Under the pieces are notes generated by a model that searched no databases, had not been told where the DNA came from, and saw only the letters and a program-made list of their open reading frames with translations. A DNA stretch of 41,225 nt from a virus. Below are positions 1 through 41,225 of the stretch, piece after piece; within the stretch, counting starts at the first letter, position 1; each line of letters begins with the position of its first letter. Position numbers and translations under genes: made by a program. The stretch is taken from positions 1 to 41,225 of the IMG/VR virus record IMGVR_UViG_3300013120_000344, one strand, 5' to 3'.

Positions 1-10
1 AATATCCAAC
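1..10. repeat. Terminal 10-bp direct repeat, left copy
   Basis: The first ten bases (AATATCCAAC) are identical to the last ten at 41216-41225. Joining the ends through this overlap keeps the leftward helix-turn-helix reading frame open and gives it an upstream ATG. This points to a circular or circularly permuted genome rather than a cut fragment. Ten bases is too short to be a physical terminal repeat of the packaged DNA; it is more likely an assembly overlap. Confidence 0.8.
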
Positions 11-30
11 TTCAACTCTTCCATTTCCAT
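1..30 (-). CDS. 5' end of helix-turn-helix protein that continues at 41215
   Basis: On the minus strand an ATG at 30 (and a second at 24) opens a frame reading MEMEELKLDI. It continues without interruption into the ORF at the right end of the window once the 10-bp overlap is merged. It therefore supplies the missing first ten residues of the 40715-41225 gene. No Shine-Dalgarno sequence precedes either ATG, but a weak sigma-70-like promoter (TTGCTT-N17-TATCTT, 62-34) ends 3 nt before the first ATG and 9 nt before the second. Confidence 0.75.
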   Translation of the reverse strand, partial: MEMEELKLDI

Positions 31-944
31 AAAAAGATACAAAACCAACTAATACCAAGCAACCCATAAAAGAAGGGGGGGACTATAGGGGGGGATGATT
101 TCCCTATATGCCATAAGCACTAAAGGATACCTTCAACTTACCGAGTACCTACCCCACAACACAAAAACCCCACCCCCCAAAATGAACCAAAGCTAAAACC
201 ACCACCCACGCCACACATCACCACCCCTTTTATGGAAAAAGTTCCTGCCAGAAAATGCGCGGGGGGATATGGTACCTGTGAGGCAAGCGAGCGCGTCGAA
301 CGGGTACCCCCCCTGCCCGCCGGTCCGAGAAAAAGTACCCGGTCCACAGTAATGCCGGTATCCGCCGCTCTCGCCGGGCCTACCCCTAAAACCTGGCACA
401 AACCACATCGCGGGCTAGTGGTGCCGTCAGAACCGCTCTCAGGGGCATCTGTGGCCATACATGATACGGGACACGCCTGGGATACGAGCACGAGCATAAG
501 CTGAAACGTAATCCAGCTTTAGCCTAAGCTACAGGATAACGCTGTAATTGCGCATAAAAGACATTATGTAACGCCACACAAAGCTAAATCCGCCCGAACC
601 GTCCAGCCTGACACAGTATGACAGCCCGGGATCAGCCAGTCTTAGCTTGCGCCGGGCCGGAAACAGCTTCAGATCTCATGTATCACTTTAGATTCAGCTT
701 TGAAGCGCGGCCCAGCGAGGCACATTCACAACATTACTTAACACCATTAACTATTAACGTATTAATTATTGCTACTATGAATAGTTTAGACGTTCACAGT
801 TCAGTGATGAGCATTATTTACATGTTAATCATTGCTAGTGGCAGGCATAGTGGTATGCTCTCGCAATTGCGTGGCAAGAATTTGGCGACGGCCACATATA
901 ATGTTGTGGATCAGCTTTGCGCCATAAAGTTTTGCAGATTTTCC
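31..944. other. Long non-coding divergent region, possible origin and control region
   Basis: No convincing gene is seen here. From about 150 to 230 the plus strand is nearly free of G and rich in C and A, a strong local skew. AAAGCTAA-type words recur: CAAAGCTAAA at 187 and 580, GCTTTAGC and TAAGCTA near 515-530, TTAGCTT near 642, and CAGCTT at 664 and 692. Positions 728-840 are AT-rich with repeated ATTAAC and TTAATTATT words, and CGCAATTGCG near 862 is a perfect 10-bp palindrome. The region separates divergent transcription units, so an origin plus regulatory sites is plausible. That role is inference; no known initiator box was recognised. Confidence 0.4.
34..62 (-). promoter_or_regulatory. 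Weak sigma-70-like leftward promoter
   Basis: The minus strand reads TTGCTT (62-57), a 17-nt spacer, then TATCTT (39-34). The -35 matches consensus at three of six bases and the -10 at four of six. Transcription would start at or just before the ATGs at 30 and 24, giving a leaderless or nearly leaderless mRNA for the first leftward gene. The match is modest on its own; its spacing resembles that of the stronger leaderless-type promoters at 39941, 30039 and 31609. Confidence 0.35.
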
Positions 945-973
945 TTGACGTTTTGATTTGCATATATTAGATT
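945..973 (+). promoter_or_regulatory. Rightward early promoter (sigma-70 type)
   Basis: TTGACG at 945-950 is followed by a 17-nt spacer and TAGATT at 968-973. This gives a start near 980 and a leader of about 20 nt carrying AAAAAAGGAG before the ATG at 1002. It is the first promoter after the long non-coding region and would drive the rightward early operon. Confidence 0.6.
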
Positions 974-980
974 GTATGCA
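959..980. promoter_or_regulatory. Inverted repeat over the early promoter -10, possible operator
   Basis: TGCATA (959-964) and TATGCA (975-980) form a 6-bp inverted repeat with a 10-bp centre spanning the -10 box of the early promoter. The position fits an operator for a dimeric repressor or activator. The phage encodes one ribbon-helix-helix protein (6217-6435) that could act here, but nothing links the two directly. Confidence 0.3.
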
Positions 981-1001
981 GGTTCAAAAAAGGAGCGGAC
1001 A

Positions 1002-1274
1002 ATGCAGTATCCTGAGACAGTGACGCGCGCATCTGCCTACGCGGCTCAGTGCCGCGAGGTAGAGGCGATATTTGGCCCGCCGGCGGACACGGTCGATGTT
1101 CATCGATGGACATTGGAGTGCCAGGAGTGCGGGCAGGCGATTGCGACGAGGTGGTACTGGGGCAGCTATGAGTTCGCCCTCGCTCAGTATCATTCTGTGA
1201 TTTCTCGGAGCGAGACCGTCTGGGACCGCGCGGCACACTGCGCCGAGTGTGCAGAAGATGATAGCTCGTCCTAA
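1002..1274 (+). CDS. Small CxxC protein, unknown function
   Basis: A 90-residue protein that I do not recognise. The ATG at 1002 is chosen because AAGGAG lies 6 nt upstream; a TTG at 972 lies inside the promoter and is unlikely to be used. Two CxxC pairs (CQEC near residue 41 and CAEC near residue 83) could bind a metal, with an aromatic WYWGSYEF stretch between them. It is the first gene of the rightward early operon, where phages usually keep host-takeover proteins; a specific role cannot be given. A pair of widely spaced CxxC motifs is compatible with a small zinc ribbon. Confidence 0.65.
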   Translation: MQYPETVTRASAYAAQCREVEAIFGPPADTVDVHRWTLECQECGQAIATRWYWGSYEFALAQYHSVISRSETVWDRAAHCAECAEDDSSS

Positions 1275-1295
1275 TGGATAGGCGCGAGGTAACTG

Positions 1296-1511
1296 ATGCA
1301 ACATCTCATTAACCGTAGCCGGCTCCGTGAGCTGGTGCGTGAGGCAGGATTCCGTCAGTGCTCTCCCGCCGCACTGGAGGAGCTGTGTACGATAGTCGAG
1401 CGGAGGCTGGTGCGCAACCTCGCGCGGTGTCGCCGGCTGGCTCCCGGCTGCACGCGTCTAGGGCCGTCAGAGGCGCAGTTTGTTGCGCACGGCGGTTCGA
1501 CCGTGCGATAG
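1296..1511 (+). CDS. Candidate histone-fold DNA-binding protein
   Basis: The 71-residue product aligns without gaps, by eye, to the archaeal histone pattern. It has a short helix (RLRELVREAG), a serine helix cap at residue 28, a long central helix (residues 29-48), an LA-then-loop junction, and a short strand and terminal helix (TRLGPSEAQFVA). Length (HMfB is 69 residues), the REAG/KDAG motif, the hydrophobic spacing and the arginine content all fit. The ATG at 1296 follows GCGAGGT. Overall identity to true histones is low and no structure prediction was possible, so the fold is an inference. If right, it would bind or wrap phage or host DNA early in infection. A plain helical DNA-binding protein is the alternative. 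Confidence 0.55.
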   Translation: MQHLINRSRLRELVREAGFRQCSPAALEELCTIVERRLVRNLARCRRLAPGCTRLGPSEAQFVAHGGSTVR

Positions 1512-1534
1512 AATTACAAATGAAGGAGAGAATC

Positions 1535-1795
1535 ATGAACCGGTACGAAATCGTCATTAACAATGACTACGGGAGCTTCGCCCTCGACGGGTACGCAGCG
1601 TTAGTGCAGGGGGCACTCCACGATGTTGTATCCGATTACGACGGGCTGGGGAACACGATTGGATTCATCGATTTCGATTCTGACGGCCAGGCTATCCAGA
1701 TATTGGAGGAGGCTCTCGAGGATGACAATCGTGTCATCCAATATGCTGACCGGGGGAGGGTAGGGGCAACCGACCGAAATTCAGATAACAGTTGA
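1535..1795 (+). CDS. Small acidic protein, unknown
   Basis: The 86-residue product begins MNRYEIVINN after a strong AAGGAGAGAATC ribosome site. It has a predicted mixed alpha/beta pattern (YEIVINN strand, ALVQGALHDVV helix, TIGFIDFD strand, AIQILEEAL helix). This resembles a small ferredoxin-like fold, but no family is recognised. It sits 23 nt after the histone-like gene and is followed at once by another gene with the same GAAGGAGAGAAT leader, so the two are probably co-expressed. The last 12 residues are rich in polar residues and may be disordered. Confidence 0.7.
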   Translation: MNRYEIVINNDYGSFALDGYAALVQGALHDVVSDYDGLGNTIGFIDFDSDGQAIQILEEALEDDNRVIQYADRGRVGATDRNSDNS

Positions 1796-1806
1796 AGGAG
1801 AGAATG

Positions 1807-2310
1807 ATGAATCCGGAATTTGGATCGATTTCAGAAGGCACTCTGCGGGAATCGGACCTTGTTTTAACATTTGCCGACTACCTGGCGGATTTTCTGAACG
1901 ATGATGACTGGCGTGCATGGAAGAATGCGCATATGGCCGACGTGCCCGCGCAGGTCTGGAACGACAGCTCTCATGAGTACTGGAGTTCTGAGGATGCCGG
2001 ATGGTTGCTGGAAGAGCTATATGATGCGCTCGATGAGTGTTGCGCCGATATACCGTATATGCATTTCGGTGCGGACGATGGAGACCCGGCTTGTTTCGGT
2101 TTCTGGTTCTCGTCTCAGAGCTTTGAGGAGGATTGTCAATGTGGCATTACCCTCAAGGCTGCTGACCTTTCGCCAAAAGCGATTCTGACGGCGCTTGCTG
2201 AGCACAAACATGCAACGGCTGAGGATGTACAGTATTTGGCCATCTTAACCGATCACGGGAACCTCACACTGTACGATCTCGACGGTGAGGAGATCTATGG
2301 GTGCTGCTGA
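1807..2310 (+). CDS. Acidic protein, unknown
   Basis: The 167-residue product is strongly acidic (many D and E, several DD/EE pairs) and contains a cysteine pair (ECC) near residue 76, two more cysteines (CQC) near residue 119, and a final CC. The start is placed at the second ATG of ATGATG, 6 nt after AAGGAG; 1804 is equally possible. No known domain is seen. Highly acidic early phage proteins are sometimes DNA mimics that block host nucleases or polymerase. That is only a suggestion, based on charge and early position. Confidence 0.7.
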   Translation: MNPEFGSISEGTLRESDLVLTFADYLADFLNDDDWRAWKNAHMADVPAQVWNDSSHEYWSSEDAGWLLEELYDALDECCADIPYMHFGADDGDPACFGFWFSSQSFEEDCQCGITLKAADLSPKAILTALAEHKHATAEDVQYLAILTDHGNLTLYDLDGEEIYGCC

Positions 2311-2376
2311 TCACTCGAAGCTTGTCGCCACCAATGGGAAAGAAGTAGATCATGAGTTTGAACAGGAGAAAGGATC

Positions 2377-2781
2377 ATGAAGTATTTTGAGATGAAGCAA
2401 CAACACCAGCACGAAGTCAACTCGTTCCCCATGATGTTTGCATTTAGCCGTGATCAATTTAATGAAGGGATGAAACGCCTTGGAGTAACTGATGCCAAGA
2501 AAGAACTCTTCAGCATCGGTGCTGGCGGGTTTATTCGTAAAACAGATAGCGCCGCACTTGAAGAACTTTCTACACGGCATACAGAAGAGATGGAAAGCGC
2601 TATGGCCGACAAGCAGTTTATGGTTGATGCTATTGAATACGAACTCGGCAATCATGAGTATTGTATCACATACGATCCGACACAGACGGTCGAACTTCTC
2701 AACCTTGACCTTGAGAACCCTGTACATGTCGAGTGTTTCAATACTGCACGGCGTCAGTATTTAGCATGCGCCAACGCATAG
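2377..2781 (+). CDS. Uncharacterised phage protein with FAFSRDQFNEGMKRLG motif
   Basis: The 134-residue product starts after GAGAAAGGATC. The N-terminal stretch (FPMMFAFSRDQFNEGMKRLGV, residues 17-37) resembles a small uncharacterised family often found on phages and plasmids, which I remember only by this motif. The rest has a C-x-TYDPTQTVELLN strand-helix pattern and a CFNTARRQYL C-terminal helix. Function is unknown. It is the last gene before the long inverted repeat at 2823-2895. Confidence 0.7.
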   Translation: MKYFEMKQQHQHEVNSFPMMFAFSRDQFNEGMKRLGVTDAKKELFSIGAGGFIRKTDSAALEELSTRHTEEMESAMADKQFMVDAIEYELGNHEYCITYDPTQTVELLNLDLENPVHVECFNTARRQYLACANA

Positions 2782-2822
2782 GGGCGGATTATGACCGAGT
2801 GGCGGTGTATAACAAAAATTTG

Positions 2823-2895
2823 CAGCTGACGTAAACCGCGCCGTCTGGTTGTGGTGGTCGCGTCAGGGCTTTCCTGGCGCGGTTTACGTCAACTG
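2823..2895. repeat. Long inverted repeat (20-bp arms, 33-bp centre)
   Basis: The arms at 2823-2842 and 2876-2895 match at 19 of 20 positions, with a perfect 16-bp core (TGACGTAAACCGCGCC and its complement, 2827-2842 and 2876-2891). They flank a 33-nt centre. As RNA this forms a very stable stem-loop in the gap between two early genes; as DNA it could be a cruciform. There is no U-tract, so it is not a plain intrinsic terminator. It could be an mRNA processing or stability hairpin, a replication element, or the scar of a small inverted-repeat mobile element. Confidence 0.8.
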
Positions 2896-2937
2896 AAATT
2901 CAGCGTTAGCCATCAATTAGAAACGGGAGGAGAATCC

Positions 2938-3306
2938 ATGTATGATGACAGCATAAAGCTGATAGAGATGCCGGAGCACGCTTCCATATCGGTTTGCGTA
3001 TATAACGAGAATGATGGCCTCTTCCAGCTTGGCGAGAGAATCAACGAGCGGTTCGAAGACGCCTACATGAATGGGTACAACTGGGATGCACTCATCAGTT
3101 TCTACTTCAAGAAAGTAGACCCGGACCTCATGCAGGGCGTCAAGACTGATCCGGAAGCAGGCATGTTCTCCGCGTACATGCCACACAGTTCCGAAAATCT
3201 AGACAGGATGAAGCGGTTCGAGTCACATGTGCGGCAGCTCGTGTCAGACGAAGCCGCGCTGATGAAGCTCATTGAAGACAACGTTGAGGAAATTGAATGG
3301 GATTGA
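2938..3306 (+). CDS. Imm51-like protein
   Basis: The 122-residue product resembles the immunity-protein-51 family. It has the N-terminal SISVCVY strand, the NGYNWDALISFYFKK block (residues 43-57), the DPEAGMFSAY motif (residues 69-78) and a helical C-terminus ending in acidic residues. The ATG at 2938 follows GGGAGGAGAATCC, an excellent ribosome site. Imm51 proteins are best known as partners of polymorphic toxins, but many stand alone. No toxin gene is adjacent, so a role in protecting against a host toxin or defence effector is only a guess. It lies directly after the long inverted repeat. Confidence 0.65.
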   Translation: MYDDSIKLIEMPEHASISVCVYNENDGLFQLGERINERFEDAYMNGYNWDALISFYFKKVDPDLMQGVKTDPEAGMFSAYMPHSSENLDRMKRFESHVRQLVSDEAALMKLIEDNVEEIEWD

Positions 3307-3435
3307 GTGTGGCTAACAAGACGCTTGGACACGTACTTTGAAAAGCCGCGCTTCGCACGTCATCAGTCAGAAATCGCAGACGAGGCTGTCTATAACGGAA
3401 CGGGAACCCCGTTTGCATGTTAGAAAGGCGGACTG

Positions 3436-3648
3436 ATGCAACTCCAATTCTTTCTCAATCTTCAACTCGAAAAGCGAGCACAAGGGATTGAGATTATCAG
3501 CAAGGTTAGGGCTCAAGCGGCCTTTATCCGGGCGCTAAGGCGACTTCCGCTCGGGAGCGAGTCAGAAGCCGAGGTTGAGATTACGGACGACCGGGGCCGC
3601 CCTGTGGGCGTACTGCGGCTGGTCAGGGATGGACAACCGATTGATTGA
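3436..3648 (+). CDS. Small basic protein, unknown
   Basis: A 70-residue product starting after AAAGGCGGACTG. It has a helical N-terminal half (residues 3-35, rich in L, K and R) and a beta-hairpin-like C-terminal half (EAEVEITDDRGRPVGVLRLVRD) resembling a short strand-turn-strand unit. No family is recognised. It may be a small nucleic-acid-binding or modulator protein; this is open. Confidence 0.6.
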   Translation: MQLQFFLNLQLEKRAQGIEIISKVRAQAAFIRALRRLPLGSESEAEVEITDDRGRPVGVLRLVRDGQPID

Positions 3649-3663
3649 TAGGAGAGACTATCG

Positions 3664-3729
3664 ATGAATTCCGCAGGCGCGAGGAGCGCTTGCGTCAGCT
3701 CGACGACGAGAGCTGAGTGCGATCTCTGA
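3664..3729 (+). CDS. Possible 21-codon ORF in a gene gap
   Basis: AGGAGAG at 3650-3656 is followed 7 nt later by ATG and 21 codons. The alternative frame through the same DNA reads IDEFRRREERLRQLDDES, which looks more natural and resembles the start of the next gene (RYEERQERRRGRLEERA) but lacks a start codon. The stretch may be a decayed 5' duplication of the DUF3560 gene. Low confidence. Confidence 0.2.
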   Translation: MNSAGARSACVSSTTRAECDL

Positions 3730-3770
3730 GTGCAGAGGACGCCGATTGAAACACTGAAAAGGAGTGAATC

Positions 3771-4622
3771 ATGAACCGGTACGAAGAACGGCAGGAACGA
3801 CGCCGAGGCCGACTCGAAGAGCGAGCCGACCGCGCCGAAGCGGCCAGCTCGGCACACTTCGCGCGCGGGCAAGACATGGCGCAGATGATGAATGGTCAAC
3901 CGGTCTTGATCGGGCACCATTCTGAAAAGCGACACCGTCGCGACATTGAGCGGATGGACTCCTCTTTTAGAAGGGGGTGCGAGGAACACGAGAACGCAGA
4001 GGAGTTCCGGCGTCGGGCTGATGCGGTCGGGCACGGCGGGATTTCCTCGGATGACGAAGACGCAATCACCAAGCTAACAGCCAAGCTTAAAAAGTTGGAA
4101 GAACAGCGCGACCTGATGAAACGCCTGAATGCTGCGTGGCGCAAGGCCGGAAAGCCCAGTGCAGACGATAAAGAGGGCTGGGCAAAGGTCGAAGCACAGG
4201 GATTCAGCTCGGCCTTTGTTATGCACAGACGGCAGGACATGGCCCGCGATTTCATGGTCCGCGCCCCCTACACGTACAACCTGACCAATCTCGGGGGCAA
4301 TATCCGGCGAATCAAGGAGCGGATCAAGCAGCTTGAGCAGGAAGCCGAGGCTCTGGATTGGCCGGGGATCAAAGGCGAAGGCTACGAATTTGAAGCGTAC
4401 ACGACGGAAAACCGAGTGCTCTGCTACTTCGACAGCAAGCCCCCGAGAGAGGTTTGCCGGATCATGCGTTCGCACGGCTGGCGCTGGAACCGCACACTCG
4501 GTGCCTGGAGCCGGATGCTCAATGCAGCGGGCAGGCGGTCTGCTAAGATCCTGCATGCCGGCTATTCAGCAGAACCCGGCGAGGGACCATTGCCGAAAGC
4601 CATGAAGGAAGGTGTTGCATGA
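3771..4622 (+). CDS. DUF3560 domain protein
   Basis: The 283-residue product carries, at residues 10-80, the charged ERADRAEAASS...GQPVLIGHHSEKRHRRDIERM block typical of DUF3560 proteins from phages and plasmids. A coiled-coil follows (residues 96-122 and 180-200), then a C-terminal module (about 205-265) with WRWNRTLGAWSR that recurs in this family and may bind nucleic acid. The ATG follows AAAAGGAGTGAATC. DUF3560 genes often sit with ssDNA-annealing and anti-restriction genes; its biochemical role is unknown. Its stop overlaps the next start (ATGA), so the two genes are probably translationally coupled. Confidence 0.8.
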   Translation: MNRYEERQERRRGRLEERADRAEAASSAHFARGQDMAQMMNGQPVLIGHHSEKRHRRDIERMDSSFRRGCEEHENAEEFRRRADAVGHGGISSDDEDAITKLTAKLKKLEEQRDLMKRLNAAWRKAGKPSADDKEGWAKVEAQGFSSAFVMHRRQDMARDFMVRAPYTYNLTNLGGNIRRIKERIKQLEQEAEALDWPGIKGEGYEFEAYTTENRVLCYFDSKPPREVCRIMRSHGWRWNRTLGAWSRMLNAAGRRSAKILHAGYSAEPGEGPLPKAMKEGVA

Positions 4623-5167
4623 GGCCGGAAAACAAGCGCATGCAGGAATTTCTTGCGCAACGCGGCTATCCCGGAATCCGGGTAAAGCGAATCCGCACAG
4701 GAACTCTCGGCAACTGCTGGCGACTGGCGGTTACTTGGCTTGCACAACTATTCGGCGCAAGCTGTTATAGCTTTGGACCAATATCCTGGGAGGACGAGAT
4801 GGACAAGCCCCCCGACCGTCCGGTCTTGATGGACAGGACAGATCCGCTCGTTGTGTTTCGTGAACACATCGAACCACACTTGCAAGCGATTGAAGACCGG
4901 CTCAAGCGACTGCACGGACTGACGGGATCCATTCGCTTGCACGTCGACCTAGACGAGACGAATTGGGACAAGCTGGATTATCCGCACTCAGGCGGACTGT
5001 CGCACCTGAAGCCCGGGGCTTACTACTGGCTGATTCGCAAAGATGGGGACTATGACCCCGTGCCAGTTCAAGCAACGGACGTGAACGAGTTGGAAGACAA
5101 TGTGGACTGCCGCGCCGTCGATGATGGCGTCGCCGTACTCTACGGCCCTATCCCGCTGCCGATGTGA
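4619..5167 (+). CDS. Unknown protein coupled to the DUF3560 gene
   Basis: The 182-residue product begins MRPENKRMQEFLAQRGYPGIRVKRIRTGTLGNCWRL. This N-terminal block of about 40 residues is frequent in phage ORFs of unknown function. The middle is helical (about 75-105) and the C-terminal half is acidic with short strands. The start overlaps the upstream stop by four bases (ATGA). The N-terminal motif and the rest may be two modules. No catalytic motif is visible. A 308-bp gap follows before the resolvase gene. Confidence 0.7.
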   Translation: MRPENKRMQEFLAQRGYPGIRVKRIRTGTLGNCWRLAVTWLAQLFGASCYSFGPISWEDEMDKPPDRPVLMDRTDPLVVFREHIEPHLQAIEDRLKRLHGLTGSIRLHVDLDETNWDKLDYPHSGGLSHLKPGAYYWLIRKDGDYDPVPVQATDVNELEDNVDCRAVDDGVAVLYGPIPLPM

Positions 5168-5475
5168 TAGCAAAACAGGGCCACAAATAGGGGCATTCTT
5201 GCGTTGCTTTTCTTTATGGAATATCGTATCTTCTGCGCAAGAGAATGAACCGCCTGAGACCACGAAAAAGGGCGTTTTGCAATGCGGAATCAGCGGTGTT
5301 CAACTGACTGAAACCCCTTGTTTTGTAAACCCCTGCTTATGGGCTTTTCATGGCAGGTACAGTTGGCGGAACAGGCGGGCAACCAGCCGAAGGACGTGTG
5401 AATTCAACAGTTGCAGCCCGTTTGAAGCGCAGTAGATCGGTCGATTCAATAAATGATGCGAGGTGGATCGTGCAT
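5168..5475 (+). other. Gene-free gap with a hairpin-like repeat and weak promoter
   Basis: No gene with a credible start is seen. CTTGCG near 5205 and CGCAAG near 5237 are inverted around a stretch that contains a weak promoter-like TTGCGT-N17-TATCGT. The resolvase frame stays open leftward to 5350, but its conserved domain starts at 5476 behind a ribosome site, so the upstream part is taken as untranslated. The gap may hold a secondary promoter for the recombination genes. Confidence 0.3.
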
Positions 5476-5970
5476 ATGATCGGCATTGACCCGGGCAAGA
5501 AGGGTGCAATCGCCTGCCTCGACCACGGAGGCGGCCTCTGCTGGGTCAAGGACACACCGCTGATAGGTGCCAAACGCCCTGAATACGACGGGGCGCTCAT
5601 GCGAGAGATCCTGCTTTCCCCCGAAGCCCTGTCCGAAGAGGTGAGGGTCTACATCGAACGGCAGGCGAGTATGCCCGATCAGTCGTCTACCTCGACCTTC
5701 AGTCAAGGCGAGGGCTTTGGCCTGTGGAAGGGCTTGCTGCTGGCCTTGCAGATCCCGTTCGAGATCGTGCGCTCTCAAGAATGGACGAAGGCGATCTACA
5801 AGGGAATGCCCAGGGGACTGGGTAAGCGCCGGGGAGTGCTGGCCGTTCAGCAGATGTGGCCGAAGCAGGTTCAGCTCTTTCGCGGTCCCCGGGGTGGCGA
5901 GCGGGACGACCGGTGCGATGCCGCGCTCATCGCGGAGTATGGGAGGCGACAGTTTTATGGGAAGACCTAA
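5476..5970 (+). CDS. RuvC-like Holliday junction resolvase
   Basis: The 164-residue product has the RNase H-like RuvC signature: strand with catalytic D5 (MIGIDPGKKGAIA), E61 on the second motif (VYIERQ), and the C-terminal DD-x-x-D group (D144, D145, D148 in RDDRCDAALIAEYG). Length and order match phage RuvC-like resolvases, which cut branched DNA before packaging. The start is set at ATG 5476, 9 nt after GAGGTGG; GTG 5470 is an alternative. It opens the recombination cluster and its 3' end overlaps the next gene. Confidence 0.85.
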   Translation: MIGIDPGKKGAIACLDHGGGLCWVKDTPLIGAKRPEYDGALMREILLSPEALSEEVRVYIERQASMPDQSSTSTFSQGEGFGLWKGLLLALQIPFEIVRSQEWTKAIYKGMPRGLGKRRGVLAVQQMWPKQVQLFRGPRGGERDDRCDAALIAEYGRRQFYGKT

Positions 5971-6217
5971 GCGCGACGGACGGCGGAAGGATTTGCTACT
6001 GGTCCGTAAGGTCGTCCGGGAGATGGCCTTCGAGTACGGCTACCAGATCAGCGAGCAGTGCATTGATGTTATGGAAGAACATCTGCGGCAGCAGCTTGAG
6101 CGACGGTTCGGCAGACTGAAGGAGAAGTACGCTACTCACTACCTGCGATTGCAGCGCGAGCACGCCGCGTACCTCGGAGGCACGCCTCCGCCGACGGAAA
6201 AGCGATGGAGAGTCTGA
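5957..6217 (+). CDS. Small basic helical protein, unknown
   Basis: The 86-residue product starts inside the end of the resolvase gene (14-bp overlap) after GGGAGG. It is basic and almost wholly helical, with a QQLERRFGRLKEKYATHYLRLQREHAAYL amphipathic C-terminal region. No family is recognised. Position between resolvase and the ribbon-helix-helix gene suggests an accessory role in recombination or in its regulation. Confidence 0.65.
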   Translation: MGRPKRDGRRKDLLLVRKVVREMAFEYGYQISEQCIDVMEEHLRQQLERRFGRLKEKYATHYLRLQREHAAYLGGTPPPTEKRWRV

Positions 6218-6435
6218 TGAAGAAACTGGATAAGAACGTGATCGTGCCCCCGCGCTTTGTCGATAGCCGGGCACCGAATGACAACAGCATCTACCTGCGG
6301 ATCCCCACGCCGATGCTGGGCAAGGTGAAGATGCTGGCCGGAGTGATGCAGGTGAAGCCCGCCAGGTTGATCCGGGGGATCCTCAACGGGTTCTTCGAGC
6401 AGTACAAGGAAGCGATGGAGGACGACAGTGGCTGA
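6217..6435 (+). CDS. Ribbon-helix-helix DNA-binding protein
   Basis: The 72-residue product has a classic Arc/CopG pattern: a short strand (NSIYLRIP), helix 1 (MLGKVKMLAGVM), a turn (QVKPA) and helix 2 (RLIRGILNGFFEQYKEA). The preferred start is the ATG overlapping the upstream TGA (TGATG), with GGAGAG 4 nt upstream; an in-frame ATG at 6205 would add four residues. It overlaps the exonuclease start. Such proteins form dimers that bind short inverted repeats and often repress their own operon. Confidence 0.75.
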   Translation: MKKLDKNVIVPPRFVDSRAPNDNSIYLRIPTPMLGKVKMLAGVMQVKPARLIRGILNGFFEQYKEAMEDDSG

Positions 6436-7417
6436 TATTCACAGCGAACGCTGGCATGAGGACCGCCGCCGGGGAATCGGTGGCAGTGACTGGCAACACA
6501 TCTTCAACATCCCCCCCTGGGGCTGTGCGCGCAAACTCTTCTTCGAGAAAGAGCGTGTAGAGTCGGACTACCAGTTCCGCCCGACGGGTGAGATGATGCG
6601 CGGCACCATGCTGGAACCCCTGCTACTCGATCTGTTCTACGCGCAGAGCCCGGAGCTGGTGCGCTTCTACCCGCCTTTCATCAACGTCAAGGAAGCCTTG
6701 CTGCCCGACTGGTGGGCATTCAACCTGGACAGCCTGGCAGGCCGTGGCCCTGAGTTGGGGAAACTGGTGGTCGAAGCGAAAACCGTGGGGCGCAACCAGA
6801 TGGAACGTCTGATGCGCGGCCACCCGATCTCTCAGGGTTGGAAATACCAGGGCAACCATTACATGATGCCGGTCGGCGCCAAGCACTGTACCTTTCCCAC
6901 TCTGCACGCCGATAGCTGGACGTACAGGGAGTTCGAGATCGAACTGGATATGGATCTGTACGACCAAATGGTCGAAGCGGGCGACGGCTTTATGGAAATG
7001 CGGATGGACGGCGTACTCCCCGATGCCCATGCAAAGCCGATTGAAGCCTGCCACACCTGTCCGTGGCGGAGCACCTGTAGGGGCCAGGAGCTACGCGAGC
7101 AAGCGGGCTCAAAGGGCGATCAGGACATCTGCGAAGTCGAGGATACCGAACTGGAACTGGCGGTTGTCGACTACATGGAGATCCAGAGCGAACTCAAGCG
7201 GCTGGAAGAAGCCAAGGAAGAAGCCAGGGAGGAGCTACTGGAGCGCCTGAAGGGCCGCTCTGCCTGCGACTTGCCGCGTAGCGGGTTCCGTGTATACCAT
7301 CGCAAGCAAAGTCGCGGCAGAATCGACCTCAAGCGCCTACGCGCTGATCTGCCGAAGGTGGCGGAGGAGTACACGACGATCAGCCAGAGTCAGACGCTGC
7401 GAATCTTTCCAATCTGA
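6428..7417 (+). CDS. YqaJ/Cas4-like exonuclease with probable Fe-S cluster
   Basis: The 329-residue product is a PD-(D/E)XK nuclease of the YqaJ/lambda-exo type. It shows GIGGSDW (16-22), LEP with E63, FNLD with D101, and E116-A-K118 in VVEAKTV. C33 together with C208, C211 and C217 (C-x2-C-x5-C) recreates the Cas4/AddB-type four-cysteine arrangement, so a 4Fe-4S cluster is likely. A charged coiled-coil follows (about 245-285). The start is GTG at 6428 behind GGAGGAC. With the Bet/RecT gene downstream it forms an exonuclease-annealase pair that resects duplex ends for single-strand annealing. Confidence 0.85.
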   Translation: MADIHSERWHEDRRRGIGGSDWQHIFNIPPWGCARKLFFEKERVESDYQFRPTGEMMRGTMLEPLLLDLFYAQSPELVRFYPPFINVKEALLPDWWAFNLDSLAGRGPELGKLVVEAKTVGRNQMERLMRGHPISQGWKYQGNHYMMPVGAKHCTFPTLHADSWTYREFEIELDMDLYDQMVEAGDGFMEMRMDGVLPDAHAKPIEACHTCPWRSTCRGQELREQAGSKGDQDICEVEDTELELAVVDYMEIQSELKRLEEAKEEAREELLERLKGRSACDLPRSGFRVYHRKQSRGRIDLKRLRADLPKVAEEYTTISQSQTLRIFPI

Positions 7418-7422
7418 GGTGC

Positions 7423-7665
7423 ATGATGGCACAGGTACTTTTCGACATGGGGCGTTTTGAGGAGGATCTGCTGGAGAGCTTGAACCATCATATGACGATG
7501 GCAGTAGCGCCTATGCTTGAGAAGGCGCTGGACGAGATTGAGATGAAAATGCGACGTGTGCTCGCCGAGCGGCTGATCGCTTTGATCAGAAATGATCTTA
7601 AAATCAAGCGTCTTGGCAACGAATTGACGATTGTGATCAAGCAAGCCAAAATAGACAAGGAGTGA
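7423..7665 (+). CDS. Small helical protein, unknown
   Basis: The 80-residue product starts at ATGATG (7423/7426) after TGAGGTGC. It is predicted to be mostly helical, ending with a strand-like LGNELTIVIKQAK segment. It lies between the exonuclease and the annealing protein, so it may act with them, for example as a loader or inhibitor. That is inference from position only; no motif is recognised. Confidence 0.65.
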   Translation: MMAQVLFDMGRFEEDLLESLNHHMTMAVAPMLEKALDEIEMKMRRVLAERLIALIRNDLKIKRLGNELTIVIKQAKIDKE

Positions 7666-7667
7666 AC

Positions 7668-8669
7668 ATGAGCGAAGAACAACGCCTACCGCTGGATCAG
7701 CCCCAGGAGCAGTGTCAGGAACAGCCAGCCGTAGACGCCCGGCCCAGTGCGGCCCTACCAGTCGAAGTGCGGGGGGGGCGAGTTTCGTTGCTGAAGGACA
7801 TGGCGGACAAGTACGGGTTGGAACCCGCAAAATTCAGCGACACCCTGATGAAGACGGTCATGCCCCGCGAGGCCAAGCCCGAACACCTCGCGGCATTTCT
7901 GGTCGTAGCCAAGGAGTACGACCTCAACCCATTCACCCGCGAGATCTATGCGTTCGCCTCGCAGGCTGGGGGGATCGTACCCATTGTCGGCGTCGACGGC
8001 TGGAATACGATCATCAACAACCACCCGCAGTTCGATGGACTGAACTTCAAGGAAGAGGAGAACCCGGACGGCAGCCTGAAGGCTGTCGAGTGCATCATTC
8101 ACCGCAAGGACCGGGCACATCCCACGATCATCCGCGAACACATGAGCGAATGCGCCCGGGATACGAAACCCTGGAAACAGTGGCCGCGCCGGATGCTTCG
8201 CCACAAGGCGCTGATCCAGTGCGGACGAGTAGCCTTCGGGTACAGTGGCATCTACGACGAGGACGAAGGAAGCGAAATCGCTGAAGCCGAGGTACTGGGT
8301 AGCACGCTGGGCATGACCGAGGAAGTCAAAGCGGCGTCGACCACGGTGGCGAAGGAGCAGCACAAACAAGCCAAGCGACCGCCGAAGAAGCCGGGCCGGG
8401 AAAAGAAGGCACCACCCCAGGAAGACCCGGTGCCGAAGAAGGGGCTTGAGATCAGCATCGCCGAGGAGGAGGATCCGCTGGGTCAGTACAACGAAGCGCT
8501 GGAAGCAGCGACGCGCAAGATGATCAAAAACGATCCCGAGCGTGACATCCGTGAGGCCGCCGCACAGGTGGAGGAACAACTTCTGGCCCATCTGAAGGTG
8601 AAGAGCCCGCAGGAGCTGATCGACAAGGGCAGGCTTGAACAGGCGCTGAAGATCCTGAACAACCAGTAG
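7668..8669 (+). CDS. Bet/RecT-family single-strand annealing protein
   Basis: The 333-residue product contains the Bet-family core: FLVVAKEYDLNPFTREIYAFASQAGG, then IVPIVGVDGWNTIINNHPQFDG, then PWKQWPRRMLRHKALIQCGRVAFG. A long polar tail (about 205-333) is rich in K, E and P. The ATG at 7668 follows AAGGAGTGAAC; the GTG at 7662 overlaps the upstream stop. These proteins coat resected 3' ends and anneal complementary strands. The pairing with the upstream exonuclease is the standard two-gene phage recombination arrangement. The charged tail is longer than in minimal family members and may bind SSB or a partner. Confidence 0.88.
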   Translation: MSEEQRLPLDQPQEQCQEQPAVDARPSAALPVEVRGGRVSLLKDMADKYGLEPAKFSDTLMKTVMPREAKPEHLAAFLVVAKEYDLNPFTREIYAFASQAGGIVPIVGVDGWNTIINNHPQFDGLNFKEEENPDGSLKAVECIIHRKDRAHPTIIREHMSECARDTKPWKQWPRRMLRHKALIQCGRVAFGYSGIYDEDEGSEIAEAEVLGSTLGMTEEVKAASTTVAKEQHKQAKRPPKKPGREKKAPPQEDPVPKKGLEISIAEEEDPLGQYNEALEAATRKMIKNDPERDIREAAAQVEEQLLAHLKVKSPQELIDKGRLEQALKILNNQ

Positions 8670-8679
8670 GAGCCCACCG

Positions 8680-8892
8680 ATGAAATACTACGTGATCGAA
8701 GAGGAACTGGCACAGGAGCTGGTCAACTACCTGACGACCAAACCCTATGCGGAAGTCGCACAGGGGATCCAGCGGTTGTCAAGCCTGCCCGAACTGACTG
8801 ATTGGGTGAGTGCAAGCGGCAAGATTCTGATGGACGCCGATAGCGGGTCCGATCCTGCCGTAGACCCCGAAGGGCTTGACAAGCCGGAGTGA
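8680..8892 (+). CDS. Small phage protein of unknown function (IEEELAQELVNYL...YAEV)
   Basis: The 70-residue product starts after TAGGAGCCCACCG. The N-terminal half (MKYYVIEEELAQELVNYLTTKPYAEVAQGIQRLSSL) matches the pattern of very short helical proteins found downstream of recombination genes in many phages, which have no assigned function. The C-terminus is acidic and likely disordered. It is the last rightward gene; a perfect TTGACA lies within its final codons. Confidence 0.7.
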   Translation: MKYYVIEEELAQELVNYLTTKPYAEVAQGIQRLSSLPELTDWVSASGKILMDADSGSDPAVDPEGLDKPE

Positions 8893-8904
8893 GTCCCCTA
8901 TCTT
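8876..8904 (+). promoter_or_regulatory. Possible promoter at the end of the rightward operon
   Basis: TTGACA (8876-8881), a 17-nt spacer and TATCTT (8899-8904) resemble a sigma-70 promoter that points toward the terminator at 8960-8987. No gene follows, so if active it would make only a short RNA. The perfect -35 overlaps codons of the preceding gene and could be chance. Confidence 0.35.
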
Positions 8905-8907
8905 TAT

Positions 8908-8988
8908 GGGGAGATCTAGCATCTCTCCTTTCAACGAGTTTACTGGAAGCCATTGTGTGAAGCCCCTGTTAGGTCGCAGGGGCTTTCA
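8908..8988 (+). ncRNA. Candidate small RNA at the convergent junction
   Basis: From the promoter-like site the RNA would run about 80 nt. It would contain a first hairpin (GGGGAGAT 8908-8915, loop CTAGC, ATCTCTCC 8921-8928; eight pairs, one G-U), an open middle, and the 9-bp terminator stem. It would be antisense to the 3' end of the leftward late transcript. Two stable hairpins with a promoter upstream fit a small RNA, but the first hairpin may instead help to stop the rightward operon. Confidence 0.35.
8960..8987. terminator. Bidirectional terminator between converging operons
   Basis: AAGCCCCTG (8960-8968) pairs with CAGGGGCTT (8977-8985) around an 8-nt loop, followed by TTTC on the plus side. 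On the minus strand the stem lies just after the TAA of the giant late gene. It would insulate the early rightward and late leftward transcripts. The U-tracts are short, so termination may be partial. Confidence 0.75.
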
Positions 8989-11900
8989 TTATGGTGTGAA
9001 CGCCTCGGCCAGCCAGCTCGGCTCTTTCCAGCCACGCTTACGGGCACGCTGCTTGATCTGGTACCAGTACTTCAGTGCTTTCCGGTGCTGATTGTATATT
9101 GCGTCGTTCAGCCGGTCGATCCGCTGGCGCTTTGCATCCTCGGTCAGATGCTTGTTCTCGTATAGTTTCTTCGCCTGCTCCCGCTTGGCCTCGATAACAT
9201 CCACAACCTCCTTTACCCGCTTGCTGTGCAACCACTTCAGATACGGTTCAAACGCGCCTTCAATGGCCTGCGCATCTGGATTCCGGCGCCTGATCTCAGA
9301 AAAGTCGCCATAAGATTTACCCGCCGCATCGGTGTACGAGACGTTCGCCTCCCCGGCGATAGTCATGACTTCTGCAAACTGGTGGAATGCCGTTGTATAG
9401 TACGGGTGAGTGCGCCCGGCAAAGCCGAACCAGTGGAACCTCAGGGCCTTCGGATCGCCCTTGCCGCCGCTCATCCGGTCGTACAGATGCTCCATGCCCC
9501 AAGACCCCAGCCGTCCGAGGTTGCCGGTCGTGCTGTGGATAATGTGTTCGATGTGGCGCGGACTGATGCCCATTTCCTTACCCACGCGCTTGACCCACTG
9601 CGGAGGACCAGGACTGGTATCGTGCCCAGGCAGACCCTTGTAGTACGGGCTCTGGATGTGACGGTTACGGAAGCTGTCGTAGTTGGCGAAAAGCTCGGCC
9701 ACAGTCATAATCGCATCGGGTGTGATCCCACCCGCTGTCTGCGCGAACGCGGCTTTCCAGTTCCCCCGGGATAGCGCTTCCGCCGCGCCCACGGGATCGG
9801 CAAACGGGATCAGGTTGTCCACCAGCATCGGCCAGACGGCGAGAAAATCCTGCATGTCCCGCTTGTTCAGCTTGATTCCCGCCTTGGACAGGATGGTCTT
9901 CATTTCCTGCTCGTCGCCATTCATTGCAGCGACGGTCAGGAACTCAAGCGTACTGGCTAATGGGGTGAAGTCGAACGGCTTGGGGATCTTGGTGAATGTG
10001 TCGTCTGCCGTGCGCAGGTTCCAGTAAAGCACACGCCGGGGACCGCTGAGCTTCAGGTACTCCTCGTCGTCATGTTGGAGGATCCCCAGCACAATACTAG
10101 GCAGCCCCGCGTAGAGGAATGCCCGCATCATCGTCAACCCCGGACGTTCCTTCACTGCCCGGGCCGTCCGGTCAAGACCCTGAATCCCCGCATTCAGGAA
10201 CGCGACGGTCCGCGCAAGCTGCGACCTCTTCATCCACCGACCCATACGCAGAAAGTCGATCAGATCCCGGCTCTCGTAGGCTGCCCGCATGATCGCATCG
10301 TGGGTCCACTCGCCACGCTCGGCGAAGAGCTGGAACTCACTGAGTCGGGTGACCGCCTCCGAGTACTCGGTGAGTGTTCGCACCTTACCTACTGCCTGAT
10401 CGAACCGAGCACGCGGTCCTGTCCCCGGTCCTTCAATGAGTTGCTCAGCCCGGCGCATGGCGTCGATGTCCAGCGCCACAAGGTGCGCCATCGAACCGCC
10501 CGCTCGCTTCCATGCCCAGTAAGAATCCGACTTCGCATAGTAGTCATAGAACAGGGTGCGCGGCACTTTCGACAGCGGGTTGACCAGCAGGCCCGGTCGA
10601 CGGCTGATGATCGTCCGGTTCACCAAGTCGCGCAGGATGTTTCGACCCTGGAACCCCGGGCTGAGGATGATGCCCGCCCGTTTGAGACTGGCAACCGAGG
10701 ACAGCGTTTGAATGAAGAACGACGCTTGAGTCGCCGGTTCGTAACGCATACTCTCGTATGTCAGCGGGTTATGCACCTTGTAGATCGTGGGCACGCCCTT
10801 GTCGTAGACCATGATCTCGTTCTCGCCCAACTCCGCACGCTGGGCGATCCACGCTTGTAGCCAGCCCGTACCCTTACCGCCTTCCTCGCGCAGTAGGTCC
10901 GCCAGTTGCTTGTTCCCCGGCTCGTCCTCCGTCCCCTTTTCTATCCGGTCGGCAATCTTCCCCACCATCTCCTTGAACCGCACACTGCCGGGCTTGAACT
11001 CGAAGGACCGAACCTTCTCGATCTCTTCCGAGCCCATCTCCTGCATGGCCCGGACGGCAGTGATCTTCGTCTGGTTGTCCAGTGCCGACCGCAAGTACAT
11101 CGTGGTGTTCAGGATGATCGAGTTCGCAAGATCCTGGATCTCCTGTTCGCCACCGCTCTTCAGCCGCCGGGGCCTTGCCGCCCGCTTCTGCTTGCGCGAC
11201 ACGTCCTCGGCGAACACGCGGTAGAACGGCACGTGCCAAGGGTACAGTTCCTTCATCTCCTGCGCACCCTCGGCGGTCAGCACCTCGCCCTTGACAAGCT
11301 GATCCAACACCGTGTTCTGAAAATCCACCAGCTTCTTAAGCTGGGTCTGCCACAGTGGCTTGTTCTCCCAGCGGATGATCTGCTCTTCAACCCATTCTTC
11401 AGTCATCTCCTCGGGCAGCGTGTATTCCTTGTCCAGTTTCTCGTACCGGCGCTTGATCTCGCGAGCGTGCAGGGCCTTCGCCGCGTCGAAGAATGGATCG
11501 AGTTCACCCGCGTCCATCAGGGGCTGTAAGATCGCACCCAGCGGCTCGCCGATGGCCTTGCTCACATCATCGATGTTGAACTGACCACCACTCCACTTGC
11601 CCTTGCCCTGCCCGAACCGTGCTTCCTCGCCCAGATAGGACTCGACCGCACCGAGAAAACCCAAATACATGCGGGCCAGCTTCTGCGGATCACGAGTAAG
11701 TGGGATCTCGTCACGGGGGATCCCCTTCTGCTGGGCATAGCGGCGCATCAGCAACTCATAGCCGTGGTGTTGATCAGCCAGGTTGAAGTAGGTACGGCGC
11801 CACCACTCTTTCATCGTGTCCCGTACAGCCGCACCCCAGCGGGACACCTCGCCCGTCTCACGATCCTCAGTCTGTGAGCTGGTGGCGTAGCTCAGTGGCG

Positions 11901-14178
11901 GCTGACCTACTTCCCTTTCTTCTGGCCTTTCTTGCCCTTGGGCTGCTTGATCTTCCGGCCTTTCTTCTTGCTGTGACACGGCATTGGCCCGTTTCTCCAT
12001 GCGTTCTCGCCAGTACTGGACGTTATGGTGCTTGTCCGTTGTGGTCAGACGATCCCGGCTGATTTTCCGCTTGAACCCGTGTTCGGGTCCGAAATCGACG
12101 GCCAGCAACTGCCCGCCTGCCCGCTCGTGTAAGACCTCCCCTATCCCGAAGTCCGGGTGCTCTACGATGTCGCCTTCACGGGCCTCTCTGACCCCCGCAG
12201 CGGTACCCTGCGCGAGTTCCTGGTCCTCCTGAGTCTGTCGTTCCTGTCGAACCTGGTCCTTGCCCGCGCGGGCCCCCTTATGGAACCCCCGGGCCAATCG
12301 CACCGCTCCGGTCTTGCCCAGCCCGAAGGTGATCATCGTCATCAGTAGCGGACCAAACGACTCGCGATAGGCGTCCCAAAAGCGCTTCATCTTGTTGATG
12401 TCGAAGTCTGGATCTTCAACGCCGATCTCCAGCGCCCAATCTTCAAACACCTGCTGGAACCCCTCTTCGAGCTGTTCGAGCGTGACATTCCCGCTGAATG
12501 CAGCGGTCCCTTCCAGTGCCTTGCCCAGCGGGCCACCCTTGGCGATGATCTTCTTCACCGCATTCGGCACGCCCTTGATGAACGCCCTGGCCATGAACGT
12601 TCGGCTCAGTGGGGCGCTGAACAGCACGGTCTGTGCATACTCCGTTGCACCCCACGCGGCGCCCAGCGCGATACTGATCAGCCGCGCACGGTCTTTCTTG
12701 ACCCCCGCGTCAGTCAAGCTGCGCATGATCAGGCCCGCACCGTTCGCCCACCAGAAGGAGACCTGTGCACCGATCCCCAGGCCCCTGCCGACAGCCAGCG
12801 CACCCGGGCCGAGAAATGGGGCAGCCGCCGCACTTCCCAACACTTCGGCGGCCTTCCCCAATGCCTTCGACTCCAAGATCATCGGGGCCATTTGCCCAAC
12901 CTGCATGATCGCATCCGATACCCAATCCCTGTCAAGTACGGGCGGGCGGTCTTCGAGGAAGCGCTCAACCTCCTTGTCTGATGTTCTGGCTTCCTCCAGA
13001 CTCTCGTTGGAGCCGGTCAGCGCATATTGCATCCACTGAAAATTCGACAGCAGCTCAAGCTGCCCGCTGGCAGCCATCGTGTAGAAGTCCTGAAACGCTC
13101 GGCCCCACGTCTGGTCACCTGCCTCCGCCAGAGCAGCCCCACGTTTCAGGCTTTCCTCGGTCACGGCCTCGCGTAGTGCCTGACCTGCCGGGCTTTCCAG
13201 AATGGACTTTGCCTGCGAAGCACTGGAGCCTAGGCCGCGTAACGTGCGCGTAATCGAATCGTCCACAACCTTGCCGAATGTCTGTCGGCGCAATTGCCGG
13301 GCTTCCTGCCGGTACTGTTCCCGGCGTTCCGGCGTGTGCTCTTCCGGTACGAACGCTTCCATTGGGCGCAAGCTCGTCTTTGCGTACGTCACATCTACCG
13401 GCGGCAGTTCCCCGGGCGGCGCCACGTGCCGCCTTGCTTCCTGCACTACCTGGTCAGCCATGTCATCGACCGGTAGTTGGCTCAGGATGTCGTAGGGGCC
13501 GGTATCGGCGATGTCATAGACCTCGCCGGTTTCGCTGTGAACTAGCTTTCCACCTTTCATAGTGAACGCGCTCTTGCGCGGGTTGCGCATGAACTCGTCG
13601 GGTATCGGCCCCTTATCCGGCGTGTAGCCCTCGGCGTACAGTGCATCGTAATTGTACACTGCATCCTCGCTATGCGGGTCATCCGGGTGGCCTGCTTCTT
13701 TCATCTGTCCGTACCACTGCCAGAAATCTTCCGTATCAGACGGCTTGGTCTGGCGCAATGTCCAGCGGGCTGAGGTTTGCTCGTCCACCTCTTCGATTCG
13801 AGGATGCACATGCTCCAGGTAATACGCCCCCACATCCGTCTGTGGCGGCAAGTAGGGCATGATGAACGTCTCGAAGTACGCCCACTTCATTTCGTTGTTG
13901 CTGCGGTCGTAACCGGGGAGACGGTTGATCGTGCTCCATTCAGGGGGTCGAGTGTGACGGCGCTCGCGCTCCAGTCGGGGTGCCCCACGTTCGCGGTCGT
14001 ACTCGTCCATTGCCTGTTGTGCTTGAGCGAACAGCGCTTCATGATCCGTCCCCGGCGGGGTCTCCGGTGCGATGTAGTGGGAGTAGTACGCCCGTCGCGC
14101 ATAGTGGGGGTGCGCGGCCAGGCGCGGGTTCTCAGCTAGAAATTCCGTCCAGGTAATTGAAGGCTGGATCGGATCCAT
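8989..14178 (-). CDS. Giant internal virion protein with LPD38-like region
   Basis: At 1729 residues this is the largest gene and the last of the late operon. Recognisable parts are an acidic helical N-terminus, hydrophobic glycine-rich segments at about 449-472 and 496-519 that could enter membranes, and a small Tudor/KOW-like module at about 669-715 (VEHPDFGIGEVL...LLAVDFG...KISRDRL). A GFQGRNILRDLVNRTIISRRPG block at about 1174-1195 resembles large polyvalent protein domain 38. The position behind the tail genes, size and membrane segments suggest an ejection protein that leaves the capsid with the DNA. No lytic transglycosylase or polymerase motif was found. The ATG follows AGGGGGCTTCG. 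Confidence 0.75.
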   Translation of the reverse strand: MDPIQPSITWTEFLAENPRLAAHPHYARRAYYSHYIAPETPPGTDHEALFAQAQQAMDEYDRERGAPRLERERRHTRPPEWSTINRLPGYDRSNNEMKWAYFETFIMPYLPPQTDVGAYYLEHVHPRIEEVDEQTSARWTLRQTKPSDTEDFWQWYGQMKEAGHPDDPHSEDAVYNYDALYAEGYTPDKGPIPDEFMRNPRKSAFTMKGGKLVHSETGEVYDIADTGPYDILSQLPVDDMADQVVQEARRHVAPPGELPPVDVTYAKTSLRPMEAFVPEEHTPERREQYRQEARQLRRQTFGKVVDDSITRTLRGLGSSASQAKSILESPAGQALREAVTEESLKRGAALAEAGDQTWGRAFQDFYTMAASGQLELLSNFQWMQYALTGSNESLEEARTSDKEVERFLEDRPPVLDRDWVSDAIMQVGQMAPMILESKALGKAAEVLGSAAAAPFLGPGALAVGRGLGIGAQVSFWWANGAGLIMRSLTDAGVKKDRARLISIALGAAWGATEYAQTVLFSAPLSRTFMARAFIKGVPNAVKKIIAKGGPLGKALEGTAAFSGNVTLEQLEEGFQQVFEDWALEIGVEDPDFDINKMKRFWDAYRESFGPLLMTMITFGLGKTGAVRLARGFHKGARAGKDQVRQERQTQEDQELAQGTAAGVREAREGDIVEHPDFGIGEVLHERAGGQLLAVDFGPEHGFKRKISRDRLTTTDKHHNVQYWRERMEKRANAVSQQEERPEDQAAQGQERPEEREVGQPPLSYATSSQTEDRETGEVSRWGAAVRDTMKEWWRRTYFNLADQHHGYELLMRRYAQQKGIPRDEIPLTRDPQKLARMYLGFLGAVESYLGEEARFGQGKGKWSGGQFNIDDVSKAIGEPLGAILQPLMDAGELDPFFDAAKALHAREIKRRYEKLDKEYTLPEEMTEEWVEEQIIRWENKPLWQTQLKKLVDFQNTVLDQLVKGEVLTAEGAQEMKELYPWHVPFYRVFAEDVSRKQKRAARPRRLKSGGEQEIQDLANSIILNTTMYLRSALDNQTKITAVRAMQEMGSEEIEKVRSFEFKPGSVRFKEMVGKIADRIEKGTEDEPGNKQLADLLREEGGKGTGWLQAWIAQRAELGENEIMVYDKGVPTIYKVHNPLTYESMRYEPATQASFFIQTLSSVASLKRAGIILSPGFQGRNILRDLVNRTIISRRPGLLVNPLSKVPRTLFYDYYAKSDSYWAWKRAGGSMAHLVALDIDAMRRAEQLIEGPGTGPRARFDQAVGKVRTLTEYSEAVTRLSEFQLFAERGEWTHDAIMRAAYESRDLIDFLRMGRWMKRSQLARTVAFLNAGIQGLDRTARAVKERPGLTMMRAFLYAGLPSIVLGILQHDDEEYLKLSGPRRVLYWNLRTADDTFTKIPKPFDFTPLASTLEFLTVAAMNGDEQEMKTILSKAGIKLNKRDMQDFLAVWPMLVDNLIPFADPVGAAEALSRGNWKAAFAQTAGGITPDAIMTVAELFANYDSFRNRHIQSPYYKGLPGHDTSPGPPQWVKRVGKEMGISPRHIEHIIHSTTGNLGRLGSWGMEHLYDRMSGGKGDPKALRFHWFGFAGRTHPYYTTAFHQFAEVMTIAGEANVSYTDAAGKSYGDFSEIRRRNPDAQAIEGAFEPYLKWLHSKRVKEVVDVIEAKREQAKKLYENKHLTEDAKRQRIDRLNDAIYNQHRKALKYWYQIKQRARKRGWKEPSWLAEAFTP

Positions 14179-14190
14179 CGAAGCCCCCTG

Positions 14191-15306
14191 TTAGCGGATG
14201 AAGTTGCCCAACTGTGGGAGCCCCGGGATCGTCGGTTCGGTTTCTATCGGCTCGGGTTCGATGGTCGCCCCGCCCTTGCGGCGCAGCATCAACAGATGAC
14301 GCTTCAGCGCGTCATACCTTGGGGTCAGTTCGGCCATCGGGATGTTCCGGGTGGCCAGATGCGTCATGTATTCCTTGATCAGTTTGAGCTGTTCCTCGTC
14401 ACCACCCGCATTGGCGGCCTCACGTGCCAGCCCCTCAAATTGCTTACTGGCAATCCGGTTGTACTCGTTGCGCTGCCACAGCTCGTGTTCCTCCACGAAT
14501 GCCTGGTCTGTCTCATACTGGTCAGGCTGCGGCTCCTCGAAATCCGGATCGTATTCCAGCCCCTTGATCTCACGGTCGATGACACGCTTGATCTTGTCGA
14601 ACGTGTGAGTCGGCTTGGGCTCCGGCTTGTCCTTCTTTACCGGCTCCTTCGGACGAATGACCGTCATTTCACCCGTTTTCTTATCCAGTTTGGCGGCAGC
14701 GATCTTCCCCCCGGGCTCGGAGAAGAACCAGTGGATGTTATCCGCCATCTTCTGATTGCTCTTCACGTCCGTCAGGTTCAGGGTATGGCGATCCCCACTG
14801 GCAGTGCGAACGCGCAGTACTGGCCGCCCCTTCTGGTTCATCTCAACTTTCGCCGCCTCGATGTCGCCCAGCGCAAGGGTCAGGTACGGATAGCCGTCCT
14901 TCAACTCGGTGTAGAAGTTGCCTGACTCGGCGATCCCCTCCAGTTCTAGATTGAGACCGTCCACGATGTCTGCCTCGGTCTGGCCACCGTACATCCCTAG
15001 CTGTTCACGCGCCCACTTCTGCCGGGCCGTGACCGTACCGGGTCTGCGCCGACGGTCGGGCGTCTTCCACGTCCCATCATCAAGCTCGTACCCTTCGGCA
15101 ATCTGCCGCATGTGGTCTTTACGCTGCTCCTCTTTGCGAAACGCCGCTAGTTCCTTCTCCTCACGCTGGAGACGAATATCACGAAGCCTAGTGATCGGCT
15201 TGCGCTCTTCCTTTCGAGCGCGGCGCTCTTCCTTTCGAGCGCGGCGCTCTTCTTCATCGGCAGCGAACTGAAGGTACTCCCTGAATCCGGTGGTGCGAAT
15301 GGGCAT
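14191..15306 (-). CDS. Charged late protein, probable internal virion protein
   Basis: The 371-residue product begins with a very charged coiled-coil (about 15-75) containing EERRARKEERRARKEER, then a globular stretch with beta pattern (about 115-200). A KEPVKKDKPEPKPTH linker and a helical C-terminus follow. It lies between the small membrane-type virion protein and the giant late protein, the usual place for ejection proteins. No enzyme motif is seen. The ATG follows GGGGAGTGATAAT and overlaps the region of the upstream stop. Confidence 0.65.
   Translation of the reverse strand: MPIRTTGFREYLQFAADEEERRARKEERRARKEERKPITRLRDIRLQREEKELAAFRKEEQRKDHMRQIAEGYELDDGTWKTPDRRRRPGTVTARQKWAREQLGMYGGQTEADIVDGLNLELEGIAESGNFYTELKDGYPYLTLALGDIEAAKVEMNQKGRPVLRVRTASGDRHTLNLTDVKSNQKMADNIHWFFSEPGGKIAAAKLDKKTGEMTVIRPKEPVKKDKPEPKPTHTFDKIKRVIDREIKGLEYDPDFEEPQPDQYETDQAFVEEHELWQRNEYNRIASKQFEGLAREAANAGGDEEQLKLIKEYMTHLATRNIPMAELTPRYDALKRHLLMLRRKGGATIEPEPIETEPTIPGLPQLGNFIR
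15202..15254 (-). repeat. In-frame 21-bp tandem repeat
   Basis: Two exact 21-bp units (15202-15222 and 15223-15243) and a partial third encode repeated EERRARK heptads in the coiled-coil of the 371-residue late protein. Such repeats can expand or contract in frame. Confidence 0.85.
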
Positions 15307-15310
15307 ATTA

Positions 15311-15892
15311 TCACTCCCCGAGCTGGCCCAGCCCGTACAACAGCGAGAATGTACTGACCGGCTCGTTCAGACTGGTCGTAGCCTGACCCAAGTACCCCCG
15401 CGCCAGCGAAGGCCGACGGCCAGCGCTCATCAACAGGCGCATCCGGCGCTTGCGGGCCTCGTCAATGGCCGCCGCCCGGGCTTGGGCACCTGCCCGCGTC
15501 GCACTCTGGAACAGTCGACGGAAGTATCGCCCGCCTGTCGGGCTGGTCGCCAGTCCCCGGCTGGCCATCTGCTGGCCCAGCATCTCCGATCCGGCGCTGA
15601 CATCCGATGCTATTCCCGGTGCAAGCTGATTGAACGTACTGGTGCCGATCCGGCGCTCCGCACCCTCGCGGGTCTGGCGTTGGGCCTCGGTCTCTGTCCC
15701 AGTCAGGAACGCCGTTGTCTGCTCCTCCAGCGGCCCGTACAGTTCATCCCAGCGCGACTGTTCTTCACGGAGTTCCCGCATGTATCGGCTGAGCGCCCGA
15801 CTGCGCCTACGCGACTCGCTGATCCCACCGAAAAGGTTGACGACGAAATCCGCGATCCCGATTCCGGCCATAACCGCAGGGGGTACTGGCAT
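15311..15892 (-). CDS. Small virion protein with hydrophobic N-terminus
   Basis: The 193-residue product starts at ATG 15892, 6 nt after AAGGAG; an upstream TTG is less likely. Residues 3-25 (VPPAVMAGIGIADFVVNLFGG) are hydrophobic and glycine-rich. The rest is alanine/arginine-rich and helical, with SRGLATSPTGGRYFRRLFQSA. This combination resembles small internal virion or tail-tip proteins of podoviruses that insert into membranes during DNA ejection. The next two late genes would be its partners. No close family is named. Confidence 0.65.
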   Translation of the reverse strand: MPVPPAVMAGIGIADFVVNLFGGISESRRRSRALSRYMRELREEQSRWDELYGPLEEQTTAFLTGTETEAQRQTREGAERRIGTSTFNQLAPGIASDVSAGSEMLGQQMASRGLATSPTGGRYFRRLFQSATRAGAQARAAAIDEARKRRMRLLMSAGRRPSLARGYLGQATTSLNEPVSTFSLLYGLGQLGE

Positions 15893-15894
15893 GA

Positions 15895-16035
15895 TCAACT
15901 CCTTACGTGCGTCCGACGCTCTAGTTTGCCCACCCGCTCTTCCAGCTTGCGAATGCGGGCCAGCAGCCTCGTATAATGCGATTCCTCGGTGTCCCGTGCT
16001 TCCTGATCACGCGAAGCGGAGGGGCTTGTATTCAT
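15895..16035 (-). CDS. 46-residue coiled-coil protein
   Basis: A short frame from ATG 16035 to TGA 15897-15895 reads MNTSPSASRDQEARDTEESH and ends in a heptad-like LLARIRKLEERVGKLERR. Its start lies inside the end of the tail gene (stop at 16007), and its stop is 2 nt before the next ATG (TGATCATG), an arrangement typical of translational coupling. No ribosome site precedes the ATG. Small coiled-coil proteins at this position may act as assembly chaperones or trimerisation units. Confidence 0.5.
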   Translation of the reverse strand: MNTSPSASRDQEARDTEESHYTRLLARIRKLEERVGKLERRTHVRS

Positions 16036-18574
16036 AGGCGAGTTCATGAACCGTGCCCTTGCCTTTCAATTCAAACTGTACATCCTTGCCCCGGCTGCCC
16101 GATGGGAAATAGAAACTGTGGCGCTCCTTCGTGCCGTTCGAGCTGACCTGCTTGATCGTCGCGTCCTCTTCTCCGTCGATATGCACATGGACTTCCCAGT
16201 CTCCTTCGGCAACCATCGACCACTTGATGTAGTGTTTCTTGATCGTCTGCTCGCCGTTGGTAATCCGTCCCGTCTTGTACTCGGTGCCCAGGTCATGTGT
16301 GCCCTGCCATAGCGGACAAACCTGGCCGAGCGGTAGCGATATGTACACTCGACCGTCCTGTGGGTTGTACGCCGCCGCCTGCACAAACATAGTGCCCAGC
16401 GAGCCCAAGGTCACACGGGGTGTGCCAAACCGAAAGCTAACATGGATATACTTCTGCTCATTGCCTTGGACAAGGAACAGGTAGTATTCGCTGTCGCCGG
16501 TCGCTGAACAGTAAGCGCCCCCTTGGACATCCGAAGGCAGGAGAACCCCGTCCGTTAGGTTCACGACTGCACCGTCTCGATAAACACAGATCCCCTCGGT
16601 GGACTTCCAGATGGGCATCCCATACACCCGACCGATTGTGCGGTCATCCTCGCAACCATGTTCGGTCGGTAGACGCTTCAACGCATATTCATCCGGACTG
16701 GCCCCACGAAGCCGATAACAGGCCGTTCGAGTCAAGAGCAGCAAATCCCCCGCAGAGACCAGCCCAGTGATATTCCCCGGCAATTGGATTGCCTGATCGG
16801 TCGGCCAGTACCACGGCTGACCAGCCTTGCAGTAGTACGCCTTGTTGCCCCGAACGAGGAAGAATACGCCCATGTGTTCGGTAAGCAGTGTCGCCGGTTT
16901 CCGTTGGTGATCAATGTTGCTCGTGTCGTCCTGCGCTTCCTGAATCGGTGGAAAGTTATTCATCGCCAGACAGGGGATCACCGACAGGTTGAAGTCCTGC
17001 ACGGTGTCCACGTACCGATCGTTCTCGTCGTGCTCAATGGCGGTCAGAAAGTAAAACGGACCCGGCTGATCCACCCGCGTTCGGTAGATGTTGGTCTTCT
17101 CGTTGGTGGACATCGGCGCGGGATAGCCGGTGATCAGGATCCGCGCCGGCGGCTCGTAGTACGTTTGAGCAGCGTCCTCATCTGTTATTTCTGTTTGGCG
17201 ATACTGGATACCATACAAAAACCCCTCCTGTTCGGCAATCCAATTCTGTGCTTCCTCTTGGGTAGCAAAGTTCGGCGAGGTTACACGGGTCGATCCCTCG
17301 TCCATTTGCAACGCGGTAGCATAGTATTGCAGCGTGAGGGTCGTAATTGCAGACGGCGGAGCGCTGATTTCGATTGACGGTGCATCTGCCGATTCTCCCG
17401 GAGGGAATGGTGCGCTTTCGCGGCCATGCGTATCGACGGTTGTCACCGCATAGCGGTACTTCCCCGGCAGCAGCGGCTCATTGTAGCTATCGATGTTGGC
17501 GGCGGCAATCCCCAGCGCAACATATGAACGCGGCTGGTCGACTACGCCCGAGACTTGTGTCACTAGGGAAAAAGGGCTGATCTTCCTGCTTTCGCCCGTC
17601 ACGTCTTCGATCAGCATCAGCGACCGTTCATGCTCTTGTAGATCGTCGCTCTCGATGATCTCCTCCACCTCGTAGATTCGGCCCTCGAATTCGGTGCGCA
17701 AATCACTAACCTCTTCGAGTATCATCGTCACACCCGGCGGTGTTTCCTCACCCTGCACCCAGCGCTCAAGGGCTGCCCGCGCCTGTACGTAAATTAAGCC
17801 CCCCGGGGCGTCGCTGCTGAAATTCAAATACGTTGCGTTCAGCACGTCGTTGCGCGGGATTTGGTGCGTCACGGTTATAATCGCACTCCCTTCGGGCGCA
17901 TCCACGCTATCCGAATGCCAATTCGCACTGACTGTCAGTTCGATGCTGTATTCGCCTGCATCGTAAGGGACTTCATCGGGCAGGCCGACCACAATGCCGA
18001 TCTGGGGGTTCAGGGCCATTACGAAGATAAGTCCATCAGCCGCAGTGAAATGCTTGGTGGTCAGAATCATGTCGCCTACGCGCACATGATTCAGGTTCTC
18101 ACTGCTGGTGAACCGCATTTTCTGCGTGCGCACAACCACTTTACGATCATACGGAACATCGACTTTCCCGCCCGGCCCGTCTTCCAGCTTCACCGCATAT
18201 AGTTTCTTCAGGCTCAGGCTAATTCCATATGGTCCGGTCGGCACCCCCAGGTCTTCACGTTGCCCCAATTCGTTTTCTTCAATTAGGCGCATCTGCGGAT
18301 AGGCCCCGTTATCGGTGGAACTGAGCAGGAACTTCGACCAGCGAACGGCGTGCAGCGGGTCGTTGTCGGACAACAGCAGCCCTTCTTCAGTGAAGAATAA
18401 GCCGGAGCCCGCGCTGCCTGCAATGGGCGCACCGGGCTCCTTGGCGGACACAATCGTCCCGCTCTCCAGCGTGCAGTTTAGGGCGTACACACACTGGTTA
18501 TCGGGTAGCAGGGAAGGGTCAACTACACGGTTCATCCCCCCCGAGAAATCTCTGATGGTGTGTCTTTCTGCCAT
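16007..18574 (-). CDS. Large tail protein (tail tubular/propeller type)
   Basis: The 855-residue product has features of podovirus tail-tube or head-tail stabilisation proteins. These are an N-terminal DFSGGMN motif, a fibronectin-like central part (DTHGRESAPFPP), the TNIYRTRVDQPGPFYFLTAIEHDEN block, and a C-terminal beta-propeller-like region (QPWYWPTDQAIQLPGNITGLVSAGDLLLLTR...GASPDEYALKRLPTEHGC). The start is placed at ATG 18574 (MAERHTIRDFSGG), five nt beyond the stop of the upstream fibre gene; a TTG at 18592 is the alternative. It likely forms part of the short tail tube or nozzle. Confidence 0.75.
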   Translation of the reverse strand: MAERHTIRDFSGGMNRVVDPSLLPDNQCVYALNCTLESGTIVSAKEPGAPIAGSAGSGLFFTEEGLLLSDNDPLHAVRWSKFLLSSTDNGAYPQMRLIEENELGQREDLGVPTGPYGISLSLKKLYAVKLEDGPGGKVDVPYDRKVVVRTQKMRFTSSENLNHVRVGDMILTTKHFTAADGLIFVMALNPQIGIVVGLPDEVPYDAGEYSIELTVSANWHSDSVDAPEGSAIITVTHQIPRNDVLNATYLNFSSDAPGGLIYVQARAALERWVQGEETPPGVTMILEEVSDLRTEFEGRIYEVEEIIESDDLQEHERSLMLIEDVTGESRKISPFSLVTQVSGVVDQPRSYVALGIAAANIDSYNEPLLPGKYRYAVTTVDTHGRESAPFPPGESADAPSIEISAPPSAITTLTLQYYATALQMDEGSTRVTSPNFATQEEAQNWIAEQEGFLYGIQYRQTEITDEDAAQTYYEPPARILITGYPAPMSTNEKTNIYRTRVDQPGPFYFLTAIEHDENDRYVDTVQDFNLSVIPCLAMNNFPPIQEAQDDTSNIDHQRKPATLLTEHMGVFFLVRGNKAYYCKAGQPWYWPTDQAIQLPGNITGLVSAGDLLLLTRTACYRLRGASPDEYALKRLPTEHGCEDDRTIGRVYGMPIWKSTEGICVYRDGAVVNLTDGVLLPSDVQGGAYCSATGDSEYYLFLVQGNEQKYIHVSFRFGTPRVTLGSLGTMFVQAAAYNPQDGRVYISLPLGQVCPLWQGTHDLGTEYKTGRITNGEQTIKKHYIKWSMVAEGDWEVHVHIDGEEDATIKQVSSNGTKERHSFYFPSGSRGKDVQFELKGKGTVHELAYEYKPLRFA

Positions 18575-18578
18575 GTCA

Positions 18579-19835
18579 TTAGGTCGCGTCAAAGCTTCCG
18601 ATGATTGCCGCTCCGCTTGCCTTGTAGCACTTTATGACTACCGAGTCACCCGGCCCCAGCGTGTGATCCGCCGTCAGTTTCCCCCCAGTCGGGCCGAGGA
18701 TCAGCGCGTTGTCGATCACCACATTGTAACCCGAACTGGAGTTGATCACTCGGATGACCATCCCGGCGGTCATGTTGCTGAACGACGTGTAGGTGCAGTG
18801 TGCACCGTTCGGATCGCACACCACAGTAGGCCCGACGCCCCAATCAAGGTCTTCCGTCGCGCCCGATGCGGTGGTGTTGTAGATCGAATAACTCTCAACC
18901 GCACGAGAAGAGCTTACGGCAGCGGCAGTCAGCGTACCCACGACTTCCAGACTGCCGCCCACCTTCAGGCGGCTGTTCCCGCTATCCCAGCTCATCGTGT
19001 TGTCATCGCCACTGCCGCCGATCTGGACACCAGAGGCACCGACTTCCGGCAGGGTGATTGATCCCGCGCCAGAAAAGCTGACCGCACCCTGAAAAACAAC
19101 GGTACTGGCAAACGTCGCGGCCCCGCTGGCCTTGAACGTATCCGTTCGCATACTCTGTGAACCGGTCTCACCGGAAATCACAAATGCGGTGCCCGTAGCT
19201 GTCGCGCTGAGCGTCACCGCACCGGTTACGGCCAAGGTCGATTCAACCACCCCCGCACCGGTTACGCGGAAGGTCGTGGTGCGCAAAGCCTCTGCCCCAC
19301 TGGCACCGGCCACAACTACCGAGCTGCTGGCCGTCACGTCACTGAATGCCGAAGTCGCACTCGTCGCGGTAATCGTTGAACTGAAGGTCGCGGCGCCCGT
19401 TGCAACGAACGTAGTGGTGCGCAAAGCCTGTGATCCGCCCGCACTGGCGACGACCACGCTGCCGCTGGCAGTAATCCCCGCAAACGCCGCCGTGGTGGTA
19501 CTCACAGTAAACGTCGTACCAGCAATCGTCAGGGCTGTCGCCCCAATAGTCAGGACCGATCCGCCCAGCTTGTTCTGATAGGCGTTCGGGTTGTCCAGAT
19601 CGTACTTGCCACCCGTGCTGACGATCTGGCCGGTCAGTGCGATGTTGCCCACGATGGCCGCATTGCCGTTCAGATCAAACGCGGTAAACGCATTGGATCC
19701 GTCCAGTAGGGCGAAGTACTTCCCCAGCCCCCAGACGGCACGGGTACTGCCGTCGGAGATCCGCACATTGTGCTGGCTGGCATCGGCGAAGACATCCTCG
19801 TAGCCGATCTTGTTCTTGAATACCTGAATTGCCAT
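18579..19835 (-). CDS. Repetitive tail fibre-like protein
   Basis: The 418-residue product is rich in S, T, A, G and V. It contains about three copies of a roughly 45-residue unit centred on SxxxVVVAxAxGxxALRTTTFxxTGAA (about residues 120-260), a pattern of beta-rich fibre shafts. The C-terminal third (about 310-418) is a compact beta domain ending KLTADHTLGPGDSVVIKCYKASGAAIIGSFDAT, which could be the host-binding tip. The ATG follows GGGGGAGGTACTACTG and overlaps the upstream stop (TGATG). Residues 1-60 probably attach to the tail. Confidence 0.7.
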   Translation of the reverse strand: MAIQVFKNKIGYEDVFADASQHNVRISDGSTRAVWGLGKYFALLDGSNAFTAFDLNGNAAIVGNIALTGQIVSTGGKYDLDNPNAYQNKLGGSVLTIGATALTIAGTTFTVSTTTAAFAGITASGSVVVASAGGSQALRTTTFVATGAATFSSTITATSATSAFSDVTASSSVVVAGASGAEALRTTTFRVTGAGVVESTLAVTGAVTLSATATGTAFVISGETGSQSMRTDTFKASGAATFASTVVFQGAVSFSGAGSITLPEVGASGVQIGGSGDDNTMSWDSGNSRLKVGGSLEVVGTLTAAAVSSSRAVESYSIYNTTASGATEDLDWGVGPTVVCDPNGAHCTYTSFSNMTAGMVIRVINSSSGYNVVIDNALILGPTGGKLTADHTLGPGDSVVIKCYKASGAAIIGSFDAT

Positions 19836-20992
19836 CAGTAGTACCTCCCCCTTGCCTTGCGGGGCTGGACCGAAAAGCCGTCGGCGACTTTCCGGGCGGT
19901 TTCAAACGTCATTTCGTCGTACAGGCGCTTATAGTGTTTGGACTCGGCCAAGCTCTTCTCATCAGCGTCCTTCTGAAACGCCCGGAACAGGGCATACCAG
20001 ATCAACGCCGATTCATTCTGATCGGGTAACACCACTTCCTCGACATCCAGCGTATAGTATTCTGGACGGTAGACATAGCCGACGCGGACCTTCGATACCA
20101 GGATTTGCGTGACCACGCCCATCGCCTCAGCTTCCGCCGGATCATAGCCGATCCCCTCCTGTGTGATCCTTCCCGCTGGGACGAATACGAACTCCGTGTC
20201 CTCGCTGTCCGTGAACCACGTATAGGCAGCGCTGACACTACTGAAGTTCACGGTGATCGCCCCGCCATCCTGCTCGGTGTCGAACCGAAACGCACCCGTC
20301 TTGTAATCGATCACACCCGTCCCGCCACCGACCGTGCTGATCACGCCCGCCCCGTCGTCCGTCCACGAACCGGTACCCGATTCATCCGTAGCGGTGATCG
20401 TCACCGAGTTCGGCAGGATCTCCGTCTGGGCCAGCGTACCGCTGACATAGCCGTAATTCAGGCTGGTCGTCACCGACTCGGAGGTAGGCGCGGTCTGTGT
20501 GCCATCCACGATGTCACGAATCACGCCGGTCTCCGCTGGGTAGAACGTGTCGACTGTGCTGCCTACGATGTCCAACGCGCCGACCGCACCCTCTTCCTGA
20601 TCGAAGTTCGCGATGTCCTCGTCGTTGTCTGTCGGGATCGGATAGACCCGGAGTTCCCGCAGATTGCCTAGATCCTGATACCAGTACTTCGGTGTGCCGG
20701 TCGTGCTGGTAAAGCTCGTGTCAATCTCCTGGATCTCCCGCCAACTGCTACTGACCAGCCGGTCCCCGTCGTATTCCACCCACAGCAACTCAATCAGGTC
20801 ATGAGGCAGGTTGAACAGATGCGGATCCTGCCCGGTAGCTAGGCGGCTGATTCGCCGGAACTGCTTTGTCCGCCGAGCGTAGTCGTCCTGCCCCATGTTG
20901 ACGTAACTCAGCAGTTCCTCGTCCGTCCACAGATCCTGGTCGGTGTCCTGTAGAACGTCCTTGATACGACCGAGTAGGGTTAGGATCTGCAT
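19835..20992 (-). CDS. Head-tail adaptor-like protein with beta insert
   Basis: The 385-residue product begins MQILTLLGRIKDVLQDTDQDLWTDEELLSYVNMGQDDYARR, the helical signature of phage adaptor/connector proteins (DUF6682-like). A central insert (about 170-250) reads like the common beta module TLAQTEILPNSVTITATDE...GTGVIDYKTGAFRFD. The C-terminus has a second conserved helix (FRAFQKDADEKSLAESKHYKRLYDEM). The start is set at ATG 20992, which overlaps the upstream stop region (TGAAATG). It should sit below the portal ring. Confidence 0.75.
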   Translation of the reverse strand: MQILTLLGRIKDVLQDTDQDLWTDEELLSYVNMGQDDYARRTKQFRRISRLATGQDPHLFNLPHDLIELLWVEYDGDRLVSSSWREIQEIDTSFTSTTGTPKYWYQDLGNLRELRVYPIPTDNDEDIANFDQEEGAVGALDIVGSTVDTFYPAETGVIRDIVDGTQTAPTSESVTTSLNYGYVSGTLAQTEILPNSVTITATDESGTGSWTDDGAGVISTVGGGTGVIDYKTGAFRFDTEQDGGAITVNFSSVSAAYTWFTDSEDTEFVFVPAGRITQEGIGYDPAEAEAMGVVTQILVSKVRVGYVYRPEYYTLDVEEVVLPDQNESALIWYALFRAFQKDADEKSLAESKHYKRLYDEMTFETARKVADGFSVQPRKARGRYY

Positions 20993-20993
20993 T

Positions 20994-21350
20994 TCACTTG
21001 TCCTCGTAGATGCCTTCCCAATGCTCGGGATAGGTATCAACGTGAATGAAGTCCTTGCCGTGCGCCACAGCGACCAGGTGCGCGTACCGCAGCCCGTCGT
21101 GGATTCGCGCTCGTGTATGCGGGTGATCGCACGCGATGTCCACGGCCTCGCCCCGTAGGTGGCGACTGTCTTCGATGCCGCCGATTTCCTTGTTGTGTTT
21201 CGTACAGCGGTATGCAGATGTCAGTTGGAACGGCACGCCTGCGAAATCCCGTGCTTCGTCCAACCGCTTCATGAACTGCAAGTCCATTGCATTCGCCCCG
21301 CAGCACCTGCAAGCCGTTTCATCATCGGTAAACCAGCGCAGACCGTTCAT
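20994..21350 (-). CDS. Peptidase M15 endolysin
   Basis: The 118-residue product has the M15 (D-Ala-D-Ala-type, L-Ala-D-Glu) peptidase pattern: CRCCG near the N-terminus, LTSAYRCTKHNKEIGG, then zinc ligands H64 and D71 in SRHLRGEAVDI, and H103 in KDFIHVD. The start is taken at the ATG that overlaps the upstream stop (ATGA, 21350). Such small single-domain enzymes cut peptidoglycan stem peptides and serve as phage endolysins. It sits with the holin- and spanin-like genes. Confidence 0.85.
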   Translation of the reverse strand: MNGLRWFTDDETACRCCGANAMDLQFMKRLDEARDFAGVPFQLTSAYRCTKHNKEIGGIEDSRHLRGEAVDIACDHPHTRARIHDGLRYAHLVAVAHGKDFIHVDTYPEHWEGIYEDK

Positions 21351-21886
21351 AGGACGATTCTCCGCGCTTTCTGCATACCCCCATGCAGGTTCGCGATGTC
21401 CTTGGGCCATATTTTCGATGGCTCGCGGAGCACCTCGCCGTAGGTTTCCGGCGCGGCAAGTCGGCGACTGTGAGCGTCGATTTCGGAACAGAACCAGCGC
21501 ACGTTGTCCGGAACATCACGCCGGAACATCACTCGCAGAATCATCCACTTCGGCTTCTCGTACTTCGTGCCGAAATGCGTAGCGAAGGTTCCTGCGTAGA
21601 GTTCGCGTTCGACATCGTTATCGATCAGAGCAGGCCACCAGTAGACTTCGCTTTTTGATCGCTGCTTTAGAAACGTGCTGAACTCAACGACGTGTACACC
21701 GCGCACGAAATCCGCCTGCATGATGAACAGCCGCCCCCAGGCCCACAGCGCACCGCCGATGTGATTGATGTGGTGCTGTGTGACTCGGCGGATCCCCAGC
21801 GCGAAGAGCCCCGGATCGTGTGTTCCAATCGGATCACCCGTGCGGATGGACTTTCGGGCCTCTTCGTATTTGACAATCATCGCCAT
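21347..21886 (-). CDS. Permuted papain-fold (YiiX/NlpC-P60-like) protein
   Basis: The 179-residue product has the circularly permuted NlpC/P60 (YiiX/YebB-like) layout: TGDPIGTHDPGLFALGIRR, then catalytic His in HHINHIGGALW (H42), VHVVEF with E68, and catalytic Cys in RWFCSEIDAH (C133). Relatives cut amide or ester bonds in cell-wall peptides or lipids. Its place between the spanin-like and M15 genes points to a second lysis or wall-degrading enzyme, or a virion-associated hydrolase. Substrate unknown. Confidence 0.7.
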   Translation of the reverse strand: MAMIVKYEEARKSIRTGDPIGTHDPGLFALGIRRVTQHHINHIGGALWAWGRLFIMQADFVRGVHVVEFSTFLKQRSKSEVYWWPALIDNDVERELYAGTFATHFGTKYEKPKWMILRVMFRRDVPDNVRWFCSEIDAHSRRLAAPETYGEVLREPSKIWPKDIANLHGGMQKARRIVL

Positions 21887-21888
21887 TT

Positions 21889-22281
21889 TTAGTCTTGCAT
21901 CAGCAGGTTCTTGATGTCATCCACGCCCTGCCGAACCCCTTTCAGGTCATCGCGAAGGTTCTCCATCTGCGTTTCCGCCGAGCGGATGTGCTCGTTGAAC
22001 AACGCGGCATCGGAGGCCAGACGGTCCTCCATCTGATCCACGATGGCCCGATGTTGCTCTGCCGCAGTAGCACGGCTCATCTTGACCTTCAACTCGTCTT
22101 GTATAGCCTCTATCTGTTCTTCCTGATCTGCGTCAATTTGCTGCATCTGCCCGTAGTTGCGGCCTACTGTCACTAGATAGGCGGCAACCATGATCAGCAG
22201 TGTCACCAGTGCGGGAGTCCAGCGCACATGCCAGCGGTCAGCCGTTCGGCGCTTGACGATCGGTTCGTTGCCGTTGCCCAT
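21889..22281 (-). CDS. Inner-membrane spanin-like protein
   Basis: The 130-residue product has a basic, polar N-terminus (1-22), one transmembrane helix (about 23-40, PALVTLLIMVAAYLVTVG) and a long charged coiled-coil (about 45-128). This N-in, C-out layout with a periplasmic coiled-coil matches i-spanins (Rz-like), which fuse the inner and outer membranes at lysis. No o-spanin lipoprotein was found nearby. It directly follows the holin-like gene (TGA-ATG). It could also be a late membrane-anchored structural protein. Confidence 0.6.
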   Translation of the reverse strand: MGNGNEPIVKRRTADRWHVRWTPALVTLLIMVAAYLVTVGRNYGQMQQIDADQEEQIEAIQDELKVKMSRATAAEQHRAIVDQMEDRLASDAALFNEHIRSAETQMENLRDDLKGVRQGVDDIKNLLMQD

Positions 22282-22464
22282 TCAGGCCTCCGGGGGTTTG
22301 CCTCTTCGTTGCGTCCAGTGTTCAGCGGCATTGCCGCCGATCCCCACCAGCAATATCCACATCACGGCCTCCACTACCTGAGCCGATAGATGATCGGTCC
22401 AGGCCAGGAGCCCGACCATGCCCAGCGTGGCCATGCTGAGAATGAGTTTTCGCCCACCCTTCAT
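22282..22464 (-). CDS. Two-helix holin-like protein
   Basis: The 60-residue product has a positively charged start (MKGGRK), two hydrophobic helices (about 7-22 and 30-44) joined by a short polar turn (TDHLSAQ), and a charged tail (WTQRRGKPPEA). Size and topology fit a class II holin that lets the endolysin reach the wall. The ATG at 22464 is used because AGGATAAAG lies just upstream; a longer frame to 22515 lacks a ribosome site. Lysis genes follow directly. Confidence 0.65.
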   Translation of the reverse strand: MKGGRKLILSMATLGMVGLLAWTDHLSAQVVEAVMWILLVGIGGNAAEHWTQRRGKPPEA

Positions 22465-22474
22465 GTGCTTTATC

Positions 22475-24949
22475 CTATTCCGGCATCCACAGCGTTTTCT
22501 TGCGGTCAGCAGCATCCCACTGCAACCAGAGATCCCGCATGTATTCGTATTGATATTTTTCGGCGGTCAGCCTTGGGTATGGGTAGCGGAACCACGTGGA
22601 ACTGTCCAGCGTGTCGCTTCGTGCGAGGCTTTCGGAATTCACTGCATCCAGCAGCTCGTAGATCGTTAGTTTACCCGTATCAAAGCCAATCTGTGGCTTT
22701 CCGCTAACTGGGCCACCAGTATACTGGTCAACACCAGGCGTACACCAATCCCCCCACTCCTTCTCGGACACGGCCCAGGAATAGACGCGCCCGCCGTAAA
22801 GTGTCTCCCATGTACTCAGCGCGTTGTCATAGTTGCTGCCCAGGTACCAAGTGGAGTCACTGATTATCCCAACCGTCGAAGCCGCCGACCAGTACACGGC
22901 GTCGCTGGGAAATCCGTTGTTGGCGAGCAGAATGCCATGTGCTCCAGCGATTGCCGTGTAATCAACCAGTATACCTGCACCGTAAAAGTCATTGGCGATC
23001 ACACTGTCCTTGAGGCAGTTCGCGCCATTGAGGTACAGCCCCTTACAATCCGTGGCGGCAGTGATGTCGTTCTTCACGATCCAGATAGAGTCGCCACCGG
23101 CAATGCGGATACCGTTGTTGTTGGTACCGCCGTCCAGGCTAAAGCTGAACGTGTTGAGGTATATCTTCGCCGTGGTAGGATTATCATTAATGCGAATTGG
23201 ATTGTATGTGGTGCCGGAACTACCCCCACTCCACGTATTGTGATGGATCAGCGCAGTCACACCATCGCCACTGGATGTCAGGTAAAGGCCATAGGTGGTG
23301 CTGGCGCTGGATGGGGCAGCAAAGGTACAGTATGAAATCTCGACATCCGTGGACTCGTCGATCTCTAGCCCTGTATCACAATCACTGAATGTGCAACTGT
23401 CGATAGTAGCCGTTGCCGGATCTCCGCTGCCACTCAGTTCCAAGCCCTTCTCGCAACCATCGAATGTACAGCCGTCGATAGTCAGCAGTCCTGCATATTT
23501 CCTGCACCCATCCCCTGCACCATTAAACGTGCAATCACGCAAGGACTGATCGTCTGTCCCGGTAGAACTAAGCAATAGACCAAGACTATCTGCAATCGTG
23601 GTGAACGTGACATCCTCCCATGCCGTTCCATCTCCCCGGTCACTGACGATCCCTCCGGGCTCTCCGCCGGTGATCGTGAAGTTGTAGAATTCCCAGTCAT
23701 CATTCGTTGCGTTAATGCGCACGCATTCGATGCCGGTAGAGGCAAGCGCCCACGAATATCCTGCCCCGTTGACCTTGATCCCGTCCAGGTTTGACGATGG
23801 CTCAAAGCGCGTGGCAATGTCGCTGTTGGTCACGTTTGAGAGGAACCGGATACTGTCGCCCTCGTAATTGGCCACTGTAGTCATGACCGCCAGCGCAGCT
23901 TCAACGTCTGCATAGTCACCACCTGTGCCCACTGTCCAGGCATTGTAGGCAGTGGAGGCTGTACTATCTTCAATGGTTGCCTTCCAGACGAAGCCATCTT
24001 CACAGGTAGCATCCTTTGTCCCCCGGCTGACCAGCCAAAGCCGAACCTGGCCTCTATCCATCCAATGCTGCGTGAAACATAGGCCATCGATATTGCCGCC
24101 GCTGGGGCCGATTGCGGTAGTAAGCGGCCAGATGTGATCAGTGTAGCTACTGTCTATGCACTCATCTCGCGCCCGTGCGGTCAAAGTGGTATCGAATTCG
24201 TAGATCATGTTACCCGTACCGGCCAGGAAAAGTGTGTTGCGAGTCGGATGGAATGCAATTCCTTCCGCTGCAACGGTAATGCCCAGTCCATCGCCCGTTC
24301 CTGCTACATCATCCTCGATCATCGTGTGCGACAGCAACTCCATTTCATTGTTCAGGCGTAGAATGCTGGTGGAATCACCGGCTGTCCCGCCGCCGCAAGC
24401 AATATAGATGTCGCCATTGCGCGGATCGATTGTCACGCCCTCCAGGTCATTCCAGTACTGATCCTGGCCGCTGCCACCTTGGATGGTGCTGATAATCACC
24501 GAATCAACCACGGTATTATAGGCAGGCGCATCGTAACGATAAAGGCAACCGGTGACATCGTTTACAATATAAGTGTACTTGTCGAACGAACTCCAGGCAA
24601 CGCCCGATGGTTCAATGTTGCTGGCTGAAGCGCTGCCGTTGGTCAGATATGCGGCAGAGCTGTCACCAAGAACAGACGCATCGCCGTATGTTATCAGGAA
24701 CAGGTTCGTATTGCCGTTATCGGACCACATCTGAGCGAATTCATTCACATCCGCATCAACAAACACCAGTCTCTTGTATTCCGCATCGTAAGTCACTCCC
24801 GACGTTGCCGTGCTGGCGTCCATCAGACCGGTATCGCCAGCCAAACTATCAGCCACAATGTCGTTGATGTAAGCACCGCCACGCGGATACCCAAACACAA
24901 GTGCGGCTACTGCCAGAAGCGCCATTATGAACGCCCAACTCCTTTTCAT
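22475..24949 (-). CDS. Secreted-type spike: SdiA-regulated-like propeller plus beta-helix
   Basis: The 825-residue product starts MKRSWAFIMALLAVAALVFG, a clear signal peptide, behind AAAGGAGG. Residues about 40-330 resemble an SdiA-regulated-type beta-propeller (YWNDLEGVTIDPRNGDIYIACGG, AEGIAFHPTRNTLFLAGTGN). Residues about 350-700 show parallel beta-helix rungs (IDGCTFDGCEKGLELSGSG, DSCTFSDCDTGLEIDES, ISYCTFAA), as in polysaccharide-degrading tailspikes. A short C-terminal domain ends LWMPE. A signal peptide is unusual for a tailspike: the protein may be exported, display itself on the infected cell, or degrade surface polymer before lysis. The late-operon position, just before the lysis genes, fits any of these. 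Confidence 0.7.
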   Translation of the reverse strand: MKRSWAFIMALLAVAALVFGYPRGGAYINDIVADSLAGDTGLMDASTATSGVTYDAEYKRLVFVDADVNEFAQMWSDNGNTNLFLITYGDASVLGDSSAAYLTNGSASASNIEPSGVAWSSFDKYTYIVNDVTGCLYRYDAPAYNTVVDSVIISTIQGGSGQDQYWNDLEGVTIDPRNGDIYIACGGGTAGDSTSILRLNNEMELLSHTMIEDDVAGTGDGLGITVAAEGIAFHPTRNTLFLAGTGNMIYEFDTTLTARARDECIDSSYTDHIWPLTTAIGPSGGNIDGLCFTQHWMDRGQVRLWLVSRGTKDATCEDGFVWKATIEDSTASTAYNAWTVGTGGDYADVEAALAVMTTVANYEGDSIRFLSNVTNSDIATRFEPSSNLDGIKVNGAGYSWALASTGIECVRINATNDDWEFYNFTITGGEPGGIVSDRGDGTAWEDVTFTTIADSLGLLLSSTGTDDQSLRDCTFNGAGDGCRKYAGLLTIDGCTFDGCEKGLELSGSGDPATATIDSCTFSDCDTGLEIDESTDVEISYCTFAAPSSASTTYGLYLTSSGDGVTALIHHNTWSGGSSGTTYNPIRINDNPTTAKIYLNTFSFSLDGGTNNNGIRIAGGDSIWIVKNDITAATDCKGLYLNGANCLKDSVIANDFYGAGILVDYTAIAGAHGILLANNGFPSDAVYWSAASTVGIISDSTWYLGSNYDNALSTWETLYGGRVYSWAVSEKEWGDWCTPGVDQYTGGPVSGKPQIGFDTGKLTIYELLDAVNSESLARSDTLDSSTWFRYPYPRLTAEKYQYEYMRDLWLQWDAADRKKTLWMPE

Positions 24950-25272
24950 TGTTCTTCCTCCTTTGGCAATACTCCTACACCGTGCATGGTTCGGATGTGC
25001 AGTTTCAGCCCCCGGGAATTTTTCAATCGCTTCCCACACTGGGGGCAGATATGCTCTTCAGGTTTCAAGGGCTTGGGAATCTTTGGGGATTCCTCGATGG
25101 TCAACTTCGGAGGCGCAATAGGACTGTAAACGGCTTCCAGGCGATCATGCCTCTTCAGTAATTCCTGTGCAATCTCATCGGGAAACCCCAACTCTCCACC
25201 TTCGGGTATCACGTAGCGGTGGAATCCGTAGGAGATTACCGCGTCCTTGCCATCCTTTGTGCGGAGCTTCAT
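24946..25272 (-). CDS. C2H2 zinc-finger protein in the late operon
   Basis: The 108-residue product ends in a textbook C2H2 finger: C76-x2-C79-x12-H92-x4-H97 (HICPQCGKRLKNSRGLKLHIRTMHG). The N-terminal half (FHRYVIPEGGELGFPDEIAQELLKRHDR) resembles a small phage domain that often precedes head or tail completion proteins. A proline/lysine linker joins the two. The start at 25272 follows GGCGCAGGACG, and the stop overlaps the spike start (ATGA). It may bind DNA or a structural partner; a real role is unknown. Confidence 0.7.
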   Translation of the reverse strand: MKLRTKDGKDAVISYGFHRYVIPEGGELGFPDEIAQELLKRHDRLEAVYSPIAPPKLTIEESPKIPKPLKPEEHICPQCGKRLKNSRGLKLHIRTMHGVGVLPKEEEQ

Positions 25273-25293
25273 CGTCCTGCGCCTTTCGGATGC

Positions 25294-25315
25294 GGGGGCC
25301 GCCGAAGCAGCCCCC
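25294..25315 (-). promoter_or_regulatory. UUCG-capped hairpin after the capsid genes
   Basis: On the minus strand GGGGGCTGC and GCGGCCCCC form nine pairs (one G-U) around a TTCG tetraloop. It lies between the gene after the major capsid protein and the zinc-finger gene. No U-tract follows, so it is not a standard terminator. It would be an effective 3'-end stabiliser or attenuator that keeps capsid mRNA abundant. Confidence 0.7.
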
Positions 25316-25337
25316 ACAAGGGTTAATGGTCTGTTGA

Positions 25338-25889
25338 TCAGGTGCCCTGGTTTGCCGACTTGATCAGGAAGAAGAACTCGATAACAGGTGAGCTATCGGC
25401 TCCCTGCGTATCGAAATACGCAAAGACGAGCTTGCGCCCATCGGTGACGGGGACCAGCATTGACGCGCCGTAATGGTCTGTCACCGTCTTTGCCAGAATG
25501 CCGTTTGGCTGACCATCGAACACCACTAGGGCATTCAGATCGTAGTTCGTGGCGGCGATGATCGAGCTGGCATCTACGTCATCTTCGCCTTCCCAATCTT
25601 CGTAGTCGCACCAACCGACATCCATGTCCTGGTCCGCATGACCAGCGGTTGTCGCGTTGATGTGAAAGTCAAGCACCGTTTCGCCGTCCTCTACCACGAA
25701 CAGCGGCACCCAATAAACATCGTTTAGCTCATGGGCACCCAGCGCCTCCGCATTGTTGGACGGAGAAGCCGCGTGGTTGGTTGACGGGATGGTGAGCTTG
25801 ACGTGGACCCACTGCGCCGCTTCCTCCGAAGATTGGCGGGTGTGGATCGCGTTGCGGGCGGTCGCATAGACCTGCTGATAGTTAGCCAT
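25338..25889 (-). CDS. Head-associated protein, possible capsid decoration protein
   Basis: The 183-residue product follows the major capsid gene directly (14-nt gap) and starts behind GGGAGGTCAAGATC. It is beta-rich and acidic, with VYWVPLFVVEDGETVLDFHINATT, an acidic loop (DQDMDVGWCDYEDWEGEDDVD) and RKLVFAYFDTQGADSSPVIEFFFLIKS at the end. No family is recognised. Its place and high-expression setting suggest a head decoration or completion protein. Confidence 0.6.
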   Translation of the reverse strand: MANYQQVYATARNAIHTRQSSEEAAQWVHVKLTIPSTNHAASPSNNAEALGAHELNDVYWVPLFVVEDGETVLDFHINATTAGHADQDMDVGWCDYEDWEGEDDVDASSIIAATNYDLNALVVFDGQPNGILAKTVTDHYGASMLVPVTDGRKLVFAYFDTQGADSSPVIEFFFLIKSANQGT

Positions 25890-25903
25890 GATCTTGACCT
25901 CCC

Positions 25904-27001
25904 TTAGCTTACCGCTGCGCCACCGGTGGTGTAACAGGTGACGGTGGAATAGCTCTTGCTGTTGTAGATCGAGCGATTCATTCCACGGATCATCCCCGTG
26001 TCCACGACCGGCTTGTCGCCACGGTCATCAGTTTCTTCATGCCACTCGAACTCCTGCTCGTCGCCCGTGGCATCACCCTTCAGGAACAGTAGCGCCTGCG
26101 CGCCCATCAGCAGATTATGCGCGACGGCGGCGCTACTTGCACCTTCGTTCTTGCGCACAACTTTCGGATGGGAATACAGAATCAGTGGTCCGTAGGTGCC
26201 CAGGGCCTCGCCGAAGATCTTGTCCTGGCCTTTTTCCGTGCTCTGGAGAATCGCCTTCCAGGTGGCGCTGGTACGGAGTTGATACTCGCCCACCGAGTGC
26301 ATCAGCAGCACCCAACGCTCGCCCTTGTCCGTAATGATCGGGGGTGGTGCATCCTTCATGATGCGCATTTGGAAGATGATGTACTCCAGGAAGTCCACCG
26401 ATACATAATCGTCGCTGGAATTGGCGATAGTGTTTACGCCGGTGTTGTTGTCCGGATCGACGTACAACTTGTTCGCCGCGTTCTGTGCGGTGATCGTGTT
26501 GTTCCCTACCCAGGCGTTTCCCGCAGCAGGCACATCGTCAGTTGACAGCAACCAATCGCCGGTTTCATCACCCCGGTCGCCTGTGAGGTAAACGATCTTT
26601 TCCTCATCCAAGCGCCGGGCCCACCAGTTGGCGAGTTTCCCCATTGCAATGTCGCGCAAATCCCAGATCGTGCGCTTGCGGTCGATCTTCGACCCCAAGT
26701 TCACGCCATGCCGGAGCTGGTCGATCCAGACGTTCTGGCTGTATGCGACCAGTGCCTCCTCATTGCCCTTCAGGTTGTCGCTGCCCTTCGTGCCGGCACC
26801 GGTAAGCTGGGTAAACAGGTCACAACTGACCTGATCCCCCGACTGTCGTTCGAGTTCGTCGATCTCGTGTACGACGTTGTTGCCGTTTTTGTCGAAGAAG
26901 TTGCGACCGAAAAAGGATTGTTTGAAGGTTTCCTCGGCAAGGGCGACGGAATAGCGCTTCACGGCCTTGGCATCGCCAAGCCCAATGATAGTGCGGGCCA
27001 T
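25904..27001 (-). CDS. N4-gp56-family major capsid protein
   Basis: The 365-residue product matches the N4 gp56-type capsid pattern. This includes ETFKQSFFGRNFF, GDQVSCDLFTQLTGAGTKGSDNLKGNEEALVAYSQNVWIDQLRHGVNLGSKIDRKRT, WDLRDIAMGKLANWWARRLDEEK, and ITDKGERWVLLMHSVGEYQLRTS. These are HK97-fold capsid proteins. The start follows GAGGAGGGCTACAAC. A scaffold-like gene lies upstream and a hairpin-protected head gene downstream, completing a normal head module. Confidence 0.9.
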   Translation of the reverse strand: MARTIIGLGDAKAVKRYSVALAEETFKQSFFGRNFFDKNGNNVVHEIDELERQSGDQVSCDLFTQLTGAGTKGSDNLKGNEEALVAYSQNVWIDQLRHGVNLGSKIDRKRTIWDLRDIAMGKLANWWARRLDEEKIVYLTGDRGDETGDWLLSTDDVPAAGNAWVGNNTITAQNAANKLYVDPDNNTGVNTIANSSDDYVSVDFLEYIIFQMRIMKDAPPPIITDKGERWVLLMHSVGEYQLRTSATWKAILQSTEKGQDKIFGEALGTYGPLILYSHPKVVRKNEGASSAAVAHNLLMGAQALLFLKGDATGDEQEFEWHEETDDRGDKPVVDTGMIRGMNRSIYNSKSYSTVTCYTTGGAAVS

Positions 27002-27042
27002 GTTGTAGCCCTCCTCTTAGCGCAAAGAAGGGCCGCTTCCGT

Positions 27043-27885
27043 CTACGTTCGTCCGGTGTGTCGGTATTTCTTCTGCTGTTCTGGGGACAGGTTTTCGTAC
27101 GCCCTTCTGGCGGCTACTCCCGTGGAACGAGCGAGGGTCGGAGAAGCACCGGGCTCCCCGGGCTCACCGTCTACACCGGCAAGCGAGCGGAAGTGGCGTC
27201 CTTCCTTCACGTTGCCTTCAATTCGTTCGCCGGGGTCGGGTCTGTTTGGCGGCTCGTCGCCGTTACTTGAGTCTCCGCCCCGTTCCCGGGAGATCGTTTC
27301 ATCCACGTATTCCAACGCTTCGTCCACCGTTTTCCCCTCGTCGACTGCTTGATCGAACAGTGCTTCCGCCGCGCCACGCCACATCGGTTCCTTCATGTAG
27401 TCATGGCTTTCGGTAAACCGGTGCAGTTTCTGCGCGTCGGTTGCCCGTCGATCATCCTCGATGACCTTGGTTGCTTCGACCTTGGCCTTTTGGACGGCTC
27501 GGTGTTCGACGTACTTGAAGACCCGGGCCTGTTCCTTGGCCCCGGTTTGCCCGTATTCAACGAGATCTTCCTCGGACATCTTGTCCAGGTCTTCATAGGG
27601 GTTCGGTTCCGGATCCGGCTGCGGGGTGTCCTTTGATTCCAGTTGCTCGCGCAGTGCCTTGTTGGATTCCCGCAGGTCGTCGACTACGCGCATGGGGATA
27701 AAGTGCTCCCCATCCTTGGCCAACACGCCTTTCGGTTCCTTCTCCGGTTCTGGCGGTTCCTCGACAGGCGGCTCTTCCCTGGCGTCCGTTTCTTTCGGGG
27801 GCTTCTCCTGTGGGGGAGTCTCCTCCGGGGAGCCATCCTGAGCTGCCGCTAGGGCGTCCAGTTCTTCTTGCGTTGGGTCTGCCAT
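27043..27885 (-). CDS. Scaffolding-like protein
   Basis: The 280-residue product precedes the capsid gene. It is very acidic and proline-rich at the N-terminus (EETPPQEKPPKETDAREEPPVEEPPEPEKEP), then helical with a coiled-coil (DDLRESNKALREQLESK). A charged mid part and a basic C-terminus (VAARRAYENLSPEQQKKYRHTGRT) follow, resembling scaffold tails that grip the capsid protein. The ATG at 27885 follows AAAAGGAGATCAGATC. The length and charge layout suit a capsid scaffold; sequence similarity alone would not prove it. Confidence 0.75.
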   Translation of the reverse strand: MADPTQEELDALAAAQDGSPEETPPQEKPPKETDAREEPPVEEPPEPEKEPKGVLAKDGEHFIPMRVVDDLRESNKALREQLESKDTPQPDPEPNPYEDLDKMSEEDLVEYGQTGAKEQARVFKYVEHRAVQKAKVEATKVIEDDRRATDAQKLHRFTESHDYMKEPMWRGAAEALFDQAVDEGKTVDEALEYVDETISRERGGDSSNGDEPPNRPDPGERIEGNVKEGRHFRSLAGVDGEPGEPGASPTLARSTGVAARRAYENLSPEQQKKYRHTGRT

Positions 27886-27907
27886 GATCTGATCTCCTTT
27901 TGCCACC

Positions 27908-27973
27908 TGCCCGTGTCGCTGGGCTGCGAAAAAGGCGACGTGCCGTTGCGCTTGCCCGTGTCGCTGGGCTGCG
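27908..27973. repeat. Pair of 21-bp direct repeats in the scaffold leader
   Basis: TGCCCGTGTCGCTGGGCTGCG occurs at 27908-27928 and 27953-27973 (plus-strand reading), 45 bp apart. Both lie in the untranslated leader of the scaffold gene, next to a tRNA-like fold. The element could be a protein-binding repeat or a local duplication. Confidence 0.85.
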
Positions 27974-28014
27974 TAATAAGCGCGTTCGCGGCGCTATCCC
28001 TGCGCCCTGGGAAA

Positions 28015-28066
28015 GTCCTCTTCCGGGATCGAACCGGCTGACCCGCTCCTCCTGCGGGAAGGGGAC
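28015..28066 (-). ncRNA. tRNA-like element lacking a D-arm
   Basis: Read on the minus strand from 28066, just 2 nt after the portal TAG, the sequence folds into three helices. A 7-bp acceptor-like stem (GTCCCCT with AGAGGAC, one mismatch) closes it. An anticodon-like arm follows with a 5-bp perfect stem (CCCGC/GCGGG) and a 7-nt loop (AGGAGGA). After a 3-nt spacer comes a T-arm of four or five pairs with the canonical loop TTCGATC. There is no D-arm, no U33 and no CCA end. The loop also reads as a Shine-Dalgarno core. It may be a decayed tRNA, a tRNA mimic or an mRNA processing signal. Confidence 0.4.
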
Positions 28067-28068
28067 GA

Positions 28069-30027
28069 CTACGATCCGCCGACGGGACGTGCCACTGCTG
28101 GTTGATTCTGCACAGGAGCCGTGGCCACAGGACCGGGGCTGCCGCCCTGCGGGTTGGGGTTCTGTGCGACTATCGCACCGTACTTCTGTTGCACGGCCTT
28201 GATCCGGCGCATGACCTCGGCCTTGCGCGGGGGATCGCTCATTTCAACCACCAGATCCAGCAGTTCAAGTATCAACGGCTCGGGCATCCGGCTAACCATC
28301 GTCATGAGCTGCTCAGCGAACGCCTGCCTAACGCTCGCTCGGTATGCCTGCTCGTCGACCACTACGTCCACTCGGGCGGTCGGTATCGGATTAATCGGGT
28401 TGCCCCGATTATCCTCGTCGTTGAATACCAGTGTTTCTCCCGCGCCCTGCTCGTCAGTGATCGTCACCGCCTTCGGACCGTCGAATGTCTGCTGGATCAG
28501 AGCCATGCGCATTTCAGCAGCCAGTTTCAACGAGCGCCGATAGTTCTTGAACATCGCGCCCATAATAGTTGAGCCCTGCGCCTGCCGCAGCTCAATAGCG
28601 TAGCCGCTGCTGGCGTTGGTCGGTCTGCCCATCAGTTCCTCGACCGCACCCGTGTTCTCCCCTAGCAGGACGTTCGCCATCTCCATGACCTGCTGGTGGA
28701 GGTGCGCCTTGTCGGTGAACTCGTGGCGCTGGACCTTGTTCAGTCCCCCGGGGTTGAGCTTGCACACGGCGTCCGGCGCGGACAGATCGTCCGCCAGTTG
28801 ATTGATGTCCTCGGCGGCACCGGCTTCAATCCACGTCTGGACCGAACCGAGGATCCACATCATCTTCGAGAAATTCTTGTTCACCACATCCTGCGGGGCG
28901 ATCATGTTGCGGATAACCCCATACGGTTCGCCCGTGCGGGTCTTCCGCTTGCCCCAAAAAAGGGTGAATGGAAAGCGGTTGTGCTTGAACGGGCTGGCCG
29001 TGTCTTCCAGCAGGTTCGGCCCAGCGAAGAAGGCTCGTCTGACTTTCTTGATCGGTGCGCTCACGATCTCGACTGGACCGTCGTACATCATGCGCACTTG
29101 GTCTTCCGTCGGATTGTCCGGGTCGATCTCCTGTACGGCGCCCGTCAACTTGTCCTTCAGCAGCACCGCCTGTTCGTACGTCCGGTACCAGCACTCGACG
29201 ATCAGTACCCGATTCGTTGCTTTGTCGCGCCATTCGTCGGCTCGCCAGCCAACGTGCTCGCCCGTGTTGTCCCATGTGCCGTCGTTCAGGCTCGGGCGAT
29301 CTGCTTCCCATGATTTCTCGGGACGACTGCGCTCACCATGCGGCATGGACAGGCCTGCCGCGTGGTACAGCTCGTCACGATACTCGGGGAATAACACGAC
29401 CGCCGAGTCGACATCCATCCATTTCTGGCGGAAGATGTATCTAGCGTCTGAGGAATAATCGTAGCGCTTGCTTTTCTTGTCCAACCGGCAGTCCCGAAAG
29501 TCAACCCATTGCTCTAGGATCTCCTCGCGGGTTGGATCGGGGCTCAATGTCTGTTCGAGGATCCCCAGTCCACCAGCAAGCTGCGAGAACCAGCAGTCAC
29601 TGATCTCGTCGTCCGTGCTGTTCTGATCCTTCACGTACTTGTCGGCGGCATTCAGCAGGCGTGCCGTCTGTTCGTCGAATGCCCCTCGTGGACGGAACAC
29701 CATGTCGAATTTCGTTCGGCTTTCTGTTCCGACGAACATATCAATCGTCGGCTGGACGCGGTTGAATTCAATGGGGGGCTGATCACGGGATTCGAGTTCG
29801 AGGATTTCTTCTTCGGTAAGCTGGTCGCCATCGTAGTAGTCGTAGTCGCGCATCATCCGTTCATACCAGTGCTGGTAGAACTCGTCGGCTTCCAACCACC
29901 ATGCGCGAAGCTGGCGAATCAGGCGAGACTTACGCCCCTGACCATCAACACCAGATTGTATCCCGAGCGCCGACTCGCTTGTCGTGTACGTGCGGGTTCG
30001 GGCATCCTGTCTATCAGTTCTTGGCAC
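28069..30027 (-). CDS. P22-like portal protein
   Basis: The 652-residue product matches the P22-type portal family. It has DYDYYDGDQLTEEEILELESRDQPPIEFNRVQPTIDMFVGTESRTK near residue 60-105, EQWVDFRDCRLDKKSKRYD, a long RFPFTLFWGKRKTRTGEPYGVIRNMIAPQDVVNKNFSKMMW block, and a helical C-terminal crown ending in a proline/glutamine tail. It forms the dodecameric portal for DNA entry. The first possible start is GTG 30027, with no ribosome site, but a perfect -35 promoter ends 11 nt upstream. The mRNA therefore may begin 0-5 nt before the GTG. Confidence 0.88.
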   Translation of the reverse strand: MPRTDRQDARTRTYTTSESALGIQSGVDGQGRKSRLIRQLRAWWLEADEFYQHWYERMMRDYDYYDGDQLTEEEILELESRDQPPIEFNRVQPTIDMFVGTESRTKFDMVFRPRGAFDEQTARLLNAADKYVKDQNSTDDEISDCWFSQLAGGLGILEQTLSPDPTREEILEQWVDFRDCRLDKKSKRYDYSSDARYIFRQKWMDVDSAVVLFPEYRDELYHAAGLSMPHGERSRPEKSWEADRPSLNDGTWDNTGEHVGWRADEWRDKATNRVLIVECWYRTYEQAVLLKDKLTGAVQEIDPDNPTEDQVRMMYDGPVEIVSAPIKKVRRAFFAGPNLLEDTASPFKHNRFPFTLFWGKRKTRTGEPYGVIRNMIAPQDVVNKNFSKMMWILGSVQTWIEAGAAEDINQLADDLSAPDAVCKLNPGGLNKVQRHEFTDKAHLHQQVMEMANVLLGENTGAVEELMGRPTNASSGYAIELRQAQGSTIMGAMFKNYRRSLKLAAEMRMALIQQTFDGPKAVTITDEQGAGETLVFNDEDNRGNPINPIPTARVDVVVDEQAYRASVRQAFAEQLMTMVSRMPEPLILELLDLVVEMSDPPRKAEVMRRIKAVQQKYGAIVAQNPNPQGGSPGPVATAPVQNQPAVARPVGGS

Positions 30028-30038
30028 TATGGGGGAAT

Positions 30039-30067
30039 GTTATACGAAAGATTTGCCGGTTTGTCAA
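30039..30067 (-). promoter_or_regulatory. Strong sigma-70 promoter before the portal gene
   Basis: The minus strand reads TTGACA (30067-30062), exactly 17 nt, then TATAAC (30044-30039). The GTG start of the portal is 11 nt beyond the -10, so the transcript would have almost no leader. The -35 is part of TACTTGACA, the same 9-mer as in the terminase promoter. It gives the head genes an independent start. Confidence 0.8.
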
Positions 30068-30078
30068 GTATTGTTTTC

Positions 30079-31602
30079 CTATCGCACCTTCCAGCTCTTG
30101 CTTTTGCGCTTCTTCATCAAGTTGTTCGTCATGTGGTCACGATAGCTGACAAATGAATGGCGATGGCGGTATCCATACCGCGCGGAGTCCATCGTATCGT
30201 CGTAATCCTTGAGCACTTTCCCCGCGTCATTCCGTTGATAGACACGGATTTCCTCCCACCATTGCTGGCAGGTGGTGAAGACCTTGATCTTGCCCGACAT
30301 CAAACCTTCTAGGACATCCATGATCCCCGCCTCAACCTGATTATCCGCAGGCTGGCAATAAATTCCTAGTTGGGCGTACTGATCGTGCAGTGTACTCCCC
30401 CCGCCTTCCTGCCGTTCGGCCTCACCCGACGGATCGGCGAAGATCGGGATGTAGCGGGTACCCCTGAGTAGGCTGGCAATGATTGGGATCGCTGTCTTAT
30501 TGGCTCTCCACGTCTGGTACAGGTAGCAGATACCGGTGTTCGGATCCATCGCCCACCAGGAGATAGCTGCGGGATGCACCCAGCCGTGGTCTAGGCCGAT
30601 GCCGCGTTTGTAATGATCTGGGATTTCAAACGGTTCCACCGCATAATGGGATTCGGCCACTGGGTAGACCATACCGCTGCCCAATACCGGTCGTCCGTGC
30701 TCGCGGGCTTCCCGTTCATGTTCTGGGGTTTCCCTGCGCAGTTCGGACATTTCATCCGGCGGTAGATACGGGTTGTCTTCCCAACTGGCGACCACATAGC
30801 CGTTTTTCTCGCTCTCTTCATCCCCGGGATTGAGGAACAGCCGGCACACCTTGGTCATGCCGTCCAGCGGTGTAAAAGTCATGAGCATGATTCCGCCGGG
30901 GCTGATCGTCCCGTCGGCTTTGCGCGTTCCGACTGTGCGCATCGTGCACTCACGGTAGATGTCGTACGGCGGCTCCTCGTCCAGCCAGATCACGTCCACC
31001 TTGTCGGTCTCGAAGGACTTGCGCTCCTGTTCGTAGCTTTTGAAGACAATCGTGGTTTCCTTGTCCGTGTCGCGCCAGCGGATATATGCCCGGGCGATGC
31101 CGTCCGGCACGTTCTGCATCCGGATGATTCGCTTGATCGCATGGGCGGGGATGAAGCCCTCGCCATATCTGCCGGGTGGACCCATCAGGCGCTGCTGCAC
31201 GCCCTCGATCAGTTTCTCCTTCGACTTGGCGGCGACCCAGATCAGCGTCGGTTTCTCGAACCGATAGCCGGGCCATTCCGCAGGATATTCGCCCGTTGCA
31301 TGGAACGAGATCTCAACGCCGCCGACGACGGTTTTCCCAACACGGTTCCCACCGAAGAACGCCCGGCGCTTCTTCAGTTTGCCTAGTGCGAAGAATTCTA
31401 TCTGTTTTTCGTGGGGTTTGAACCGCTGAATGTAGTTCTGGCGTAACGCCTTCTCTTTGGCCTTCAGCAGAAGAAGCAACCGAGCGCGGGGGTCATCACC
31501 CGCCTCGCGCTGGATCAGGCGCTGGGCTTCACGTACCGTCGATTGCTGGTCCAGCTCTGGCGACTGGGCATAGACGATATTCCGTGGCAGTGATCTGGCC
31601 AT
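30079..31602 (-). CDS. terL: Terminase large subunit
   Basis: The 507-residue product (from ATG 31602) has an ATPase with Walker A GGNRVGKT (84-91) and Walker B VDVIWLDEE (202-210), and an RNase H-like nuclease with D338 (GLDHGW), D390 (FADPSG), and D468, D469 or D472 (DDTMDSARYG). It packages DNA into the prohead through the portal and cuts concatemers. The longer frame to 31656 would run back through its promoter. TTGACA-N17-GATATT ends 6 nt before the ATG and no ribosome site is seen, so the mRNA is probably leaderless. The small subunit is not adjacent. Confidence 0.9.
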   Translation of the reverse strand: MARSLPRNIVYAQSPELDQQSTVREAQRLIQREAGDDPRARLLLLLKAKEKALRQNYIQRFKPHEKQIEFFALGKLKKRRAFFGGNRVGKTVVGGVEISFHATGEYPAEWPGYRFEKPTLIWVAAKSKEKLIEGVQQRLMGPPGRYGEGFIPAHAIKRIIRMQNVPDGIARAYIRWRDTDKETTIVFKSYEQERKSFETDKVDVIWLDEEPPYDIYRECTMRTVGTRKADGTISPGGIMLMTFTPLDGMTKVCRLFLNPGDEESEKNGYVVASWEDNPYLPPDEMSELRRETPEHEREAREHGRPVLGSGMVYPVAESHYAVEPFEIPDHYKRGIGLDHGWVHPAAISWWAMDPNTGICYLYQTWRANKTAIPIIASLLRGTRYIPIFADPSGEAERQEGGGSTLHDQYAQLGIYCQPADNQVEAGIMDVLEGLMSGKIKVFTTCQQWWEEIRVYQRNDAGKVLKDYDDTMDSARYGYRHRHSFVSYRDHMTNNLMKKRKSKSWKVR

Positions 31603-31608
31603 CGGCTG

Positions 31609-31637
31609 AATATCTGCCTGTATGGGGAGAATGTCAA
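31609..31637 (-). promoter_or_regulatory. Terminase promoter placed for a leaderless mRNA
   Basis: The minus strand reads TTGACA (31637-31632), a 17-nt spacer, and GATATT (31614-31609), followed by six bases (CAGCCG) and the ATG at 31602. The expected +1 falls on the A of ATG. TACTTGACA is shared with the portal promoter. Confidence 0.7.
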
Positions 31638-31654
31638 GTAAAAGCCACGTCTCC

Positions 31655-31677
31655 AACTACGTAGTTCATCGTTGCCT
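31655..31677 (+). repeat. Half-site resembling the right arm of an attC site
   Basis: AACTACGTAGTT (31655-31666) is a perfect 12-bp palindrome and runs into CATCGTTGCCT (31667-31677). The same (A)TCGTTGSC string ends the palindromic sites at 34550 and 35239. It marks the left border of the methyltransferase island, just upstream of the terminase promoter. On its own it is only a half-site. Confidence 0.4.
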
Positions 31678-31711
31678 ACTAGCGACTCGCTGCATACAAT
31701 GAGCGTCGGTT

Positions 31712-31803
31712 TACCCCGGCCCCACTTGTCCCCGCAGGGCCGGGTGAGTACTATTGATCTCGCATGGACGCTGTGTTAGTCCGGCATTCGGCTCTCCTTT
31801 CGC
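31712..31803 (-). repeat. Island border repeat, copy 1
   Basis: A 40-bp core at 31763-31802 matches 36419-36458 with one mismatch. Similarity continues through a GC-rich hairpin (CCCGGCCC with GGGCCGGG, about 31714-31745). On the minus strand the core holds AAAGGAGAGCCGA-ATG then two codons and TAA (peptide MPD), then ATG-CGA-GAT-CAA-TAG. The two copies lie in the same orientation and bracket the methyltransferase island. The end of the HNH fragment runs through this copy. Confidence 0.8.
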
Positions 31804-31999
31804 GTTGCAGGTTGAGGTTTATCGCTTCAGCCCATTCCATCGCGCCCGTTACCGGGCGCGGCTGATGATTTGCGGCCCTGCGGGTAGGAAACGCCGGCGA
31901 ACCCTCGCAGCGGTGGCCGGCGCGTTGCAGTATCTGCCGGCGCACAGCCCACCAATCAGCCGGGTACCTGTCCCTGTTATCCGGTTTGATCGGTGTCAC
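31751..31999 (-). pseudogene. Truncated HNH endonuclease
   Basis: The first half (RYPADWWAVRRQILQRAGHRCEGSPAFPTRRAANHQPRPVTGA) is the familiar N-terminus of phage HNH endonucleases (WWAVRR...AGHRCEGSP...NGQPHPVTGS). The catalytic VAHLDH...LRALCQRCH part is missing. At the break lies a 7-bp stem with a GTAA loop (31842-31859), after which the frame runs into unrelated EWAEAINLNLQRERR sequence and the border repeat. GTG 31999 overlaps the small membrane ORF. It is probably an inactive remnant of a homing-type nuclease gene. Confidence 0.65.
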
Positions 32000-32075
32000 C
32001 CCACTCGGCGCTCCCGTGGTTCAGGATGCTGATGAACAGCAGGATCAGTAGCGCAATGAAGCACTTGTACAGCAT
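31977..32075 (-). CDS. 32-residue membrane peptide
   Basis: ATG 32075 follows GGAGGACAACAT, a perfect ribosome site. The peptide MLYKCFIALLILLFISILNHG... has one strong transmembrane helix (about 4-18) and a polar C-terminus (SAEWGDTDQTG). The overlap with neighbouring frames and the short size make it uncertain, but site and hydrophobicity argue for translation. It may be a small toxin-like or lysis-modulating peptide. It overlaps the start of the HNH fragment. Confidence 0.55.
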   Translation of the reverse strand: MLYKCFIALLILLFISILNHGSAEWGDTDQTG

Positions 32076-32250
32076 ATGTTGTCCTCCGTACTGCGCGGCT
32101 CAGGTGCCGCATGCTTTCCGCCGCTAGTGTTACCGACCGCCCCTGGTGTACGGCAATGAATTTCGCGCGACACGAGGGGCACCATCGCAGGCCGTTGTAG
32201 CTCTCGGACACCGGGTTCCGACAGCAGCCGCATCGCGGACGCCATGCCAT
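31996..32250 (-). CDS. Possible zinc-ribbon protein
   Basis: The 84-residue frame reads MAWRPRCGCCRNPVSESYNGLRWCPSCRAKF, with two CxxC pairs spaced like a zinc ribbon, then a basic helix (SMRHLSRAVRRTTYAV). Its 5' part overlaps the stub of a methyltransferase gene in another frame, and its 3' part covers the membrane-peptide ORF. The first 45 residues look genuine; the remainder may be read-through. No ribosome site is convincing. Confidence 0.45.
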   Translation of the reverse strand: MAWRPRCGCCRNPVSESYNGLRWCPSCRAKFIAVHQGRSVTLAAESMRHLSRAVRRTTYAVQVLHCATDPAVHQHPEPRERRVG

Positions 32251-32285
32251 ATCGTCACGGCCTCATCCTGATAGTACGGCTTCAC
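32130..32285 (-). pseudogene. N-terminal stub of a sixth DNA methyltransferase
   Basis: AAGGAGG lies 7 nt before GTG 32285, and the frame starts VKPYYQDEAVTIWHG. This is the same start seen in the neighbouring methyltransferases (YENENVTLWHGDCRE at 35170, FADDDVTLYHGDCRD in the 36089 gene). After WHG the similarity ends and 36 unrelated residues follow to a stop; no DPPY or FxGxG motif remains. A deletion has removed the body of the gene and left its leader and 15 codons. Confidence 0.6.
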
Positions 32286-32297
32286 TTCATATCCTCC

Positions 32298-32350
32298 TTA
32301 CAACTCTCCGCTGCACCGGACGCTACGCGCCGGTGAGCTAGTTGTTATGC
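32298..32350 (+). repeat. attC-like recombination site upstream of the methyltransferase stub
   Basis: Plus-strand layout: TTACAAC box (32298-32304), CACCGG (32314-32319), one extrahelical A (32320), CGC-tac-GCG, CCGGTG (32330-32335), then GTTGTTA/GTTATGC boxes (32341-32350). The arm order and the single unpaired A on the left arm copy the top strand of integron attC sites such as that of aadA. Conserved outer boxes are imperfect. Confidence 0.5.
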
Positions 32351-33001
32351 AGATTGGGGCACTTGGTCTCCCCAAGCATCCCAACCGTCAGTTTTTCGCC
32401 TTGCGAATAATTCTATACGGGGCAAATTGCCAAAAATTTTCTCTATTCTCGCCCTTGCCTCGTCTGGCTTCCTACTATGTTCGGTTCTTTCGGCATCTAT
32501 TATTTGGTAAACGTTATTTGCTATTTTATGTTTTGCCATATTGCCCTTTGTCGCTATCAAACAAATTTCAGCGTTCTTCATTGTCCACGCTCCAACATTT
32601 GCACAAAGTTTTCCCCTACTGCTCCTTTTTACCCAAATAAAAGCAATAGACCTATATTTGAATCCCCATAATTTAATTACGGCAAGGGCTTCCTCTAAAT
32701 GAGAATCAGTAGTCCACATAAACAAAGCCGCATTGGGTTCGGCAATTTGCCTAACATTTAGCTCCCCAATCTCTTTGGTTGTTAGCGTATTATATTTTTC
32801 GGAAACATTTTGTGGCTTTCTGGTTTGTTTTCTTTTAGGGTATGTTTCCTGATACATTCCACGGCTATTATATTTCCACGGCGGATCAGCGTAAATAATA
32901 TTATACTTCTTGCCGTGCCCCAACTGCATAACAAGCGTATCAAGCGGACTTATTACTTCTTTACCGCTTTTTACGTCTGTTATTTTTTTATCATTACTCA
33001 A
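32345..33001 (-). CDS. MT-A70-type adenine-N6 DNA methyltransferase
   Basis: The 218-residue product has DPPW (39-42, IIYADPPWKYNSRG), AALFMWTTDSHLEEALAVIKLWGFKYRSIAFIWVK and the ending LPRIELFARRKTDGWDAWGDQ, all hallmarks of the MT-A70 family found in phages. It would methylate adenine N6 in host and phage DNA. The gene is visibly AT-rich with many AAA/ATT codons, unlike its GC-rich neighbours, so it arrived recently by transfer. The likely start is TTG 33001, behind AGGAAAATAAT. It is the last intact methyltransferase before the terminase. Confidence 0.85.
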   Translation of the reverse strand: MSNDKKITDVKSGKEVISPLDTLVMQLGHGKKYNIIYADPPWKYNSRGMYQETYPKRKQTRKPQNVSEKYNTLTTKEIGELNVRQIAEPNAALFMWTTDSHLEEALAVIKLWGFKYRSIAFIWVKRSSRGKLCANVGAWTMKNAEICLIATKGNMAKHKIANNVYQIIDAERTEHSRKPDEARARIEKIFGNLPRIELFARRKTDGWDAWGDQVPQSA

Positions 33002-33036
33002 AATTATTTTCCTATTTTATTAAGCCGCTTATACGC

Positions 33037-33049
33037 AACTCCGTTCTGC
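33037..33049 (+). repeat. AACTCCGTT border motif
   Basis: CAACTCCGTTCTG lies between the MT-A70 gene and the next methyltransferase. AACTCCGTT recurs at 33820 and CTCCGTT at 36488, matching the right arm of attC sites (AACTC...CGTT). There is no palindrome here, so only a decayed half-site is suggested. Confidence 0.3.
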
Positions 33050-33052
33050 ATA

Positions 33053-33811
33053 CTAAAACAGATTCCGTTGTCGAAGCCTGTTCGCGATGCTCTCACAATA
33101 CGATTCCTCTATCTCTATTCCGATTGCACGCCGTCCGGCATCCATCGCAGCGCGTAACGTAGTGCCACTTCCCGCGAATGGGTCCAACACGGTCCCACCC
33201 TCCGGCGTCGTTGGTAATATCAAGTCCGCCAGCAGCCCCAACGGTTTTTCTACTGGATGTACGCGGTCACTCGATGGCGTGGCCGTGTGCTTCAACACGT
33301 CGGCACGCAGTTTCCCGTCCTCGCAGAACTCCGACGTATTCCATCGGGCCGCAATTATCAATTCGTGCTGGTTGCGCCAAACGCGGCCCAACCCGACATG
33401 CCCCTTGTCCCACACCAACGCCTTGCAGAAATCGAACCGCCCGTACATTTCCGGGTAAAACACGGGGTAGCTTTCGTGATTGCAAAACGTGATGCAATGT
33501 CCCGTTGGCTTAATGGCTGGCGTTGTTGCGTCCATGAACGCGGACCAGAATGTCTGCAATATGCTCGTGTCGCCCCACTTCCTTTGCCAGTTGACGCGAC
33601 TTTGGTAGTGTGCGGCTGGCATGAAAAACGGCGGATCGGTCAGAACGCAATCAACGGAGTGTTTCCGAATGGTCGGCATGATGTCGCGCCAATCCCCGTG
33701 ATAGATGGCGATGCCGTCTTGCTCGAAAAATGCAGAACAAACGGATGAACACGGAGCGGCTAACGCCGTTTCCGTTCCACCGTTCGCTGTGTTGGTTGCG
33801 TCTGTCGTCAT
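33053..33811 (-). CDS. DNA methyltransferase (beta class), 252 residues
   Basis: The order is motif IV DPPF (59-62, CVLTDPPFFMP) first and motif I DPFAGSG (210-216, TVLDPFAGSGTT) last, with GIEIEESYCESIANRL as motif II. This is the beta-class N6-adenine/N4-cytosine arrangement. A GDWRD start motif precedes DPPF. The middle (WGDTSILQTFWSAFMDATTPAIKPTGHCITFCNHE) would be target recognition. No restriction enzyme is near. The ATG at 33811 has no strong ribosome site, as the island border sits just upstream. Confidence 0.85.
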   Translation of the reverse strand: MTTDATNTANGGTETALAAPCSSVCSAFFEQDGIAIYHGDWRDIMPTIRKHSVDCVLTDPPFFMPAAHYQSRVNWQRKWGDTSILQTFWSAFMDATTPAIKPTGHCITFCNHESYPVFYPEMYGRFDFCKALVWDKGHVGLGRVWRNQHELIIAARWNTSEFCEDGKLRADVLKHTATPSSDRVHPVEKPLGLLADLILPTTPEGGTVLDPFAGSGTTLRAAMDAGRRAIGIEIEESYCESIANRLRQRNLF

Positions 33812-33817
33812 GCGTCA

Positions 33818-33861
33818 TCAACTCCGTTGGTCCGCCGCCCGGTTATCCTTGACCGTTGTGC
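33818..33861 (+). repeat. attC-like border between two methyltransferases
   Basis: TCAACTCCGTTGGTC (33818-33832) is followed by CCGCCGCCCGGTTATCC and CGTTGTGC (33854-33861). The same order of words (GTTGG-N2-CG...CCGGG-TTATCC...CGTT) is seen at 36104-36138. The two borders are related, but this one is short of a clear stem. Confidence 0.4.
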
Positions 33862-34466
33862 GTATCGAACTCCAGCGGCAAGCGCCCCTGCCGCAGTTCC
33901 TTCTCCAGCCGTTCCCGCGCTATCTCGAAGTAGCGGGCGTCCTTCTCAATCCCGATGAACTTGCGCCCCGTGCGGATGCAGGCGATCCCAGTAGTGCCGG
34001 AGCCCATGAACGGGTCGCATACCGTCCCCTTCGTCTTGTTCACAAGGCGCTGAATCAGCCGTATTGGTTTCTGGCACGGGTGGTTCAGGAACGTGTCGCC
34101 GTTCAACGTGGCGTTCATTTCCGAGTCAATCACGGCATGACGGAACACCAGTCCGGTCGTGCCGCCGCGCAGTTCATAGACCTCCTCGTATTGTTCGGCG
34201 TTTTTGCCGATGTTCCTGTTTGCCTTGCTCCACACATGCCGAGCAGTCCACTCCAATGGGAACAGCCCACCAGACCAACACCAGAAGCCATGCTTGGCAG
34301 TCAGGTCGCCCAGCGCGGCAAGGTCGGAATATTCCCATGCGTAGTCGTCATATCCCTTGTACGGCGGATCAGTGACAACGACATCGCACTCAATCGGCAG
34401 CACGTCCCGGCAGTCACAGTGGATGATCGTCACAGAGTCGGAAAGACGCACAACAATCGGCTTCAC
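33843..34466 (-). CDS. DNA methyltransferase (beta class), 207 residues
   Basis: GTG 34466 is used: GGAGGACATGTAAG precedes it, and the same GGAGGAYATG leader precedes the methyltransferase stub at 32285. Motif IV is DPPY (33-36, VVVTDPPYKGYDDYAWEYSD) and motif I DPFMGSG (151-157), followed by GIEKDARYFEIARERL. An N-terminal VTIIHCDCRDVLP marks the same family as its neighbours. It should methylate a different short sequence; a target cannot be read. A nested 9-bp hairpin (34485-34513) lies just upstream of its leader. Confidence 0.85.
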   Translation of the reverse strand: MKPIVVRLSDSVTIIHCDCRDVLPIECDVVVTDPPYKGYDDYAWEYSDLAALGDLTAKHGFWCWSGGLFPLEWTARHVWSKANRNIGKNAEQYEEVYELRGGTTGLVFRHAVIDSEMNATLNGDTFLNHPCQKPIRLIQRLVNKTKGTVCDPFMGSGTTGIACIRTGRKFIGIEKDARYFEIARERLEKELRQGRLPLEFDTHNGQG

Positions 34467-35170
34467 CTTACATGTCCTCCGCTTCGCTCCGGCCATGAAG
34501 GTGAGCCGGAGCGTTCAGAGGACGGCTTACAGCCGCCTCTGAACTCATCGTTGGCAGTACCAAAGTCGAACCGTCCCTGCGCGTGCCATCGCTCAAGGCG
34601 TTTGCAGGCCACCTCGACCCACCGTTCGTCAATCTCTATGCCTATCGCCTTGCGCCCGGTCTCAATCGCGGCAATCAGCGTCGTTCCGCTCCCGGCGTAG
34701 GGGTCAATCACGGTCGAGCCCTTCACCCGTTCCATGAGCCTCTGCACCAGCGCAAGCGGCTTCTGTGTCGGATGTGGTGTCAGCTCTCCCTTACACGCGG
34801 CAAAGTTTGGCATGATCGCCGCCACGCGGAACACCTCGCATTTTGCCCCGCATCCGTAGGACAGAATACGCTCGTACTGGTGGCCAGCCACATTGCCCGT
34901 TACGCTTCGCGGATGGATCGGAACAGACTTGTGCCAGACGTGGACGGCATCCGGCTCTCCACACGGAAAGTCTGCAATGCATGGCCAGAACAACAAGGCC
35001 GGAGTGGAAGGGATCAATCGGCGCAACATGGGCCACACGGAATCAGCCGGAAAGAGGTCTTCTCGTCCAGGGTACGGCGGATCGGACACCACGGCATCGG
35101 CCTTGCCGTTCCACTCCCTGCAGTCGCCGTGCCACAGCGTCACGTTCTCGTTTTCGTATGCAATCTTCAT
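34463..35170 (-). CDS. DNA methyltransferase (beta class), 235 residues
   Basis: Starts MKIAYENENVTLWHGDCREW behind TCGGAGGACGC. Motif IV is DPPY (30-33, VVSDPPYPGRE), then LLFWPCIADFPCGEPDAVHVWHKS, and motif I DPYAGSG with GIEIDERWVEVACKRLERWHAQGRFDF. The last 30 residues (NDEFRGGCKPSSERSG...GGHVR) are encoded by the attC-like palindrome and the next gene's leader, so the natural enzyme probably ended earlier and the frame now reads through the site. Stop overlaps the start of the next gene (34466). Confidence 0.85.
   Translation of the reverse strand: MKIAYENENVTLWHGDCREWNGKADAVVSDPPYPGREDLFPADSVWPMLRRLIPSTPALLFWPCIADFPCGEPDAVHVWHKSVPIHPRSVTGNVAGHQYERILSYGCGAKCEVFRVAAIMPNFAACKGELTPHPTQKPLALVQRLMERVKGSTVIDPYAGSGTTLIAAIETGRKAIGIEIDERWVEVACKRLERWHAQGRFDFGTANDEFRGGCKPSSERSGSPSWPERSGGHVR
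34485..34513 (-). promoter_or_regulatory. 9-bp hairpin in a methyltransferase leader
   Basis: CGCTCCGGC and GCCGGAGCG pair perfectly around an 11-nt loop, immediately before the AAGCGGAGGAC ribosome site of the 34466 gene and directly after the attC-like stem. It could control translation or be part of the recombination site. Confidence 0.6.
34505..34556 (+). repeat. attC-like site between methyltransferases
   Basis: GTTCAGAGG (34513-34521), extrahelical A (34522), CGGCT-tac-AGCCG (34523-34535), CCTCTGAAC (34536-34544), then TCATC and box GTTGGCA (34550-34556). The stem has 14 pairs and one unpaired A on the left arm; the right arm reads AACTCATCGTTGG, like AACTCAAGCGTTAG of aadA attC. The left outer box is degenerate. 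The 35170 gene reads on through this site. Confidence 0.6.
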
Positions 35171-35186
35171 GCGTCCTCCGAAGAAC

Positions 35187-35245
35187 TGCCAACCAAGTGT
35201 TCGACAGGACGCGGAATACCGCGCCTGTCAACTCAATCGTTGCCA
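35187..35245 (+). repeat. Best-formed attC-like site
   Basis: Plus strand: TGCCAAC (35187-35193), CAAGT, GTTC, GACAGG (35203-35208), extrahelical A (35209), CGCGG-aata-CCGCG (35210-35223), CCTGTC (35224-35229), AACTCAATC, GTTGCCA (35239-35245). This follows the aadA attC top strand almost element by element. Outer boxes are inverted relative to one another but deviate from strict GTTRRRY. Confidence 0.65.
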
Positions 35246-35352
35246 ATCCAGCAGTCCCAACAAATATCAACCCCACAGACGACGCACGCTCCATCGACAC
35301 CGATCTTTACGGCCCCGCCGCATTGTACGCATTGCCCTTTCTTCGCGTTCAT
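35233..35352 (-). CDS. 39-residue cysteine-rich zinc protein
   Basis: The peptide MNAKKGQCVQCGGAVKIGVDGACVVCGVDICWDCWIGND has three CxxC pairs (C8/C11, C23/C26, C31/C34) and would fold around one or two zinc ions. ATG 35352 follows AAAGGGGGCGAGAC, an acceptable ribosome site. It lies between two methyltransferases and overlaps the attC-like site at its 3' end. Such micro-proteins are common in phage cassettes, with unknown roles. Confidence 0.6.
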   Translation of the reverse strand: MNAKKGQCVQCGGAVKIGVDGACVVCGVDICWDCWIGND

Positions 35353-35369
35353 GTCTCGCCCCCTTTCCC

Positions 35370-36089
35370 CTATATGCTGATTGACGTTCCCGCGCATTCG
35401 GATGGACGACGGCGGGCGGCCCCGAAACAAGGCCCCTCGTCCGGGTGCAAGAGCCGGAGGCCCCGCCGCCGCCGCGCCGCGTCCAAAGTTGTCCCGCTCC
35501 CAGCAAACGGATCTAACACGGTCCCGCCTTCATCCACCAGTTTCAAGATCGGTGTGTATGCAACCGGCTGGCCCCACTTGTGCAAGCATTGGCTTTTGGC
35601 CCACGCCTTCGGGCTGCGCTTCAAATCGTCATCGACAATCCCGCGTTTCTGCCACCTCCCTTTCCGAAACCACAGCACGGGCTTGAAATTCACCTTTACG
35701 CCAAATCCGTGCATGATCGGATTGATGCCGCCCGCGTTCGGTTGGATGCAAAGCCAATGGTACGTCAAATGCCGCCGCAGTGCGTCTATCACTCGCGGCA
35801 CTTGGTAGTGGCCGCAATACGTAAACAGGCTTGCACCGTCTTTCATCGCTGGCGGGGCAAAATCGGCCAGCAGATCCCACACGTGATCGAACTCCTTTGG
35901 ATATGGCGGATCGGTCAACACAAGATCGACGGGTTCCAACAGAGGCAAGATGTCGCGACAGTCGCCGTGGTACAACGTCACATCATCATCTGCGAAATAC
36001 GGATCAGGCAGATAACAATGCGATGAACACCGAGCCACTACCGTCTCGGCGGTTCCGGCGTCTTTCGCGTTGTCGGCGTCAATCGTCAT
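35370..36089 (-). CDS. DNA methyltransferase (beta class) with a degenerate C-terminus
   Basis: The 239-residue product has VTLYHGDCRD, DPPY (60-63, LVLTDPPYPKEFDHVWDLL), an LTYHWLCIQPNAGG recognition part, and motif I DPFAGSGTT. After motif I, where GIEI-x-YxxxAxxRL is expected, it reads ARRRRGLRLLHPDEGPCFGAARRRPSECAGTSISI; the acidic SAM-ribose contact is not clear, as if two indels had shifted the frame and back. ATG 36089 follows AGGAAAGACGTTGA. Activity is uncertain. Confidence 0.75.
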   Translation of the reverse strand: MTIDADNAKDAGTAETVVARCSSHCYLPDPYFADDDVTLYHGDCRDILPLLEPVDLVLTDPPYPKEFDHVWDLLADFAPPAMKDGASLFTYCGHYQVPRVIDALRRHLTYHWLCIQPNAGGINPIMHGFGVKVNFKPVLWFRKGRWQKRGIVDDDLKRSPKAWAKSQCLHKWGQPVAYTPILKLVDEGGTVLDPFAGSGTTLDAARRRRGLRLLHPDEGPCFGAARRRPSECAGTSISI

Positions 36090-36138
36090 TCAACGTCTTT
36101 CCTGTTGGCCCGTGGCCGGGTTATCCTGGGCGTTAGGC
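36088..36138 (+). repeat. attC-like site with consensus outer boxes
   Basis: ATTCAAC (36088-36094) fits RYYYAAC and GTTAGGC (36132-36138) fits GTTRRRY, the two outer boxes that define integron attC sites. The inner part (GGCCCG-TGGC-CGGGTT, 36107-36122) forms a short stem with wobbles. It lies directly at the 5' end of the last methyltransferase gene. Confidence 0.5.
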
Positions 36139-36345
36139 GGAATCACGCGAGAACCTATTGCCGCGCTCAGGGTCTTCAAAATCGCCACCATCCCGCCAAT
36201 TGTCATAGGCTCTATCGCCGGAATCGCGGTCATCGTCGTATCGCCTGCATCCATCATAATCACCGTTTCGCCACGCCTCACTCCTGTCTTCTGGCGACCA
36301 TTCTCGGTAAGGATCTCTGCTTAGCAGTTTGGCTTTGTCGCTCAT
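36133..36345 (-). CDS. Highly charged 70-residue protein
   Basis: The product (MSDKAKLLSRDPYREWSPEDRSEAWRNGDYDGCRRYDDDRDSGDRAYDNWRDGGDFEDPERGNRFSRDSA) is built almost entirely of D, R, G, Y and N and is probably disordered. ATG 36345 follows GCAGGAGCCAGAA. Low-complexity acidic-basic proteins of this type appear near phage anti-restriction genes, but no function is known. The gene ends inside the attC-like site. Confidence 0.6.
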   Translation of the reverse strand: MSDKAKLLSRDPYREWSPEDRSEAWRNGDYDGCRRYDDDRDSGDRAYDNWRDGGDFEDPERGNRFSRDSA

Positions 36346-36370
36346 TTCTGGCTCCTGCGTTACCCTTGTC

Positions 36371-36459
36371 GTTATCCCGGCCCCGCGCCACACAGGGCCG
36401 GGTGTGCTATGGGTCTCTCATGGACGCTGTGTTAATCCGGCATTCGGCTCTCCTTTCGT
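36371..36459 (-). repeat. Island border repeat, copy 2
   Basis: Near-identical to copy 1 at 31712-31803 over the 40-bp core (36419-36458, one mismatch) and similar through the CCCGGCCC/GGGCCGGG hairpin (about 36376-36402). On the minus strand it again holds a strong ribosome site followed by ATG-CCG-GAT-TAA, then ATG-AGA-GAC-CCA-TAG. It lies in the leader of the 36345 gene. Together the copies flank about 4.7 kb of DNA. Confidence 0.8.
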
Positions 36460-36492
36460 GTCAGGTTTTTAGCGACAGTCATGATTGCTCCG

Positions 36493-36696
36493 TTATATGC
36501 CGATCGATGTTCCTGCATTTGATGTAAAATCAGAGTAATGGTCCCCTTCTGGGCATAGATGTCTTATCCATACCATTGACCAGCCCGACTCCTTTCGAAA
36601 GGCACAAGCGAGACGCTTCGCTGTTTGTTTCTCAGGAGTTTGTAATACTCGCCGTGGCGGTCCCCATAGCGACCGTCTTCCCCATACGACCCACAT
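36493..36696 (-). CDS. 67-residue protein, unknown
   Basis: The frame starts at ATG 36696, 9 nt after AAAGGAG, and reads MWVVWGRRSLWGPPRRVLQT...GWSMVWIRHLCPEGDHYSDFTSNAGTSIGI. It is basic and tryptophan-rich. The last residues (NAGTSIGI-stop) and their DNA match the end of the 36089 methyltransferase (CAGTSISI-stop), a hint of recombination at the 3' ends. A second short frame with an ATG nearer the ribosome site (22 codons) competes, so the call is tentative. Confidence 0.45.
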   Translation of the reverse strand: MWVVWGRRSLWGPPRRVLQTPEKQTAKRLACAFRKESGWSMVWIRHLCPEGDHYSDFTSNAGTSIGI

Positions 36697-36702
36697 TTTG
36701 CA

Positions 36703-37035
36703 TCACTCCTTTTGCGGCCCGCCGGTGCTGCCTGCGCTCAGCGATCCGGCGCGGGTTTCAACTGCGGGCCATTCGAGCGCATCGACCTCGTCTACAACTG
36801 CCTGCGCCCACTCCGCGAGCCTTGCTGCGTCATGCTGAAACTCAACATCAGCCGACGTGTGTGCTCGCACCATCGCCTCCACCCGCTCACGGCGGATTCG
36901 GGAGTTGACTCCGTTCCAAAAATGGGCTGCCATTTCATTCATACATTGCGGACAACGTAATCGCGGTTCGTGTACACCATCGAGTAAAACTTTTTCGGGC
37001 GTACCCCCGCACTTCCCGCACTTGACGCACTTCAT
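36703..37035 (-). CDS. Lar-like zinc-ribbon protein, possible restriction alleviation
   Basis: The 110-residue product begins MKCVKCGKCGGTPEKVLLDGVHEPRLRCPQCMNEMAAHFWNGVNSR. Two CxxC pairs and a following A-x-FWNxxxxR helix match the layout of Lar-family restriction-alleviation proteins and similar phage zinc ribbons. The C-terminal half is helical and acidic. It starts on an ATGA overlap with the upstream gene. Its position beside the methyltransferases supports an anti-restriction role, but this is inferred from pattern and context. Confidence 0.65.
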   Translation of the reverse strand: MKCVKCGKCGGTPEKVLLDGVHEPRLRCPQCMNEMAAHFWNGVNSRIRRERVEAMVRAHTSADVEFQHDAARLAEWAQAVVDEVDALEWPAVETRAGSLSAGSTGGPQKE

Positions 37036-37352
37036 GATTCAGCCTCTATGCCATCTTGGGATGTTTGTTCTGGTGACCCAAGTCGCCTCGGTGGGGTTGC
37101 CCCGAAATGTGCGATCTTCGTTCCCTGCGGATCGGTAATGATTACGCCCCAGATATGCTGCGGGAAGTAGTCGCGCACGAACTGGTACATGGCGTACGCG
37201 GCCTCCTCGTATGATTTGCATTGTGCCTGATACTTTTCTGCACAACCTTTTCGTGGGGCGATGACCAAGTAGTTCCTCTGTTCCTCCCTGCTGCCGTGTG
37301 TACCGTACCAGCCGAGGCCAAACCAATTCCAGAGGCAACCACCGATATTCAT
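37032..37352 (-). CDS. Unknown 106-residue protein
   Basis: The product MNIGGCLWNWFGLGWYGTHGSREEQRNYLVIAPRKGCAEKYQAQCKSYEEAAYAMYQFVRDYFPQHIWGVIITDPQGTKIAHFGATP has a beta-alpha-beta look: YLVIAPRKG strand, SYEEAAYAMYQFVRDYF helix, WGVIITDPQGTKIAHF strand pair. No family is recognised. Both ends overlap neighbours by ATGA, so it is part of one translationally coupled string. The N-terminal aromatic cluster is unusual. Confidence 0.65.
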   Translation of the reverse strand: MNIGGCLWNWFGLGWYGTHGSREEQRNYLVIAPRKGCAEKYQAQCKSYEEAAYAMYQFVRDYFPQHIWGVIITDPQGTKIAHFGATPPRRLGSPEQTSQDGIEAES

Positions 37353-37544
37353 AGTTTCAGCTTCAGATTTGTCGGCGGCTTACCCGCCCGCCGGTACTCC
37401 CTGACATCCAGGTCCATGCGCAGCTCGGCCAGCACGCTATTCTCGTTTCCTCTGTACATGGGCTCCGGCATGGCTTCCAGTTCTTGCCACAGCCGGATTT
37501 TTCAGCTCCGCCAGATAGGACGTGTGGCGTTCGAGGCGCTTCAC
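37349..37544 (-). CDS. Small helical protein split by a one-base frameshift
   Basis: GTG 37544 overlaps the upstream stop (GTGA) and reads VKRLERHTSYLAELK. In the run of five A (37498-37502 on the minus strand) coding passes to another frame: IRLWQELEAMPEPMYRGNENSVLAELRMDLDVREYRRAGKPPTNLKLKL, ending on an ATGA overlap with the next gene. With four A the two parts join into one protein of about 64 residues resembling small phage YRGNEN-type proteins. This is either a sequencing or assembly error in a homopolymer, a real mutation, or a programmed shift. Confidence 0.6.
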
Positions 37545-38215
37545 ACCCTCAGCCGGAGTTCCGGCGGTTCTATCGTTTCCGTTACCTTTGCTTGTCGGCA
37601 TGAAAGTTCCTGTAGTTCGTACACGTCGTTGAGTGTCATCGGTCCGGACCAGGGGGGCACCTCAAGAGGCATGGCCTGTGGTCCGACTTTCACATCATGC
37701 GGATCGCCGGGCCACGCTTCGGCGTACTGTAGGAGGATCCACAATCGGTCGGCTGTCAGCCAGCCTTCGAGTGTCTGCTCCTCTTCGCGACGCTCCAGAT
37801 AATGCTGTATCCACCAGGGATCGAAGTCTCCGCCTTGGCATGAGCATTCGACGGCCAGCAGGGTGATCAGCGCCAGATGGCCCTCGATGTCCTTTTTCCG
37901 GCCTTCGGGGAGGACCATCATCGGCAGGTGGAACGCCCCGTGTCCTTCGCAGAAGTCACAAGCGGGCAGCGGCTGCCGTCCCTGCTTGGTCTTGGCTAGG
38001 GCGTGTGCGCGTGCTTTCTCCAGGCTGCTCAGGAAGTCGCTGCGCTTGAAGTGGCGGGCCAGCCATTCTAGGGCGGCTGTCGTTACCTCGTCCTCCACGT
38101 CGCGGGCCAGCAGTCCCCACGCCTTATCCCTGAACTGCTCGGGCAGGCTATCCAGTTCGACATTCCTCCAGCGGAGGGCCTCTGCGAGGCGGCGGATGAA
38201 CTCAGGTTCGATCAT
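37541..38215 (-). CDS. Replication-region protein with cysteine cluster
   Basis: The 224-residue product has a helical N-terminus (IRRLAEALRWRNVELDSLP...), a CDFCEGHG motif near residue 86 followed by PMMVLPEGRKKDIEGHLALITLLAVECSCQGG, then a helical C-terminus. The CxxCxGxG-like pattern with CxC further on suggests a zinc site as in DnaJ-type or replication zinc motifs. It overlaps the upstream gene by 14 bp. It could be a helicase-loading or zinc-binding replication accessory; not recognised further. Confidence 0.65.
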   Translation of the reverse strand: MIEPEFIRRLAEALRWRNVELDSLPEQFRDKAWGLLARDVEDEVTTAALEWLARHFKRSDFLSSLEKARAHALAKTKQGRQPLPACDFCEGHGAFHLPMMVLPEGRKKDIEGHLALITLLAVECSCQGGDFDPWWIQHYLERREEEQTLEGWLTADRLWILLQYAEAWPGDPHDVKVGPQAMPLEVPPWSGPMTLNDVYELQELSCRQAKVTETIEPPELRLRV

Positions 38216-38783
38216 TGCGCACCGTCAGGTCTATTCCCGGTTCCTTCTTCCCCACGGTCTTGATATGGCGTGGTGGCGGGCTCGTGTACCCGCTGCGCTG
38301 GTTCTGTGCCTCGTGAATGCCCAGCAGGCACTGTTCGTCATCCGACTTGTAGCCATCGCGGGCGAGTTGCTGGTATGTCTGGCGAAACCGCTTTTCCAGG
38401 GCGATCAGTGCGGCATTCGGTGTCTGGCAGAACTGCGGCCAGCTTCCGATGGACTTGATGGTTGCGGCAATCAGCGGATCGTCGAATTGTACCGACTGGT
38501 AGAGTCCGACTTGCCGAACCGCCAGTTGTGCGGTGTTCCAGGCCATGAGCGAACGGTCCTCGACCGGCCCTTCGATCAGTCGAATCAGGTCGATGGGTTT
38601 AGGCATGAACTGCCCGCCCTCGCTTTTCGGCCAGCACCTGATCGCCTGGAGCACATCCGGGGTCTTACGGTCACACAGGCAATCCCAATAGACTTCGAGC
38701 AGCGGCTTGTTGATCTCTTTCCCATAAACCAAGCCCAGGGTTTCTATTGCGTTGCCAAATGCTTGTTTATCCGTCGGCTGCAT
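38202..38783 (-). CDS. DUF6475-like replication-associated protein
   Basis: The 193-residue product has KEINKPLLEVYWDCLCDRKTPDVLQAIRCWPKSEGGQFMPKPIDLIRLIEG, a helical region with a GG-FMPKPxDxIRxIEG motif shared by phage proteins that follow replication initiators. It continues SLMAWNTAQLAVRQVGLYQSVQFDDPLIAATIKSIGSWPQFCQ. The ATG at 38783 lies behind GAGGTGCAAG within the end of the upstream gene. It probably acts as a helicase loader or initiator partner; the function is unproven. Confidence 0.7.
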   Translation of the reverse strand: MQPTDKQAFGNAIETLGLVYGKEINKPLLEVYWDCLCDRKTPDVLQAIRCWPKSEGGQFMPKPIDLIRLIEGPVEDRSLMAWNTAQLAVRQVGLYQSVQFDDPLIAATIKSIGSWPQFCQTPNAALIALEKRFRQTYQQLARDGYKSDDEQCLLGIHEAQNQRSGYTSPPPRHIKTVGKKEPGIDLTVRNDRT

Positions 38784-39768
38784 CTTGCACCTCAATATCG
38801 CTGGACCATTCGTTGACTGCTTTTCGGTTGCGGATAATTTGCTGTTCTGCCTTGGTTGGCGGGCGTCCGCCGCTTTCTTCGTGGGTCCAATAGTTCTTGC
38901 TGATGAAGTTGCAGAGTTCGGGGGCCGAGCCGTCCAGATATTTCTGTGTTCGTGCGAAATTCTTGATTCGGTCTTTCATTATTGATAATTGTGTATCAAG
39001 ACCGCGTTTTTTCCAGTGCGCGTACGCTCGGGCCTTTTCCCCCATTCTGTACCAGCCGCCATCTTTGCAGTATTCCCACCACTCCGCGAATTCCGCGCTA
39101 TAGCTCATAACTTTTTGCTTTGCGCGTATCTTCTTTTTTTTCATGCCTTTAGGTAAACCGTTACTCTTCTCTGTATCTCCGGAGAGTGTTAAAGAAAGAG
39201 AGGGCTCCGGAGAAGAAACAGGCCGGTTCTCGTCCTCGGAACCGGCGAGCGCGGAACGCGCCTCTTCTCTGTCTCCGGAGGGGAGGGGAGAGGAGAGGAG
39301 AGGGGCATTGCACTGAGCATTGCTAGTAGCATCCTTAGAGCATGCTAAGGGTATGCTACCCGCATTATCATCTGTCGGGCTTGGTTTATTCCGCTTTTCC
39401 CACCTTGCGGCAGCCGCGATCTGTGCCCGCTTCTTGCGCATCGGCGCACGTATTGCCCACGGCTGCTCTTCCGCCCAGTCGTGGACGTGGAACCCGCCGT
39501 CGATTTGATCCAGCAGCCCTATTTGCAGCAGCGTGTCCACGAACACTCCTGGTTCTCCGCTCCATTCGGCGAATTCTTCAATTTCCTGTGCCGTCGTGTT
39601 CTCATGAGTTCCCAGGGGGCGCTGTTCCGCCGTGTATCCCCATAAATCCAAAAGCGCAAGTACCGCGTCTGAGCCTAAGCTATGTCGAAGTCGGCGGATC
39701 TTCCGGTTGCGCAGAAAGCCGACACGAACGCGGAAATCGTCATTCACCTGCCGCCTCTTGCTCGGCAT
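38767..39768 (-). CDS. Replisome-organiser-like winged-helix protein
   Basis: The 333-residue product has an N-terminal winged helix typical of phage replication initiators (FRVRVGFLRNRKIRRLRHSLGSDAVLALLDLWGYTAEQRPLGTHENTTAQEIEEFAEWSGEPGVFVDTLLQIGLLDQIDGGFHVHDW). A polar linker follows, then a C-terminal domain (YSAEFAEWWEYCKDGG...ISKNYWTHEE). It would bind the origin and recruit the helicase. The start may be ATG 39768, or GTG 39747 with AAGAGG upstream. It overlaps the zinc-finger gene upstream. Confidence 0.7.
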   Translation of the reverse strand: MPSKRRQVNDDFRVRVGFLRNRKIRRLRHSLGSDAVLALLDLWGYTAEQRPLGTHENTTAQEIEEFAEWSGEPGVFVDTLLQIGLLDQIDGGFHVHDWAEEQPWAIRAPMRKKRAQIAAAARWEKRNKPSPTDDNAGSIPLACSKDATSNAQCNAPLLSSPLPSGDREEARSALAGSEDENRPVSSPEPSLSLTLSGDTEKSNGLPKGMKKKKIRAKQKVMSYSAEFAEWWEYCKDGGWYRMGEKARAYAHWKKRGLDTQLSIMKDRIKNFARTQKYLDGSAPELCNFISKNYWTHEESGGRPPTKAEQQIIRNRKAVNEWSSDIEVQDAADG

Positions 39769-39934
39769 TGTGTTTCGCCAGGTTCTGCTCACGAATCCGC
39801 TGTCTACGCTTCCGGCTGGCGTTGTCCAGACACTCCTTACACCAGTGCTGGTAAGTATCGGGGGAACACCAGTTTCGGTAAAAATTGCCGACAGGTAAGT
39901 CGCGGGAGCACTTGGGGCAGTGTTTTACATTCAT
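39740..39934 (-). CDS. Treble-clef zinc protein (HNH-associated type)
   Basis: The 64-residue product (MNVKHCPKCSRDLPVGNFYRNWCSPDTYQHWCKECLDNASRKRRQRIREQ...) has CPKC and CKEC, the first half of the treble-clef fold that often precedes an HNH motif, with a charged helix behind; no HNH residues follow. Its paralogue is at 40521. The mRNA should start at the ATG: TTGATA-N17-TATTGT ends 6 nt before it. It starts the second leftward operon, after the terminator. Confidence 0.75.
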   Translation of the reverse strand: MNVKHCPKCSRDLPVGNFYRNWCSPDTYQHWCKECLDNASRKRRQRIREQNLAKHNAEQEAAGE

Positions 39935-39940
39935 GCCAAT

Positions 39941-39969
39941 ACAATAACAATTCCATGCCCATATATCAA
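39941..39969 (-). promoter_or_regulatory. Leftward promoter for a leaderless mRNA
   Basis: The minus strand reads TTGATA (39969-39964), 17 nt, TATTGT (39946-39941), six bases (ATTGGC) and ATG at 39934. The spacing repeats that of the terminase promoter. No ribosome site exists between the promoter and the gene. Confidence 0.6.
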
Positions 39970-40008
39970 GCCCGGCCCAGCGGAAAGGCGATCAAACAAC
40001 AGTCAAGC

Positions 40009-40036
40009 AAAAAGCCCCGCTCGTCAACGGGGCTTC
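40009..40036 (-). terminator. Intrinsic terminator of the first leftward operon
   Basis: On the minus strand AAGCCCCG (40035-40028) pairs with CGGGGCTT (40019-40012) and is followed by TTTTT including the stem end. It stops the operon that ends with the Phd-like gene, about 50 bp after its stop codon. Confidence 0.85.
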
Positions 40037-40084
40037 AGGCTGAACTGGTAGTCGATCAGGCTACCCGGATAGATTCACAGCCCT

Positions 40085-40300
40085 TCAGTTCGCCACCTTG
40101 CCTCGGGCATCCCACCCGTCCAGTGCTTCACGAGCAGCCTCTTCTTCGGCCTTCTCCAGTCCCTCATAGTCTCCAACCGATACAATGGCCGCTACAGGCC
40201 GACCGTGACGGGTAATCAGCCATCGCCCTTCCGTGCGGTCGACATGATCCAAAACCTCAGCCAGCCTATACCGCAGCTCCCCTACAGGCATCCGTCCCAT
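40085..40300 (-). CDS. Phd/YefM-family antitoxin
   Basis: The 71-residue product matches Phd: MGRMPVGELRYRLAEVLDHVDRTEGRWLITRHGRPVAAIVSVGDYEGLEKAEEE, with the N-terminal beta-alpha DNA-binding part, the RHGRPVAAIVS strand and a C-terminal acidic helix for toxin binding. No toxin gene follows; a terminator does. The start is ATG 40300 (GGAGG 7 nt upstream); GTG 40303 is possible. As an orphan it may neutralise a host toxin or act as a repressor of the early leftward operon. Confidence 0.8.
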   Translation of the reverse strand: MGRMPVGELRYRLAEVLDHVDRTEGRWLITRHGRPVAAIVSVGDYEGLEKAEEEAAREALDGWDARGKVAN

Positions 40301-40524
40301 CACAGATCCTCCACCTCAAGCGTCAGCTTCATCCGACAGCGCCGGGCAGGTACCTCCCCAAGATCCTCGACCATCGACCGATGCGACTTGTACAGCACAC
40401 CCGCCAGCAGATTCGACAGGACGGTCGCCGGGTCGTTCCGCGTGTTCGCCACGGCAATCCGCGTCAATTCAGAATGACTCTCATTCAACGGCGCCCAGCC
40501 GATGCTACTGCGTACAATCTTCAC
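40300..40524 (-). CDS. Unknown 74-residue early protein
   Basis: GTG 40524 lies 3 nt after GGAGGAA and overlaps the upstream stop (GTGA). The product (VKIVRSSIGWAPLNESHSELTRIAVANTRNDPATVLSNLLAGVLYKSHRSMVEDLGEVPARRCRMKLTLEVEDL) has a helical middle and beta ends. It lies directly before the antitoxin in a tight operon. It does not resemble Doc, YoeB or RelE, so it is not an obvious toxin. Its stop overlaps the antitoxin start region. Confidence 0.6.
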   Translation of the reverse strand: MKIVRSSIGWAPLNESHSELTRIAVANTRNDPATVLSNLLAGVLYKSHRSMVEDLGEVPARRCRMKLTLEVEDL

Positions 40525-40718
40525 GCTTCCTCCTCCGCCTTCCGCCGCTTCCGCGCGGCCCCGCTTACCTCGTTCTGGCAGTCCTTGCACCAGCTTTGAT
40601 AACCATCCTGAACACCACGATGGCGCCAAAACCACTGCCACGCCTCCCCCAGCTTACAGGTGAAGCCACAACGTGAACAAACCTTCAACGGCTGTAACTG
40701 AAGCTCCGGGTAGTTCAT
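40521..40718 (-). CDS. Treble-clef zinc protein, paralogue of the 39934 gene
   Basis: The 65-residue product reads MNYPELQLQPLKVCSRCGFTCKLGEAWQWFWRHRGVQDGYQSWCKDCQNEVSGAARKRRKAEEEA. CSRCG and CKDC, with the DGYQSWCKDC sequence, mark the same treble-clef family as the 39740-39934 protein (YQHWCKEC). A basic helix follows. It overlaps the upstream helix-turn-helix gene by ATGA. These small proteins probably bind nucleic acids. Confidence 0.75.
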   Translation of the reverse strand: MNYPELQLQPLKVCSRCGFTCKLGEAWQWFWRHRGVQDGYQSWCKDCQNEVSGAARKRRKAEEEA

Positions 40719-41225
40719 TCGATCTCCCCATCCCCTTCCAATCGCTTCACCTCCACCATCTGTGCCTCAATCAACTCATCAAACATCGAAGGATCACGCG
40801 CCATAAGTTCATGTATCTCCGTTGGCTTACCCTGCAAAAGCTGAGCCTTCTCAACCGTCTCACTAACCACCCGCGCAAGATCACGTAAAGCAGAAGGCTT
40901 CATCTGTGGCTGATGCTCAAGATTCAACCGCTCAAGCTGATCAACCAATACCCGCACACCCAAACCCGCCGCCTTCTCCAACTCCGATACAATCCCCAAT
41001 ACATCCGTCGGCAACAAAGACTCAGACTGAATCTCCTGCAACGCCGGATCCTTCAAAAGATCATTCCGAAGCTTCCGCGCCGTGTCCAACGGTATCTCCA
41101 ACAACTCCGCCAATGCCTTCACACGCAACTGTGGATCACGTACCAATGCCAAACGCGCCTGATAAACCTGATCATCAGTCAACGACCGTACACCACGCAA
41201 AGGCCGCGAAGACCCAATATCCAAC
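40715..41225 (-). CDS. Helix-turn-helix protein, possible small terminase (continues at 1-30)
   Basis: Joined with positions 30-1 the gene encodes 176 residues. A helix-turn-helix lies at about residues 36-60 (LRVKALAELLEIPLDTARKLRNDLLKD), followed by helical, acidic sequence (LPTDVLGIVSELEKAAGLGVRVLVDQLERL) and a charged tail. DNA-binding N-terminus, helical oligomer core and size suit a small terminase subunit, which would recognise the packaging site. An early regulator is equally possible. It is the first gene of the leftward early operon and lies far from the large terminase. Confidence 0.6.
   Translation of the reverse strand, partial: LDIGSSRPLRGVRSLTDDQVYQARLALVRDPQLRVKALAELLEIPLDTARKLRNDLLKDPALQEIQSESLLPTDVLGIVSELEKAAGLGVRVLVDQLERLNLEHQPQMKPSALRDLARVVSETVEKAQLLQGKPTEIHELMARDPSMFDELIEAQMVEVKRLEGDGEIE
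41216..41225. repeat. Terminal 10-bp direct repeat, right copy
   Basis: AATATCCAAC, identical to positions 1-10; see the left copy. Closing the sequence on this overlap gives a circular map one overlap shorter than the window, and completes the leftward helix-turn-helix gene. Confidence 0.8.

Follow-up and report, generated by a model that had tools for sequence, protein, structure and literature searches.

Does a tailed phage carry the gene of a minimal histone in its early region? This question is raised by P0001, a short open reading frame (ORF) in a virus record of 41,225 bases, the whole of which is called the window here. The preliminary description had read P0001 as an early phage gene with a histone-fold pattern, based on an alignment by eye with the archaeal histone core.

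The locus and its surroundings

In the leftward block of the window, a P22-like portal and the large subunit of a terminase are encoded; a second block, running rightward, has a RuvC-like resolvase, a RecE-like exonuclease and a Bet/RecT annealing protein at its end. These two blocks identify the window as a tailed phage. P0001 sits close to where the rightward block begins, and the term early gene follows from this gene order and is used here in that presumptive sense. The ORF is present as previously described, and its length agrees with that of a minimal histone. The features at the locus are as follows.

1002..1274, + strand: upstream neighbour, 90 aa, with the cysteine pairs CQEC and CAEC; a possible zinc ribbon (weak, under the cut-off), with no significant family
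1286..1290, + strand: Shine-Dalgarno-like (SD) GAGGT, a few bases 5' of the ATG of P0001
1296..1511, + strand: P0001, orphan ORF of 71 aa, Arg-rich (13 R, 0 K, 0 D)
1535..1795, + strand: downstream neighbour, 86 aa, with a strong SD; no family given

The early neighbours of P0001 are nearly as isolated as P0001 itself, with the exception of a DUF7659 protein (2377-2781). In a synteny test, no P0001-like frame was found in the 12 viral relatives of the DUF7659 protein, and none of the relative loci examined encodes the other neighbours of P0001 either. Rfam gave no match to an RNA element in the P0001 region. Elsewhere in the early region, the protein encoded at 2938-3306 (+) matches Pfam Imm51 (immunity protein 51) with an E-value of 3.1e-24; it is an immunity-like orphan encoded by a phage. 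Tandem ORFs at 32345-36089 (-) have DNA methyltransferase-like DPP[YWF] motifs, as seen in their translations. The segment at 25350-39196 is 99.96% identical over 13.8 kb to another contig (L107, IMGVR_UViG_3300009320_000320), indicating the same virus assembled twice; this second copy stops short of the P0001 region.

Is P0001 a gene?

P0001 might not be a gene at all but a frame that stays open by chance in the space between two early genes, its histone look having been selected from very many frames. We scored its codons with a usage table trained on the 15 large ORFs of the window and used 93 ORFs lying inside large genes as spurious controls. The score of P0001 was -0.096 per codon, a value that 28% of the spurious ORFs reach or exceed, whereas among 701 windows of 71 codons from real genes just 0.9% are as low. 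The composition is also odd for this phage, with 18% Arg, no Lys, no Asp and 4 Cys (5.6%). Such an Arg-rich, Lys-free and Cys-rich make-up is also typical of out-of-frame GC-rich DNA. Together with the failure to find relatives among phage records, IMG/VR and GTDB (see below), these features favour the chance frame.

Other features argue against it. P0001 begins with ATG behind an SD-like site, a combination found at the first start in none of the 93 spurious ORFs and at any start in 1 of them. The ORF slots without overlap into the gap between two well-formed genes on the same strand, and frame 0 has the top codon score among the six frames. Its Glu content of 8.5% is close to the real-gene mean (8.6%) rather than the spurious-ORF mean (2.3%), and at least 8% Glu occurs in just 1/93 spurious ORFs. 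From this mixed evidence we consider it likely, albeit not certain, that P0001 is a real gene, and a chance frame to be unlikely.

Histone likeness is confined to the N-terminal half

The two halves of the predicted protein were compared separately with known histones, using the gapless register of the preliminary description.

1314..1403, + strand: residues 7-36, predicted α1 (7-16), then a loop and the long helix up to its middle; resembles histones beyond shuffles
1404..1493, + strand: residues 37-66, remainder of the long helix (to 48), loop and, at 57-60, a short and weak helix; histone signal absent

Residues 7-36 aligned with HMfB, HMfA, HPhA, HstA and Bd0055 with p values of 0.0003 or less (4,000 shuffles), which bears out the first part of the alignment. 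The second part, for which an LA-loop-TR-x-x-x-S-E-A ending had been claimed, did not hold, as residues 37-66, tested against each of six histones in this register and with shifts of up to four positions, gave p values of 0.26-0.87 relative to their own shuffles. When the register was left free, the C-terminal half still gave 0.64-0.96 against archaeal histones, whereas the C halves of two positive controls, Bd0055 and a viral histone from another contig (L082, see below), passed the same test with p values of 0.008 or less. Over the full length, the best gapless BLOSUM62 scores of P0001 were -4 for HMfB (in a different register), -9 for HMfA, +6 for HPhA, +15 for HstA and +19 for Bd0055.

R10, R19, K53 and T54 of HMfB, which we take to be DNA contacts of archaeal histones, correspond to E12, Q21, L55 and G56 of P0001 in the fixed register of the half test. 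The RxTxxxxD motif in the C-terminal half is among the most strongly conserved parts of histones (PMC11390915); its positions read R54, G56 and Q61 in P0001, and the motif is absent. A histone C half shifted into another frame was also considered and rejected, since the other frames contain no RKT...D-like stretch by eye and their codon usage is no better.

With home-made profiles, for which 77 distinct histones of bacterial type and four archaeal ones were used, P0001 scored 6.8 and 6.3 bits, and 9.1 bits when the profiles were joined. These values were reached by 3, 8 and 0 of 20,000 shuffles and by 0, 4 and 0 of 9,403 ORFs taken from all six frames of other loci, respectively, but P0001 had been chosen for its histone look from an uncertain number of screened frames and folds, so that such low chances are not readable as significance. 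The HMMER E-value of the joined profile was 1.8 in that search, with an aligned stretch reaching to about residue 40 and an envelope to residue 47.

Searches for relatives

P0001 had no match in Pfam, PHROGs or PADLOC, and tblastn against 50,697 phage records returned nothing up to an E-value of 10. No relatives came up when IMG/VR and GTDB genomes were scanned by pattern. Up to an E-value of 10, a PDB sequence search gave no histone, and PF00808 did not match. The sole match in a blind NCBIfam scan was the archaeal histone model NF043032 (E=0.09, residues 8-36), at 13.2 bits, which is far below the curated cut-off of 50. With HMfB and Bd0055 as queries, no histone was found in the annotated phage collection.

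Predicted structure

The AlphaFold2 model of P0001, predicted from the single sequence, has helices at residues 7-16, 24-48 and 57-60 with a mean pLDDT of 72.5; other models were as low as 51, and pLDDT was below 50 at residues 58-70. The list of PDB matches obtained with Foldseek consisted almost entirely of histones and histone-fold proteins, the best E-value being 1.8. VIA-align gave Z scores of up to 4.8 over 54 residues, values at which chance matches of helical models are common. A BFVD fold search gave no convincing match. The helical hydrophobic moment was within the shuffle range, as 17% of shuffles reach the same value.

To judge how far such a model can be trusted, the viral histone of L082 serves as a control. 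Folded likewise, it was predicted as a two-helix hairpin with a pLDDT of 90, and there was no histone among the 50 listed PDB matches of this model. A true viral histone was thus misfolded, and on this one control a structure predicted from a single sequence cannot be relied on to decide the matter. In the structure check proposed earlier, the nearest PDB folds (all with E-values of 1.8 or more) lean to histones, but the model fell short of a confident structure. We take the histone-like model of P0001 as a hint only.

Comparison with known histones

The preliminary description had regarded histones in bacterial viruses as hardly known, a statement that is now outdated because a phage histone category from tailed-phage metagenomes was published in 2024 (Schwab et al., PMC11390915; example A0A2E7QIQ9). 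These proteins, of the α3 family, have an α3 histone fold at the N-terminus and a helical tetramerisation domain at the C-terminus, and RxTxxxxD is missing (PMC11390915). P0001 resembles them in its small histone-fold-like layout, its tailed-phage origin and the missing motif. Unlike them, it ends at residue 71 without a C-terminal helical domain, and its fold is a low-confidence prediction.

Bd0055 (HBb; PDB 8CMP, 8FVX) is a bacterial dimer histone that binds DNA end-on (PMC10627809) or, according to a further report, bends it (PMC11317129). Residues 7-36 of P0001 align with Bd0055 without gaps through S-x-[VL]-[KR]-x-L-[IV]-[KR]-E-x-G...S. However, P0001 lacks RKTxxxD and the α1 lysines, its C half is unmatched, and the E-value is not significant. 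With the archaeal-type histones HMfB, HPhA and HstA (PF00808, NF043032), it shares the start R-x-L-[IV]-R-x-A-G ... S-x-x-A, but again not the C half, and neither family model recognises it at its cut-off.

Two other contigs classed as viral, L082 (1986-2180; IMGVR_UViG_3300024265_000170) and L083 (1229-1393; IMGVR_UViG_3300009788_000342), each encode a 64-aa Bd0055-like histone with 53% identity to Bd0055 and an intact RKTVMARD. In L082, the histone gene comes after an AAA ATPase-like ORF. These histones are of the bacterial-dimer type and do not have the C-terminal domain of the published phage histones.

What is P0001?

A true but divergent histone would have the layout α1-L1-α2-L2-short α3 and, like the published phage histones, would do without RxTxxxxD. 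The match of residues 7-36 to both archaeal and bacterial histones, the joined-profile score, the single NCBIfam match and the AlphaFold2 model with its short third helix and its histone neighbours in the PDB all point in this direction. We nevertheless consider such a fold improbable, even more so than a chance frame, because true divergent histones have signal in the C half where P0001 has none, PF00808 does not detect it, the fold matches are poor and come from models of low and variable confidence, the presumed DNA contacts are replaced, and the C-terminal helical domain of the published phage histones is missing. The same low probability applies jointly to this fold and a handshake dimer that would bind phage or host DNA via L1/L2 and arginines. 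Slightly more doubtful still is a stand-alone single-domain phage histone fold, lacking both RxTxxxxD and a tetramerisation tail, that would act early on phage or host DNA.

The explanation we favour over both alternatives, at roughly even probability, is that P0001 is a small, basic, helical early accessory protein of a tailed phage, translated but an orphan without family. It is supported by the gene-like signals (ATG and SD, gap filling, the best frame and Glu content), by the predicted helices, by the histone signal being confined to residues 7-36, by the lack of any family or relative, and by the strongly positive net charge (13 Arg against 6 Glu and no Asp). The codon score within the range of spurious ORFs, the unexceptional hydrophobic moment and the composition shared with out-of-frame GC-rich DNA count against it. 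As an orphan helical protein, P0001 would be translated and expressed early to give a small basic product in which a loop joins a short helix to a long one. Two copies may pair through the long helix, and the Arg-rich surface could serve to bind nucleic acid or else a host protein of acidic character. On this reading, the histone resemblance is a local helix-loop-helix likeness and not a sign of membership in the histone family. Because the N half resembles histones and the C half, the most conserved part in histones, does not, the evidence so far does not warrant the name phage histone for P0001.

P0001 also offers a caution, as the control with a true viral histone indicates that likeness over half the length combined with a single-sequence fold is insufficient. 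As things stand, P0001 is another orphan early phage ORF. Were it a true histone, the small set of known phage histones would gain a minimal form, with a bearing on how bacterial viruses handle DNA.
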